Assembly (NCBI GenBank): GCA_902789505.1
Contig: CADAOO010000006.1
Span: 1 to 41,515 of the forward strand
Length of the DNA stretch: 41,515 nucleotides
From: an uncultured Methanobrevibacter sp.
GTDB taxonomy: Archaea > Methanobacteriota > Methanobacteria > Methanobacteriales > Methanobacteriaceae
Direction of reading: 5' to 3'
Position numbers and translations under genes: made by a program. How positions within the stretch are numbered: position 1 is the stretch's first letter; the number at the start of each line of letters is the position of its first letter. Shown here one piece after another: positions 1 through 41,515 of the stretch. The notes beneath the pieces are model-generated. The model saw only the letters and a program-made list of their open reading frames with translations. It ran no database searches and was not told where the DNA came from.

Positions 1-237
1 GGGGAAATAAAAATCCAATATGGACTTTTAGAAAATCCTTTAAGGATAATAATGAATTTTATAGATGAAGGAGTAAAGTTTAATCCATTAGATAAGGAAT
101 CCCCGGATTTAACTCTTGATGCAGGCCAAAGAGATATTGGGGGATTAGGTTTAACTATAGTTCGAAAAAATGCAGATGAAATTGATTATAAATATGAAAA
201 TAATCATAATATTCTAACTATTGAAAAAATATTTTAG
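1..237 (+). CDS. Partial HATPase-domain protein (RsbW/histidine-kinase type), C-terminal end
   Basis: The reading frame is open from the first base, so the 5' end lies outside the window; the ATG at 52 is an internal methionine. The visible 78 residues have an N box-like stretch (RIIMNFIDEGVKFNP) and a G box (GGLGLTIVRKNADEIDY), the ATP-lid signature of GHKL ATPases. A short C-terminus right after the G-box strand fits the small HATPase_c_2 proteins of the anti-sigma (RsbW) type, common in Methanobrevibacter, better than a full sensor kinase. Whether a receiver or sensor domain lies upstream cannot be seen. Function in signalling is inferred from family only. Confidence 0.7.
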   Translation, partial: GEIKIQYGLLENPLRIIMNFIDEGVKFNPLDKESPDLTLDAGQRDIGGLGLTIVRKNADEIDYKYENNHNILTIEKIF

Positions 238-268
238 TTGTCTTATAATTCAAGATGGTTGAATGCCT

Positions 269-297
269 AACTTTAATTAACTAAAAAAATTAAAGTT
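269..297 (+). terminator. Inverted repeat between the ATPase gene and aroA
   Basis: AACTTTAATT (269-278) and AATTAAAGTT (288-297) form a perfect 10-bp stem with a 9-nt A-rich loop, 32 nt after the upstream stop codon. No long T-run follows, so it is either a weak terminator of the upstream gene or a palindromic site in the aroA promoter (TTTATATT follows at 296-303). Confidence 0.35.
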
Positions 298-354
298 TAT
301 ATTAGAAAAGTTTGGAGAGATATGACAAGTATCATATCTTTTTGGTTGATTAAA

Positions 355-1672
355 ATGATTCTTAAGGTTAAAAATATTTCTGAAATAGGGGGTGTTGTAA
401 AGGCGCCGCCTTCCAAAAGCTATTCTCACAGGGCAGTAATTTTGGCATCTTTGGCTAAGGGGACATCAAGACTGTATGATATGCTCTACTCTGAAGATAC
501 TTTGGCTTCCATAAGAGTTGGCGTTGGGAGCTCAAATCAATAAAAACGATGAGTATTTGGAAGTTGTTGGAACAGGGGGAAATCTCCATAATTCCTCTAA
601 AGAGGCAATAGATCTTGCCAATTCCGGAACAACTTTAAGATTGATTACTTCCGTTTCAGCATTAAGCGATAATGATGTGATTCTAACAGGAGATGACTCT
701 TTGAAGACCAGACCGATGGGATTGCTGATGGATGCTTTACGGCCTTTAGGAATCACCACAGAATCTTTAAATGATAATGAAAAAGCACCAATACTGATTA
801 AACCGGGTTATGTTGGTGGTGAAACCAATATTTATGGAAATGTCAGTTCACAGTTTATTTCATCAATTCTGATTTCCGCGCCTTTGTCTGAACAGGGTGT
901 CACATTATATGTGCTGCCAGAATTCAAATCAAAGCCTTATGTTGATATGACTTTGGATATAATGAGAAAATTCGGTGTTAAAACATTAAAAGGACATTAC
1001 CTGAAGCATGATGATTGTGACATGGAGCATCAGAGCTGCAGAATTGATGAGTTTGAAGTAAATAAACAGGATTATGTTTCCTGCGATTATACTGTTGAAG
1101 GGGATTACTCTTCAGCATCCTATCTCTTGGCATTGATAGCAATTAATGGTGGAAAAGCTATAATCAGGAATTTATTCAGAAATTCAAAACAGGGAGATAA
1201 GGCAATACTGAATATTTTACAGCAAATGGGTGCAAAAGTAATCTGTGGTGAAGATTATGTGGAAATCACTTCCACAGGACAGCTGAAAGCCATTGATGTT
1301 GATTTGTCCAATGCTCCTGATTTGCTGATAACAGTTGCGGTTTTGGCGGCAATGGCAGATGGTACAACCAACATTACAGGTGTTGCTCATGCAAGAGTAA
1401 AGGAAACAGACAGAATTGATACTACTTGCCGTGAACTTGAAAAATTGGGATGCAGTTTAGAGGAGCATGAGGACGGAATGAGCATAACCGGCGGTGTGAG
1501 TTCAGGTGTGGTTGATTCCCATGGGGATCACAGACTGGCAATGGCATTTTCTTTAATTGGCCTTAAACATGACATCAGGATTACAAATGGGGAAGTGTTT
1601 GATGTATCCTTCCCTAATTTCATTGAATCAATGGCGGAATTAGGATTTGAATTGGAGTTGCAAAATGAATAA
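355..1672 (+). pseudogene. aroA: 3-phosphoshikimate 1-carboxyvinyltransferase (EPSP synthase), frameshifted
   Basis: EPSP synthase joins shikimate-3-phosphate and PEP in the sixth step of the chorismate pathway. The N-terminal part (355-543) has the substrate loop [12 protein letters not shown] and runs to DTLASIRV, then enters a stop at 541. The rest (from about 519) continues in another frame with [24 protein letters not shown], the HARVKETDR motif and the C-terminal GDHRLAM motif, so the whole protein is present apart from the break at about 515-522. Compared with archaeal AroA, two residues are missing between IRV and ALGA, which fits a net 5-nt deletion. The ATG at 355 is preferred over the one at 322 because it follows a GGTTGAT ribosome site and matches the family N-terminus. 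The 3' end overlaps nth by 8 nt. Either a true inactivating mutation or an assembly error; the sequence alone cannot decide. Confidence 0.85.
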
Positions 1673-2297
1673 GGAAGAAAGGGTAATTCAGTTAGTTGAA
1701 GATTTGGAAGGGACTTTTGAGATTAGGACATTTCTGAACCACGATCCCTATAAGGTATTGATTAGGACAATACTGTCCCAGAGGACAAGGGATGAGAATA
1801 CTGATCAGGCCACAAATAACCTGTTTGAAAAATATCCAGATATTTATGCTGTTGTTGACGCTCCGATTGATGATGTTAAAGAGCTGATAAGGCCTGCAGG
1901 TTTTTATAATGTCAAGGCCGCCAGAATTCAGGAAGTTTCACAGATTTTAATTGATGAATATGGTGGAGAAGTTCCTGATACAGTTGAGGAAATGGTTAAA
2001 CTTCCGGGTGTAGGTAGAAAAACAGCTAACTGTGTCATGGTTTTTGCTTTTGAGCTTCCGGCAATTCCGGTGGATACTCATGTTCACAGAATTTCAAACA
2101 GGATGGGTCTTGTTGATACCAAAAACCCTGAAGATACTGAAGTGGAACTGTGCAAAATCGCTCCTGAGGAGTTGTGGATTAAATTAAACGATTTGATGGT
2201 TCAGTTCGGTCAGAATATCTGCAAACCTATTTCTCCACAGTGTGAAATCTGTCCATGTACTGAAATCTGTGACTATTTTAATGACAATATCCAATAA
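1665..2297 (+). CDS. nth: Endonuclease III (DNA glycosylase/AP lyase)
   Basis: This 210-residue base-excision-repair enzyme removes oxidised pyrimidines and cleaves the abasic strand. The helix-hairpin-helix LPGVGRKTA is at 113-121 with the catalytic lysine K119, the catalytic aspartate is D137 in the VDTH motif, and the [4Fe-4S] cluster cysteines are C186, C193, C196 and C202 with the exact C-x6-C-x2-C-x5-C spacing of the family. The ATG at 1665 is chosen because GGAG lies 7 nt upstream; a TTG at 1647 would add six residues unlike the family. It overlaps the end of aroA by 8 nt, so the two are probably co-transcribed. No terminator is evident after it. Confidence 0.95.
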
Positions 2298-2305
2298 TTT
2301 TTAGT

Positions 2306-2369
2306 CATACCAAAACATTTATAAACTAAAACATTGTTATATAACAATAGTTATTATAACTCATGTTAT
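2306..2369 (+). promoter_or_regulatory. cysK promoter with two ATAAC-N4-GTTAT palindromes
   Basis: CATACCAAAACATTTATA (2306-2323) contains a TATA box (TTTATAAA, 2318-2325) and is identical over 18 bp to the metY promoter at 7004-7021. Downstream, where transcription should begin (about 2345), lie the perfect palindrome ATTGTTATATAACAAT (2333-2348) and two sites of form ATAAC-N4-GTTAT: ATAACAATAGTTAT (2341-2354) and ATAACTCATGTTAT (2356-2369). A site overlapping the start point suggests a repressor. The predicted leader is about 90 nt. Confidence 0.7.
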
Positions 2370-2435
2370 ATTAACTTTTAAAATTACCCTTTTAAATATG
2401 CCTTTAATAAAAATTAATGTATAGGAGAAAAAATT

Positions 2436-3383
2436 ATGGCAAATATTCCAAAATTAAAAAGAGGAGTTTTGGATAGCATTACTGATGCTATTGGAAACAC
2501 TCCAATTGTAAGATTAAATAATTTAACTGAAGGATTAGACGCAGAAGTAGATGTTAAAATTGAATCATTCAACCCGACCGGCAGTGTCAAAGACCGTGTT
2601 GCAGTTGCAATGATCGAGGATGCAGAAGAAAAAGGTTTACTTAAGCCGGGCGCTACAATCATTGAACCGACCAGTGGAAACACAGGTATCGGACTTGCAT
2701 TTGCCGCAGCTGCTAAAGGTTACAAATTAATTTTAACCATGCCTGAAACCATGTCTGTTGAAAGAAGGAAATTCTTAAGTGTTTTAGGTGCGGAATTAGT
2801 TTTAACTCCCGGTGCTGATGGGATGGGTGGAGCTATTGCAAAAGCTAATGAATTGCAGGAAAACACTCCTGATTCAATTATTTTAGGTCAATTCGACAAC
2901 CCTGCAAATGTAAAAATCCACTCTGAAACTACTGCTCAGGAAATTTTAAGGGACACTGAAGGAAATGTTGATATTGTAATCGGAGGTGTAGGTACCGGCG
3001 GAACAATTACCGGAATAGGTAAAGTATTAAAAGAAGAGGTTCCAGGTGTAAAGATTGTTGCAGTGGAGCCTAAAGACTCTCAAACCTTAGGTAAAGGCGA
3101 AAAAGGACCTCACAAAATCCAGGGTATCGGTGCAGGTTTTGTCCCATCCATTTATGATGAAAGTGTGATTGATGAGATTATCCCGGTTGCAAACGAGGAT
3201 GCCGGAAACACTTTGTTGGCCCTTGCTAAAAAAGAAGGTATATTTTCAGGTATTTCATCTGGTGCAGCAACTTGGGCAGCGTTAGATTTAGCTAAAAAAG
3301 AAGAAAATAAAGGTAAAAGAATAATAGCAATCTTACCGGACAATGGTGAAAGATATCTCTCTGTTGATTGGTTATTTGAATAA
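2436..3383 (+). CDS. cysK: Cysteine synthase (O-acetylserine sulfhydrylase)
   Basis: A 315-residue PLP enzyme that makes cysteine from O-acetylserine and sulfide. The PLP lysine is K52 in NPTGSVKDR; the substrate loop EPTSGNTG, the phosphate-binding GVGTGGTITG and the C-terminal SSGAA and PDNGERY motifs are all present, at the usual CysK/CysM length. AGGAG lies 8 nt before the ATG. The serine acetyltransferase gene follows 59 nt downstream with its own promoter-like site, so both steps of the O-acetylserine route sit together. The promoter shares an 18-mer and palindromes with metY, implying common control by sulfur or cysteine supply (inference). Confidence 0.95.
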   Translation: MANIPKLKRGVLDSITDAIGNTPIVRLNNLTEGLDAEVDVKIESFNPTGSVKDRVAVAMIEDAEEKGLLKPGATIIEPTSGNTGIGLAFAAAAKGYKLILTMPETMSVERRKFLSVLGAELVLTPGADGMGGAIAKANELQENTPDSIILGQFDNPANVKIHSETTAQEILRDTEGNVDIVIGGVGTGGTITGIGKVLKEEVPGVKIVAVEPKDSQTLGKGEKGPHKIQGIGAGFVPSIYDESVIDEIIPVANEDAGNTLLALAKKEGIFSGISSGAATWAALDLAKKEENKGKRIIAILPDNGERYLSVDWLFE

Positions 3384-3390
3384 GAATAAC

Positions 3391-3409
3391 TATATATACC
3401 ATATGTTAT
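3391..3409 (+). promoter_or_regulatory. cysE promoter region with ATACC-ATAT-GTTAT site
   Basis: TATATATA at 3391-3398 could be the TATA box. It overlaps ATACCATATGTTAT (3396-3409), a one-mismatch version of the ATAAC-N4-GTTAT palindrome and nearly the same as ATAACATATGTTAT upstream of metY. It lies 33 nt before the cysE start. Confidence 0.5.
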
Positions 3410-3442
3410 ATATTTAATGTATATCAATTTTGAGGTTTATCA

Positions 3443-4159
3443 ATGTTCAAAAATTTAAGGGATGAAATTAAAGCTATTAAAAAGAAAGATCCTGCAGCAA
3501 GGTCTACATTAGAAATTTTTCTATGTTATCCTGGATTTTATGCATTATTATTCCATAGGGTCAGTCATTGGCTCTGGAATCGTTCTTTAAAGCTTTTGGC
3601 CCGTATGAATTCTACTTTAGCAAGATTCCTTACAGGTATTGAAATTCATCCCGGTGCAACATTTGGTAAACGTGTATTTATTGATCATGGAATGGGTGTT
3701 GTTGTTGGTGAAACCGCAATCATTGGTGATGATGTGCTGATTTATCAGGGAGTAATTCTTGGTGGGACAAGTACAGAAAAAACTAAAAGACACCCGACTA
3801 TTGAAAGAGGAGTAATCATAGGTGCCGGCGCTAAGGTGATGGGTAACATTACTATTGGGGAGTACTCTAAAATAGGTACCGGCGCGGTTGTGCTTAAGGA
3901 TGTTCCTCCGGAATCAACCTGTGTTGGAGTTCCAGGACGTATTGTTAAACGTAAAGGTGTTGCTAACAAAGAAGTGGACCTTGACCATGGAAAACTTCCC
4001 GACCCTGTTGCTGAGGCTATTAGAACAATTGAAAAACATCTTCAGGATAACGATAAGCGTTTCGAAATTTTATTCGATAAACATGAAATCTGTTTGACTG
4101 AAGATATTCGGGATGAACAGGAAGAGTTAGAAGATTTATTTAAGGAAAATGGTGATTGA
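3443..4159 (+). CDS. cysE: Serine O-acetyltransferase
   Basis: Transfers acetyl from acetyl-CoA to L-serine, giving the O-acetylserine used by CysK. The 238-residue protein has the short-type CysE N-terminus ([20 protein letters not shown]), then left-handed beta-helix hexapeptide repeats with the signature [19 protein letters not shown] and [14 protein letters not shown], and GVPGR near the helix end. After that comes a charged C-terminal helix of about 70 residues, longer than the minimal CysE. GAGGTTTATCA precedes the ATG. The HTH regulator begins 2 nt after the stop, so the two genes form an operon. Confidence 0.95.
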
Positions 4160-4161
4160 TT

Positions 4162-4536
4162 ATGAAGCCACCTTGTGAAATTGTTGTATGGTATGTAATA
4201 CCTGCTATTAGGTCAGAATTGGCTAAAGAGCTTTTAAATTTGGGCATGAAACAGAAAGATGTTTCTGAGCTTATGGATATTACTCAGCCGGCCGTTTCCC
4301 AGTATATAACTGATAAACGTGGTAGCGGTATCAAACTCAATGACGATGTTCGTCAAATGATTAAAGACTTCGCTCGCCAATTGTCTGAAGGAAAAGCTAC
4401 TAAAGCTGATTTAATTCCAAGAACATGTAAAATATGTAAAAGTGTAAAGACTGTGGATGTTTTAGAACAATTGAATATTGACAAATCCGACCTTGGTGAA
4501 GATTGTCAAACTTGTATGGGATCTGAAGCAGAATAG
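4162..4536 (+). CDS. HTH regulator with a C-terminal four-cysteine site
   Basis: A 124-residue protein with a helix-turn-helix at about 29-53 (MKQKDVSELMDITQPAVSQYI) of the XRE/Fis type, followed by two CxxC pairs (C89/C92 and C115/C118) that could bind zinc or an Fe-S cluster. It resembles the archaeal family of predicted HTH regulators (COG2522-like, from memory). The ATG at 4162 is chosen because GGTGAT (4151-4156) lies 5 nt before it. It starts 2 nt after cysE and precedes tRNA-Cys and cysS, making it a good candidate for the regulator that reads the ATAAC-N4-GTTAT sites in this block. That link is inference. Confidence 0.8.
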   Translation: MKPPCEIVVWYVIPAIRSELAKELLNLGMKQKDVSELMDITQPAVSQYITDKRGSGIKLNDDVRQMIKDFARQLSEGKATKADLIPRTCKICKSVKTVDVLEQLNIDKSDLGEDCQTCMGSEAE

Positions 4537-4537
4537 C

Positions 4538-4589
4538 AAAATATTGGAAAAAATAGTAAACTATTTAAACTATTATTGACCAATATTTT
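4538..4589 (+). terminator. Long hairpin between the HTH gene and tRNA-Cys
   Basis: AAAATATTGG (4538-4547) pairs with CCAATATTTT (4580-4589), and inside it AATAGT (4552-4557) pairs with ACTATT (4569-4574). The tract after it (TATTATAATTTTAATTTT) is T-rich. It probably ends the cysE-HTH message. The same segment must contain the tRNA promoter, so a regulatory role is also possible. Confidence 0.45.
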
Positions 4590-4609
4590 ATTATAATTTT
4601 AATTTTGCT

Positions 4610-4681
4610 GGCAAGTTTACCGAGTGGCTTAGGTGTGTGGCTGCAGACCATAATACGGGGGTTCAAATCCCTCACTTGCCT
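4610..4681 (+). tRNA. tRNA-Cys (anticodon GCA)
   Basis: The cloverleaf closes fully. The acceptor stem is GGCAAGT/ACTTGCC (4610-4616 with 4674-4680), the D stem ACC/GGT, and the anticodon stem TGTGG/CCATA with loop CTGCAGA and anticodon GCA at 4643-4645. The T arm has loop TTCAAAT. The discriminator base is T4681, the U73 identity element of tRNA-Cys. CCA is not encoded and no intron is seen. The gene lies 41 nt before the start of cysS, the enzyme that charges it. Confidence 0.97.
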
Positions 4682-4722
4682 TTATTTTGCTTAACGATTA
4701 TTTTTTTTATGGAGATATTTTT

Positions 4723-6072
4723 ATGGATGTTTATTCTACATTAACTCGTAGTAAAGAGACTTTTGAAACTATAAATAAAAACAGAGTTAATTTATTTGTT
4801 TGCGGTCCAACTGTTTATGATGATGCTCACATTGGACATGGAAGAACTTACATCTCTTTTGATACAATTAAAAGGTATCTGGAATATAAGGGATATGCTG
4901 TATTTTATATTCAAAACATCACTGACATTGATGATAAGATTATAAACAGGTCAAAAGAGAGTGGAATTCCGGCACATGAGTTAGCCCGTAAGTTTGAAAA
5001 ACGATACATTGAAGACATGAACAAATTAAATGTCAATGGAGTCAATTTATTTGCAAGGGCAACCGATCATGTTGATGAAATATTGGATCAGATTCAAAGA
5101 TTAATTGATAAGGGATTTGCTTATGAAACTGAAGACGGAGTCTATTTCGAAATAGACAAATTCCCGGAATTCGGCAAGCTGTCCAACAGAAATGTTGAGG
5201 AATTGGAATCCCACAGGGACATAGCTGAAACCACTAAAAGGAATCCTCAGGACTTTGCGCTCTGGAAAAAACGTGTCGGTGTCGATGAGCCTGTCTGGCC
5301 ATCCCCATGGGGTGACGGAAGACCTGGATGGCATATTGAAGACACTGCCATTACAGAATACTACTTCGGACCTCAATATGACGCTCACGGAGGCGGGCTT
5401 GATTTGATTTTCCCACACCACGAAGCTGAAATCACACAGATGGAAGCCGTAAGCGGAAAAGCTCCAATGGTAAAATTCTGGTTGCACACAGGATTTTTAA
5501 ATGTAAACGGGGAAAAAATGTCAAAATCACTTAATAACTTCATTACTATTCGTGATTTGCTGAAAGACTATGAACCTGAAACTTTCAGATTCTTTGTATT
5601 GTCAACTCACTACAGAAGCCCTATTGACTTTTCAAAGGATTCACTTCACCAGTCCGAAAAAAGTCTGGATAGAATCAGAAAGTACTATGAGCTTTTGAAT
5701 GTTGAGGTAACAGAAGATTTTGATTCTGATTATGAAGTTCTGGACAAATGGGCAGGTGAATTCTTTGACAGTATGGATGATGACTTCAACACCCCAAAGG
5801 CTATTGCAGCTATTTTCGGATTGATTAATGATTCCAAAAATGAATTGGACGGATTATCCGATGAGGATAAGGTAGCTATTAAGGCATTCCTGGACGATGC
5901 AAGCCATATATTCGGCGTCAGCTTCGAAGCTGAAGAGGTCAGTGCAGGTTCAGACGATTTGCTTGATTTGATTTCTGAGGTAAGGTCAGAGCTAAGGGCC
6001 AACAAGCAATATGACTTGTCTGATAAGATAAGAAGTAACCTTCAGGATTTAGGTTATGAAATAAACGATTAA
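4723..6072 (+). CDS. cysS: Cysteinyl-tRNA synthetase
   Basis: Charges tRNA-Cys with cysteine. The 449-residue class I synthetase has HIGH at 36-39, GEKMSKSLNN as the KMSKS loop, and the zinc-site residue C27 in CGPTVYD. The usual second zinc cysteine (GWHIEC in the E. coli enzyme) is aspartate here, D207 in GWHIEDTA, while the HHE residues at 232-234 are kept. GGAGAT (4711-4716) precedes the ATG at 4723; an upstream ATG at 4687 would add a low-complexity leader and is rejected. No promoter is visible between the tRNA and this gene, so it may be read from the tRNA promoter. A strong hairpin overlaps its stop codon. Confidence 0.97.
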   Translation: MDVYSTLTRSKETFETINKNRVNLFVCGPTVYDDAHIGHGRTYISFDTIKRYLEYKGYAVFYIQNITDIDDKIINRSKESGIPAHELARKFEKRYIEDMNKLNVNGVNLFARATDHVDEILDQIQRLIDKGFAYETEDGVYFEIDKFPEFGKLSNRNVEELESHRDIAETTKRNPQDFALWKKRVGVDEPVWPSPWGDGRPGWHIEDTAITEYYFGPQYDAHGGGLDLIFPHHEAEITQMEAVSGKAPMVKFWLHTGFLNVNGEKMSKSLNNFITIRDLLKDYEPETFRFFVLSTHYRSPIDFSKDSLHQSEKSLDRIRKYYELLNVEVTEDFDSDYEVLDKWAGEFFDSMDDDFNTPKAIAAIFGLINDSKNELDGLSDEDKVAIKAFLDDASHIFGVSFEAEEVSAGSDDLLDLISEVRSELRANKQYDLSDKIRSNLQDLGYEIND

Positions 6073-6091
6073 GGAGAGTCACACTCCTTAA
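6069..6091 (+). terminator. Terminator of cysS
   Basis: TTAAGGAG (6069-6076) pairs with CTCCTTAA (6084-6091) around a 7-nt loop; the T-rich tract CTTATTTTTTTT follows. The stop codon TAA (6070-6072) lies in the left arm. Confidence 0.75.
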
Positions 6092-6149
6092 CTTATTTTT
6101 TTTAAACAATACCATAATTATTTAATTAATCATTTACAATTATTAATTG

Positions 6150-6902
6150 ATGAATGAAAAGTTAAGTAAGATATTTGACATTGGTTTATCTATTTGGATA
6201 TTGCTGGACTTGATTTTTTTAATCTGTTCTTTAGTTTTTATTTTATCTCCACAGTTATACCATAACTTAATTTTTTTTGATACTACTTTGTGTGCCGTTT
6301 TGCTCACTGAATTTTTTTACAGATTTTTCAGGGCGGAAAACAGAAAGGATTTTCTTATAAAAAACTGGACGGAACTGATTGCGGGCATACCGTTTGATTT
6401 GATAATGTTTCCATTCATCGCCAATGATACCATGGCGATTTTATTGAAAGTCTTTAAGTTCTTTAGAATCCTGATTCTGTGCATACAACTCTTTGAAGTG
6501 ATTAAGATATTTTTAAAGGACACCTATCTGGATGAAATATTGGGAATTCTTGCATTGACTATCATTACATTCACATTAAGCTTGTATCTGTTTGATCCGA
6601 GCATGAACAGTCTTTTTGATTCGTTGTGGTTTGTTGTGTCTTCCCTTACAACGGTAGGTTACGGGGACGTATTGCCTGATTCTATGATTGGAAAGGTAAT
6701 CAGTCTGATTCTTCTTATAGTGGGGGTTCTGATTTTCAGTGCGATTACTGCAGCTCTTGCTTCATATTTCAATAAGAAATTATTGAACGAAGGTACTGAA
6801 GAGCTTAAAACAATCAAAGATAAATTGGATAGCAATGAAAAGGAATTAAAAGAATTAAAAGAAGAAATAGCTCTCCTAAATAAAAAATTGGGTGAAAAAT
6901 AA
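6150..6902 (+). CDS. Potassium channel protein (six-TM, voltage-gated-like)
   Basis: A 250-residue membrane protein with the K+ selectivity filter TTVGYGD (167-173) between a pore helix (SLFDSLWFVVSSL) and a last membrane helix. Four further hydrophobic segments lie before the pore. The S4-like segment (LLKVFKFFRILILCIQLF, about 98-115) has only a few positive charges, so voltage sensing is doubtful. The C-terminus (about 213-250) is a Lys/Glu-rich heptad coiled coil that could hold the tetramer together. No ribosome site precedes the ATG at 6150, so the message may be leaderless. It sits between cysS and metY, and no functional tie to sulfur metabolism is apparent. Confidence 0.9.
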   Translation: MNEKLSKIFDIGLSIWILLDLIFLICSLVFILSPQLYHNLIFFDTTLCAVLLTEFFYRFFRAENRKDFLIKNWTELIAGIPFDLIMFPFIANDTMAILLKVFKFFRILILCIQLFEVIKIFLKDTYLDEILGILALTIITFTLSLYLFDPSMNSLFDSLWFVVSSLTTVGYGDVLPDSMIGKVISLILLIVGVLIFSAITAALASYFNKKLLNEGTEELKTIKDKLDSNEKELKELKEEIALLNKKLGEK

Positions 6903-6929
6903 TATTTTTCTTAATCGGATAGGGTAACC

Positions 6930-7066
6930 TTTATATACTAAAATAACATATGTTATATTATATAATGAAAATTATATTTATTTTTGCATTGTGTGTTTTT
7001 AGGCATACCAAAACATTTATATATAAAAAATAACTATTGTTATATAGTGAATATAACACGTGATAT
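6930..7066 (+). promoter_or_regulatory. metY double promoter with three palindromes
   Basis: Two TATA boxes are visible. TTTATATA at 6930-6937 is followed by the perfect palindrome ATAACATATGTTAT (6943-6956). TTTATATA at 7016-7023, within CATACCAAAACATTTATA (7004-7021, identical to the cysK promoter), is followed by ATAACTATTGTTAT (7030-7043) and the variant ATAACACGTGATAT (7053-7066). In both promoters the palindrome begins 13-14 nt after the TATA start, where transcription should begin. Confidence 0.7.
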
Positions 7067-7101
7067 ATTTTACTGAAAATTAAATTTTTAAGGTGATTAT
7101 T

Positions 7102-8397
7102 GTGACAGATAAGAATTATAGATTAGCAACATTAGGTGTACGTGCAGGACAACAACCAGACCCCGCAACTGGGGCTCAAGCAGTTCCTATTTATCAGACT
7201 ACTTCATACGTATTTAAAGATTCAGATGAAGCTGCAAGGAGATTCGCCCTTCAAGAGTTTGGACAGATTTACTCCAGACTTACAAACCCTACCAGTGATG
7301 TATTTGAAGCAAGAATTGCCGCTATAGAAGGCGGTAACTCAGGTATTTCAACATCAAGTGGTCTTGCAGCAATCTCATACGCTATTTTGAATGTAACCGA
7401 ACCTGGAGATAACATTGTCTCAGCAGACAACCTTTACGGAGGAACTTATCAATTGTTTAATTATACCTTCAAGGACTTGGCACGTGAAGTCAAGTTTGTC
7501 AACTCCCAGGATCTTGAAGCCTTTGAAAATGCAATTGATGAAAAAACCAAAGCTATTTATGTTGAATCAGTAGGAAATCCGAAATTGGATGTCCCTGACT
7601 TCGAAGCATTGGCTGAAATTGCACATTCACATGACATTCCATTAATTGTAGACAATACTGTAGGCGTAGGATTAGTAAGACCATTGGATCATGGTGCTGA
7701 TGTGATTGCCGCTTCAGCCACCAAATATGTCGGAGGTCACGGTACTGCAGTCGGAGGATACATTGTCGATTCAGGTAAATTCAATTGGGGAAACGGCAAA
7801 TTCAACAATTTCACAAAGCCTGACCCAAGTTATCACGGATTGGTATTCTGGGATGCATTCGGTGACGTTCCTGAACTCGGAAATCTTGCATTTACCGTAA
7901 GAATAAGGGCAAGACTTTTAAGGGACTTGGGTGCAACTCAGGCACCTGTGCACAGTTTCATTTTCCTGCAGGGACTTGAAAGTTTGGATGTGCGTGTAAA
8001 AAGACATTCTGAAAATGCACTTAAAGTAGCTAAATTTTTGGAAGCCCATCCTAAGGTTAAATGGGTAAACTATCCGGGACTTGAATCCCATCCGACCTAT
8101 GAAGTCAACAAAAAATACCTAAAAGATCATTTTGCAGGTATTTTAGGATTTGGTGTTGAAGGCGGAGAAGAAGCAGGAAGAAAAGTAATTGAAAAGCTGG
8201 AACTGTTCTCAATTCTTGCAAATATCGGAGATGCAAAAAGCCTTGCAATCCACCCTGCAAGTACAACACACCAGCAGCTAAGTCCTGAAGAACAGGAAGC
8301 AACAGGTGTAACTCCGGACTTCATCAGGCTTTCAATTGGTCTTGAAGATGTGGATGACTTAATTGAAGATTTAAGTCAGGCTTTGGATAGTATATGA
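7102..8397 (+). CDS. metY: O-acetylhomoserine sulfhydrylase (aminocarboxypropyltransferase)
   Basis: A 431-residue Cys/Met-metabolism PLP enzyme that makes homocysteine from an activated homoserine and sulfide. The PLP lysine is K208 in [10 protein letters not shown]. The YSRLTNPT motif near the N-terminus and the insertion with [10 protein letters not shown] that marks the long MetY subgroup are present, and the C-terminus has [14 protein letters not shown]. The start is GTG at 7102, 4 nt after AGGTGAT; a GTG at 7093 lies inside that ribosome site. The promoter shares an 18-mer with cysK. Whether O-acetyl- or O-phosphohomoserine is used cannot be told from sequence. Confidence 0.93.
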
Positions 8398-8417
8398 GTA
8401 AAGTAACCCTTTACTCA
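8395..8417 (+). terminator. Hairpin at the metY stop codon
   Basis: TGAGTAAAG (8395-8403) pairs perfectly with CTTTACTCA (8409-8417) around a 5-nt loop. The stop TGA forms the start of the left arm. No T-run follows, so it may protect the 3' end rather than terminate. Confidence 0.5.
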
Positions 8418-8474
8418 CTTAAACTATAAGTAATATGAATTTTATATGTATTTAAAAAAATAGGGGGATAAAGA

Positions 8475-9683
8475 ATGTATTTGGATAACTCAGCAACCAC
8501 ACAAGTAAGTGAGGAAGTTTTTGAAGAAATGAAGCCATATTTCAGAGAAGAGTTCGGAAACCCTTCCACTCTTTATGGAATTGGTCGTGAATCAAAAAAA
8601 GCATTAAATCAGGCTCGCCAAAGGGTAGCTGATGCAATTAATGCAAAACCGGAAGAAATCATTTTCACAGGTGGTGGATCAGAATCTGATAATTTAGCCA
8701 TTAAAGGAATCGCCTTTAAATTAGCAAAAAAAGGTAAGCATATAATCACAACAGATTTTGAACACCCTGCTGTAAAGGAAACTTTATATTTCCTTGAATC
8801 ATTGGATTTTAAAGTTACTTACCTGCCGGTTTATGAAAATGGTGTTATCAAAATTGATGACTTGAAAGAAGCTATAACCGATGAAACAATTTTAATTACC
8901 GTTATGCATGGTAACAATGAGATTGGTACTGTCCAGCCTATTGAAGAAATCGGTAAAATAGCCCGTGAAAAAGGCATTAAATTCCATACCGATGCCGTTC
9001 AGACTTTCGGTAAAATTCCTGTAGATGTTGAGAAATTAAATGTTGACTTACTTTCTTTATCCTCCCATAAAATCAATGGCCCTAAAGGTGTTGGTGCATT
9101 ATATATTAAAAAAGGAACTCGTGTCACTCCGCTTATTCATGGTGGAGGTCAGGAAAGAGGCATTAGGGCAGGTACTGAAAACGTTCCTGGAATCGTCGGA
9201 TTTGGAAAAGCATGCGAGCTGGCTGCAAATCAGCTTGATGAGCATTATGAAAAATTATCTTCAATCAGGGATGAGCTGATTGACAAGGTATTGGGTACAA
9301 TCCCTGAAGCTTATCTGAATGGGGATAAAGAAAAGAGACTTCCAAATCTTGTAAACTTCAGATTTAAAGCTATTGAAGGGGAATCTTTAATTCTCCTATT
9401 GGATGCTAAAGGATATCAGGCTTCAACCGGTTCTGCATGTTCATCCAATAAACTGGAAGCATCTCCAGTTCTGACCGCATTAGGTCTGGACCCTGTTGAT
9501 GTTCATGGATCTTTAAGGATATCCCTATCTCCTGAAAGTGAAAAGTTCGATGTGGATGAATTTGTAGATATTCTTTCAGAGGCCGTTTCAAGATTAAGAC
9601 AGATGTCTCCTCTCTGGAACGATGATTTGGATTATGACGGCGTAATGTGTAAAAAACATGGTGATGACTGTAGGATGTGTTAA
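8475..9683 (+). CDS. nifS: Cysteine desulfurase (NifS/IscS type)
   Basis: Takes sulfur from cysteine as an enzyme-bound persulfide for Fe-S assembly. The 402-residue PLP protein has LDNSATT at the N-terminus, the PLP lysine K199 in SSHKINGPKG, and the persulfide cysteine C322 in STGSACSS on the long flexible loop typical of group I enzymes. The C-terminus carries an extra tail with C392, C399 and C402 (CKKHGDDCRMC) not needed for the fold. The IscU scaffold starts 2 nt downstream. TTTTATATG (8439-8447) could be the promoter TATA box, and AGGGGGAT is the ribosome site. No ATAAC palindrome is seen here. Confidence 0.95.
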   Translation: MYLDNSATTQVSEEVFEEMKPYFREEFGNPSTLYGIGRESKKALNQARQRVADAINAKPEEIIFTGGGSESDNLAIKGIAFKLAKKGKHIITTDFEHPAVKETLYFLESLDFKVTYLPVYENGVIKIDDLKEAITDETILITVMHGNNEIGTVQPIEEIGKIAREKGIKFHTDAVQTFGKIPVDVEKLNVDLLSLSSHKINGPKGVGALYIKKGTRVTPLIHGGGQERGIRAGTENVPGIVGFGKACELAANQLDEHYEKLSSIRDELIDKVLGTIPEAYLNGDKEKRLPNLVNFRFKAIEGESLILLLDAKGYQASTGSACSSNKLEASPVLTALGLDPVDVHGSLRISLSPESEKFDVDEFVDILSEAVSRLRQMSPLWNDDLDYDGVMCKKHGDDCRMC

Positions 9684-9685
9684 TT

Positions 9686-10057
9686 ATGGATTATTCAGAA
9701 AAAGTAATGGATCACTTTGCAAACCCTAGAAACTGTAGAAAAATGGAAGATGCCAATGGTGTCGGAACAGTCGGAAACCCGACATGTGGCGATTTGATGA
9801 CAATTTACATTAAAGTTGAAGATGATGTAATTCAGGATATTTCATTTCAGACATTCGGCTGCGGTGCGGCTATTGCAACAAGCAGCATGATTACTGAAAT
9901 TGCTGTTGGAAAAACCATTGATGAAGCTTTAAAAATTTCCAGAAATGATGTTGCGGAAGAATTGGACGGTCTTCCACCTATCAAGATGCACTGTTCAAAC
10001 TTGGCCGCTGACGGACTTCAGGCAGCAATTGAAAACTATAAGGAAAATAACCAATAG
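9686..10057 (+). CDS. nifU: Fe-S cluster scaffold protein, IscU/NifU N-terminal type
   Basis: A 123-residue scaffold that receives sulfur from the desulfurase encoded 2 nt upstream and builds [2Fe-2S]/[4Fe-4S] clusters. The three cluster cysteines are C34 (NPTCGD), C59 (FGCGAAIA) and C103 (MHCSNLA), with D36 as the conserved aspartate. It lacks the LPPVK chaperone motif of bacterial IscU; LPPIK (96-100) is very close to it. It has none of the extra NifU domains, so it is the short IscU form. The ATG at 9686 follows an AGGATGTG sequence in the end of nifS. Confidence 0.95.
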   Translation: MDYSEKVMDHFANPRNCRKMEDANGVGTVGNPTCGDLMTIYIKVEDDVIQDISFQTFGCGAAIATSSMITEIAVGKTIDEALKISRNDVAEELDGLPPIKMHCSNLAADGLQAAIENYKENNQ

Positions 10058-10110
10058 TTAAATACTTTAAGAGATATAGTAATCATTATCTTATTAAGGA
10101 GATGTTTATT

Positions 10111-10476
10111 ATGGCAAAAATATTAAAATGTGATGACTGTGGAAGTATAATCCAAGTTTTAGTTGAAGACGACGGCGATACATGTGACACCCACATGCTA
10201 AATATCCCTGTACAGACAGAAGGAGATAAATCTCCTAAACACAAACCTGTTGTAGAAATTGACGGCGATAAAGTAACCGTAAAAGTTGGTGAAGCCGCTC
10301 ACCCTATGGATGATGATCACTACATTCAATTTTTAGTTGTTGAAGCAGGTAATGAACAATATGCTAAGTGTTTCAAACCTGGTGATGTTGCAGAAGCAAC
10401 TTTCACTGTAAACTCCACTGATGATGTTGTTGCACTTGCTTTCTGTAATTTGCATGGCCTATGGTCAAGCGAATAA
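10111..10476 (+). CDS. dfx: Desulfoferrodoxin / superoxide reductase
   Basis: Reduces superoxide to hydrogen peroxide in this anaerobe. The 121-residue protein has an N-terminal CxxC (C7, C10) plus C25, a remnant of the desulforedoxin centre I (the usual CC pair is reduced to one Cys). The active-site iron ligands of centre II are H44, H64, H70, C112 and H115 (HKP, HPMDDDHYI and CNLHG). AAGGAG (10096-10101) gives proper spacing to the ATG at 10111 but not to the ATG at 10102. Placed after the Fe-S assembly pair, it fits a role in protecting Fe-S proteins, with a probable terminator after it. Confidence 0.92.
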   Translation: MAKILKCDDCGSIIQVLVEDDGDTCDTHMLNIPVQTEGDKSPKHKPVVEIDGDKVTVKVGEAAHPMDDDHYIQFLVVEAGNEQYAKCFKPGDVAEATFTVNSTDDVVALAFCNLHGLWSSE

Positions 10477-10477
10477 G

Positions 10478-10518
10478 GTTTAAAAAATATTTTTTTAAAC
10501 TTCCTTTTTATTTTTTGA
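10478..10518 (+). terminator. Terminator of the desulfoferrodoxin gene
   Basis: GTTTAAAAAA (10478-10487) pairs with TTTTTTAAAC (10491-10500), then TTCCTTTTTATTTTTT follows. The rest of the gap to 10743 is AT-rich with several T-runs, and I see no gene in it. Confidence 0.65.
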
Positions 10519-10683
10519 GGATTCGGCGTGAAGTCTCTGTTTTTTTTTAATATATCTAATCAACTGCAGCAACAAAATAATGAAATATTACAATTAATTT
10601 TTAATAAAATGCGGTGCGTTCCCATTTTTTTTCTTTAAATATCCTTTCAACTTTTTTTGCCTAAAAGCAAAATGTTAATAATA

Positions 10684-10743
10684 TTTAAATACTACTAATA
10701 TACTATATATAACTTAATAAATTAAAATAACACGTGTGATATT
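10684..10743 (+). promoter_or_regulatory. comA promoter with ATAACACGTG element
   Basis: TTTAAATA (10684-10691) and TATATATAA (10704-10712) are TATA candidates. ATAACACGTGTGATAT (10727-10742) shares ATAACACGTG and a following TGATAT with the metY site at 7053-7066. Its GTGTGAT part may double as the ribosome site for the TTG start, so a role as operator is less certain than at cysK and metY. Confidence 0.45.
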
Positions 10744-11514
10744 TTGAAATCTTTTGAATTTTTATCAAAAAACAGAGAGCAAAAACCAAGAAGTAAAGGA
10801 ATTACGATGGTTCTGGACAAGGGTTTAGGCCTGGAAACTGCTGAAAGCTTAATGAACATTTCAGGAGAGTATGTTGACTATCTGAAATTCGGATGGGGAA
10901 CTTCAATTGTACATGAACAGGAAATAATAAAAGCAAAGGTTGAAATGTACAAATCCCATGATATTACCCCATACACAGGAGGGACACTTTTTGAACTTGC
11001 TTACATGAATCATAAGCTGGATGAATTTTTTAAGGAAGCCCGTGAACTGGGATTTCCGGCCATTGAAATATCAGACGGATCTACTAATATTCACCATAAT
11101 GATAAATTGAACGCCATTAAAAGAGCAAAAGATGAAGGATTTGAAGTATTGTCAGAAGTGGGCAAGAAGAATCCGGATTTGGATAAGGAACTCACACTTG
11201 AGGAGCGAATCAGATACATGCAGGAGGAACTGGATGCCGGTTCTTCACTTGTCATAGTTGAAGCAAGGGAAGGCGGAAAGAACATAGGCATTTTTGACAA
11301 GGCGGGAAATGCCAAGGAAGATGAAATCGATATAATTTTGGATAAAATAGATGCAGATAAGATTTTATGGGAAGCTCCAAACAAAGACCAGCAGGTCTTT
11401 TTCATACTCAAGCTTGGAAACACTGTAAACTTAGGCAATGTTTCCAGTGATGACATAACCTCCCTTGAAACCTTAAGACAGGGACTGAGGGGAGATACAG
11501 TTGGCAAAATATAA
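10744..11514 (+). CDS. comA: Phosphosulfolactate synthase
   Basis: Adds sulfite to phosphoenolpyruvate to give phosphosulfolactate, the first step of coenzyme M synthesis in this lineage. The 256-residue TIM-barrel sequence shows family motifs including GLGL, DYLKFGWGTS, YTGGTLFE, IEISDG, VLSEVGKK and IVEAREGG. The start is TTG at 10744, 3 nt after GTGTGAT; no earlier Met is in frame, and the next Met is residue 22. The DUF39/ferredoxin gene starts 50 nt downstream on the same strand, so both ends of the CoM pathway may be represented here. Confidence 0.93.
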   Translation: MKSFEFLSKNREQKPRSKGITMVLDKGLGLETAESLMNISGEYVDYLKFGWGTSIVHEQEIIKAKVEMYKSHDITPYTGGTLFELAYMNHKLDEFFKEARELGFPAIEISDGSTNIHHNDKLNAIKRAKDEGFEVLSEVGKKNPDLDKELTLEERIRYMQEELDAGSSLVIVEAREGGKNIGIFDKAGNAKEDEIDIILDKIDADKILWEAPNKDQQVFFILKLGNTVNLGNVSSDDITSLETLRQGLRGDTVGKI

Positions 11515-11564
11515 TTTGTATTAACTCGGGCGTTGGTAGTTAAAACAATTGGGAGAGTAAAAAA

Positions 11565-12815
11565 TTGACAACTAGAACTATTGGTCAAATCAATCAGAAG
11601 ATTGAAGACGGCGAAGCCAACATATATACGGCGGAAGAATTTAAAAAACTCATAAAAAAGGGTGACACTCCGAGTTTCGATGAAGTGGATGTAGTGACTG
11701 CAGGAACCTGCGGTGTAATGAGCGGTACTGCTGCAATACTGAACTTTATCGTATCGCCTCCGGGAGAATTTATAAGAGCCCGTGAAGTGTTCCTGAATGG
11801 AATACCTGCTTATGCAGGCCCGTGTCCAAACGAGTGGCTGGGATCTTTGGATGTTATTCTGCATGGAACAACACACTCAATAGATGACCCTAACTACGGG
11901 GGAGGATTCCTGCTTAAGGAACTGCTCCAGGGCAATGATGTTGATGTGCGTGTTGAAAGTGTTGAAGGAAAGACAATTGAAAATACAATAACTATTGATG
12001 ATATCGGAAGAGGCCAGATTATAGGGACACGTATGGCGTTTAAAAACTACACTGCCTTTGTCAATTCATATAATGAACCGGTCAGTTCAATATTTTCAGG
12101 AATTCCCCTTGAAGGAAACCTGTCCGGTATGACATTCTCAGGATGCGGCGCATTAAACCCGCTTCAAAACGATATTCCTCATAATGTTATAAAGGACGGA
12201 TGCAGATTCCTGTTGAACGGTGCTGAAGGATATATCTTAGGTGACGGTACACGTTCCAGTGCAGAAAAGCCGAACCTTATGCTGACAGCCGATTATAAGC
12301 AGATGGATTCTTATTATATCGGGGGGTATAAGACCGGTCAGGGCGGAGAGGTTTACGATACCGTGGCAATACCTATACCCGTAATTAACGAGGAGGTTTA
12401 CAATAACCTGCTTGTAACCGATGAAGATGTGAAATTGCCTGTGGCTGAAATCAAAGGGCGCCACTTGCCTGTTGGTGAAACCAACTATTATGAACTGTGG
12501 AAGGACTATGACTTAAGGCCGCAGTATGACCGAACAGCTTGTTCCAAGTGTGATAGGTGTACAGTGGAAAATGTATGTCCTACAAGTGCATTCACCGATG
12601 AAAGGATTAACCCTGCACTTTGCTTCGGCTGCGGATTATGTGCCCATTACTGCAGAAATGACGCGTTCAGCATGAACACTGGTGAAGTGGATCTGGAAAT
12701 CAACGGTGAAAACGTAAATATTCCAATCGTATGCAGACAATCAGACAGGCTTAGAGGAAATAAACTGTCCCAAAAACTTAAAAAATTAATTGAATCAAAT
12801 GAGTTTAAATTATAG
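11565..12815 (+). CDS. comF: DUF39 thiol-forming protein fused to two [4Fe-4S] sites (ComF candidate, methanogenesis marker 16)
   Basis: Residues 1-300 are a DUF39 domain, the family of aspartate-semialdehyde sulfurtransferase (homocysteine synthesis). A paralogue has been reported to convert sulfoacetaldehyde to coenzyme M (M. jannaschii MJ1681, from memory). Conserved-looking cysteines are C49 (TCG), C87 (GPCP), C194 (SGCG) and C213. Residues 326-363 are a ferredoxin domain with C326/C329/C332/C338 and C353/C356/C359/C363. Reductive thiolation of an aldehyde needs two electrons, which the fused clusters could deliver. The start is TTG after GGGAGAG. It follows comA and precedes hdrC by 9 nt. 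The CoM role rests on context; homocysteine synthesis is the main alternative. Confidence 0.8.
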   Translation: MTTRTIGQINQKIEDGEANIYTAEEFKKLIKKGDTPSFDEVDVVTAGTCGVMSGTAAILNFIVSPPGEFIRAREVFLNGIPAYAGPCPNEWLGSLDVILHGTTHSIDDPNYGGGFLLKELLQGNDVDVRVESVEGKTIENTITIDDIGRGQIIGTRMAFKNYTAFVNSYNEPVSSIFSGIPLEGNLSGMTFSGCGALNPLQNDIPHNVIKDGCRFLLNGAEGYILGDGTRSSAEKPNLMLTADYKQMDSYYIGGYKTGQGGEVYDTVAIPIPVINEEVYNNLLVTDEDVKLPVAEIKGRHLPVGETNYYELWKDYDLRPQYDRTACSKCDRCTVENVCPTSAFTDERINPALCFGCGLCAHYCRNDAFSMNTGEVDLEINGENVNIPIVCRQSDRLRGNKLSQKLKKLIESNEFKL

Positions 12816-12824
12816 GTGGTTAAT

Positions 12825-13427
12825 ATGACTGCTCAACAGAAGATTACCGATTCCCCAATTGATTTTGCAGAAGACATAATAAGGGATGTCAAAAACTCAA
12901 AGGATGAGGGTGTCCTGAAATGCGTCCAGTGCGGAATGTGTACATCCACATGTCCTGCAGCAAGACATTCCGATTACAATCCTCGTGACATTATTGAACG
13001 GGTTTTAAACGGGGATGTTTCCATAATCGAAGATGACAATATCTGGAACTGCTTTTACTGCTATACCTGCCATAGCGTATGCCCTGTCGGAAACAGCGTA
13101 TGTGAAGTAAATCAGATTCTAAAGCAGTTTGCGGTAGCTAAAGGAATAAGCTATGACAAACTTTATGAGTACATGGGATTTGCGGATTCATATTTTACTG
13201 CTGCAATCGGTGCAATTCCGGAAATATTTTTTGAAGACATTGACCGTGACGTTCCGGGATGGTGGGACTTCAGACAGCATTTGGATGAAATTCGTAGGGA
13301 GCTGGAACTGGACCCTCCACTGATGCCGCCGGAAGAGGTCATTGATGAGGTAAGTACAATTCTGACGATAACAGGTTTTAAGGAAAAAATCGAAAGGATA
13401 AGGGCATCTCAGGAGGAAGAGCAATGA
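12825..13427 (+). CDS. hdrC: Heterodisulfide reductase subunit C-like iron-sulfur protein
   Basis: A 200-residue two-cluster protein with CVQCGMCTSTCPAARH and CFYCYTCHSVCP, each a full [4Fe-4S] ligand set. HdrC carries electrons from HdrA clusters to the HdrB active site. The ATG at 12825 follows AGGTGGT (12814-12820); a GTG at 12816 lies inside that site. It overlaps hdrB by 4 nt (ATGA). The gene lies 9 nt after the DUF39 gene, so it is very likely in the same transcript. It is probably a paralogue rather than the methanogenesis HdrC, judging from its partners' altered motifs and the gene order C-B-A. Confidence 0.9.
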   Translation: MTAQQKITDSPIDFAEDIIRDVKNSKDEGVLKCVQCGMCTSTCPAARHSDYNPRDIIERVLNGDVSIIEDDNIWNCFYCYTCHSVCPVGNSVCEVNQILKQFAVAKGISYDKLYEYMGFADSYFTAAIGAIPEIFFEDIDRDVPGWWDFRQHLDEIRRELELDPPLMPPEEVIDEVSTILTITGFKEKIERIRASQEEEQ

Positions 13428-14365
13428 AAAGTGTTCCGGATAAGGACTTGCTTTTATTCAGAAGCTGTCTTGTAAGTGTAGAGTATCCCGGTGTTGAGGC
13501 ATCAACAAAGTTTGTTTTTGATAAACTGGGAATTGATTATGCAATATCAGAAAAACAGACCTGCTGCACAGGTCTCGGACATTATTCTGATGTGTTCTCT
13601 CAGATTGATACGACAGCTATCGGAGCCCGTAACTTCAAAATAGCCCGTGAAATCGGAAGGCCAAACCTTGTAATGATGTGTGCAACATGCTATGCAATCA
13701 ACAAAAAATCAGTAAAGCTATTGAATAAAAAGGATGATTTGAGAGACCACATCAATCAGCTGTTTGATGAAAACGGACTGGGGCATCTTAAATATGAAAA
13801 GGATGACCTGAAACCGACAGAAAACATTTTCCATGTTGTGGATATTCTATATGGCAAAAAGGATGAAATTAAAAATCATATCAAATATGACCTGAGTGAA
13901 TATAATATAGCTACCCATCACGGATGCCATTACTGTAAAGTGCATTATGAGGATACAATCGGTGGCGTAAGGGATCCGAACATACTTGATGAGCTGATTG
14001 AAGAGTGCGGATGTGAGACAATCGGATGGTATGACCACAAAAGGGCAACCTGCGGAACAGGTTTCAGGCAGAGGTATTCCAATCCTGAACTGTCTTTTAC
14101 TGCAACTGCCGATAAGATGAATGCGATTGCTGATGAGGATGTTGATATACTGGTTCATTTATGTCCGAACTGTCATATCCAGTTTGACAGATATCAGCAT
14201 TTGATATCCGAAAGGGAAGGCAGAAAATTCAGAGCTATTCATTTAAACATTTCGCAATTCATTGCACTTGCAATGGGTGGTGATTTGGATAGGGTAATAG
14301 GTGCAAAGGCACATACAGTTCCAATTGATTCTGTTATTAAGGGGCTTAAGGAGGTTGAAAAATGA
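13424..14365 (+). CDS. hdrB: Heterodisulfide reductase subunit B-like CCG-domain protein, variant second motif
   Basis: A 313-residue protein with two CCG domains. The first is complete: C15, then C47-C48 (x31 apart), then C86/C89, as expected for the proximal noncubane cluster. The second has C168 (HHGCHYC), but where the family has a Cys-Cys pair it has T209-C210 (RATCGTG), followed by C247/C250. One ligand of the distal noncubane cluster is therefore missing, though C171, C195 or C197 could substitute. In HdrB the two clusters split CoM-S-S-CoB, so this variant may act on another disulfide or simply pass electrons. Overlaps hdrC and hdrA by 4 nt each. Confidence 0.88.
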   Translation: MKSVPDKDLLLFRSCLVSVEYPGVEASTKFVFDKLGIDYAISEKQTCCTGLGHYSDVFSQIDTTAIGARNFKIAREIGRPNLVMMCATCYAINKKSVKLLNKKDDLRDHINQLFDENGLGHLKYEKDDLKPTENIFHVVDILYGKKDEIKNHIKYDLSEYNIATHHGCHYCKVHYEDTIGGVRDPNILDELIEECGCETIGWYDHKRATCGTGFRQRYSNPELSFTATADKMNAIADEDVDILVHLCPNCHIQFDRYQHLISEREGRKFRAIHLNISQFIALAMGGDLDRVIGAKAHTVPIDSVIKGLKEVEK

Positions 14366-16671
14366 GGGATGATTTAAAAGTTGGCGTATTTTTATGTGAA
14401 TGTGGAGGAAACATTGCAGATATAATTGATTTGGATAAGGTCAGAGAGGAGCTTGACGTTGAATTCATAGGGCAATTTGAGAATTTATGTTCTCTAAACG
14501 GCCGTAAAATCATTCGTGATGCAATATTTGACCATGATTTGGACCGTGTTGTAGTTGCAGCATGCTCACCGATAAGCCATGAAAAAACATTCCAGGACTA
14601 TGTAAAACCTCTAAATCCATATCTGATGGACATGGCAAACATCAGGGAACAGTGCTCATGGGTGCACGACGATAAGGACAAGGCAACCCACAAGGCCATC
14701 ACATTAATCAACGCTTCAATCGAAAAGGTAAAGCAGTCCGATGCTGTGGATCCGATTTACTGCCAGACTCCTGATGAGGTGGCAGTAATCGGTGGAGGAA
14801 TTGCCGGAATGAATGCAGCGCTTTCCCTTGCAAAACAGGGAACCAAAGTAACCCTTATAGAGCAGTCCCCATCAATCGGAGGGCATATGGCCAAGATAGG
14901 TAAGGTATTCTCACCGGTCAAGATTGCAGAGGAATGCGGAATGTGTCTGCTCAATCCTATTTTAAATGAACTGGTATGGAATGAAAACATTGAAGTGCTG
15001 ACCAACACCAAAGTAATCGAAGCTGAAAGGCGCGCCGGAACATATAACCTGATACTGGAGAAATCCCCAAGATATGTCAATACCGAAAAGTGCATTGCAT
15101 GCGGAAAATGTGCTGATGCCTGTGAAGTGGAAGTTCCAAACGACTGGAATGACAATCTGTCAATGCGTAAGGCCATTTACAGGCCGTTCGGACAGTCCTA
15201 TCCTGAAGCATATGTAATTGATATGGACAACTGTGACAAATGCAGCAGCTGTGTAAAGGCATGTACAATGAAAGCAATTAAACTCAGGGGAAAGCCCGAA
15301 AGGATTCCGCTTCAGGTAGGTTCAATAATTGTAGCAACAGGCCACAAGCTGTTTGACATGGACAAGCGTCCGGAATATGGATACTCCAGATATGATGATG
15401 TGATAACACAATCAGAGCTTGGCCGTATTACAGGTGTAAACGGTCCGACCAAGGGAAAGCTCCTGAAGGCAAATGGAGAGGTACCTAAACGTGTAGTTAT
15501 GATTCAGTGTGTAGGTTCACGTGATGAAAAGCCTGACGGGCACAGGTACTGTTCAAAGATATGCTGTACTGTGGCTCTCAAGAATGCAAATATCATCAAG
15601 CATAAGTATCCTGAAACCGATGTGCTGATATGTTATACTGATATAAGGACTCCGGGAATGTTTGAGAAGTATTACAAGCATACTCAGGAAAATGAAGTAA
15701 GATTCCTGCGTGGAAGACCTGGTGAAGTTGTTAAAAAAGGAGACAATTACATTGTAAGGACTGAAGACACTCTCAATGGGGAATTTGTGGAAATCGAAGC
15801 GGACATGGTTGTACTGTCCACTGCAATGGAACCGTCAGAGGGAACATGTGAAATTGCAGAAATATTGAATGTCGGAACAACAGAAGACGGTTTCATCAAG
15901 GAATCACATCCTAAAATCAAGCCTGTGGCAACGGACGTTCAGGGAATATACGTATGCGGAACAGCCCATGATCCGAAAGACATTACTGATTCAATCATGC
16001 AGGCAACAGCTGCTGCGGCAAAGGTCGGTGAATATAATTATGGGGGTGTGGAAATTGAACCGTTCATAGCCGAAATCGATCAGGAAAAATGTATTCTCTG
16101 CGGTGAATGCATAAAGCGATGCAAATACAAATCCATGAGCATTCAAAACGATGAGCTCTACATAGATCCTATGAGTTGTACAGGATGCGGAAAATGTCTT
16201 GTTGGATGTAACCAGAGGGCAATTCATGTAAACGGTAACATTGACGAGAAAATCCTGGCAACAATCAAGGGAGTGCTGTCCAGAAAGCAGGACGGCGAGC
16301 GTATGATACTGGTATTTCTGGACAATATCGGATACACTGCAGCCGACAACATAGGCGTTAACAGATTGAAATATCCAGAATCAATACATATCATCAAGGT
16401 CATTTCAGTTAACCGTGTAAGTCCGGACCATATTCGCTATGCACTTGAAAACGGTGCAGATGGTGTATTTATCGGGGAATTCCCGGGGGACCTGATGTAT
16501 GATGAGGTGGAACGTAAAATCCAAAGGGTCAAGGACAGGATATCTGAGATGGGAGAAAATCCGGACAGGATTACATTTTCAAAAGTATATATCCCCTATT
16601 TCTCAGGTCTTGCCCGTAAGCTGACAGATTTCGACAGAAAGATTGAAGAGTTGGATGAAGCCGAATTATAG
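14362..16671 (+). CDS. hdrA: HdrA-like flavoprotein fused to a cysteine-less MvhD-like domain
   Basis: HdrA is the FAD electron hub of heterodisulfide reductase. This 769-residue form has the N-terminal CECGGNI region and the VVVAACSP motif, the FAD fingerprint GGGIAG from G144, GGHMAK with ECGMC, and a ferredoxin insertion at C244 and C291. CVGSRDE...YCSKICC and a second ferredoxin pair at C577 and C606 follow. Residues 644-769 align with MvhD (RLKYPESIHIIKVI, NGADGVFIGEFPGD), but the [2Fe-2S] cysteine positions are replaced (LDNIGY for CNWCGY, SVNRV for CSGRV, EFPGDL for CHPGDC). The canonical protein is about 650-660 residues, and MvhD fusion is known in HdrA2 types. Overlaps hdrB by 4 nt. 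Confidence 0.92.
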   Translation: MRDDLKVGVFLCECGGNIADIIDLDKVREELDVEFIGQFENLCSLNGRKIIRDAIFDHDLDRVVVAACSPISHEKTFQDYVKPLNPYLMDMANIREQCSWVHDDKDKATHKAITLINASIEKVKQSDAVDPIYCQTPDEVAVIGGGIAGMNAALSLAKQGTKVTLIEQSPSIGGHMAKIGKVFSPVKIAEECGMCLLNPILNELVWNENIEVLTNTKVIEAERRAGTYNLILEKSPRYVNTEKCIACGKCADACEVEVPNDWNDNLSMRKAIYRPFGQSYPEAYVIDMDNCDKCSSCVKACTMKAIKLRGKPERIPLQVGSIIVATGHKLFDMDKRPEYGYSRYDDVITQSELGRITGVNGPTKGKLLKANGEVPKRVVMIQCVGSRDEKPDGHRYCSKICCTVALKNANIIKHKYPETDVLICYTDIRTPGMFEKYYKHTQENEVRFLRGRPGEVVKKGDNYIVRTEDTLNGEFVEIEADMVVLSTAMEPSEGTCEIAEILNVGTTEDGFIKESHPKIKPVATDVQGIYVCGTAHDPKDITDSIMQATAAAAKVGEYNYGGVEIEPFIAEIDQEKCILCGECIKRCKYKSMSIQNDELYIDPMSCTGCGKCLVGCNQRAIHVNGNIDEKILATIKGVLSRKQDGERMILVFLDNIGYTAADNIGVNRLKYPESIHIIKVISVNRVSPDHIRYALENGADGVFIGEFPGDLMYDEVERKIQRVKDRISEMGENPDRITFSKVYIPYFSGLARKLTDFDRKIEELDEAEL

Positions 16672-16690
16672 CTTCATTTTTACTTTTTTT
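16655..16690 (+). terminator. Terminator of the com-hdr operon
   Basis: ATGAAGC (16655-16661) pairs with GCTTCAT (16671-16677) around a 9-nt loop, followed by TTTTACTTTTTTTTT. The stop codon of hdrA lies in the loop. The remaining gap to 16935 is very AT-rich, with possible promoter TGTATAAAAT at 16887-16896 and ribosome site AGGGTGA before the next gene. Confidence 0.7.
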
Positions 16691-16935
16691 TTAAGATTTT
16701 TAGGAATTTTTTTCTTTAAATTGATATGATATATTTTAGACAATAAACATATTTCTTCATGTATAATTTTTAATTTCGTAAACTATGGGATAATTTTATA
16801 TAATTTTCATATTAAAATAATAATTATATTATCAATTATACTTGATTTTTTTTATTATATTTTTGATAATTTAGAGTTAGTTCATATGTATAAAATCATT
16901 GGATTAACTTGTAATTAAATAAAACAGGGTGAATT

Positions 16936-19900
16936 ATGCGAAGTAATAATTTTATTTACGTATTTATTCTTCTCTTGTTTTTAGTGGGAATCTCATGTGT
17001 TTCTGCTGAAAACACAGATGATGTAAATTACTTATCAACCGATGATTCAGTTGAGGTAATTTCTGTAGATGAAAATAATGTGCTGGCTGATTCGGCAACT
17101 TCAACAATTGTTTACAATTGGACTGAACTGGGTAGTGCAGTATCTAAGGACAAAAACTTTGAAACAGTCTATCTTGGAGCTAATATCATTCCAGGGGAGC
17201 AGATTAAAATCGATCGCAATGTGACAATTATTGGTTCTGCTGATACGTATATTGGTGGGGGTAATTCAACTGATCCGGTAAGTTATAGTGCGATTCCAAT
17301 TTATTCTAATGAAAATGGGTTGTCAATTACCTTGAAGGATATTCGTTTCCAAAACAGTAAGGGTAATATCCTTATGCAGTTTAGTGGAAATGGAACTTAT
17401 GTTATTGATAACTGTTCGTTTGTAAATGTGAATGCAACTGGAAGTCATCAGGCTGTTGTGTATTTGAATTTGGGTTATATGGACATTTTAAACTGTACAT
17501 TTGAAAACTGTACTACAAGTTATGGTGCGGTAAGTAACTATAATGAAAGAAGTGTAAAGAATGTTCATATGACTGTTAGGGACACTACTTTTAAGAAGAA
17601 TCATGCTACTACTGAGCCGGGTTGTATCAACAACTGTGGGCAGTTGGAAGTTTATGATTCGACTTTTGAAGAGAATTCAGCTGCATGGTGGGCAGGAGCA
17701 ATCCACACTCATTACAATGCGGAAACTACTATTGTCGGTTCAAATTTCATAGGCAATGCTGCAAAATCTTCATACAATGGTGGTGCGTTGTATACTTATG
17801 GTACTTTAACTGTAATCGATTCCAATTTCACTGGAAATCGTGCACCTAATGGTGGGGCAATTGCCGGAATGAATTATATGAGTAGGGCGTCTGTTTCATT
17901 GAAGAACTGTGAATTTAGAAACAACACTGCTTCTGGTAGTGGAGGTGCAGTATTGTTCCCTGGTGCTCAGTTTGTTGTTGAAGATTCAAGATTTTATGAT
18001 AATGTGGCTGGAGGAAGTGGTGGTGCTCTTTCTATAAGTGCTGCTGTTTCAAATATTACCAACTGTGAATTTAGATCCAATAGGGCTCATAATGCTCAGA
18101 ACAATAGTAAAGGTGGTGCTCTTAATTTTGCTTCTACTGATGGCAGTCTTGTGGGATGTGTTTTTGAAGATTGTTCTTCAGATAATGGTGGTTCTGTATA
18201 TTGGGCTAATGATGATGGTGTTATGTCTGGCTGCAGTTTTGTGAATTCACATGCTGATAACAATGGTGGTGCTGTCTATTGGGCTGGTGATAATGGTCTT
18301 GTTGAGAAATCCAGTTTTGAAAAGTGTAGTGCTGATAACTATGGTGGAGGAATCTATTTCGAAGGTGAAAATTGTACTCTTGCAGATTCAACATTCGGAA
18401 TCAATGACGCATTGGAAGGTCTGAATTGGTATAATGTAGAACCTCTCAAGGTCATTAATGTAACCACACTTAAAATACAAACAGCCATCAGTGCTCCTGA
18501 TGTAAACATTATCTATGGCAACACTGCAAACTTGACTGTAACCTTAATGGATGAAAACAATACTGCTTTGGCAGGTGAAAACATCACAGTATCTTTCAAC
18601 AATAACATCTATAATGGAAGCACTGATGAAAACGGTCAAGTTATAATTCCTATTCCGTCCAATCTGATTCCTGATGTTTACATTGCAAACATATCATACA
18701 ACGGGACCGAAAAATACGATTCATCAAAAACTACCTCTGAAGTAACCATAAACAAGATCAGTACAGCTTTAACTGCTGCTGATGTTGTAACTGTTTACAA
18801 CAGTGGTGTAAAACTAATTGCTGTCTTGAATGATGAAAACGGAAGTGTTATCAGTGGTTCAAAAGTCAAAATTGTCTTAGGTTCTCTTTCAAAGACTTTA
18901 ATTACTGATGCTGATGGTCAGGTGTCACTTTCAATGGATGCTGTTGTTCCGGGTAATTATACTGCTGAAATTGAGTTTGCAGGTGATGCAATCTACGGTG
19001 AATCAAGTACATCCGCAAAAGTTACAATTGACAAGTTGGATAGCACATTATCATCTTCGGATGTTGTAACTGTTTACAATAGTGGTGACAAGCTGGTTGC
19101 AGTATTAATGGATGAAAATGGTGATGTGATTGGTGGTGCACAGGTTAAAATTGTTTTAGGTTCTCTTTCAAAGACTTTAATTACTGATGCTGATGGTCAG
19201 GTGTCACTTTCAATGGATGCTGTTGTTCCGGGTAATTATACTGCTGAAATTGAATTTGCAGGTGATGAAATTTATAATCCAGCAACTGCAATAGCTAAGG
19301 TTTCCATTTCTAAACTTGATAGTACATTAAATACAAACGACATTGTAACCATTTACAATAATGGTGATAAACTGGTCGCTACTTTAGAAGATGGAAATGG
19401 CAGTGCGATTGGTGGCATGCAAGTCAAAATTTCACTTGGTGCGATTACCAAGACTCTAATAACTGACGCAAATGGCCAAATTTCACTTTCTACCGACGGT
19501 CTTCTTCCAGACAACTACTCTGCAGAAATCGTATTTGCAGGGGACGAAATATATAATCATGCAAACACAACTGCAAAAGTCACAATCGACAAGCTCAACA
19601 GCACATTGACATCTTCAGATGTTATTACTGTTTATAACAGTGGTGACAAGCTGGTTGCCTCATTAATGGATGGTAATGGCAGTGCCATCAGTGGTGCAAA
19701 GGTCAAAATCTTGTTGGACACTATTTCCAAGACTTTAATCACTGATGCAAATGGTCAGGTGTCACTCACAACAAGTGCACTTCTTCCAGGCAACTACTCT
19801 GCAGAAATCGTATTTGCAGGGGACGAAATATATGATTATTCAAGTACAAATGTCAATGTTGTTATAAGCAAACTCAATAGCATTTTAAATGCGACAGATG

Positions 19901-21309
19901 TTGTGACTGTCTACAATGGTGGTAAAAAATTGGTTGCTATCCTAAATGATGCTGAGGGCAATGCAATTGGTGGTGCACAAATAACAATTGAATTGGGTGA
20001 TATTTCCAATACTCTAATCACTGATGAAAACGGTCAAGTGGCACTTTCTACCGACGGCCTTGTACCAGACATCTACACTGCAGATATCATATTTGCAGGT
20101 GATGAAATTTATGCTGAGTCCAGCACATCAGCCGATGTAACTGTCCTGCCTCTTGGGTCTGAAATCATTGCAGAAGTTTCTGCTGAATACACTGTTGTTG
20201 AAGTTGTAAATGATAGTGCTGTCTTTAATTTAGTTTTAATTGACGAAAATGGTAATTGCTTGTCCAATAAGACAATTGATATTGAGTTCAATGGCATAAT
20301 CGAAAACTTCACCACTGACGATGAAGGGAAAATTGAGTACTTGATATCTGCTGAAGCAGGCAACTACACTCTTGTCATGACATTTGCAGGTGATGACTGC
20401 TACACAGAATCCAATGCATCTGCTGAAATAACTGTTGTTCCTGTTAAGACAGAAATTATTGCTCCTGAATCTATTGAATACACAATCGATGAAGTAATTA
20501 TCGGAAATGCCACATTCAATTTAGTCTTGATTGATGAATATGGCAATGCTGTAACCAATATGCCTGTTAACATTACCTTCAACGGCATAACTGAAGAGGT
20601 CACAACTGATGAAAACGGTGTCGCTTCATATATCATCAATGCCGCAGCAGGCAACTACACTATCGACATGGCATTTGGGGCCGACGGATACTACGAAGCA
20701 AGTAATGCATCTTCAACAGTTATTATTAAAGATGAGCAAAAGAAACAATCTAAAATCTTCTTGCGTAATGCATTATACTTCGTTACCCAAACTAAGATGG
20801 TTAATGTCACATTATGGGATGAAAACAATACGCCTATTGCAGGAAAAACAGTTCACATTACTATAGGTAACTCTACCTGGTCAGGTATAACCAATGTAAA
20901 CGGTACTGCATCCATTAGAGTGGGAATAGGATACGGTAACCACAACGCAACTGTCCATTTTGATGGTGATGACCAATATGTAGCATCCAACAGAACCGGT
21001 GTTGTAAGGGTCATTAAAGAAACTCCTTCTGTGATGGTGCGCGGTGCAGACACTCAGTTTAAAGCCGATGACAATAATAAAGTTGTTAAAGTCTATTTAC
21101 GTGACAGATATGACAAGGCACTTCCTGAAGGTTCAAAAATTGTTTTCAAGCTAAATGGCAAAACTTACATTGGATTTACCGACATCAACGGTGTTGCAAG
21201 CATTAAAATCAACATCAATACTGTGGGCACATTCAATGCTCAGGCAATGTATGGTGGTAACTCTGCATACAATCCAGTAACAAGGGATGTCAAAATTAGA
21301 ATTGTATAG
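16936..21309 (+). CDS. Adhesin-like surface protein: beta-helix plus Ig-like repeat array
   Basis: A 1457-residue secreted protein. Residues 1-24 form a signal peptide with a hydrophobic core and VSA-type cleavage site. Residues about 60-510 form a right-handed beta-helix (pectate-lyase/Pmp type) with recurring CxFxNN, GGAxY and SGGAL turns. From about 515 to the end run ten Ig-like beta-sandwich modules: one diverged, five near-identical 93-residue units (609-1074), two of the EYTxxEV type, and two C-terminal ones. Many NxT/NxS sequons suggest glycosylation. No membrane anchor, transglutaminase or pseudomurein-binding repeat is seen, so the mode of cell-wall attachment is unknown. It resembles the adhesin-like proteins abundant in gut and rumen Methanobrevibacter. 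No neighbour appears functionally linked. Confidence 0.9.
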   Translation: MRSNNFIYVFILLLFLVGISCVSAENTDDVNYLSTDDSVEVISVDENNVLADSATSTIVYNWTELGSAVSKDKNFETVYLGANIIPGEQIKIDRNVTIIGSADTYIGGGNSTDPVSYSAIPIYSNENGLSITLKDIRFQNSKGNILMQFSGNGTYVIDNCSFVNVNATGSHQAVVYLNLGYMDILNCTFENCTTSYGAVSNYNERSVKNVHMTVRDTTFKKNHATTEPGCINNCGQLEVYDSTFEENSAAWWAGAIHTHYNAETTIVGSNFIGNAAKSSYNGGALYTYGTLTVIDSNFTGNRAPNGGAIAGMNYMSRASVSLKNCEFRNNTASGSGGAVLFPGAQFVVEDSRFYDNVAGGSGGALSISAAVSNITNCEFRSNRAHNAQNNSKGGALNFASTDGSLVGCVFEDCSSDNGGSVYWANDDGVMSGCSFVNSHADNNGGAVYWAGDNGLVEKSSFEKCSADNYGGGIYFEGENCTLADSTFGINDALEGLNWYNVEPLKVINVTTLKIQTAISAPDVNIIYGNTANLTVTLMDENNTALAGENITVSFNNNIYNGSTDENGQVIIPIPSNLIPDVYIANISYNGTEKYDSSKTTSEVTINKISTALTAADVVTVYNSGVKLIAVLNDENGSVISGSKVKIVLGSLSKTLITDADGQVSLSMDAVVPGNYTAEIEFAGDAIYGESSTSAKVTIDKLDSTLSSSDVVTVYNSGDKLVAVLMDENGDVIGGAQVKIVLGSLSKTLITDADGQVSLSMDAVVPGNYTAEIEFAGDEIYNPATAIAKVSISKLDSTLNTNDIVTIYNNGDKLVATLEDGNGSAIGGMQVKISLGAITKTLITDANGQISLSTDGLLPDNYSAEIVFAGDEIYNHANTTAKVTIDKLNSTLTSSDVITVYNSGDKLVASLMDGNGSAISGAKVKILLDTISKTLITDANGQVSLTTSALLPGNYSAEIVFAGDEIYDYSSTNVNVVISKLNSILNATDVVTVYNGGKKLVAILNDAEGNAIGGAQITIELGDISNTLITDENGQVALSTDGLVPDIYTADIIFAGDEIYAESSTSADVTVLPLGSEIIAEVSAEYTVVEVVNDSAVFNLVLIDENGNCLSNKTIDIEFNGIIENFTTDDEGKIEYLISAEAGNYTLVMTFAGDDCYTESNASAEITVVPVKTEIIAPESIEYTIDEVIIGNATFNLVLIDEYGNAVTNMPVNITFNGITEEVTTDENGVASYIINAAAGNYTIDMAFGADGYYEASNASSTVIIKDEQKKQSKIFLRNALYFVTQTKMVNVTLWDENNTPIAGKTVHITIGNSTWSGITNVNGTASIRVGIGYGNHNATVHFDGDDQYVASNRTGVVRVIKETPSVMVRGADTQFKADDNNKVVKVYLRDRYDKALPEGSKIVFKLNGKTYIGFTDINGVASIKININTVGTFNAQAMYGGNSAYNPVTRDVKIRIV
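18760..20157 (+). repeat. Five tandem 279-282-bp repeats in the adhesin gene
   Basis: Units start at 18760, 19042, 19321, 19600 and 19879; the first is 94 codons and the others 93. Each codes an Ig-like module with a VxVYNSGxKLxAxL start, KTLITDAxGQVSL middle and GNYxAEIxFAGDxIY end. Between units 1 and 2 a 98-bp stretch is identical (18877-18974 and 19156-19253). Units 3 and 4 share an exact segment of about 34 bp around 19521 and 19800. Such identity at the DNA level points to recent duplication or gene conversion, so unit number probably varies between strains. Confidence 0.9.
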
Positions 21310-21341
21310 AGATTTTATAATCTCTACTTTTTTATTTTTTG
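21307..21341 (+). terminator. Terminator of the adhesin gene
   Basis: TAGAGATT (21307-21314) pairs with AATCTCTA (21319-21326) around TTAT, followed by CTTTTTTTATTTTTT. The TAG stop codon itself starts the left arm. Confidence 0.8.
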
Positions 21342-21394
21342 ATACTATTTTTCATGTCAAATACTTGATTTGAGCATAGATTATCATGTTATTT

Positions 21395-21517
21395 CTATCT
21401 TTTTTGTGAAACAATTTGAATCGATGTTTCAATATTTTCAATGTCATATTTGTCGATTAAGCAATATTGTAGTTTCGTGTAGATGTAGGAATTGTTATAT
21501 GCATATTTAACACAATA
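21395..21517 (-). pseudogene. Possible 3' remnant of a lost gene in the gap after the adhesin
   Basis: The 21342-21666 gap holds no intact gene. On the minus strand a 40-codon open stretch ending in TAG at 21395 reads as a hydrophilic, protein-like sequence (KLQYCLIDKYDIENIETSIQ) without a start codon and with a stop just upstream. It could be the tail of a decayed gene, or chance in AT-rich DNA. I recognise no family. Confidence 0.2.
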
Positions 21518-21666
21518 TTAAATTATATTAATATTTATTTTTTGGGTGATTTGGTCGATGACAATAAGATTATTATTTACTCAAAACTGAATTTTAAAAA
21601 AATTGTGCCGAGCCTTCTTTTTTTGTACAAAAAATTTTAAATAATTAATTTTATATACCTTATATT

Positions 21667-22182
21667 GTGTCTAAATATATTAAATTAATAATTTTTATTT
21701 TAGTTTTACTTATTATTTCAGCTGCCATTGTCTTTATTGATAGTTCTATTGATAACATGAACAAATTAATGCCTGAAATCAGTGATGGTATGGTTAAAGG
21801 GGACAATGCTTATAATGAAGCTGTTACGTTACTAAATGATAAAAATTATAAGGAATCAATGAATAAGGCTGTTTCAGCCGAAAATAATTATAATAAAAGC
21901 TTATCCAAATTGCATATTTTAAAAGATAATTTCACTTCGGATGTGAATAGTGTACATAAGGAATATGTTAATGATACAATTTCAGAACTGGAGTTAAAGC
22001 TGTTGGCCGTTGATAAATTAAAGCAGGCTATAGATTATCTGGAGGCTCAATATAATTATACTGGCAGTAACTACGGCTTTGAAGCTAATGACTATATGGA
22101 CCAGGCGGTTCAGTATAGGGATGCCAGAGATTCATTGGTCAAGAATAATCCAAATTTGTTTAAAGATAATTTTATTATATGA
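21667..22182 (+). CDS. Membrane-anchored helical protein of unknown function
   Basis: A 171-residue protein with one N-terminal transmembrane helix (residues about 5-24) and no clear cleavage site. A mostly helical, Lys/Asn/Glu-rich outer part follows, with two NYT/NFT-type sequons. The start is GTG at 21667, with no ribosome site before it. A TTTAAATA-like box about 30 nt upstream (around 21636-21643) fits a leaderless message; a TATA-like TTTATATA at 21650-21657 is too close. The DHH nuclease gene starts 13 nt after the stop, suggesting co-transcription. I do not recognise the family. Confidence 0.7.
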   Translation: MSKYIKLIIFILVLLIISAAIVFIDSSIDNMNKLMPEISDGMVKGDNAYNEAVTLLNDKNYKESMNKAVSAENNYNKSLSKLHILKDNFTSDVNSVHKEYVNDTISELELKLLAVDKLKQAIDYLEAQYNYTGSNYGFEANDYMDQAVQYRDARDSLVKNNPNLFKDNFII

Positions 22183-22195
22183 TTGAGGTTTTAAC

Positions 22196-24457
22196 GTGAA
22201 AACAAAATGTCCGAAATGCAATGGTTTGGGATCAGTTGTTGTGGATTATAAGGAATGCGAGGCATGTGGCGGAACAGGTTATGAAGATGATGCTTTTGAT
22301 GTAGGAAATCATTTTAAAGGAGTTAACAGCAAAGCAAGAGCCAAATTTGATTTGGGTTCCGACCAGGATATTCCCTGTGAAGCATGCAACGGAAAAGGGC
22401 AGGTTGAAGTCTATGATGATTGTCCTCACTGTAGTGGAACTGGTCAGATTAATGTCTGCAGGGATTGCGGAAAATTAATTGATGAAAAATATGATGTGTG
22501 TCCTGAATGCGAAGAAAAAAGAAAGGTTGAGAAAATGAAGCATGATGAATATGTTGCCCGTGAAAATCAGGTTAGAAAGGTATATGTTTTGGATTCCTTA
22601 TGTCAGATGAGCGATATTGATAAGGATAAATTATACAGGGGAAAAATCACTAGAATAGAACGTTATGGCGCTTTTGTTTCTTTAAATAAAAATGTTTGGG
22701 GATTAATGAGAGGCGATGTTTCCGAATATAAGGTTGGAGATGAAATCATTGTTTTCATCACTGCAATCAAATCAAGGGAAGGAAAAATTGACCTGGCTCC
22801 GGCATATGTTAATAAGTATAAGCTTGTCAGATTAACCAAGTCAATTCCAAGAACACTAATTGGAGATTTGGAAGAAAAAATGGGTAAATTAGTTCGTATT
22901 GATGGTGAAGTTCAGCAGGTTCAGCAGACCTCAGGACCTACCATATTCACAATTAATGATGAAAGCGGTATTACATGGGTTGCGGCGTTTGACAAGGCCG
23001 GCGAGAGGTCTTATCCTGAAATTGATGTGGGTGATGCAATTCAGGTTATCGGTGAAGTCAATGAACATGGCGGAAAAACTCAGATAGAATCAAGTTCAAT
23101 GATTAAATTAAGTCCGGAACAAACAGCCAAACTGCATACACTGATTGATGAAGCATTAAACAAAAGGGCAGAACCTCATCATGTAGATTTCCTTGTCAAA
23201 AGTGATGTATTAAACAGGCTTAAACCTAAGATGAGGGAAGCTGCTCAAAAAATCAGAAGGGCGATTCTTGACGGAAGGACAATTCTGCTTAGACATCACA
23301 ATGATGCGGACGGCATTTGTGCTGGAGTTGCAATGGAAAAGGCACTGATTCCATTAATCGAAGAGGTAAATCCAAGCAATGATGCCCAATATTATTATTT
23401 TAAAAGATCTCCAAGTAAGGCTCCGTTTTATGAATTGGAAGATGTTGTCAAGGACTTGTCCTTTGCTCTTGAAGACCAGGAAAGGCACGGTCAAAAATTG
23501 CCGCTTATCGTTCTTTTGGATAACGGGTCTACAGAAGAGGACATTGTTGCTTTGATGCAGGCTAAGATTTATGATATCGAAGTTGTTGTAATAGACCACC
23601 ATTCTCCGGGCGAATTGCTGACCATTGATGAAGAAGACGGGGAGATAGTCGGTGCGACAGTTGCCGTTGATGAGTATGTCGACACTCATGTAAATCCTTA
23701 TCTTGTTGGTGGGGATTCACAGTTAACTGCAGGGGCACTGGCAACTGAGGTTGCACATATCATCAATCCAGCCATAAAAGATGTAATCAAGCATCTTCCG
23801 GCAGTTGCAGCATTAGGGGACCATGCAGAATGTGGTGAAGTATATCAATATTTGGAATTGGCAGCTGAAAAAGGATTTACAAAAGAGCATTTGGCACAAA
23901 TTGCAGAATGCGTTGATTTTGAAGCTTATTTCTTGAGATTCATGAACGGCAGGGGAATAATGGACACCATTTTAGGTGTTGATAATTTGGATAAGCACAA
24001 TAAGATGATTGATGCTTTGTATAAGGAATATCTCAAAAGGGTCGATACCCAGCTTAAGGCGGCGCTTCCTAATATCGAAAAGACCCAGTTTGAAAATGGA
24101 ATCTACTTCAATATGATTGATGTTGAAAAGTATGCTCATAAATTCACATTCCCTGCTCCCGGAAAAACCTGCGGATTTGTCCATGACAGGATAATCAGGG
24201 AACTGGGCGAAGACAAGCCTGTTGTCACATTAGGTCATGGACCTGACTTTGGTGTGTTCAGGGCAACTGATGCTGTAAATGAGAAATACGGATTTAACGT
24301 TAATGATATTGTTTCTGTATTGGCAGAAAGGATTCCGTCTGCAGGTATTGACGGCGGAGGCCATGAATGTGCAGGGTCAATAAAGTATATTGAGGGGCTC
24401 GGCGAAGAGGTTTTATCACAGGTGGTACAGGAAATCAAATCAATGTCAGAAAACTGA
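22196..24457 (+). CDS. DHH/DHHA1 phosphoesterase, RecJ-like, with DnaJ-type zinc fingers, S1 and OB domains
   Basis: A 753-residue archaeal RecJ-family protein. It begins with four CxxCxGxG zinc motifs (from C5, C21, C61, C76), exactly the DnaJ cysteine-rich pattern. A CxxC...CxxC ribbon starts at C88, an S1 RNA-binding domain spans about 142-203, and an OB-fold with TIFTINDESGITWVAAF follows. The DHH core has HHNDADG at 367-373 and IDHH at 466-469; the DHHA1 domain has GGGHECAG at 720-727. The metal-binding motifs are intact, so nuclease or phosphodiesterase activity on single-stranded nucleic acid is expected. The GTG start is the only option before the first zinc motif. Archaeal relatives work in replication and repair or RNA decay; which applies here is unknown. 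Confidence 0.88.
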   Translation: MKTKCPKCNGLGSVVVDYKECEACGGTGYEDDAFDVGNHFKGVNSKARAKFDLGSDQDIPCEACNGKGQVEVYDDCPHCSGTGQINVCRDCGKLIDEKYDVCPECEEKRKVEKMKHDEYVARENQVRKVYVLDSLCQMSDIDKDKLYRGKITRIERYGAFVSLNKNVWGLMRGDVSEYKVGDEIIVFITAIKSREGKIDLAPAYVNKYKLVRLTKSIPRTLIGDLEEKMGKLVRIDGEVQQVQQTSGPTIFTINDESGITWVAAFDKAGERSYPEIDVGDAIQVIGEVNEHGGKTQIESSSMIKLSPEQTAKLHTLIDEALNKRAEPHHVDFLVKSDVLNRLKPKMREAAQKIRRAILDGRTILLRHHNDADGICAGVAMEKALIPLIEEVNPSNDAQYYYFKRSPSKAPFYELEDVVKDLSFALEDQERHGQKLPLIVLLDNGSTEEDIVALMQAKIYDIEVVVIDHHSPGELLTIDEEDGEIVGATVAVDEYVDTHVNPYLVGGDSQLTAGALATEVAHIINPAIKDVIKHLPAVAALGDHAECGEVYQYLELAAEKGFTKEHLAQIAECVDFEAYFLRFMNGRGIMDTILGVDNLDKHNKMIDALYKEYLKRVDTQLKAALPNIEKTQFENGIYFNMIDVEKYAHKFTFPAPGKTCGFVHDRIIRELGEDKPVVTLGHGPDFGVFRATDAVNEKYGFNVNDIVSVLAERIPSAGIDGGGHECAGSIKYIEGLGEEVLSQVVQEIKSMSEN

Positions 24458-24470
24458 CCTGGTTCAATTG

Positions 24471-25364
24471 ATGGTTATGGTTTTTGAAAATTATTGTCGA
24501 AATTGTGGTCATAGGGTCCTTCCGAATGAACCTTTCTGCGTCAAATGCGGAGTTAAAACAGGTCATCACAAGTCTGATGACTTGATTGTGTTTACACCCC
24601 CTATTCACAATATTGGCTTTTTTAATTTTCCAATTGATTTTTCACCGTTCATCGAACAGAACCGGGATGATTTCAAGTATGAACTTTGTTCCTGCGGTTA
24701 TCTGAACGAAAAAGATAATAAATATTGTTATATGTGCGGAACAAAACGTTCTGAAAGCAGATTGCTTAGAATATTGAAGAACAGACCTAAACCCACTTAC
24801 ACCATGGGAAATATTTTATGTGATTGCGGAAAAATAAACCCGAAGGAGAATATATTCTGTGACAGCTGCGGAAAACAGTTACGCGCTGATTCAGATCCTA
24901 TCCAGAATAACTACAGTAACTTTAATTTGGAATTTGAAGATTCCATTTTCTGTTTTTGCGGTGAAGAGAATGATGAATTTTCCATGTTTTGTAAAAATTG
25001 CGGGCTTCCGTTAAAAAATTACGGTGTTTTTCCGGAGATTTCTATTTTATGCACATGCTCTACAATCAATGAAATCACTGCCGATTATTGTACTGAATGT
25101 GGAAACAACCTGAAAAGGGAAAATTCAGTTAACATTTGTGTTTGCGGCCATAAAAACAGAAAAGGATTTAAGTTTTGTGAAAGATGTGAAAGGCCTTTAA
25201 ATCCCTCAAGGCTGATTAAGTCAAGAATAATATGTTCTTGTGGAGAAATTTTAGACTGGCAGTCAGATTTCTGCCCTAACTGTGGAAAAAATATTAGAAG
25301 AACTATTGCCCGTAAAACTTCAATTAAAAGTACAATTAAAGAAATCAAAAGTATTCTGAGGTAG
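24471..25364 (+). CDS. Seven-module zinc-ribbon protein
   Basis: A 297-residue protein of seven zinc ribbons. The first is C9/C12-C23/C26. The other six have a fixed C-x-C-x10-C-x2-C spacing (C73, C117, C161, C194, C223 and C255 as first residues), typically CxCGxxN...FCxxCG. No other domain is recognisable; linkers between modules are 4-30 residues, and the C-terminus is basic (RRTIARKTSIKST). Such arrays usually bind proteins or nucleic acid; no function can be assigned. The start is taken at ATG 24471 (or 24477), 13 nt after the RecJ-like gene; an upstream frame extension lies inside that gene and is rejected. The next gene, also with zinc ribbons, starts 6 nt after its stop. Confidence 0.8.
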   Translation: MVMVFENYCRNCGHRVLPNEPFCVKCGVKTGHHKSDDLIVFTPPIHNIGFFNFPIDFSPFIEQNRDDFKYELCSCGYLNEKDNKYCYMCGTKRSESRLLRILKNRPKPTYTMGNILCDCGKINPKENIFCDSCGKQLRADSDPIQNNYSNFNLEFEDSIFCFCGEENDEFSMFCKNCGLPLKNYGVFPEISILCTCSTINEITADYCTECGNNLKRENSVNICVCGHKNRKGFKFCERCERPLNPSRLIKSRIICSCGEILDWQSDFCPNCGKNIRRTIARKTSIKSTIKEIKSILR

Positions 25365-25370
25365 TGTTGC

Positions 25371-26351
25371 ATGAAAAGTTGCGATATTTGTGGAACTTTA
25401 AACTTTAAGGAAAATAATTACTGCACCCACTGTGGAAACAGGTTGATACTTGAGCATGTCTGTCCTCATTGCGGTAAGGTTAATCCGGATATTGCCGATT
25501 TTTGCATCAGATGCCACAAGCAGATAAACCCGCTGGCCATAGATGATTTTGACATGCTGTTCAATGAATATAACGAAAACTTATTGAAAAATGCGGAGAT
25601 TACCAATGAGCAGTACAATGAAATTCTAAAAAACATCTTTTCAAGAGCCAGCTACATTGAGTTTTACGGAAACAGTGCCAGAGATAAGGTTTTAAGATTG
25701 GCAAGTATTTTTACAGAATGCCGACCAAAATCCAGAGGTTATGAAAGGGGATTTATTTTTCTGGGAAATTGCATCTATTATGATGACCGTCTGGATGATT
25801 CCGTTCAGATTGCAACTATCATTCATGAACTGGCCCACTATTTATTGTTCAACATTATTGAGAATTTGCTCTGCCGTATATTCAGAGTCGAGTCATCAAC
25901 CACCCTGCAGAGTTTTGTCTGGTTCTTTTTGACCTTGCCTGAATTTAAAATCATGAATGAGTATTGTGCCCATACTGTTGAAGGCAGATTCATCCCTTAT
26001 GGGTATCAAAATTACGGATCATTCAATGATTTGATAAAACAGGGCAATTATGATAAAGGGTCCTTGGAGGATATGGTTGTTTTTGGAAATACTTTTGCAA
26101 ATGAGATTATCATTTATTTGGAAAAGTATATCGATGAGGATTTGCGGGAAGAAATCAAGTTGCAGTATAAGAAAGATTTAAGAAATCCTTCATATGATTC
26201 AATTCATATTGAAACTAATGATAGTTTGCCCTTGGAAATTAAAAATAGTCTTTTATTAAAAGTGTTGTTTGATATTTTAAAAATAGCGTCATTAGAAGAT
26301 GCCCGTGAAGAATTAGAGAATATTAAAGAGGGCATAGAAATTAGTAAGTAG
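25371..26351 (+). CDS. Zinc-ribbon metallopeptidase-like protein (HELAH motif)
   Basis: The 326-residue protein has two N-terminal zinc ribbons (C4/C7-C18/C21 and C31/C34-C45/C48) followed by a mostly helical domain. That domain carries the zinc-peptidase motif HELAH at 152-156 (IIHELAHYLL) and a candidate third ligand in NEYCAH (196-201). This is the layout of gluzincin or SprT-like peptidases, but I cannot name the family. A hydrophobic stretch at about 180-190 is too short to be a firm membrane helix. It lies 6 nt after the multi-ribbon gene, suggesting that the pair work together. It ends flush against the convergent winged-helix gene (0 nt between stop codons). Confidence 0.75.
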   Translation: MKSCDICGTLNFKENNYCTHCGNRLILEHVCPHCGKVNPDIADFCIRCHKQINPLAIDDFDMLFNEYNENLLKNAEITNEQYNEILKNIFSRASYIEFYGNSARDKVLRLASIFTECRPKSRGYERGFIFLGNCIYYDDRLDDSVQIATIIHELAHYLLFNIIENLLCRIFRVESSTTLQSFVWFFLTLPEFKIMNEYCAHTVEGRFIPYGYQNYGSFNDLIKQGNYDKGSLEDMVVFGNTFANEIIIYLEKYIDEDLREEIKLQYKKDLRNPSYDSIHIETNDSLPLEIKNSLLLKVLFDILKIASLEDAREELENIKEGIEISK

Positions 26352-26636
26352 TTATTTATTTTCTTTATCTTTAATAACATCTAATACTTCTTTACCTGTG
26401 TCTGTTAATCTGTATAATCTTCCTTTACGAGCGTCCTCATTTATACATTCAACAATATCTTTACTTTTTAATTCGCTTAAAACCTTGGAAATATGATTGG
26501 TCCTAATACCACTATCTTTGGCAATGCTGGTAGGTATTTTCACATCATCTCCAATGGATTTTAATGTTTTTTCACGATATTTGGAAATTTGGACATATGA
26601 TGTCAATTTCAATAGCTCATCATTTTCGTTAGTCAT
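26352..26636 (-). CDS. Winged-helix transcriptional regulator
   Basis: A 94-residue protein with a MarR/ArsR-like winged helix: IPTSIAKDSGIRTNHISKVLSELKSKDIVEC forms the HTH, and ARKGRLYRLTDTGKEVL forms the wing and last helix. It has no ligand or oligomerisation domain. Its stop abuts the convergent metallopeptidase gene, and it is transcribed divergently from the zinc-ribbon membrane gene at 26824. The shared 26637-26796 region contains a pair of 14-bp direct repeats that may be an operator. Autoregulation and control of the divergent gene are inferred from layout. Confidence 0.85.
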   Translation of the reverse strand: MTNENDELLKLTSYVQISKYREKTLKSIGDDVKIPTSIAKDSGIRTNHISKVLSELKSKDIVECINEDARKGRLYRLTDTGKEVLDVIKDKENK

Positions 26637-26753
26637 GATAATTTATTTTATATTTTATGTTATAAAAGTTTTTACAACATGTTATTATATTGATATAAAT
26701 ACTTTAAACACGATTTGAATTACTATAATTATTTTTTTACAGTTTTGTATCGT

Positions 26754-26788
26754 ATATTGGAATAATTGTATTTCATATTGAAATAATT
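26754..26788 (+). promoter_or_regulatory. Two 14-bp direct repeats in a divergent promoter region
   Basis: ATATTGGAATAATT (26754-26767) and ATATTGAAATAATT (26775-26788) differ at one base and start 21 bp apart, two helical turns. They sit between the winged-helix gene and the divergent zinc-ribbon membrane gene, as expected for a dimer-binding operator on one face of the DNA. Confidence 0.35.
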
Positions 26789-26823
26789 AACTTAATATGT
26801 ATTGTGTGTTAAAAATATATACA

Positions 26824-27435
26824 ATGAAATGTAGAAGTTGCGGTTTTGAAAATAATGACAAGGCAAAATATTGCACAAAATGTGGCGTGCCGTTAGACCA
26901 GCCACCCGAACCTCAGGTTCCAAAGGAATCAAATAATTCCAAATACATTATCATAGCTTTGGTGGTAATGATTATTGTTCTTGCGGGATCCTTGGCATTT
27001 TTTGCCTATAATATGAACTCTAATCATGTTGAAAATGATAACGTTTCCCAAAACAATTCTGCTCAGCAGGCACAGGACAGCGGGTCAGGCAGCGATGATG
27101 TAAAAACCCAGCAGGTTTCTTCATCCCAGGCTGAATCCAAATCCTGGCAGTCCATAGGAAGGTATTCCGGTTCAGGTTCAGGTTCACAGACAATCAATGT
27201 TCCTTCAGGAAAAATCATGGTAAAGCTTTCAGCATATCCTATCAAAAACTATGCTACAAACCATCTCTATGTCAAGGGATCCAATGGTGCAGGGGGAGGC
27301 GTTGACTGGGGTTCACACAGTGATGTGGAAACCAGGTCAGATTCATTTGAGTATACGTCTTCTAGTGATCAGACATTCACAATAGATTACTATGAAACTG
27401 TAAGTTGGGAAGTTGAATTTTTCAGATATCAATAA
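26824..27435 (+). CDS. Zinc-ribbon membrane protein with outer beta domain
   Basis: The 203-residue protein starts with a zinc ribbon (MKCRSCGFENNDKAKYCTKCG), then a Pro-rich linker and one transmembrane helix (about residues 41-63). A Ser/Gln/Asn-rich spacer and a C-terminal domain of about 90 residues rich in beta strands (QTINVPSGKIMVKLSAYP to the end) follow. A cytoplasmic zinc ribbon, single helix and extracytoplasmic domain form a common archaeal layout. The ATG at 26824 gives the standard MKCxxCG start; an ATG at 26797 would add nine residues. No ribosome site is visible for either. A hairpin with T-run overlaps the stop codon. Function unknown. Confidence 0.75.
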   Translation: MKCRSCGFENNDKAKYCTKCGVPLDQPPEPQVPKESNNSKYIIIALVVMIIVLAGSLAFFAYNMNSNHVENDNVSQNNSAQQAQDSGSGSDDVKTQQVSSSQAESKSWQSIGRYSGSGSGSQTINVPSGKIMVKLSAYPIKNYATNHLYVKGSNGAGGGVDWGSHSDVETRSDSFEYTSSSDQTFTIDYYETVSWEVEFFRYQ

Positions 27436-27459
27436 TTTGATATCTTTTCTTTTTTTTTG
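27424..27459 (+). terminator. Terminator of the zinc-ribbon membrane gene
   Basis: AGATATCA (27424-27431) pairs with TGATATCT (27438-27445), loop of 6 nt containing the stop TAA, followed by TTTCTTTTTTTTT. Confidence 0.75.
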
Positions 27460-27496
27460 ACAAATTATTAATATTTTAAACAATAGAATATCAAGT

Positions 27497-28207
27497 ATGT
27501 TTTTTGATTTAAACATTAAGGGAAACAGCTTTGAAAATAATTTAAAATTAGCTATTGAAGCTTCAAAATATGGGTGGAACCATATCAATTTTTCTTATAA
27601 TCAGGATGATTATTCAAACGCTTTGGAATTTAAAAATGACTTGATTGGGGAACTGAATGAAAGAATTGCCCTTGATTATACGCTGGAAATTAAATCAAAC
27701 AACATTAATGAAATCAGAAAAATCACGAATAAGTTCAGAAGTAAATCCTCATGCATATCCGTCGTCGGAGGGGATTTGAAAGTGAACAGGGCCACTCTGG
27801 AAAACGTCAAAATCGATGTTTTATCAAGACCTTATTTGAGGCGTTATGACAGTGGCATAAATCATGTTCTTGCAAAGGAAGCCGTGAATAATAATGTGGC
27901 CATTGAATTATGCTTTAGGGATGTTTTAAGAAGTTACCTGACCCACAGGTCAAAAATCATTTCTAATTTTAAGGATATTTATACTCTCTATAGAAAATAT
28001 GGGTTTCCGTTAATCTTGTCTTCGAGGGCGGAATCTGTTTATGATATAAAAACTACTCAGGATTTCACTGCATTTTTTAAACAGACAGGTTTGAGTGATG
28101 AAGAAATTGCAAAATCTTTTGGTGATGCTTCAAATATTTTGGAGTTTAATGCAAATCGTTCCAATATGATTTTAACTGGTGTTAGGAGGATTGATGATGC
28201 GTCTTAA
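27497..28207 (+). CDS. rnp3: Ribonuclease P protein component 3 (Rpp30)
   Basis: A 236-residue protein of the TIM-barrel-like Rpp30 family, part of archaeal RNase P, which trims tRNA 5' ends. Family signs are the FFDLNI start, GGDLKVNRATLENVKIDVLSRP, and the later HVLAKEAVNNNVAIELCFRDVL. The C-terminal end follows with ILSSRAES and the closing GVRRID. The ribosome site of rnp2 (AGGAGG, 28184-28189) lies inside its 3' end, and the two genes overlap by 11 nt, so translation is probably coupled. It opens the RNase P-proteasome-exosome cluster. Confidence 0.93.
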   Translation: MFFDLNIKGNSFENNLKLAIEASKYGWNHINFSYNQDDYSNALEFKNDLIGELNERIALDYTLEIKSNNINEIRKITNKFRSKSSCISVVGGDLKVNRATLENVKIDVLSRPYLRRYDSGINHVLAKEAVNNNVAIELCFRDVLRSYLTHRSKIISNFKDIYTLYRKYGFPLILSSRAESVYDIKTTQDFTAFFKQTGLSDEEIAKSFGDASNILEFNANRSNMILTGVRRIDDAS

Positions 28208-28553
28208 GGTTCTTCCGCCTACCCTGAGAAAGAACAACAGATATCTGACAGTTGAGATAAAGTCCAAATTGCCAATTGTTAAAGATGATTTGGTTTCAAT
28301 AGTTTGGGATGCCTGCATCAGATTTCAGGGGGAACTCAACACATCCAACTTCAATTTATGGGTAATGCGCTTTTATGAATTTGAAAATGATGAGGATTAC
28401 TGCAGCTATAAGGCCATTATCAGATGTCAAAGGGATTATGTTGAAGAGGTCAGATCTTCGCTTGCACTGGTGAATATGCATAAAAGAGAAAGGATTTCGA
28501 TTACAACTGTAGGTCTGTCCGGAACCGTCAAGGCATCACAGAAATACATTTAA
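28197..28553 (+). CDS. rnp2: Ribonuclease P protein component 2 (Pop5)
   Basis: A 118-residue Pop5-family subunit that pairs with Rpp30 to bind the catalytic domain of RNase P RNA. The N-terminus MRLKVLPPTLRKNNRY is the conserved family start, and VGLSGTVKASQKY the conserved end. The start is ATG 28197, 7 nt after AGGAGG; ATG 28194 and GTG 28179 are less well placed. Co-transcribed with rnp3. A gap of 219 nt separates it from psmA. Confidence 0.93.
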   Translation: MRLKVLPPTLRKNNRYLTVEIKSKLPIVKDDLVSIVWDACIRFQGELNTSNFNLWVMRFYEFENDEDYCSYKAIIRCQRDYVEEVRSSLALVNMHKRERISITTVGLSGTVKASQKYI

Positions 28554-28772
28554 TTACTTTTTGTTATTTTAAAATAGAAAACTTTATAAATAATATATAT
28601 TATATATAACAATTGAATTTATGGAAAACTGTGTAAAAAAGTATTTTAATAAACTACTCAGTAGTGATTAAAAGTAAAAATCGCCATTCATGGAGACTGG
28701 TTTTATTTTTTATGTTGTTGAATTTAAAGTTGATATTTATTAAAATATTTATAGAAAATACGAGGTATTAAT
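28554..28772 (+). promoter_or_regulatory. psmA upstream region: promoter and possible small transcript
   Basis: TTTATAAATA at 28583-28592 is a good TATA box. Downstream are the 13-bp palindrome ACTACTCAGTAGT (28653-28665) and the T-rich run GGTTTTATTTTTT (about 28700-28712), so a short RNA of about 100 nt could be made. A second TATA-like TATTTATAG (28745-28753) lies too close to the gene for a leader with the GAGGT ribosome site. No protein gene is seen here. Confidence 0.4.
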
Positions 28773-29555
28773 ATGCAACCTTTACAAAATGCTGGATATG
28801 ATAGGGCTATCACTGTCTTTAGCCCAGATGGAAGACTTTTCCAAGTAGAATACGCAAGAGAAGCAGTTAAAAGAGGAACTACATCAATAGGTGTTAAAAG
28901 TTCTGAAGGTATTGTTTTGGCTGTTGATAAAAGGACTACTTCTAGTTTAGTTGAAGCATCATCTATTGAGAAAATATTCAAAATAGATGAGCATATTGGA
29001 GCAGCTACTTCAGGTCTTGTAGCCGATGCAAGAGCTTTGGTTGAAAGAGCAAGAGTCGAAGCTCAAATTAACAAGATCACATACAGCGAACCTATCAGGG
29101 TAGCAAGTTTGGCTAAAAAACTATGTGATATGTTACAGCTCTACACCCAAAACGGTGGTGTAAGGCCGTTCGGTTCCGCTTTAATAATTGGTGGCGTATA
29201 TGAGGATAAATGCAGATTGTTCGAAACTGACCCTAGCGGTGCATTAATCGAGTACAAAGCAACTGCCATCGGTTCAGGAAGGTCTGCCGCAATGGATATC
29301 TTTGAAGAAAAATATGAAGATGACATCACATTAGAAGGAGCTATCCATTTGGCAATCACTGCAATCAACGAAGCTACCGATCATGACACTACTTCAAACA
29401 ATGTTGAAATTGCGGTCATTAAAAAGGATGACGGCAAATATGTAAAACTTTCTTCCGAAGAGGTACAGAACTACATTGATGAAATTTTAGTGGTTGAAGA
29501 AGAGGAAGAAGAAACCGAAGAGGAAGTAGAAGAATCAAAAGAAGATGAAGAATAA
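28773..29555 (+). CDS. psmA: Proteasome subunit alpha
   Basis: A 260-residue alpha subunit of the 20S proteasome, forming the outer rings that gate entry to the proteolytic beta chamber. The N-terminal gate segment [20 protein letters not shown] is the alpha signature; [23 protein letters not shown] and [10 protein letters not shown] are also typical. The last 20 or so residues form an acidic tail of mostly Glu. GAGGT precedes the ATG. The beta subunit gene is not in the window. It lies in the usual archaeal order after rnp2 and before SBDS. Confidence 0.97.
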
Positions 29556-29586
29556 ATTTAATGACTGTTAGTTAGGGGATATTTCA

Positions 29587-30288
29587 ATGGTAAATGTTGA
29601 TGAAGCTATAATTGCTAAATACGAATACTGCGGGGAACATTTTGAAATTTTGGTTGACCCTGATTTAGCAGCTGAATATAGAAATCCGGATGGCCAAGAT
29701 GTTGCCATTGAAGATCTTTTAGCTGTTGAAGAAATTTTTAAAGACTCTAAAAAAGGAGACAAGGCTTCTGATGAAGCCATGAATAAAATTTTTGAAACTA
29801 CAGATCCTATTGAAGTTTCTAAAGTTATACTTGAAAAGGGCACTGTTCAATTAACTGCAGATCAAAAAAGAAAAATGCAAGAGGACAAACGTAAATTGGT
29901 TATTAATAAAATTGCCAGAGAGGCGGTCAATCCTCAAAACGGTTTGCCTCATCCTGTTCAAAGAATTGAAAATGCATGTGATGAAGCAAAAGTCAAATTT
30001 GATCCGTTCACTTCAGTTGATCAACAGGTGCAAACTGCATTAAAAGCTATTAAGCCACTCATTCCTATCAGATTTGAAAAAGCTAAAGTTGCCGTTAGAC
30101 TTCCAGGCTCTGCTGCCGGAAGTGCCTATTCTGTAATTCGAGGATTTGGTGAAATCATCAATGAGGAATGGCAACAGGACGGCTCATGGATTGGCATTGT
30201 TGAAATGCCGGGTGGTCTTCAAAATTCTTTTGCTGCAAAAATGGCAGAAATTTCAGGTGGCGAAGCAGAAACTAGAACCATTAAATAA
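29587..30288 (+). CDS. Ribosome maturation protein SDO1/SBDS
   Basis: A 233-residue archaeal SBDS protein with the three-domain layout: FYSH N-terminal domain (ANYEYCGEHFEILVDP-like), central helical domain with RKMQEDKRKLVINKIAREAVNPQ, and a ferredoxin-like C-terminal domain. In eukaryotes SBDS helps remove eIF6 from the 60S subunit; the archaeal role is taken as similar. It starts 31 nt after psmA, with AGGGGAT before the ATG, and precedes rrp4 by 24 nt, the usual archaeal exosome-operon position. Confidence 0.95.
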   Translation: MVNVDEAIIAKYEYCGEHFEILVDPDLAAEYRNPDGQDVAIEDLLAVEEIFKDSKKGDKASDEAMNKIFETTDPIEVSKVILEKGTVQLTADQKRKMQEDKRKLVINKIAREAVNPQNGLPHPVQRIENACDEAKVKFDPFTSVDQQVQTALKAIKPLIPIRFEKAKVAVRLPGSAAGSAYSVIRGFGEIINEEWQQDGSWIGIVEMPGGLQNSFAAKMAEISGGEAETRTIK

Positions 30289-30312
30289 TCAACTTAGGCT
30301 TATGGGATTATT

Positions 30313-31263
30313 ATGATATATGTGGAAAATAAAGATTTAGTTATTCCTGGTCAGGTATTGGCTGACGATGAATACTATTCAGGAAGAGGTACCTTTAAAG
30401 AGAATGGTAAAGTTTGTTCTTCTTTAATGGGACTTGTTTCTTTGAGGAATAAGAAAATTAGAGTTATTCCTCTTAAAAGTAAATATGTTCCTAAAAAAGG
30501 AGATGTTGTAATAGGTAAAATCAATGATGTCAGATTCTCAATGTGGGATGTAGACATTAATTCACCTTATTCCGGAATTTTACCTGCTTTTGAAGTGTTT
30601 GGTCGTGAGAAAAAAGAACTCAACAAAGTATATGATGTTGGGGATGTGCTGTTTTTAAGAGTTGTCGACGTTGATGAAATCAAAAAGGCAAAACTCGGCT
30701 TGAAAGGAAGAGGAATGGGCAAATTCAAAGGAGGAATTATCGTAGATATAGCTCCTACCAAAGTTCCTAGATTGATTGGTAAAAAAGGTTCTATGATCAA
30801 CATGATTAAAGACAAAACCAACTGTAAGATTGTCGTTGGTCAGAATGGTCTTGTCTGGGTAAAAGGTGACGAAGACATGGAACAGCTTACCAAGGATGTT
30901 ATACATTTAATTGAAGCTGAAGCTCATACTTCCGGTTTAACAAACAAAATCAAAAACAAATTATATTTAGCTATTGATGGTGAAATACCACCTGAAGAAG
31001 TTCCTGAAGAGGAAGAAGAATTTGTTTTGGAAAAACCTAAGCTTCAAAATTTCAAAGAAGAATTAGAGCAAGAAGAAAAAGAAGCTGAAGAAGAAAAACA
31101 GGAAGAAAAAGAAGATAAACCTGGCGACGATGAGGAAGAAAAAGAAGATAAACCTAACATAGCTGAGGTTATTGAAGAATTAAAAAGAAAAAATAAAAAA
31201 GATAACACCTTCTCATATGGTGAAAGTTCAATGAATTCTTTTATTTTAAATAACAAAAAATGA
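30313..31263 (+). CDS. rrp4: Exosome RNA-binding subunit Rrp4
   Basis: The cap subunit of the archaeal exosome that binds RNA and feeds it to the Rrp41-Rrp42 ring. The 316-residue protein has an N-terminal domain ([12 protein letters not shown]), an S1 domain ([23 protein letters not shown]) and a KH domain with [12 protein letters not shown]. From about residue 225 comes a tail of some 90 residues, very rich in Glu and Lys, beyond the usual Rrp4 length. It includes a 22-bp direct repeat (31101-31122 and 31134-31155, period 33 bp). The gene lies between SBDS and rrp41 on the same strand. Confidence 0.96.
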
Positions 31264-31297
31264 TTATTAATTCTTCGAAAATTAAGAGGTTGATATA

Positions 31298-31990
31298 ATG
31301 TCAGAAATGATAAGACAGGATGGTAGAAAGTTCGATGAGTTACGTCCTATTAAAATTGAAGCAGGAGTTCTTGAACGTGCAGACGGCTCTGCTTATTTGG
31401 AAGTTGGAGGAAATAAAATTTTGGTTGCTGTTTATGGACCTAGAGAATCATATATAAGAAGATTACTTGAACCTAACACAGGTGTAATTAGAGTTAGATA
31501 CAATATGGCTCCATTTTCAGTTGACGACAGGAAAAGACCAGGACCTGACAGAAGGTCATCAGAGATTTCCAAAATTACCGCTGATGCATTAAGGCCAGCA
31601 TTAATGTTGGAAAATTATCCTCGTTCAATGATTGATATTTATATAGAAGTAATTGAAGCTGAAGGGGGAACCCGTTGTGCAGGAATCACTGCAGCTTCCG
31701 TTGCTTTGGTCGATGCAGGAATACCTATGAAGGATATTGTTGTAGGTTGCGCTGCTGGTAAAGTTAATGATGAAGTTGTACTTGACTTGTCCGAATATGA
31801 AGACAAAGAAGGTCAGGCTGATGTTCCATTAGCTATCATGCCAAGAACAGGCGAAATTACTTTATTGCAAAGTGATGGTAACTTGACTGAAGAAGAGTTT
31901 GCAAAAGCAATTGATTTGGCTATGGAAGGATGTCTTGAAGTAAGCAAGCTTCAAAAAGAAGCCTTAATGAAAAAATATTCTACAGAATAG
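31298..31990 (+). CDS. rrp41: Exosome catalytic subunit Rrp41
   Basis: The 230-residue phosphorolytic RNase PH-type subunit that degrades RNA 3' to 5' in the exosome ring. Phosphate/RNA-binding arginines R85 and R86 ([10 protein letters not shown]) and the catalytic-region aspartate D175 ([11 protein letters not shown]) are present, as expected for the active partner. GAGGTTGAT precedes the ATG. The rrp42 gene starts 12 nt after the stop. Confidence 0.96.
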
Positions 31991-32002
31991 TGGGTGGATA
32001 AA

Positions 32003-32788
32003 ATGGATATAGTACCAGAAATTACAAGACAAAGTATTACTAACCTTGTCAGAAATGATAAAAGGGAAGACGGCAGGGAATTAAACGAATATAGGGATAT
32101 TTCTATTGAAACTAATGTTATCTCTAAAGCTGAAGGTTCTGCTCGTGTAAGAATTGGCGGAACTCAGGTCATTGTCGGTATTAAACCACAACTTGGAAGC
32201 CCATTTCCAGACACTCCTGATTTAGGGGTTTTAATGACTAACTGTGAAATGTTGCCGATGGCTGATCCTAATTTTGAACCGGGACCACCTAGCGACGATT
32301 CAATCGAACTTGCACGTGTAGTCGACAGGGGTATTCGTGAAAGTGAATTGGTCGAACTGGATAAGTTATGTGTGGAAGAAGGAAAACATGTTTGGATGTT
32401 ATTCATTGACCTGCACATTATTGACAACTGTGGAAACCTTTTCGATGCATGTGAACTGGCAGTTATGGCTGCACTCAAATCCACCAAATTGCCTGTTGCA
32501 ACCATAGTGGATGAAGAAGTTGTTATCAATGAAGATGAAACCTTTGATTTACCAATCAATAATGAATTGGCGTTATGCACCTTTGTTAAAATTGGTGACA
32601 AAATGGTTTTAGACCCAACATTGGATGAAGAAAGAGTGGCCAGCGCCCGTTTAAATGTTGGTGTAACCAAAGATGGCAGAATCTGCTCAATGCAAAAAGG
32701 CGGTTCCCAGCCATTGAATAAAGAAGAACTTCTCAGTGCTGTCCATGTGGCAGTTTCAAAAACAAAAGAATTAATAGAACATCTCTAA
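32003..32788 (+). CDS. rrp42: Exosome subunit Rrp42
   Basis: The 261-residue RNase PH-fold partner of Rrp41 in the hexameric exosome ring. It has the Rrp42 signs KREDGRELNEYRDISIE, GSPFPDTPDLGVL and KGGSQPLN and lacks the Rrp41 catalytic aspartate motif, so it is structural. The start is ATG 32003, after GGTGGAT; a GTG at 31994 lies inside that site. It is the last gene of the cluster. The ribosomal protein L37Ae and rpoP genes that often follow in archaea are absent, and a minus-strand mobA-like gene overlaps its end by 4 nt. Confidence 0.95.
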   Translation: MDIVPEITRQSITNLVRNDKREDGRELNEYRDISIETNVISKAEGSARVRIGGTQVIVGIKPQLGSPFPDTPDLGVLMTNCEMLPMADPNFEPGPPSDDSIELARVVDRGIRESELVELDKLCVEEGKHVWMLFIDLHIIDNCGNLFDACELAVMAALKSTKLPVATIVDEEVVINEDETFDLPINNELALCTFVKIGDKMVLDPTLDEERVASARLNVGVTKDGRICSMQKGGSQPLNKEELLSAVHVAVSKTKELIEHL

Positions 32789-33414
32789 ATGTCTGTCGGA
32801 CGATTTAGATTTCTAAATTCTTTTTTTAATATTTTTTTATTGTCAATCAAGACAAATTTTGTTTCTATTTTTTTTATCAGTCCTTTTATATGAAGTGAAT
32901 CCCTTGAAATCAGATATTCGATTTCGGGAATAACGTTTCTGCTGTAAATTGAATGCAGCGGTTCTGAAGTTTTTAATTTATCATCACTGTCATGATATGG
33001 AACAATGGCCTGATAATTTTTATCTATCTCATTAAAAATAGTACTTATATAATTTTTTGTAACGTACGGGCTGTCACACGGCAATACTAATGCATATTCT
33101 CCTGTGATATTTTCAAGCCCGGTCAGGATTCCGGGAAGCGGGCCCTTGTTTTTTATCACGTCTTCAACGAAGGTGACTTCATATGAATAATCGGAAGGGT
33201 CGATAAATTTCTTATATTTGCCAATCCTTTCTTCATCATTTAAAACAATTATCGCTTCATTTATTTCATGGTTTAATGTAGAAAGGGTATGTTTAATCAT
33301 GGGTTTGTCTTGGATAATCATTGATCCCTTATCTTGACCCATTCTTCTACTTTGCCCTCCACATAAAATGATGCAAGATTTAATATTTTCACTTTTTTTA
33401 ATTTCATTACTCAT
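32785..33414 (-). CDS. mobA: Molybdenum cofactor guanylyltransferase-like protein (MobA family)
   Basis: A 209-residue nucleotidyltransferase with the N-terminal loop LCGGQSRRMGQDKG and the metal-binding LPCDSPYV, the hallmarks of MobA, which attaches GMP to molybdopterin for formate dehydrogenase or formylmethanofuran dehydrogenase. KGPLPGILTGL is also typical. A different nucleotide-transfer role is possible because the family is broad. It overlaps the end of rrp42 by 4 nt (convergent). It lies 20 nt downstream of the membrane-protein gene on the same strand. Confidence 0.82.
   Translation of the reverse strand: MSNEIKKSENIKSCIILCGGQSRRMGQDKGSMIIQDKPMIKHTLSTLNHEINEAIIVLNDEERIGKYKKFIDPSDYSYEVTFVEDVIKNKGPLPGILTGLENITGEYALVLPCDSPYVTKNYISTIFNEIDKNYQAIVPYHDSDDKLKTSEPLHSIYSRNVIPEIEYLISRDSLHIKGLIKKIETKFVLIDNKKILKKEFRNLNRPTDI
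32803..32836 (+). terminator. Terminator of the exosome operon
   Basis: ATTTAGA (32803-32809) pairs with TCTAAAT (32812-32818), followed by TCTTTTTTTAATATTTTTTT. It lies inside the 3' end of the convergent mobA-like gene. Confidence 0.5.
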
Positions 33415-33434
33415 ATTAAATCTCCGGATATTAT

Positions 33435-34193
33435 CTATTTTACGTATACTTCTGCATCTTCATCAAATGGATTTGTACGTATAATGAGTGCAATCATGTA
33501 CGGGTAGTGCTTATTGAGATATCTTAGATAGTAGACCCATTCATGGATTAACTTATTGTATACTCTGTGCATGTCTCCATTTAAATGTGCAAAATCGGCA
33601 TCGGTTACAAGACTTAAATCTTTTCTGTGTTCCAGTTCCTCATCCAGGTGAAGAATTGCATTGATCAGTCCTGTAAACTCCTCTTTTTCAAGCAGATTAG
33701 GATTGTTTATTAAATTAATAATGAATTCCCTTTTACTGGTCAGCAATTCATTTAGATTTCTTAAAAACTCTTCCCTGTTTTCAGGGGAGATATCCGCTTG
33801 AAATTCAACGTCAGTATCTTTAAGCTCTTTTAATTTGTTTTCATAGTCTTTGTCATCCCAATTTTTAATGGACTTTAAATTTTCAGTATTGGTTTTGTAT
33901 TTGTTTGCACTGCTGAGCTGAGATATCAGTTCGTTTCCGATTTCAGAAAAGAATGTGCTCATAAGCATATCTAATTTTTCAAGCATGGCTTCCTTTTCTT
34001 TTCTTTCGATAATCTCATCGAGAATGAATGCAACAACTAATATGTCGACCGGAATAAATCCTAAATGTGTCCAGACATATGAAATGATATGTTCTCCATC
34101 ACCTAATACAAGATAATTTGATCCGTATATTACTATAATCAGGATAATCATCAGTATGGAAAATTTGATTTTCCATTTTTTATGTGAATCCAT
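33435..34193 (-). CDS. Membrane protein with two TM helices and a helical cytoplasmic domain
   Basis: A 252-residue protein with TM helices at about 9-27 and 39-57, then a long helical, charged domain containing ERKEKEAMLEKLDMLMSTFFSEIGNEL and a conserved-looking HLNGDMHRVYNKLIHEWVYYLRYL segment. I do not recognise the family with certainty. The start is ATG 34193, 7 nt after GGAGAT; a TTG at 34208 lies before that site and is rejected. It sits between cbiT and the mobA-like gene on the same strand. Confidence 0.7.
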   Translation of the reverse strand: MDSHKKWKIKFSILMIILIIVIYGSNYLVLGDGEHIISYVWTHLGFIPVDILVVAFILDEIIERKEKEAMLEKLDMLMSTFFSEIGNELISQLSSANKYKTNTENLKSIKNWDDKDYENKLKELKDTDVEFQADISPENREEFLRNLNELLTSKREFIINLINNPNLLEKEEFTGLINAILHLDEELEHRKDLSLVTDADFAHLNGDMHRVYNKLIHEWVYYLRYLNKHYPYMIALIIRTNPFDEDAEVYVK

Positions 34194-34219
34194 TTTTTTA
34201 ATCTCCAAGTATTTTTATT

Positions 34220-34783
34220 TTATCGTTTTTTGGCTGTTATTACTGCTATCGGGTTTTCACTTATCATCATAACTCCGCGGTCAAGGACTCTTCCATTGGA
34301 AATGTTGACTTCCATGATTTTGGGGTTATAGTTAAGTTCTTTAAGCTTATTTACAGCCTCTATTTTGGTATCAACCAAGATGGCAGTTATGATAATTCTG
34401 CCCTTTGAATTGAGTTTTGAATGAATGATATCCAGGATATTTTCGAGTTCTCTGCCGCTGCCCCCTACAATGGCAATATCGATATTGTCAATATCTTTCA
34501 GGGCATTTGCCCCGTTATCATTTATTAAAGTGACATTGTCTCCAAGTCCGAACTTGTCAAGGTTTTTTTCAGTAATTTCAATAGCTTCGGGATTTGTATC
34601 AATTGAGATTACCTCTTTTGCTCTTTGTGAAAATTCACATGTAATTCCTCCGGTTCCGCATCCGCAGTCTACGACTTTGTCTTCGGATGAAACTTCAGAT
34701 TTATAGAGTATTATGGCTCGTATAGCTTCTTTTGTCGGTCCTGGGACATCACAAGATTTAATAAAATCTTTATCTTCTAACAT
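34220..34783 (-). CDS. cbiT: Cobalt-precorrin-6B C15-methyltransferase (decarboxylating)
   Basis: A 187-residue SAM methyltransferase of the anaerobic cobalamin pathway, which methylates C15 and removes the C12 acetate carboxyl. Signs are PGPTKEAIRAI near the N-terminus, the SAM-binding GCGTGG, and GGSGRELENIL. Methanogens need corrinoid for the Mtr complex. It starts immediately after the ubiX stop codon (no gap), so the two are co-transcribed; there is no other cobalamin gene in the window. Confidence 0.93.
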   Translation of the reverse strand: MLEDKDFIKSCDVPGPTKEAIRAIILYKSEVSSEDKVVDCGCGTGGITCEFSQRAKEVISIDTNPEAIEITEKNLDKFGLGDNVTLINDNGANALKDIDNIDIAIVGGSGRELENILDIIHSKLNSKGRIIITAILVDTKIEAVNKLKELNYNPKIMEVNISNGRVLDRGVMMISENPIAVITAKKR

Positions 34784-35332
34784 TTATTCCCACCTTTTAA
34801 ATAAATCGTTTTCAATTTTCAGGGAGTCAAGTATTTTTCCGACAATGAAATTGATCTGGTCATCAACAGTGTCGTGTGCTGAATAAAATCCAGGCATTGC
34901 AGGTAAAATAATGGCTCCTTCATGTGATAATGTTAGCATGTTTTGTAAATGAACGCTTCTGAGTGGAGTTTCTCTTGGAACAATCACGGTTGGTCTTCTT
35001 TCCTTTAAGCTTACGTCCGCTACCCGTGTAATTGTATTGTCTCCATATCCGTTGGCTATTGAGGATAATGTTTTCATTGAACATGGCACAATGGCCAGTG
35101 CGCTGGCTTTAAATGATCCGCTGTTGATTGAAGCGGTCAAATCGTTGAAGTCATAACAGTTGTCGGCCAGCCCTGTTAGTTCATCTACAGTATAATCGGT
35201 TTCGGATTCAATCACTGTCTTTGCAGCATCGCTTATGACCAAAGCGTTTTCAATCTTCATTTCCTTTAAAACTTCGAGCAATCTTATTCCATATATTACT
35301 CCGCTTGCACCGGTAATTGCAACTACTATCAT
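34784..35332 (-). CDS. ubiX: Flavin prenyltransferase
   Basis: A 182-residue UbiX/Pad1 enzyme that joins dimethylallyl phosphate to FMN, giving prenylated FMN for UbiD-type decarboxylases. The N-terminal FMN-binding ITGASGVIYG, the central ALAIVPCSMKTLSSIANGYGDN and the PRETPLRSVHLQNML motif are all characteristic. A UbiD gene is not in the window. It lies 8 nt after the HD phosphohydrolase stop and directly abuts cbiT. Confidence 0.95.
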   Translation of the reverse strand: MIVVAITGASGVIYGIRLLEVLKEMKIENALVISDAAKTVIESETDYTVDELTGLADNCYDFNDLTASINSGSFKASALAIVPCSMKTLSSIANGYGDNTITRVADVSLKERRPTVIVPRETPLRSVHLQNMLTLSHEGAIILPAMPGFYSAHDTVDDQINFIVGKILDSLKIENDLFKRWE

Positions 35333-35340
35333 GTTATCTC

Positions 35341-36567
35341 CTAAAACAGTTTAATCTGGTCATAATGAATTCCGTGGAATTTTTCCTTGTCTATTTCCGG
35401 CAGGTCAAGGTACTGTTCGAGTTTGAATTTATCGAATTTCGGCTTTTCTTCTTCGGGAACATAAACGCTGATGTCAGGTATATTGAATCTTGCTTTGCTT
35501 AATGCAGCTATGATGTTGGATATTTCTGTTAGCGGGTAAAGTTTTCCTTCCAGGTCAACTTGAGTTTTCATTTCATCAAAGCGAGGATATTCGGCAATGT
35601 TTATAAATACGTAATCCTTGTCAATGCCGTAGTCTTCACCTATTTCCTCTTCCGCTTTTCTCAAATCTTTTGCATCGATCTTATACATCTTTTCAGGAAC
35701 TTTGAAATTGTCCAGCCTGATGGTTTTTACTCTTTTTAAAAGGTTTCTGTTGTCCAGTCTGGACATTATGTCATTTGCATATTTTATATCGCAGTTTCTG
35801 AATATTGAAACGATATCCATATCATCGTATTTGTAAATGGTTTTTTCTTCGATTATTCCGTCATCGATTATCTTTTTAAGGCTTCTTCTAAACATTGAGT
35901 TTACAATACGTGTTGTATGGTGCTGATATACGCTGGGATACATGAAATATCTTGATACAAGAGCTCCTTCCGCAGCTTGAACTCCCTTGATGTTCAATAT
36001 CAAACCGTCTTCCAGCTTTAAATTTGATATTATTCTTTCATAATCTATCACTCCATATGCAACGCCGGTATTGTGTGAATCCCTTAAGAGATAATCCATA
36101 CGGTCAACATCCAGTTCTCCGGATACGATCGGTCCGAGATATCCTTTTCCGTTAACAATGTCCACTATGTCATTGACGTCAAATTTTTCCTCAAGAAGAT
36201 CTCTCATGGATGTTTCTGTAATCACGTATTTTGTCAATTCCTCGTGGGGTACTGAAAGAACCCCTTCTGAAACATGGGAAAACGGGCCATGGCCGACGTC
36301 ATGCAGGAGCGCTGAAATTCTGACCAGTTCGATTTCATCATCGCTTAAGTCAAGTTCTGCCGCTAACTTTGAACCCAGATTCATGGTTCCGATGGAATGT
36401 TCAAATCGGGTATGGTTTGCCCCCGGATAGATTAAACTTATTAATCCCAACTGTTTTATTCTTCTTAAACGTTGAAATTGGGGCATATCCATTACTTGTT
36501 CTTCAAATGCATTTAATTCAATGTCTCCATATACGCTATCCCGGATAAATTTTTTCTTTTCAGTCAT
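35341..36567 (-). CDS. HD-domain phosphohydrolase (SAMHD1/YwfO-like)
   Basis: A 408-residue HD-superfamily hydrolase. Metal ligands are visible as H57 (NHTRFEHSIG), H89-D90 (LLHDVGHGPFSH) and a later aspartate in the DVDRMDYLLRDS motif, with the DSVYGDIELN N-terminus and YPGANHTRFEHS of the dGTPase-like archaeal/bacterial group. Such enzymes remove triphosphate from dNTPs. The true substrate cannot be told. The 3' part (about 285-408) is a variable domain. It overlaps the small secreted-protein gene upstream by 4 nt and is followed by ubiX. Confidence 0.9.
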   Translation of the reverse strand: MTEKKKFIRDSVYGDIELNAFEEQVMDMPQFQRLRRIKQLGLISLIYPGANHTRFEHSIGTMNLGSKLAAELDLSDDEIELVRISALLHDVGHGPFSHVSEGVLSVPHEELTKYVITETSMRDLLEEKFDVNDIVDIVNGKGYLGPIVSGELDVDRMDYLLRDSHNTGVAYGVIDYERIISNLKLEDGLILNIKGVQAAEGALVSRYFMYPSVYQHHTTRIVNSMFRRSLKKIIDDGIIEEKTIYKYDDMDIVSIFRNCDIKYANDIMSRLDNRNLLKRVKTIRLDNFKVPEKMYKIDAKDLRKAEEEIGEDYGIDKDYVFINIAEYPRFDEMKTQVDLEGKLYPLTEISNIIAALSKARFNIPDISVYVPEEEKPKFDKFKLEQYLDLPEIDKEKFHGIHYDQIKLF

Positions 36568-36839
36568 CTAATCGGCTCCGAATAGTTCACTACATAATAA
36601 GAAGGAGTACTGTTAATTACTGTGTTATTAGTTGTATTGGTAGTGTTGACAGGTTTAGGTTCAACATATTTCACTTCTTCAACATGATTCGGTTCAAACG
36701 AATTGTTTTCAATCGGAATCAGTTTGTAGGAGTTGCTGTCTTCCTTGACAGTTAGGTTGGCGAAAGAAGTACTGATACCAAAAGCAATAATAGCAATTAT
36801 AAAAAATATTATTAAATTGGCTTTTATTGAGTCTTTCAT
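36564..36839 (-). CDS. Small secreted or membrane-anchored Asn/Thr-rich protein
   Basis: A 91-residue protein with an N-terminal hydrophobic helix (about 9-27) and FANLT after it, which may be a signal peptide or anchor. The rest is polar with several N-x-T/S sequons (NTT, NTT, NNT, NST), suggesting an N-glycosylated outer segment. It overlaps the HD phosphohydrolase start by 4 nt (ATGA), so the genes are translationally coupled although no shared role is evident. The 36840-37059 stretch upstream is AT-rich and holds no other gene. Family unknown. Confidence 0.65.
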   Translation of the reverse strand: MKDSIKANLIIFFIIAIIAFGISTSFANLTVKEDSNSYKLIPIENNSFEPNHVEEVKYVEPKPVNTTNTTNNTVINSTPSYYVVNYSEPIR

Positions 36840-37059
36840 AATAACACTCTTTTTCTTTATTAATTTCGTCGGCTTTAAAATTGTTAATTTATACTGTTAT
36901 TATTTATCTTTTTAGGTAATATTTAATAGTTGTTAAAATCCTTTATTTTCTATTTTAATGAAAATATTTTTTTTGAACTGTTTTTAGATTATTTTAATTT
37001 TTCATCATAACTGTTCATCAAAAGTCATTATTTGCTTTTTTTCCAAGTTTTCCATAACA

Positions 37060-37106
37060 TTTATATACTATGGTGATTAATTACTATATATCGGAATGAT
37101 ACTTCC
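37060..37106 (+). promoter_or_regulatory. amt-glnK promoter with NrpR-type operator
   Basis: TTTATATA (37060-37067) is the TATA box. GGAATGATACTTCC (37093-37106) fits GGAA-N6-TTCC, the operator bound by the methanogen nitrogen repressor NrpR, and is extended by flanking C and G (CGGAA...TTCCG). It overlaps the expected start point. CCGACA recurs just downstream, and the spacing of these direct repeats may form a second weak site. Confidence 0.75.
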
Positions 37107-37182
37107 GACATATTATTGCCGACAATTTTTGCCGGTGTTTAAATTCATAAAATTTTAATTCAAATTTAAGAGATAAGATAAA

Positions 37183-38397
37183 ATGGTAGTTTTTAGCGCA
37201 GGTGACACAGCATGGATTCTTGTATGCAGCCTTCTGGTTCTGCTGATGAGCATCCCTGCAGTCGCATTTTTTTATGGAGGATTAAGTAAACGTAAAAATG
37301 TTTTAAATACAATATTTCTAACTTTTATAGCATTTTCAATAGTAAGTGTAATATGGGTAATTTTCGGTTATCAGTTCGCTTTCGGAAGCGACATGTGGGG
37401 TCTGATAGGATCTCCAACCAATTTCTTTTTGCAGGGAATTGCTTTGGATGACTTGAACGGAACAATACCTACATTGTTGTTTGTAATGTTCCAGTGTGCT
37501 TTTGCTGGTCTGACAGTTGCCCTTATTTCAGGAGCACTGGTTGGAAGAATGAAAACAAAAGCATGGATTATTTTTGTCATTGCATGGGTATGTCTCGTTT
37601 ATATTCCGGTCGCTCACTGGGTATGGGGTGAAGGATGGCTGATGCAGATGGGTGCTCTTGACTTTGCAGGAGGTGCAGTTGTTCACATGAACTCAGGAGC
37701 AGCAGCACTGGCTGTCGCACTGGTATTAGGTAAAAGAAAAGACACTTCATTGATTCCGCACAACCTTGGATATGCAGTTCTCGGTGCTGCATTGCTATGG
37801 TTCGGATGGATGGGATTCAATGGAGGATCCGGTCTTGCAGCTGACGGACTTGCAGCAAATGCAATTATTGTCTCCAATGTTGCTGCAGCTTTAGGATTGA
37901 TTGTATGGACTGCTTTGGATACATATATTGTTGGAAAACCGACTGTGCTTGGTGCAATATCCGGTGCAGTGGCAGGACTTGTAGCTATCACTCCGGCAGC
38001 AGGATTTGTTGATGTGCCTGGAGCAATGGTTATCGGTGCAGTGGCTCCGTTCGTATCATACTTTGCAATTTACTTCCTTAAACCGAAACTCGGATATGAC
38101 GATGCTCTGGATGTATGGGGAATACATGGAATGTCCGGTGTCTGGGGAGCAATCGCAACCGGAATCTTTGCAGTGCCTGCAGTCGGCGGAGTTGCAGGAC
38201 TTATAGCAGGAAATGCCAATCAGGTCTTAATACAGATTATAAGTGTAGTTGCCACTCTGGCATATTCATTCATATTAAGTTTCATATTTGCAAAAATATT
38301 GGACAAAGCTATGGGCGGCATAAGAGTTGATGAAGCTGAAGAAATCGGTGGACTTGATACAAATCTTCATGAGGAATCAGCATATAACTTTAATTAG
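37183..38397 (+). CDS. amt: Ammonium transporter
   Basis: A 404-residue membrane protein of the Amt/MEP/Rh family with about eleven TM helices. The ammonium recruitment residue D160 and twin histidines H168 ([13 protein letters not shown]) and H315 ([13 protein letters not shown]) are conserved, so transport activity is expected. The C-terminal cytoplasmic stretch has [15 protein letters not shown], the Amt segment contacted by PII. The glnK gene starts 9 nt after its stop, the classical pairing. Repression in ammonium-rich conditions is suggested by the NrpR-type site upstream. Confidence 0.97.
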
Positions 38398-38406
38398 GTG
38401 TAATTT

Positions 38407-38745
38407 ATGAAAAGCGTTGTTGCAATTATCAGACAGGAAAAATATACTGATGTAAAAAATGCCCTTCTGGCCGTAGGATGCGAAGGTATGAACGTATCCG
38501 AAGTGAAAGGAAGGGGAAGCCAAAGAGGAATCAAGGAATCTTATAGGGGATCAAGCTATTGCATTGACCTGATTCCGAAAACACGTATAGAAATCGTTGT
38601 AAAGGATGAGGGTGTTGACACTATTGTCAATGCAATTAAGGAAGGTGCCCACACCGGAAACATCGGTGACGGGAAAATATTCATTTATCCGATGGATAAC
38701 GTGATAAGAATCAGAACAGGCGAAGAAGGGGATGATGCAGTGTAA
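38407..38745 (+). CDS. glnK: Nitrogen regulatory protein PII (GlnK type)
   Basis: A 112-residue PII protein that senses 2-oxoglutarate and ATP/ADP and blocks the partner ammonium transporter. The T-loop has Y51 (GSSYCIDLIPK), the site modified in bacteria; archaeal versions are usually not uridylylated. The B-loop TGNIGDGKIF is intact. It forms an operon with amt and ends at a strong terminator. Confidence 0.96.
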   Translation: MKSVVAIIRQEKYTDVKNALLAVGCEGMNVSEVKGRGSQRGIKESYRGSSYCIDLIPKTRIEIVVKDEGVDTIVNAIKEGAHTGNIGDGKIFIYPMDNVIRIRTGEEGDDAV

Positions 38746-38770
38746 GTCATTTCCTATCGTATGGCATAAT

Positions 38771-38812
38771 GGAAATAATGTACTTTACATTATTTCCCTC
38801 CCTTTTTTTTTA
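38771..38812 (+). terminator. Terminator of amt-glnK
   Basis: GGAAATAATGTA (38771-38782) pairs perfectly over 12 bp with TACATTATTTCC (38786-38797), followed by CTCCCTTTTTTTTT. It also lies just past the end of the convergent signal-peptidase-like gene. Confidence 0.9.
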
Positions 38813-38816
38813 GAAA

Positions 38817-39425
38817 TCAATAAGAAATTACCACACCATTGATGTCAGAGATATCGACCCATGTTGTTATGCCCTTAATCTCGTATAAGGCTCCGTTTTT
38901 ATATTCATGCCTTATTTCCTTGTTGTCGCTTTCCAGATAGACATTGTCTCCTTCAATGTCACCGACCCTTTTGATGATGTCGCCGTATTCATCCGAATCC
39001 GCAACGACAATATCTCCAACATGGATGTCCTTGGATTTGTTTAAGAGAACTTTCTGTCCATCCTGCAGGGTTGGAACCATAGATGTTCCGTCGACATAAA
39101 CGATGACCGGAATTTGGTCCTTGCCTATGATTGAATCTATGCTGATTTTAGGATTTTCCATCCCATATTTTTTGCAGATGTCCTTGATTCCGCTTTTCAG
39201 TGTGGTGATATTCGAATTGGTATCATTCATGACATTCAAGGTGTAGTCGCAGATTTCATCATTCAGCCGGTCAATGTCGATGCTGGAATCGAGGCAATGG
39301 GTTTCAACTTTAACGCTGTCTCCATTAATAAATAAATCCACACTGTTGTCTGATGATAGAAATACTGCAAAAATAGATAAGATCAAAATAAGTATCAATA
39401 TAGCCAAAATGATTTTTTTAGCCAT
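38817..39425 (-). CDS. Signal-peptidase-like S24/S26 membrane protein with Ser-Lys dyad
   Basis: A 202-residue protein with one N-terminal TM helix (about 5-23), an unrecognised domain of some 80 residues, then a peptidase S26-like domain. That domain has the nucleophile S115 in GTSMVPTLQDG, HVGDIVVAD, and K152 in GDIIKRV where S26 peptidases carry the general base. Archaeal Sec11-like enzymes usually have His there, so the Ser-Lys form is of the bacterial or S24 type. It overlaps the aroD gene by 8 nt. Substrates are unknown. Confidence 0.82.
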   Translation of the reverse strand: MAKKIILAILILILILSIFAVFLSSDNSVDLFINGDSVKVETHCLDSSIDIDRLNDEICDYTLNVMNDTNSNITTLKSGIKDICKKYGMENPKISIDSIIGKDQIPVIVYVDGTSMVPTLQDGQKVLLNKSKDIHVGDIVVADSDEYGDIIKRVGDIEGDNVYLESDNKEIRHEYKNGALYEIKGITTWVDISDINGVVISY

Positions 39426-40104
39426 TCAAATCACTTTCTATATTTAAATCCATATTCAGCAATGCCTTCATTGTTTCAATATCAATTTGTCCCGGCGCTG
39501 TAGCATCTCTTCCGGCCGCAAAGGTAATCGGTGAATCAAATTTGGATGCCATAACTCTTGTATAACTTCCCAAATCACCCATTGAAATTGCAATTGTGTT
39601 TTTGCAATGTGAAAGAACTGCAAGGATGGTTATTGTATCTTCCAGATTCTGCGGCATGAAGGCGACTTTTGAAATGTCTCCAAGTTCCTGTTCCTTTTCA
39701 ACTATATAGGTAATCTCATCCAGTCCGGGGGTCTTTTCAAAATCATGATATGAAACTATGGTTGTAACACCGGTGTCATGGATTTTTTTAATATATTCAT
39801 CATTGCTTTGAAGTTCTATATCCACATAATCAACTAAAGGCGCACATTCATACAGGATATTGATTCTTTCTTCTTCACAACCTTTAAAGGACCCTCCTTC
39901 TGAATCAATTCTATTGGTAGCTATCATCGGAAAGTCAATTTCCCTTATGGTGTTTTTTATTTCATCAATATCATGGGTTTTCAATGCATCAATTCTAAAT
40001 TCCAATACATCTGCTCCCTTATCGATGCAATCATGAGCTACTTCAATTACATCTTCACATTTTTCCTGGAAAATCGGAATTGCAATTTTAGTTTGTGAAT
40101 ACAT
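39418..40104 (-). CDS. aroD: 3-Dehydroquinate dehydratase, type I
   Basis: A 228-residue enzyme of the shikimate pathway that converts 3-dehydroquinate to 3-dehydroshikimate through a Schiff base. The catalytic lysine is K146 (DISKVAFMPQN) and the histidine is H120 (SYHDFEKTPG); EFRIDAL and IATNR are also typical. It overlaps the signal-peptidase-like gene by 8 nt. It appears intact, in contrast to the frameshifted aroA at the other end of the window. The 40105-40250 region upstream is AT-rich and holds no other gene. Confidence 0.95.
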   Translation of the reverse strand: MYSQTKIAIPIFQEKCEDVIEVAHDCIDKGADVLEFRIDALKTHDIDEIKNTIREIDFPMIATNRIDSEGGSFKGCEEERINILYECAPLVDYVDIELQSNDEYIKKIHDTGVTTIVSYHDFEKTPGLDEITYIVEKEQELGDISKVAFMPQNLEDTITILAVLSHCKNTIAISMGDLGSYTRVMASKFDSPITFAAGRDATAPGQIDIETMKALLNMDLNIESDLNG

Positions 40105-40250
40105 TAATATTAGTTATGGGTATTGTCATTTATTAAATTTTCTTATGTCCTGTTCAATACCCTTCAAAAACTTTCACAACATCATGCAAAAATCCGTAAC
40201 ATTCAGAAATAGAATATGAGTTTTGAAGTGAGGATATCCAATTTTAAAGA

Positions 40251-40270
40251 AAAATCGTATGGCCGATTTT
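40251..40270 (-). terminator. Likely terminator of the PAP2 gene
   Basis: Read on the minus strand, AAAATCG and CGATTTT form a 7-bp stem with a 6-nt loop, followed by TTCTTT. It lies 37 nt past the stop codon of the PAP2 gene. Confidence 0.45.
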
Positions 40271-40307
40271 GAAAATCAGCATTTTTTGAAAAAAAATAAA
40301 ATAATGT

Positions 40308-41258
40308 TTATGAGGCGGTCTCATAAACATCCTTGTTTCTGTTTTGGAAGAATTTGATTATTGCAGGCACAATCAATATCACAAAGAACGGGAACATGAA
40401 GAAATTTAAGAAGTTTGCAATCTGCGGGGCGAAACTGCTTTTAATTAATGGATATAAAATGTTCATAAGAAGCATATATCCGATATAAGCGCCTCCAATC
40501 CTTAAAAATCTGCGTTCAACAGGTCCTTCGCAGGAAAAGTTGATGAATCTTCTTTCGATTACCCATGATATTAATATGCCCATACAAAATCCTGTGTCCT
40601 TATATGCTTCAAGAGCCATTTTAGCCGGTTCAACAACTAATTTGCCTGCGGAATTATAATCCATCGGATATGATTTGAATGTAGCATATGCTATAAGCAG
40701 GATAGAAAATACTATTCCTGCAGTCAGCATCATTAAGTCAAAGTTAGGGTTATCTCCAATTTTTTCAAATAATTTTTTAACAATCAGCAATGATGCAAAA
40801 GCAATAATTAAACCGACAACAATGTCCAATAGGCTGTGAACTCCCAGATAACAACGGGAAAAGCATATCAGTATCAAACAGATTAGTGAAAAAACTTTAA
40901 ACCCTTTTGTGAAATTCCCTTTGAGAAATGTTCCGAGGAACAGTATTCCGGAAGATGTTGCATGTCCGCTTGGAAGTGAGTATCCTGTCGCATCCTTTAA
41001 AGCACCCTCGAAAGGATGAATTTTTGGATCCTCTATCCATGGACGGTATACGCATGCTGTAAGTTTGATAAAACTGTTTAAAATACGTGAAAATGCAAAG
41101 GATACAAATAGGTATTCCCCAAATTTTTTGTCATAGGCCCAATACAGTATTCCTATCAGAAATAGGATTATGTGTATATTTCCAAATTCAGTACAGCTCA
41201 TGAAGAACTGGTCGAAAAAGCCTCCTGAGGCTCCACGCAATCCCTGTAAAAATAACAA
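40308..41258 (-). CDS. PAP2 (acid phosphatase/undecaprenyl-type) membrane phosphatase
   Basis: A 316-residue membrane protein with the three phosphatase motifs: KLTACVYRP (K65, R72, P73), PSGHA (S97-G98-H99) and SRCYLGVHSLLD (S134, R135, H141, D145). Several TM helices surround them, plus a C-terminal extension of about 120 residues with further helices. The likely substrates are lipid pyrophosphates or phosphatidic acid; polyprenyl pyrophosphate recycling for pseudomurein or glycan export is one possibility. The first residue is encoded by TTG at 41258; no ATG is in frame before residue 20, so the exact start is uncertain. Confidence 0.85.
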   Translation of the reverse strand: MLFLQGLRGASGGFFDQFFMSCTEFGNIHIILFLIGILYWAYDKKFGEYLFVSFAFSRILNSFIKLTACVYRPWIEDPKIHPFEGALKDATGYSLPSGHATSSGILFLGTFLKGNFTKGFKVFSLICLILICFSRCYLGVHSLLDIVVGLIIAFASLLIVKKLFEKIGDNPNFDLMMLTAGIVFSILLIAYATFKSYPMDYNSAGKLVVEPAKMALEAYKDTGFCMGILISWVIERRFINFSCEGPVERRFLRIGGAYIGYMLLMNILYPLIKSSFAPQIANFLNFFMFPFFVILIVPAIIKFFQNRNKDVYETAS

Positions 41259-41320
41259 AAATGCACTTGTTATAATTTATATCACCTCTGTTTTAAAATA
41301 TATTTAACATTCTATAAATA

Positions 41321-41515
41321 TCTTTAAAAATAGTTAAGGATTCTTTCAAAACTTTGCTGATTTGAAAATTGAATAGCTTTTAAAAATAGCGAAGTTTTTG
41401 ATTAGGGTCAATTTAAGACTCTTTCAAAAACTTTGTTGATTTAAAATTTTTTGATTAAAGTTAGTTATGAACTTTTAATCCTGTTTAAAAACAGTTAAAT
41501 TTAATAAGAAATTGG
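41321..41515 (+). repeat. Imperfect short repeats at the right end
   Basis: TTTAAAAATAG-type words recur at about 41323, 41379 and 41481. A longer pair, CTTTCAAAACTTTGCTGATTT (from 41343) and CTTTCAAAAACTTTGTTGATTT (from 41421), lies 78 nt apart. The pattern is a decayed tandem repeat in AT-rich DNA. No gene or RNA is seen between 41280 and the window end. Confidence 0.3.

Follow-up and report, generated by a model that had tools for sequence, protein, structure and literature searches.

The 124-residue protein encoded immediately behind cysE in a gut Methanobrevibacter genome very probably regulates the cysteine and sulfur regulon of its host through the palindrome ATAAC-N4-GTTAT. The protein is a member of an archaeal family of standalone regulators, each composed of an HTH and a cysteine (Cys) module, which is related to the N-terminal part of ThiN-fused regulators. 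Four observations carry this reading: the motif is family-specific, it holds a fixed position in promoters, the gene itself lies within the regulon, and protein and site are linked across phyla. With the gene, the operator and the predicted regulon now named, the control of cysteine and Fe-S supply in archaea becomes directly testable, and the family-specific motif can be used for reading regulons in uncultured archaea.

The Predicted Regulator Gene and Its Locus

The window, that is, the whole 41,515-nucleotide (41.5-kb) stretch that was analyzed, comes from a methane-producing gut archaeon and contains the following genes and putative operators:

2318..2323, +, cysK TATA-like element TTTATA, 23 bp ahead of the first cysK operator
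2341..2354, putative operator ATAACAATAGTTAT, upstream of cysK, perfect ATAAC-N4-GTTAT
2356..2369, second putative operator ATAACTCATGTTAT, upstream of cysK, perfect, 15 bp after the first
2436..3383, +, cysK, cysteine synthase, likely head of the regulated operon, whose order is conserved
3396..3409, putative operator ATACCATATGTTAT, one mismatch, ahead of cysE, likewise placed in relatives
3443..4159, +, cysE, serine O-acetyltransferase, in one operon with the regulator gene, which begins after a gap of 2 nt
4162..4536, +, regulator gene (P0001), predicted standalone archaeal HTH and Cys-module regulator, 124 aa
4610..4681, +, tRNA-Cys (GCA), between the regulator gene and cysS, a conserved place
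4726..6072, +, cysS, cysteinyl-tRNA synthetase
6943..6956, putative operator ATAACATATGTTAT, perfect, distal metY promoter module, 13 bp past TTTATA
7030..7043, putative operator ATAACTATTGTTAT, perfect, proximal metY promoter module, 14 bp past TTTATA at 7016
7053..7066, putative operator ATAACACGTGATAT, one mismatch, ahead of metY
7102..8397, +, metY, O-acetylhomoserine/O-acetylserine sulfhydrylase
8475..9683, +, NifS/IscS-type cysteine desulfurase, 3′ of metY, order conserved
10727..10740, putative operator ATAACACGTGTGAT, one mismatch, immediately before comA
10744..11514, +, comA, phosphosulfolactate synthase (coenzyme M synthesis)

The reading frame of the regulator opens with an ATG at 4162 and closes with a stop codon at 4534-4536, and its product starts MKPPCEIVVWYVIPAIRSELAKELLNLGMKQKDVSELMDITQPAVSQYITDKRGSG. 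The original prediction of an HTH protein of this length, two nucleotides behind cysE and ahead of tRNA-Cys and cysS, is thus borne out. The HTH spans approximately residues 21-53 and clears the gathering cut-off of the Pfam HTH_3 (Cro/C1-type) model with 23.4 bits against 23, although only about 33 residues are covered; the match was recovered in all 22 aligned family members tested (E ≤ 0.01). Outside the HTH, Cys module included, the protein matches no Pfam or NCBIfam model, and neither collection returned an Rrf2 or LysR match. A PDB sequence search gave generic HTH matches only, and Foldseek comparison of the AlphaFold model, which is all-helical (pLDDT 88), with PDB structures and viral models found nothing at E ≤ 0.001. 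Some genomes hold several copies of the gene (five in G189, two each in G129 and G161), among which the targets are perhaps divided, and one draft genome has an in-frame TAG in the regulator frame (G162:C35:1428-1784), as a pseudogene or an assembly error might produce.

Palindromes had been described upstream of cysK, cysE and metY, and all three are found, perfect at cysK and metY and degenerate at cysE. The metY upstream region (6943-7066) is built of tandem promoter modules, each a TATA box followed 13-14 bp on by a perfect palindrome, an arrangement conserved in relatives. The cysK (2307-2323) and proximal metY (7005-7021) promoters have ATACCAAAACATTTATA in common, a conserved BRE/TATA-like element. 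In genome G028, a perfect palindrome is found at comA. At the far end of the window (39056-39135, reverse strand), ARAGORN predicts a tRNA-Ile whose anticodon is TAT; this may be a misread tRNA, and such an anticodon is, to our knowledge, unusual in archaea.

A Promoter Element Defined by Position

Perfect copies of ATAAC-N4-GTTAT occur 12 times in the 1.89-Mb assembly, four of them in the window. Across family genomes, which are AT-rich, many matches are due to chance and are often intragenic, and whole-genome totals do not rise over a reversed-motif control; the signal therefore lies in position and not in total count, and positional tests were used. Among non-redundant cysK promoters, 48 of 58 contain a perfect site where mononucleotide shuffles predict 0.12, and the same is true of 35 of 44 metY promoters (0.10 expected). 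The sites keep a largely constant spacing from TTTATA, for the most part 23 and 38 bp at cysK and 13-14 and 32-34 bp at metY. In some family genomes with both cysK and the regulator gene, the cysK promoter contains no perfect site (L127, L128, L130-L132). It could be argued from the genome totals that the palindromes are chance AT-rich sequence, or else elements acting at the RNA level, but this is already contradicted by the roughly 400-fold excess at orthologous promoters, the conserved spacing from TATA, the conservation of the arms around a variable center and the recurrence of the site in other phyla, which together leave such an explanation with a negligible probability.

The archaeal TATA box lies near -27, and archaeal regulators usually repress from sites downstream of it. 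Sites at cysK and metY begin 13-44 bp past the TATA element, so they fall between the TATA box and a point just beyond the transcription start. This is a usual position for a repressor, and it is from position that we infer repression as the likely mode of action. That the protein instead activates its targets is unlikely given this placement, even if the start was itself placed by reference to TATA and the sites of some relatives are found far upstream of the gene.

The remaining perfect sites of the window genome extend the predicted regulon beyond cysK and metY: they precede fdhD, larE (TIGR00268), rnc-metX and moaE, one further site precedes a glutamine amidotransferase operon, and three sit elsewhere. 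In four other family genomes, intergenic sites are found ahead of cysK, cysE, metY, comA, moaE, larE and thiF-like genes, and also of nadA, metK, an Fe-S protein gene and iscS with a divergent NMT1-type transporter; the iscS, transporter, larE, thiF and moaE names were confirmed as families on representatives and the others were assigned by eye. At one locus of G028 (L233), a feoB-like gene for ferrous iron transport, also named by eye, has a perfect site some 200 bp in front of it; if true, this would connect iron with the sulfur regulon.

Conservation in Methanobacteriaceae

The regulator gene is present in 128 of 139 family genomes and in 77 of the 78 good ones. In Methanobrevibacter the order nth, palindromes, cysK, cysE, HTH, tRNA-Cys, cysS, palindromes, metY, iscS, iscU is kept with almost no exceptions. 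Beyond the family, genomes from the order and the class gave only XRE-type matches of about 20 bits to the regulator, and in the regulator-less genomes tested (one from the family, eight from the order and one from the class), cysK and metY are absent as well, so the absence of the regulator is no independent test. The co-occurrence of gene and motif that had been proposed as a check of the original prediction does hold in the family, but gene, motif and pathway travel together there, and co-occurrence within Methanobacteriaceae cannot separate the protein from a mere neighbor; other phyla provide the stronger link between protein and site.

Methanosphaera offers a partial separation of gene and operon. 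Its regulator gene lies outside the cysteine operon, while five of six cysK loci retain perfect sites in the divergent cysK/cysE region. Orthologues located away from sulfur genes in genomes that keep the palindrome would have counted against a regulatory role, and this is not the pattern seen, since in several Methanosphaera loci the gene adjoins that for glutamate-cysteine ligase.

The Same Half-Sites Upstream of Distant Homologues

Profile searches found standalone homologues in the Odin-/Thorarchaeota phylum, in the phylum of genome G051, which groups with a Bathyarchaeota locus, and in two further phyla, the phylum names being inferred from shared sequences. For an unbiased scan, all inverted repeats with 4-bp arms and spacers of 0-10 were collected from the 250 bp upstream of 80 distinct extra-family homologues. 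Out of 256 arms and 11 spacers, the best repeat in the subclade that resembles the window protein in its ‘WY’ N-terminus was TAAC-N4-GTTA (8 of 17; as this subclade was drawn up with the data in view, the Fisher test on it, p = 7e-6, is descriptive only), and the best repeat in the remaining homologues was TAAC-N3-GTTA (21 of 63). Over the whole set, dinucleotide shuffles predict 0.51 N3 sites and 0.43 N4 sites; these were found upstream of 26 of 80 (at most 3 in 200 shuffles) and 10 of 80 homologues, respectively, counts that do not represent 80 independent events because close relatives share upstream DNA by descent. Neither site occurs within 250 bp of the other 47 of 80, notably in a Thermoproteota clade. 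This clade, which has the N-terminus PCEVAVK (L292-L316), shows neither the N3 nor the N4 spacing upstream and may use a different operator or serve a different role.

Many of the sites upstream of homologues are found 14-75 bp ahead of the ATG, a placement suggestive of self-regulation. Others lie between the HTH gene and sufB (L201) or before iscS (L206), and a 20-bp tandem site precedes a molybdopterin-oxidoreductase operon that ends in the HTH gene (L200). Site spacing tracks the HTH tree, in which the clade that includes the window protein (support 99/93) has mostly N4 sites; the alignment has few columns and the deeper forks are open, and for members of the family the N4 label was taken from sites in the regulon instead of the promoter of the HTH gene.

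Gene neighborhoods point in the same direction. Of the 71 standalone homologues, 27 have a sulfur or Fe-S gene no more than 1.5 kb away; none of the 9 ThiN-fused homologues does, and none of the 27 control segments, the latter a rough baseline as all come from Methanobacteriaceae. Examples include HTH-sufB-sufD-sufS-sufU-sufC (L201), HTH-iscS-iscU (L206), HTH-cysK-metY (L209), cysK-HTH-fdhD with sufS genes, and thiF-HTH-moaE. A gene of about 465 aa in a sulfur-site operon (L281) looks like glutamate-cysteine ligase by eye; it has no Pfam or NCBIfam match and was therefore left out of the count.

These findings bear on the proposal that an unlinked transcription factor binds the palindrome and that the HTH gene is only a member of the regulon or a neighbor. 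Inseparability within Methanobacteriaceae speaks for it, yet distant homologues in several phyla carry these half-sites immediately in front of them, amid differing neighbors and with a spacing that follows the HTH tree, and we consider the proposal highly improbable. A cysteine/sulfur regulator encoded in the regulon that it controls, as first proposed, is well supported by the promoter sites, the operon order and the cross-phylum link.

The Cysteine Module and What It May Sense

Two CxxC pairs after the HTH had been noted in the protein, and both are present (C89/C92 and C115/C118); a further cysteine, C5, had escaped mention. The idea that the pairs form a four-Cys site has fared less well. 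Outside the family, 70 of the 71 standalone homologues have C5 and all 71 have C89 and C92, and C115 and C118 occur in 52 and 47 of 71; inside the family, C5, C89 and C92 are conserved in 18 of 18. Several short homologues without the second CxxC (e.g., L159-L163) retain the operator and often adjoin cysE, cysK or metY. With the second pair absent from these short forms, C5, C89 and C92 are the minimal shared set and the four-Cys site is a local elaboration, and the near-invariant cysteines can now be told apart from the accessory ones. Many homologues carry an extra CxxH in the middle that the window regulator lacks; those fused to ThiN carry C5, both CxxC pairs and the middle CxxH.

A set of three cysteines would be compatible with an Fe-S site or with a site between subunits. 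That these cysteines sense is plausible, with the balance about even between Fe-S or thiol chemistry on one side and a structural metal combined with some other signal on the other. In one version of the latter, which we regard as doubtful but a real possibility, the regulator binds the palindrome, its cysteines hold structural zinc, and the signal comes from a small molecule (cysteine, O-acetylserine or sulfide) or a partner protein such as CysK or CysE. In its favor, zinc sites typically show CxxC...CxxC spacing, and CymR of Bacillus partners with CysK; moreover, the Cys module is common to ThiN-fused homologues, which own a distinct domain whose type is known to bind ligands, and a structural metal would also explain the same cysteines there. 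Against it, loss of C115/C118 in several lineages while C5/C89/C92 persist would be unusual for a single four-Cys zinc site, and the 124-aa protein has no other ligand-binding domain and is modelled as all-helical and not as a beta zinc ribbon.

The reading favored overall is of a sequence-specific repressor, probably dimeric, that would bind the half-sites TAAC/GTTA in the stretch from the TATA box to the transcription start, either between the two or covering them. Its targets would be cysK-cysE-regulator, metY and comA, together with metX, fdhD, larE/thiF and moaE at other places in the genome; with its own gene inside the cysK-cysE operon, it would repress itself. The Cys module, C5 and C89xxC92 aided by C115xxC118, would sense cysteine or Fe-S sufficiency by way of a bound Fe-S cluster or a thiol or metal adduct, such that repression would be lifted upon sulfur shortage.

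Comparison with Known Regulators

The closest relatives are the ThiR-type (HTH-ThiN) proteins, which have the same MKPPCEIV-like (MxPPCEIV) N-terminus, the HTH and a C-x2-C-x9-C-x2-H...C-x2-C module. The window regulator differs from them in that it has no C-terminal ThiN (no match), has lost the middle C102/H105 pair and has cysteine and sulfur genes as its predicted targets. One fused homologue (L093) combines a ThiN match with a TAAC-N3-GTTA site 33 bp upstream. ThiN is described as a repressor domain (Hwang et al. 2017, PMC5350279, as cited in PMC12029414). SepCysE, too, has an N-terminal HTH.

With CymR and CysB, the regulator shares (as predicted) the control of cysK, cysE and Met/Cys sulfhydrylases; CymR belongs to the Rrf2 family and CysB to the LysR family, and by family search the regulator is unrelated to either. 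SurR is likewise archaeal, CxxC-containing and sulfur-linked; it is an ArsR-like protein that acts as a redox switch on the genes of hydrogenase and of sulfur metabolism, and its fold and targets are different. It is the sulfur regulator of Thermococcales (PMC12162507). EnfR/Tfx of Thermococcus was considered and rejected, as it is described with a sigma-70 region-4-like HTH and an alpha+beta domain and without mention of cysteine. No description of the family was found in the accessible literature on ThiR, Methanobrevibacter cysE/cysK and archaeal Fe-S regulators, though one may exist in subscription journals; the literature searched covers archaeal ISC, SUF and SMS assembly and names no regulator of cysteine or Fe-S supply for methanogens or Asgard archaea.

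In genomic logic, the regulator resembles IscR and SufR, which are also small HTH regulators with few cysteines, located in or beside isc, suf or cysteine genes and likely self-repressing. IscR is an Rrf2 protein and SufR a winged-HTH protein, and the regulator has no Rrf2 domain. Tentatively, and with a little less than even confidence, the family may be an old archaeal regulator of cysteine and Fe-S supply, an IscR-equivalent of separate origin that would sense Fe-S or a sulfur donor via C5 and CxxC and control cysteine synthesis, desulfurases and sulfur carriers through TAAC-N3/4-GTTA in Methanobacteriota, Asgard archaea, Thermoproteota and DPANN, with the ThiN-fused regulators as its co-derived kin.

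Follow-up and report, generated by a model that had tools for sequence, protein, structure and literature searches.

A coenzyme M operon of Methanobrevibacter with a non-bifurcating Hdr complex as candidate electron source for ComF

CoM synthase and HdrA1B1C1 in described methanogens

Coenzyme M (CoM) synthesis begins with ComA, whose substrates are sulfite and PEP. ComF (MMP16) has been published as CoM synthase on genetic evidence from M. acetivorans, where it is the main such enzyme, and on MJ1681 in E. coli (PMC12068725), in agreement with the initial annotation of the locus described here, which cited a DUF39 protein reported to make CoM from sulfoacetaldehyde. The same paper leaves the sulfur species and the number of electrons open, its text does not contain the term 'electron donor', and it reports that ComF deletion in M. 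acetivorans raises hdrABC transcripts.

PMC6019823 and PMC9963511 regard HdrA1B1C1 of M. acetivorans as serving methylotrophic energy metabolism, the former adding that the proposed role needs validation. Colocation of comADE, MMP16 and hdrABC is already known from one genome announcement (PMC4824261), the accessible text of which lists these genes as an insertion in Methanobrevibacter olleyae YLM1 that is absent from M. ruminantium M1, ties the insertion to the ability to make CoM, and gives hdrABC no role.

Here we analyse a 41,515-nt stretch of DNA from an uncultured Methanobrevibacter sp. (the window), in which one operon joins the front and back ends of CoM synthesis (ComA and ComF) to an HdrCBA complex of the HdrA1B1C1 type (hereafter Hdr1). 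We read Hdr1 as a dedicated, ferredoxin-fed, non-bifurcating reductase that is probably the electron source of ComF, at a rough probability of 0.52.

Operon layout and residues of ComF and Hdr1

As the initial annotation described, the five genes lie in one direction on one strand, with gaps of 50 nt (comA-comF) and 9 nt (comF-hdrC) followed by 4-nt overlaps at hdrC-hdrB and hdrB-hdrA. In 40 named records where ComF precedes HdrC, the median spacings are 13.5 (38 records), 9, –4 and –4 nt. Recurrence of the tight spacing across these 40 records argues that the arrangement is not chance, and comA-comF-hdrC-hdrB-hdrA is a single tight operon. The hdrC start is ATG 12825, preceded by a ribosome-binding-like GGTGG, with GTG 12816 as a possible alternative. 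The single terminator proposed at the operon end amounts to no more than T-rich tracts at ~16675-16716; a search of that stretch found no hairpin.

Table 1 Coordinates of the operon and flanking features in the window
Feature	Position	Strand	Basis
comA, phosphosulfolactate synthase	10744..11514	+	TIGR03849, 333 bits > cut-off 280; PF02679
comF / MMP16, CoM synthase (by family)	11565..12815	+	TIGR03287, 532.9 bits > cut-off 363.95; PF01837 (HcyBio), PF00037 (Fer4)
hdrC of Hdr1, 4Fe-4S dicluster protein	12825..13427	+	NF041890, 328.3 bits > cut-off 270
hdrB of Hdr1	13424..14365	+	NF041780, 538.8 bits > cut-off 450
hdrA of Hdr1	14362..16671	+	NF041891, 1400.7 bits > cut-off 1300
T-rich tracts 3' of hdrA, possible archaeal terminator	16672..16720	+	sequence only
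O-acetylhomoserine (OAH) sulfhydrylase (homocysteine route without COG1900)	7093..8397	+	TIGR01326, 631.4 bits > 495.1
nifS and nifU (sulfur mobilisation / Fe-S assembly)	8475..10057	+	TIGR03402, TIGR03419 over cut-off
Upstream cysteine island: cysK, cysE, HTH protein, tRNA-Cys, cysS	2436..6072	+	context

ComF falls within curated family TIGR03287 and combines a COG1900 (DUF39, HcyBio) domain, with PF01837 covering 1-349 of 349, and a C-terminal 2[4Fe-4S] ferredoxin domain with cysteines in stretches 326-338 and 353-363; the eight cluster cysteines are invariant in 24 aligned rows. The structure model of ComF is poor (pLDDT 57) and was left unused. By analogy with the published synthase (PMC12068725), the window ComF would make CoM from sulfoacetaldehyde. 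Homocysteine, the other product considered in the initial annotation, is less likely, since the sole COG1900 (PF01837) protein found in this draft genome (84% complete) is of the MMP16 branch and the OAH sulfhydrylase is encoded 2.3 kb upstream.

All three Hdr1 subunits exceed the curated cut-offs of HdrA1B1C1-type families. Residue positions were counted on the 5odc_A alignment, in which 356 is E and 409 is K; we take 5odc_A to be the M. thermolithotrophicus protein whose numbering is used in the source of the Glu356/Lys409 criterion. That source is PMC12054007. Hdr1 HdrA retains FAD and [4Fe-4S] motifs, and the bifurcation glutamate site (Glu356) is Gly or Ala in 116/116 rows while Lys409 is kept in all of them (Gly354 and Lys407 in the window HdrA); the canonical HdrA of the same genome retains the glutamate. 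The C-terminal FlpD/MvhD-like domain of Hdr1 HdrA (residues 649-764) has zero cysteines, unlike the FlpD proteins of this genome, and a separate FlpD may act in trans as the hydrogenase or formate dehydrogenase link for Hdr1. The window HdrB has an intact first CCG motif, TCG as the second, and an extra cysteine (CHYC); the second motif is [T/H/S]CG in 128/129 rows, the remaining row having no match. In these row counts (116 HdrA, 129 HdrB) some genomes appear twice, under both an unnamed and a named record. The HdrB structure model is fair (pLDDT 84.6), but its confidence is low in the region of the changed CCG motif, and no cluster geometry was taken from it. Against the canonical HdrB model TIGR03288 the window HdrB scores 173.9 bits, under the cut-off of 345.15. 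The three residue positions (Glu356, MvhD Cys and second CCG Cys), none of them noted in the initial annotation, reject a canonical bifurcating Hdr; judged by its sequence, Hdr1 is a non-bifurcating relative of catabolic HdrABC.

A canonical-type HdrA fragment occurs in the same draft genome, and canonical HdrB exceeds its cut-off in 19/20 genomes tested, the exception being this 84%-complete draft. Both results rule out Hdr1 as the only Hdr and bear out the expectation of a second, canonical Hdr besides the operon copy.

Conservation, co-absence and transfer of the cassette

Among Methanobrevibacter-type genera, comF adjoins the Hdr1 hdrA in 67/69 genomes with both genes, hdrA lying at a contig end in the other two. 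Chance adjacency is thereby ruled out, and the neighbourhood is conserved in relatives. At high quality (completeness of 90% or more, contamination of 5% or less), Hdr1 HdrA is present in 42/42 genomes of these genera with ComF and in 0/8 without, although one of the eight (G062) has a contig ending at comA. Canonical HdrB is kept in 7/7 of the ComF-lacking high-quality genomes tested, which suggests that cells not making CoM can do without Hdr1. This co-absence is confounded by linkage, because one deletion removes comF and hdrCBA together. Over four genera, 20/21 genomes without ComF also lack Hdr1 HdrA.

The association is not universal. ComF occurs without Hdr1 HdrA in 18/123 genomes (13/80 at high quality), in Methanothermobacter-like families and others; 18 is an upper figure, since G079 and G115 show HdrB of the Hdr1 type. 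Thus ComF can use another donor, and the proposal that the Hdr complex may be a dedicated electron source is partly supported: linkage, co-absence and joint transfer tie Hdr1 to CoM synthesis, but not in every genome with ComF. None of the Methanosphaera-type or Methanosarcina loci read has Hdr1 next to comF. It follows cysS in Methanosphaera-type genomes, lies near cysE or sufB in other genera, and neighbours a homoaconitase-family gene in Methanosarcinaceae, which points to wider sulfur or thiol metabolism.

For these counts, 110 HdrA rows of the NF041891 type were kept, down to 665 bits, with some genomes again counted twice; this set excludes canonical rows (at most 648.6 bits) as well as G138:C4, a diverged third HdrA scoring 850.9 bits. 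The 133 MMP16 rows kept reach down to 160.8 bits and include partial matches at contig ends, and L-ASST-like rows (at most 149.5 bits) were dropped. No ComA was found in 22/150 genomes and no MMP16 in 27/150, some of them incomplete drafts; two unlisted ComA-lacking genomes were taken as G039 and G121, which are missing from the match table. PMC13135261 states that every species uses the classical route to CoM, M. ruminantium and a single Methanorudis MAG excepted; that statement conflicts with these results.

Joining the five cassette proteins rejects genus g9 (probably the M. ruminantium group; genus names are assigned to numbers tentatively) as one clade (p-AU 2e-5); among single proteins, ComA does not (p-AU 0.177), with HdrA at 0.036 and ComE at 0.0046 (three g9 rows). 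The EF-2 tree groups the g9 rows at 100/99, together with one g1-labelled probable contaminant. This conflict indicates, at the level of gene trees, that comA-comF-hdrCBA was passed from genus to genus as one cassette, and two transfers into g9 are weakly favoured over one (p-AU 0.03). The EF-2 tree places ComF-lacking rows in g6 (G012), in g1 (G103) and at least once within g9, partly resolving the number of independent losses. Four of the 31 genomes sampled have no EF-2 at the threshold used, including the ComF-lacking G063, G096 and G028, and those of G073 and G090 look like contaminant or divergent copies, from which no conclusion was taken.

A second comF-hdrCBA unit occurs in four draft genomes, each with a single comA, and is an intact tandem in one. 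A second ComF clade (ComF2) is also linked to Hdr1 genes, hdrC-hdrB occurring with ComF2 in two g8 genomes and hdrCBA beside ThiF-ComF2 in g5; hdrA adjoins comE/comD in one g7 genome and in g10.

Role of Hdr1 and comparison with named systems

The evidence suggests that Hdr1 works in making CoM rather than in energy metabolism. Reduced ferredoxin would feed HdrA through its [4Fe-4S] clusters and FAD, and electrons would pass via HdrC to HdrB and/or the ferredoxin domain of ComF. There, two electrons would reduce a thio-intermediate of sulfoacetaldehyde and sulfide to the CoM thiol; alternatively, persulfide sulfur would be reduced, with four electrons. The donor (ferredoxin), the acceptor (ComF) and the path between them are our inference. 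Two results from M. acetivorans fit this reading: hdrABC transcripts rise on ComF deletion (PMC12068725), and the hdrA1C1B1 mutant is slowed more on cysteine as sole sulfur source than with sulfide (PMC9963511). One observation counts against a role in CoM synthesis: the M. acetivorans hdrA1C1B1 mutant is not rescued by 1 mM CoM alone but is by CoM plus acetate, which its authors read as slower heterodisulfide recycling (PMC9963511).

Hdr1 might instead be an auxiliary ferredoxin:disulfide reductase that holds CoM as thiol (from CoM-S-S-CoB or CoM disulfides), co-expressed because both set the free CoM pool, and of no service to ComF. The name of the NCBIfam model (ferredoxin:CoB-CoM heterodisulfide reductase), the intact first CCG site of HdrB and the reading given to the M. 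acetivorans data in PMC12068725 and PMC9963511 favour this alternative. We consider it unlikely, as canonical HdrB is already present in nearly all genomes tested, the second CCG cysteine is lost, and ComF-lacking genomes need a CoM pool too, yet all eight at high quality (one uncertain) lack Hdr1 HdrA.

A role on the sulfur side, reducing persulfide or polysulfide sulfur from NifS or cysteine to the form used by ComF and other thiol-forming enzymes, appears improbable. It would fit the sulfur-gene neighbours across genera (NifS/NifU, CysK/CysE, CysRS, SufBC, ThiF) and the doubling time of the hdrA1C1B1 mutant, which exceeds that of the parent by 19% with sulfide and by 81% on cysteine as sole sulfur source (PMC9963511). 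However, these neighbours vary by genus and the category was picked after seeing them, and the ComF-lacking genomes of the four genera, most of which lack Hdr1 HdrA, have no less need of cysteine, Fe-S clusters and methionine.

That Hdr1 runs oxidatively, like the sHdr of sulfur oxidisers, to supply sulfite to ComA is very hard to credit: the sulfite user comA is the operon's first gene and, to our knowledge, the sulfite source of sulfide-grown methanogens is not settled, but oxidising sulfide to sulfite is energetically unfavourable when ferredoxin accepts the electrons, and the Methanosarcinaceae and Methanosphaera-type loci read have no com genes next to Hdr1. In PMC6067878, which provides the sHdr precedent, the sHdr genes accompany lipoate-binding proteins, none of which is among the neighbours identified by name.

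Under the preferred reading of Hdr1 as electron source of ComF, the operon, conserved and transferred as a whole, points to a candidate reductase for the last CoM step and makes the question testable. If this reading is true, Hdr complexes would gain a function in biosynthesis, the M. acetivorans hdrABC mutant could be interpreted in another way, and predicting which methanogens of the gut synthesise CoM themselves would become easier, which is relevant to rumen methane control. Homoaconitase has a role in CoB synthesis. A tentative and somewhat doubtful extension is that HdrA1B1C1 complexes generally, Methanosarcina's included, are not heterodisulfide reductases of methanogenesis but a non-bifurcating biosynthetic class driving the aldehyde-to-thiol step of CoM (com operon, Methanobrevibacter) and of CoB (homoaconitase-family neighbour, Methanosarcinaceae).

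With canonical HdrABC-MvhADG / Fdh (PDB 5odc, 8rvu, 7bkb), Hdr1 shares subunit make-up, the FAD domain, Lys409, the first CCG motif and ferredoxin-type cysteine motifs (of the 22 cysteines in the canonical HdrA fragment of this genome, 18 align with cysteines), but it lacks the bifurcation glutamate and MvhD-like cysteines, has a broken second CCG motif and forms one operon with comA-comF. HdrA2B2C2 (type Ia HdrA, fused MvhD) has a C-terminal MvhD-like domain in common with the window HdrA, which scores 755.5 bits against the HdrA2 model NF040770, under its cut-off of 1100, and whose fused domain is without cysteines.

M. acetivorans HdrA1B1C1 (hdrA1C1B1, MA3126-3128; NF041778/NF041780) is closer, with NF041780 over cut-off there as in the window HdrB. 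The Methanosarcina loci aligned also lack the bifurcation glutamate, the MvhD cysteines and the first cysteine of the second CCG motif; identity of the Methanosarcinaceae loci to the window proteins is 44-46% for HdrB and 37-44% for HdrA, but their genes run A-C-B near mreA and the homoaconitase-family gene, outside a com operon.

Published ComF (TIGR03287; MJ1681, MA3299) belongs to the same family, with COG1900 and ferredoxin domains, and lies beside comA. The window ComF differs in sharing its operon with an Hdr complex, whereas the neighbours in the Fig. 2 legend of PMC12068725 are an ATPase, a Ni-binding GTPase and a COG2000 Fe-S protein. The homocysteine-forming L-ASST (MA1821-1822) is likewise a COG1900 enzyme that converts an aldehyde to a thiol using sulfur and electrons, but it is defined by a COG1900 protein with a CBS domain and a NIL-ferredoxin partner; the window protein lies in the MMP16 branch, differs from that definition, and gave no CBS match in the domain search. 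The comADE-MMP16-hdrABC insertion of M. olleyae YLM1 described in PMC4824261 has the same gene set.

Architecture and conservation of the operon

The window lies on one contig of a draft genome that is 84% complete. The single-direction comA-DUF39-hdrCBA arrangement read by the initial annotation was confirmed, with gaps of 50 and 9 nt followed by two 4-nt overlaps, and the DUF39 protein was identified as methanogenesis marker 16 (TIGR03287; hereinafter ComF). At the proposed terminator, T-rich tracts follow hdrA in the window, and the search there for a hairpin found none. The adhesin-like gene further downstream occupies the place where comE or comD stands, on the opposite strand after hdrA, in 23 of 40 ComF-HdrC records (within the genes listed). 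Those 40 records, with ComF immediately 5' of HdrC, are among the 80 named records retained from 137 relatives found by an HdrB-alignment scan.

Features in the window and in related genomes
Sequence	Coordinates	Strand	Feature	Remark
Window	2436-10476		sulfur island upstream of com operon: cysK, cysE, tRNA-Cys, cysS, O-acetylhomoserine sulfhydrylase, nifS, nifU, desulfoferrodoxin	
Window	10744-16671	same strand	comA, comF, hdrC, hdrB, hdrA, in this order	each protein passes its curated NCBIfam cut-off
Window	16936-21309		1457-aa ORF 3' of hdrA	adhesin-like repeat protein by appearance (judged by eye)
L118 (G064)	4433-7576		1047-aa ORF with only residues 283-768 of Hdr1-type HdrA	~560 residues before HdrA part match no reference protein
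L076 (genus g15)	4421-8517		third, strongly diverged HdrA/HdrB/HdrC set	HdrA 854.7 bits (NF041891), HdrB 176.9 bits (NF041780)
G018:C59	64145-64951		HdrB-like stretch with 30 stop codons	probable pseudogene

Conservation of the neighbourhood in relatives, a check suggested by the initial annotation, was confirmed in a survey of 150 Methanobacteriales genomes. Within four Methanobrevibacter-type genera (g1, g3, g6 and g9), 69 of the 71 genomes carrying ComF also encode HdrA of the operon's type (HdrA1B1C1 type, hereinafter Hdr1), and comF and hdrA are adjacent and co-directional in 67 of these 69; in the other two (G095 and G100), hdrA lies at a contig end. Absence is likewise shared by 20 of 21 ComF-less genomes, the lone exception (G031) being 64% complete. 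At completeness of at least 90% and contamination of at most 5%, 42 genomes have both proteins, 8 have neither and none is discordant in either direction. Since the contig of one of the 8 (G062) stops at comA, the solid double absences number 7.

Residues distinguishing Hdr1 from canonical Hdr

Glu356 and Lys409 of HdrA are described as marks of electron bifurcation in PMC12054007. The glutamate is replaced by Gly or Ala in all 116 aligned Hdr1-type HdrA rows, the lysine is kept in all 116, and the glutamate is retained in the window genome's canonical HdrA. No cysteine is present in the window HdrA's MvhD-like C-terminal domain, against six in the FlpD proteins encoded by this genome. Across the 116 rows, the last 120 residues contain no Cys in 80, one in 32, two in 3 and three in 1. 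In an alignment of 17 rows, all have lost the first MvhD cysteines, and those from g4, g15 and g16 retain one Cys near the last motif.

Hdr1-type HdrB keeps the first CCG motif; its second motif is [T/H/S]CG in 128 of 129 rows, at the position where canonical HdrB rows have CCG. An extra Cys (CHYC) lies near the altered motif in 110 of 111 Methanobacteriales rows, leaving out the diverged L076, whereas all 16 Methanosarcinaceae rows have CHYY; the lost ligand may thus be replaced in one group only. The simplest reading of these substitutions is that Hdr1 would form a straight, ferredoxin-fed electron path with neither a hydrogenase link nor bifurcation, ferredoxin as the putative donor being suggested only by the model names.

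A second, canonical Hdr elsewhere in the genome, which the initial annotation had asked about, is widely present: canonical HdrB exceeds the TIGR03288 cut-off in 19 of 20 genomes tested, and the sole miss, the window's own draft, holds a canonical-type HdrA fragment. The 19 include 7 ComF-less genomes, so that seeming CoM non-makers appear to run methanogenesis without Hdr1.

Transfer, duplication and other arrangements

In the EF-2 tree, from which G035 is absent, g9 rows group together at 100/99, joined by one row labelled g1 (G073), a probable contaminant. The tree of joined ComA, ComF, HdrC, HdrB and HdrA nests g9 genomes G025, G035 and G037 within g1, and monophyly of all four g9 rows is rejected for the joined proteins (p-AU 2e-5). 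Single-gene trees point the same way more weakly, and ComA alone does not reject the g9 grouping. Transfer of the cassette as a unit between genera fits the 10-gene insertion, including hdrABC, comADE and MMP16 (ComF), reported for M. olleyae YLM1 relative to M. ruminantium M1 (PMC4824261); that passage puts the co-location in print and gives hdrABC no role. Four g1 drafts, each with one comA per genome, contain a second comF-hdrCBA unit. G059 carries it as an intact tandem copy on a single contig; those of G054, G058 and G083 are on short contigs that start within comF and may reflect strain mixture.

Hdr1 genes also occur in other settings, and the neighbour classes, judged after seeing them, are treated as suggestive. 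A separate ComF clade (ComF2) is likewise linked to Hdr1 genes: two g8 genomes have hdrC-hdrB with ComF2 (an adjoining ThiF-family gene was tested in one), a third has hdrC with ComF2 and an adjoining ThiF-family gene, and in g5 hdrCBA adjoins ThiF-ComF2. hdrA adjoins comE/comD in g10 and in a single g7 genome; hdrCBA lies 3' of cysS in 8 of the 80 retained records (Methanosphaera-type) and after cysK-cysE in g16; and Hdr1 genes are close to sufCB in g8 and g11. Within the Methanosarcina phylum, 14 of 294 genomes sampled have Hdr1-type HdrB at E <= 1e-100. Methanosarcinaceae show the order A-C-B close to both an MreA regulator and a large subunit of the aconitase/isopropylmalate-dehydratase family; the latter scores 536-548 bits against the methanogen homoaconitase model, just below its cut-off of 550. 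One Methanoperedenaceae record has Hdr1 divergent from a taurine/nitrate/sulfonate-type ABC transporter that falls under all named cut-offs shown.

Several further loci were recorded. Hdr1-type hdrB-hdrA adjoin hydrogenase genes (large subunit tested) in two loci of M. cuticularis type (L127 and L048), and no clear hdrC was seen in the sequence examined there. The L118 ORF could be a fusion, a deletion or an assembly fault. thiI (tRNA 4-thiouridine sulfurtransferase) lies 3' of ComF in 5 of 7 loci tested (L045, L081, L085, L089 and L094), the other two having TYW1 (L082) and a HAD hydrolase (L080). Two Methanosarcina genomes (L209 and L210) each carry two MMP16 genes over cut-off, the second accompanied by an ABC-type ATPase, a HypB-like GTPase and a small Fe-S protein, resembling the gene set named in the Fig. 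2 legend of PMC12068725.

A putative role in CoM synthesis

The best-supported account, to which we assign a probability of about one half, is that Hdr1 serves CoM synthesis as a dedicated reductase and most likely hands its electrons to ComF. Separately, ComF, HdrABC and their co-location are each already known; in the open-access literature searched we found no paper assigning Hdr1 to ComF or noting that the bifurcation glutamate is missing from Hdr1. PMC12054007, a survey of HdrA classes, leaves com genes unmentioned in the Results parts consulted, and a term search of that paper returned neither comA nor biosynthesis. ComF was shown to be the main CoM synthase of Methanosarcina acetivorans in PMC12068725, which calls its sulfur species, and hence the electron number, unclear and nowhere uses the term 'electron donor'. 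Some other donor must also exist, since Hdr1-type HdrA is missing from 18 of the 123 genomes with ComF (13 of 80 in the high-quality subset).

The physiology of the M. acetivorans relative agrees in part with the CoM-synthesis role. CoM alone fails to rescue the hdrA1C1B1 mutant and CoM plus acetate rescues it (PMC9963511), which counts against that role and which the authors interpret as slowed heterodisulfide recycling. Conversely, ComF deletion raises hdrABC transcripts (PMC12068725; taken to mean hdrA1C1B1), and the doubling time of the hdrA1C1B1 mutant exceeds that of the parent by 81% on cysteine-only sulfur versus 19% with sulfide (PMC9963511), a sulfur-source effect of the same kind as the sulfide dependence seen in the ComF mutant.
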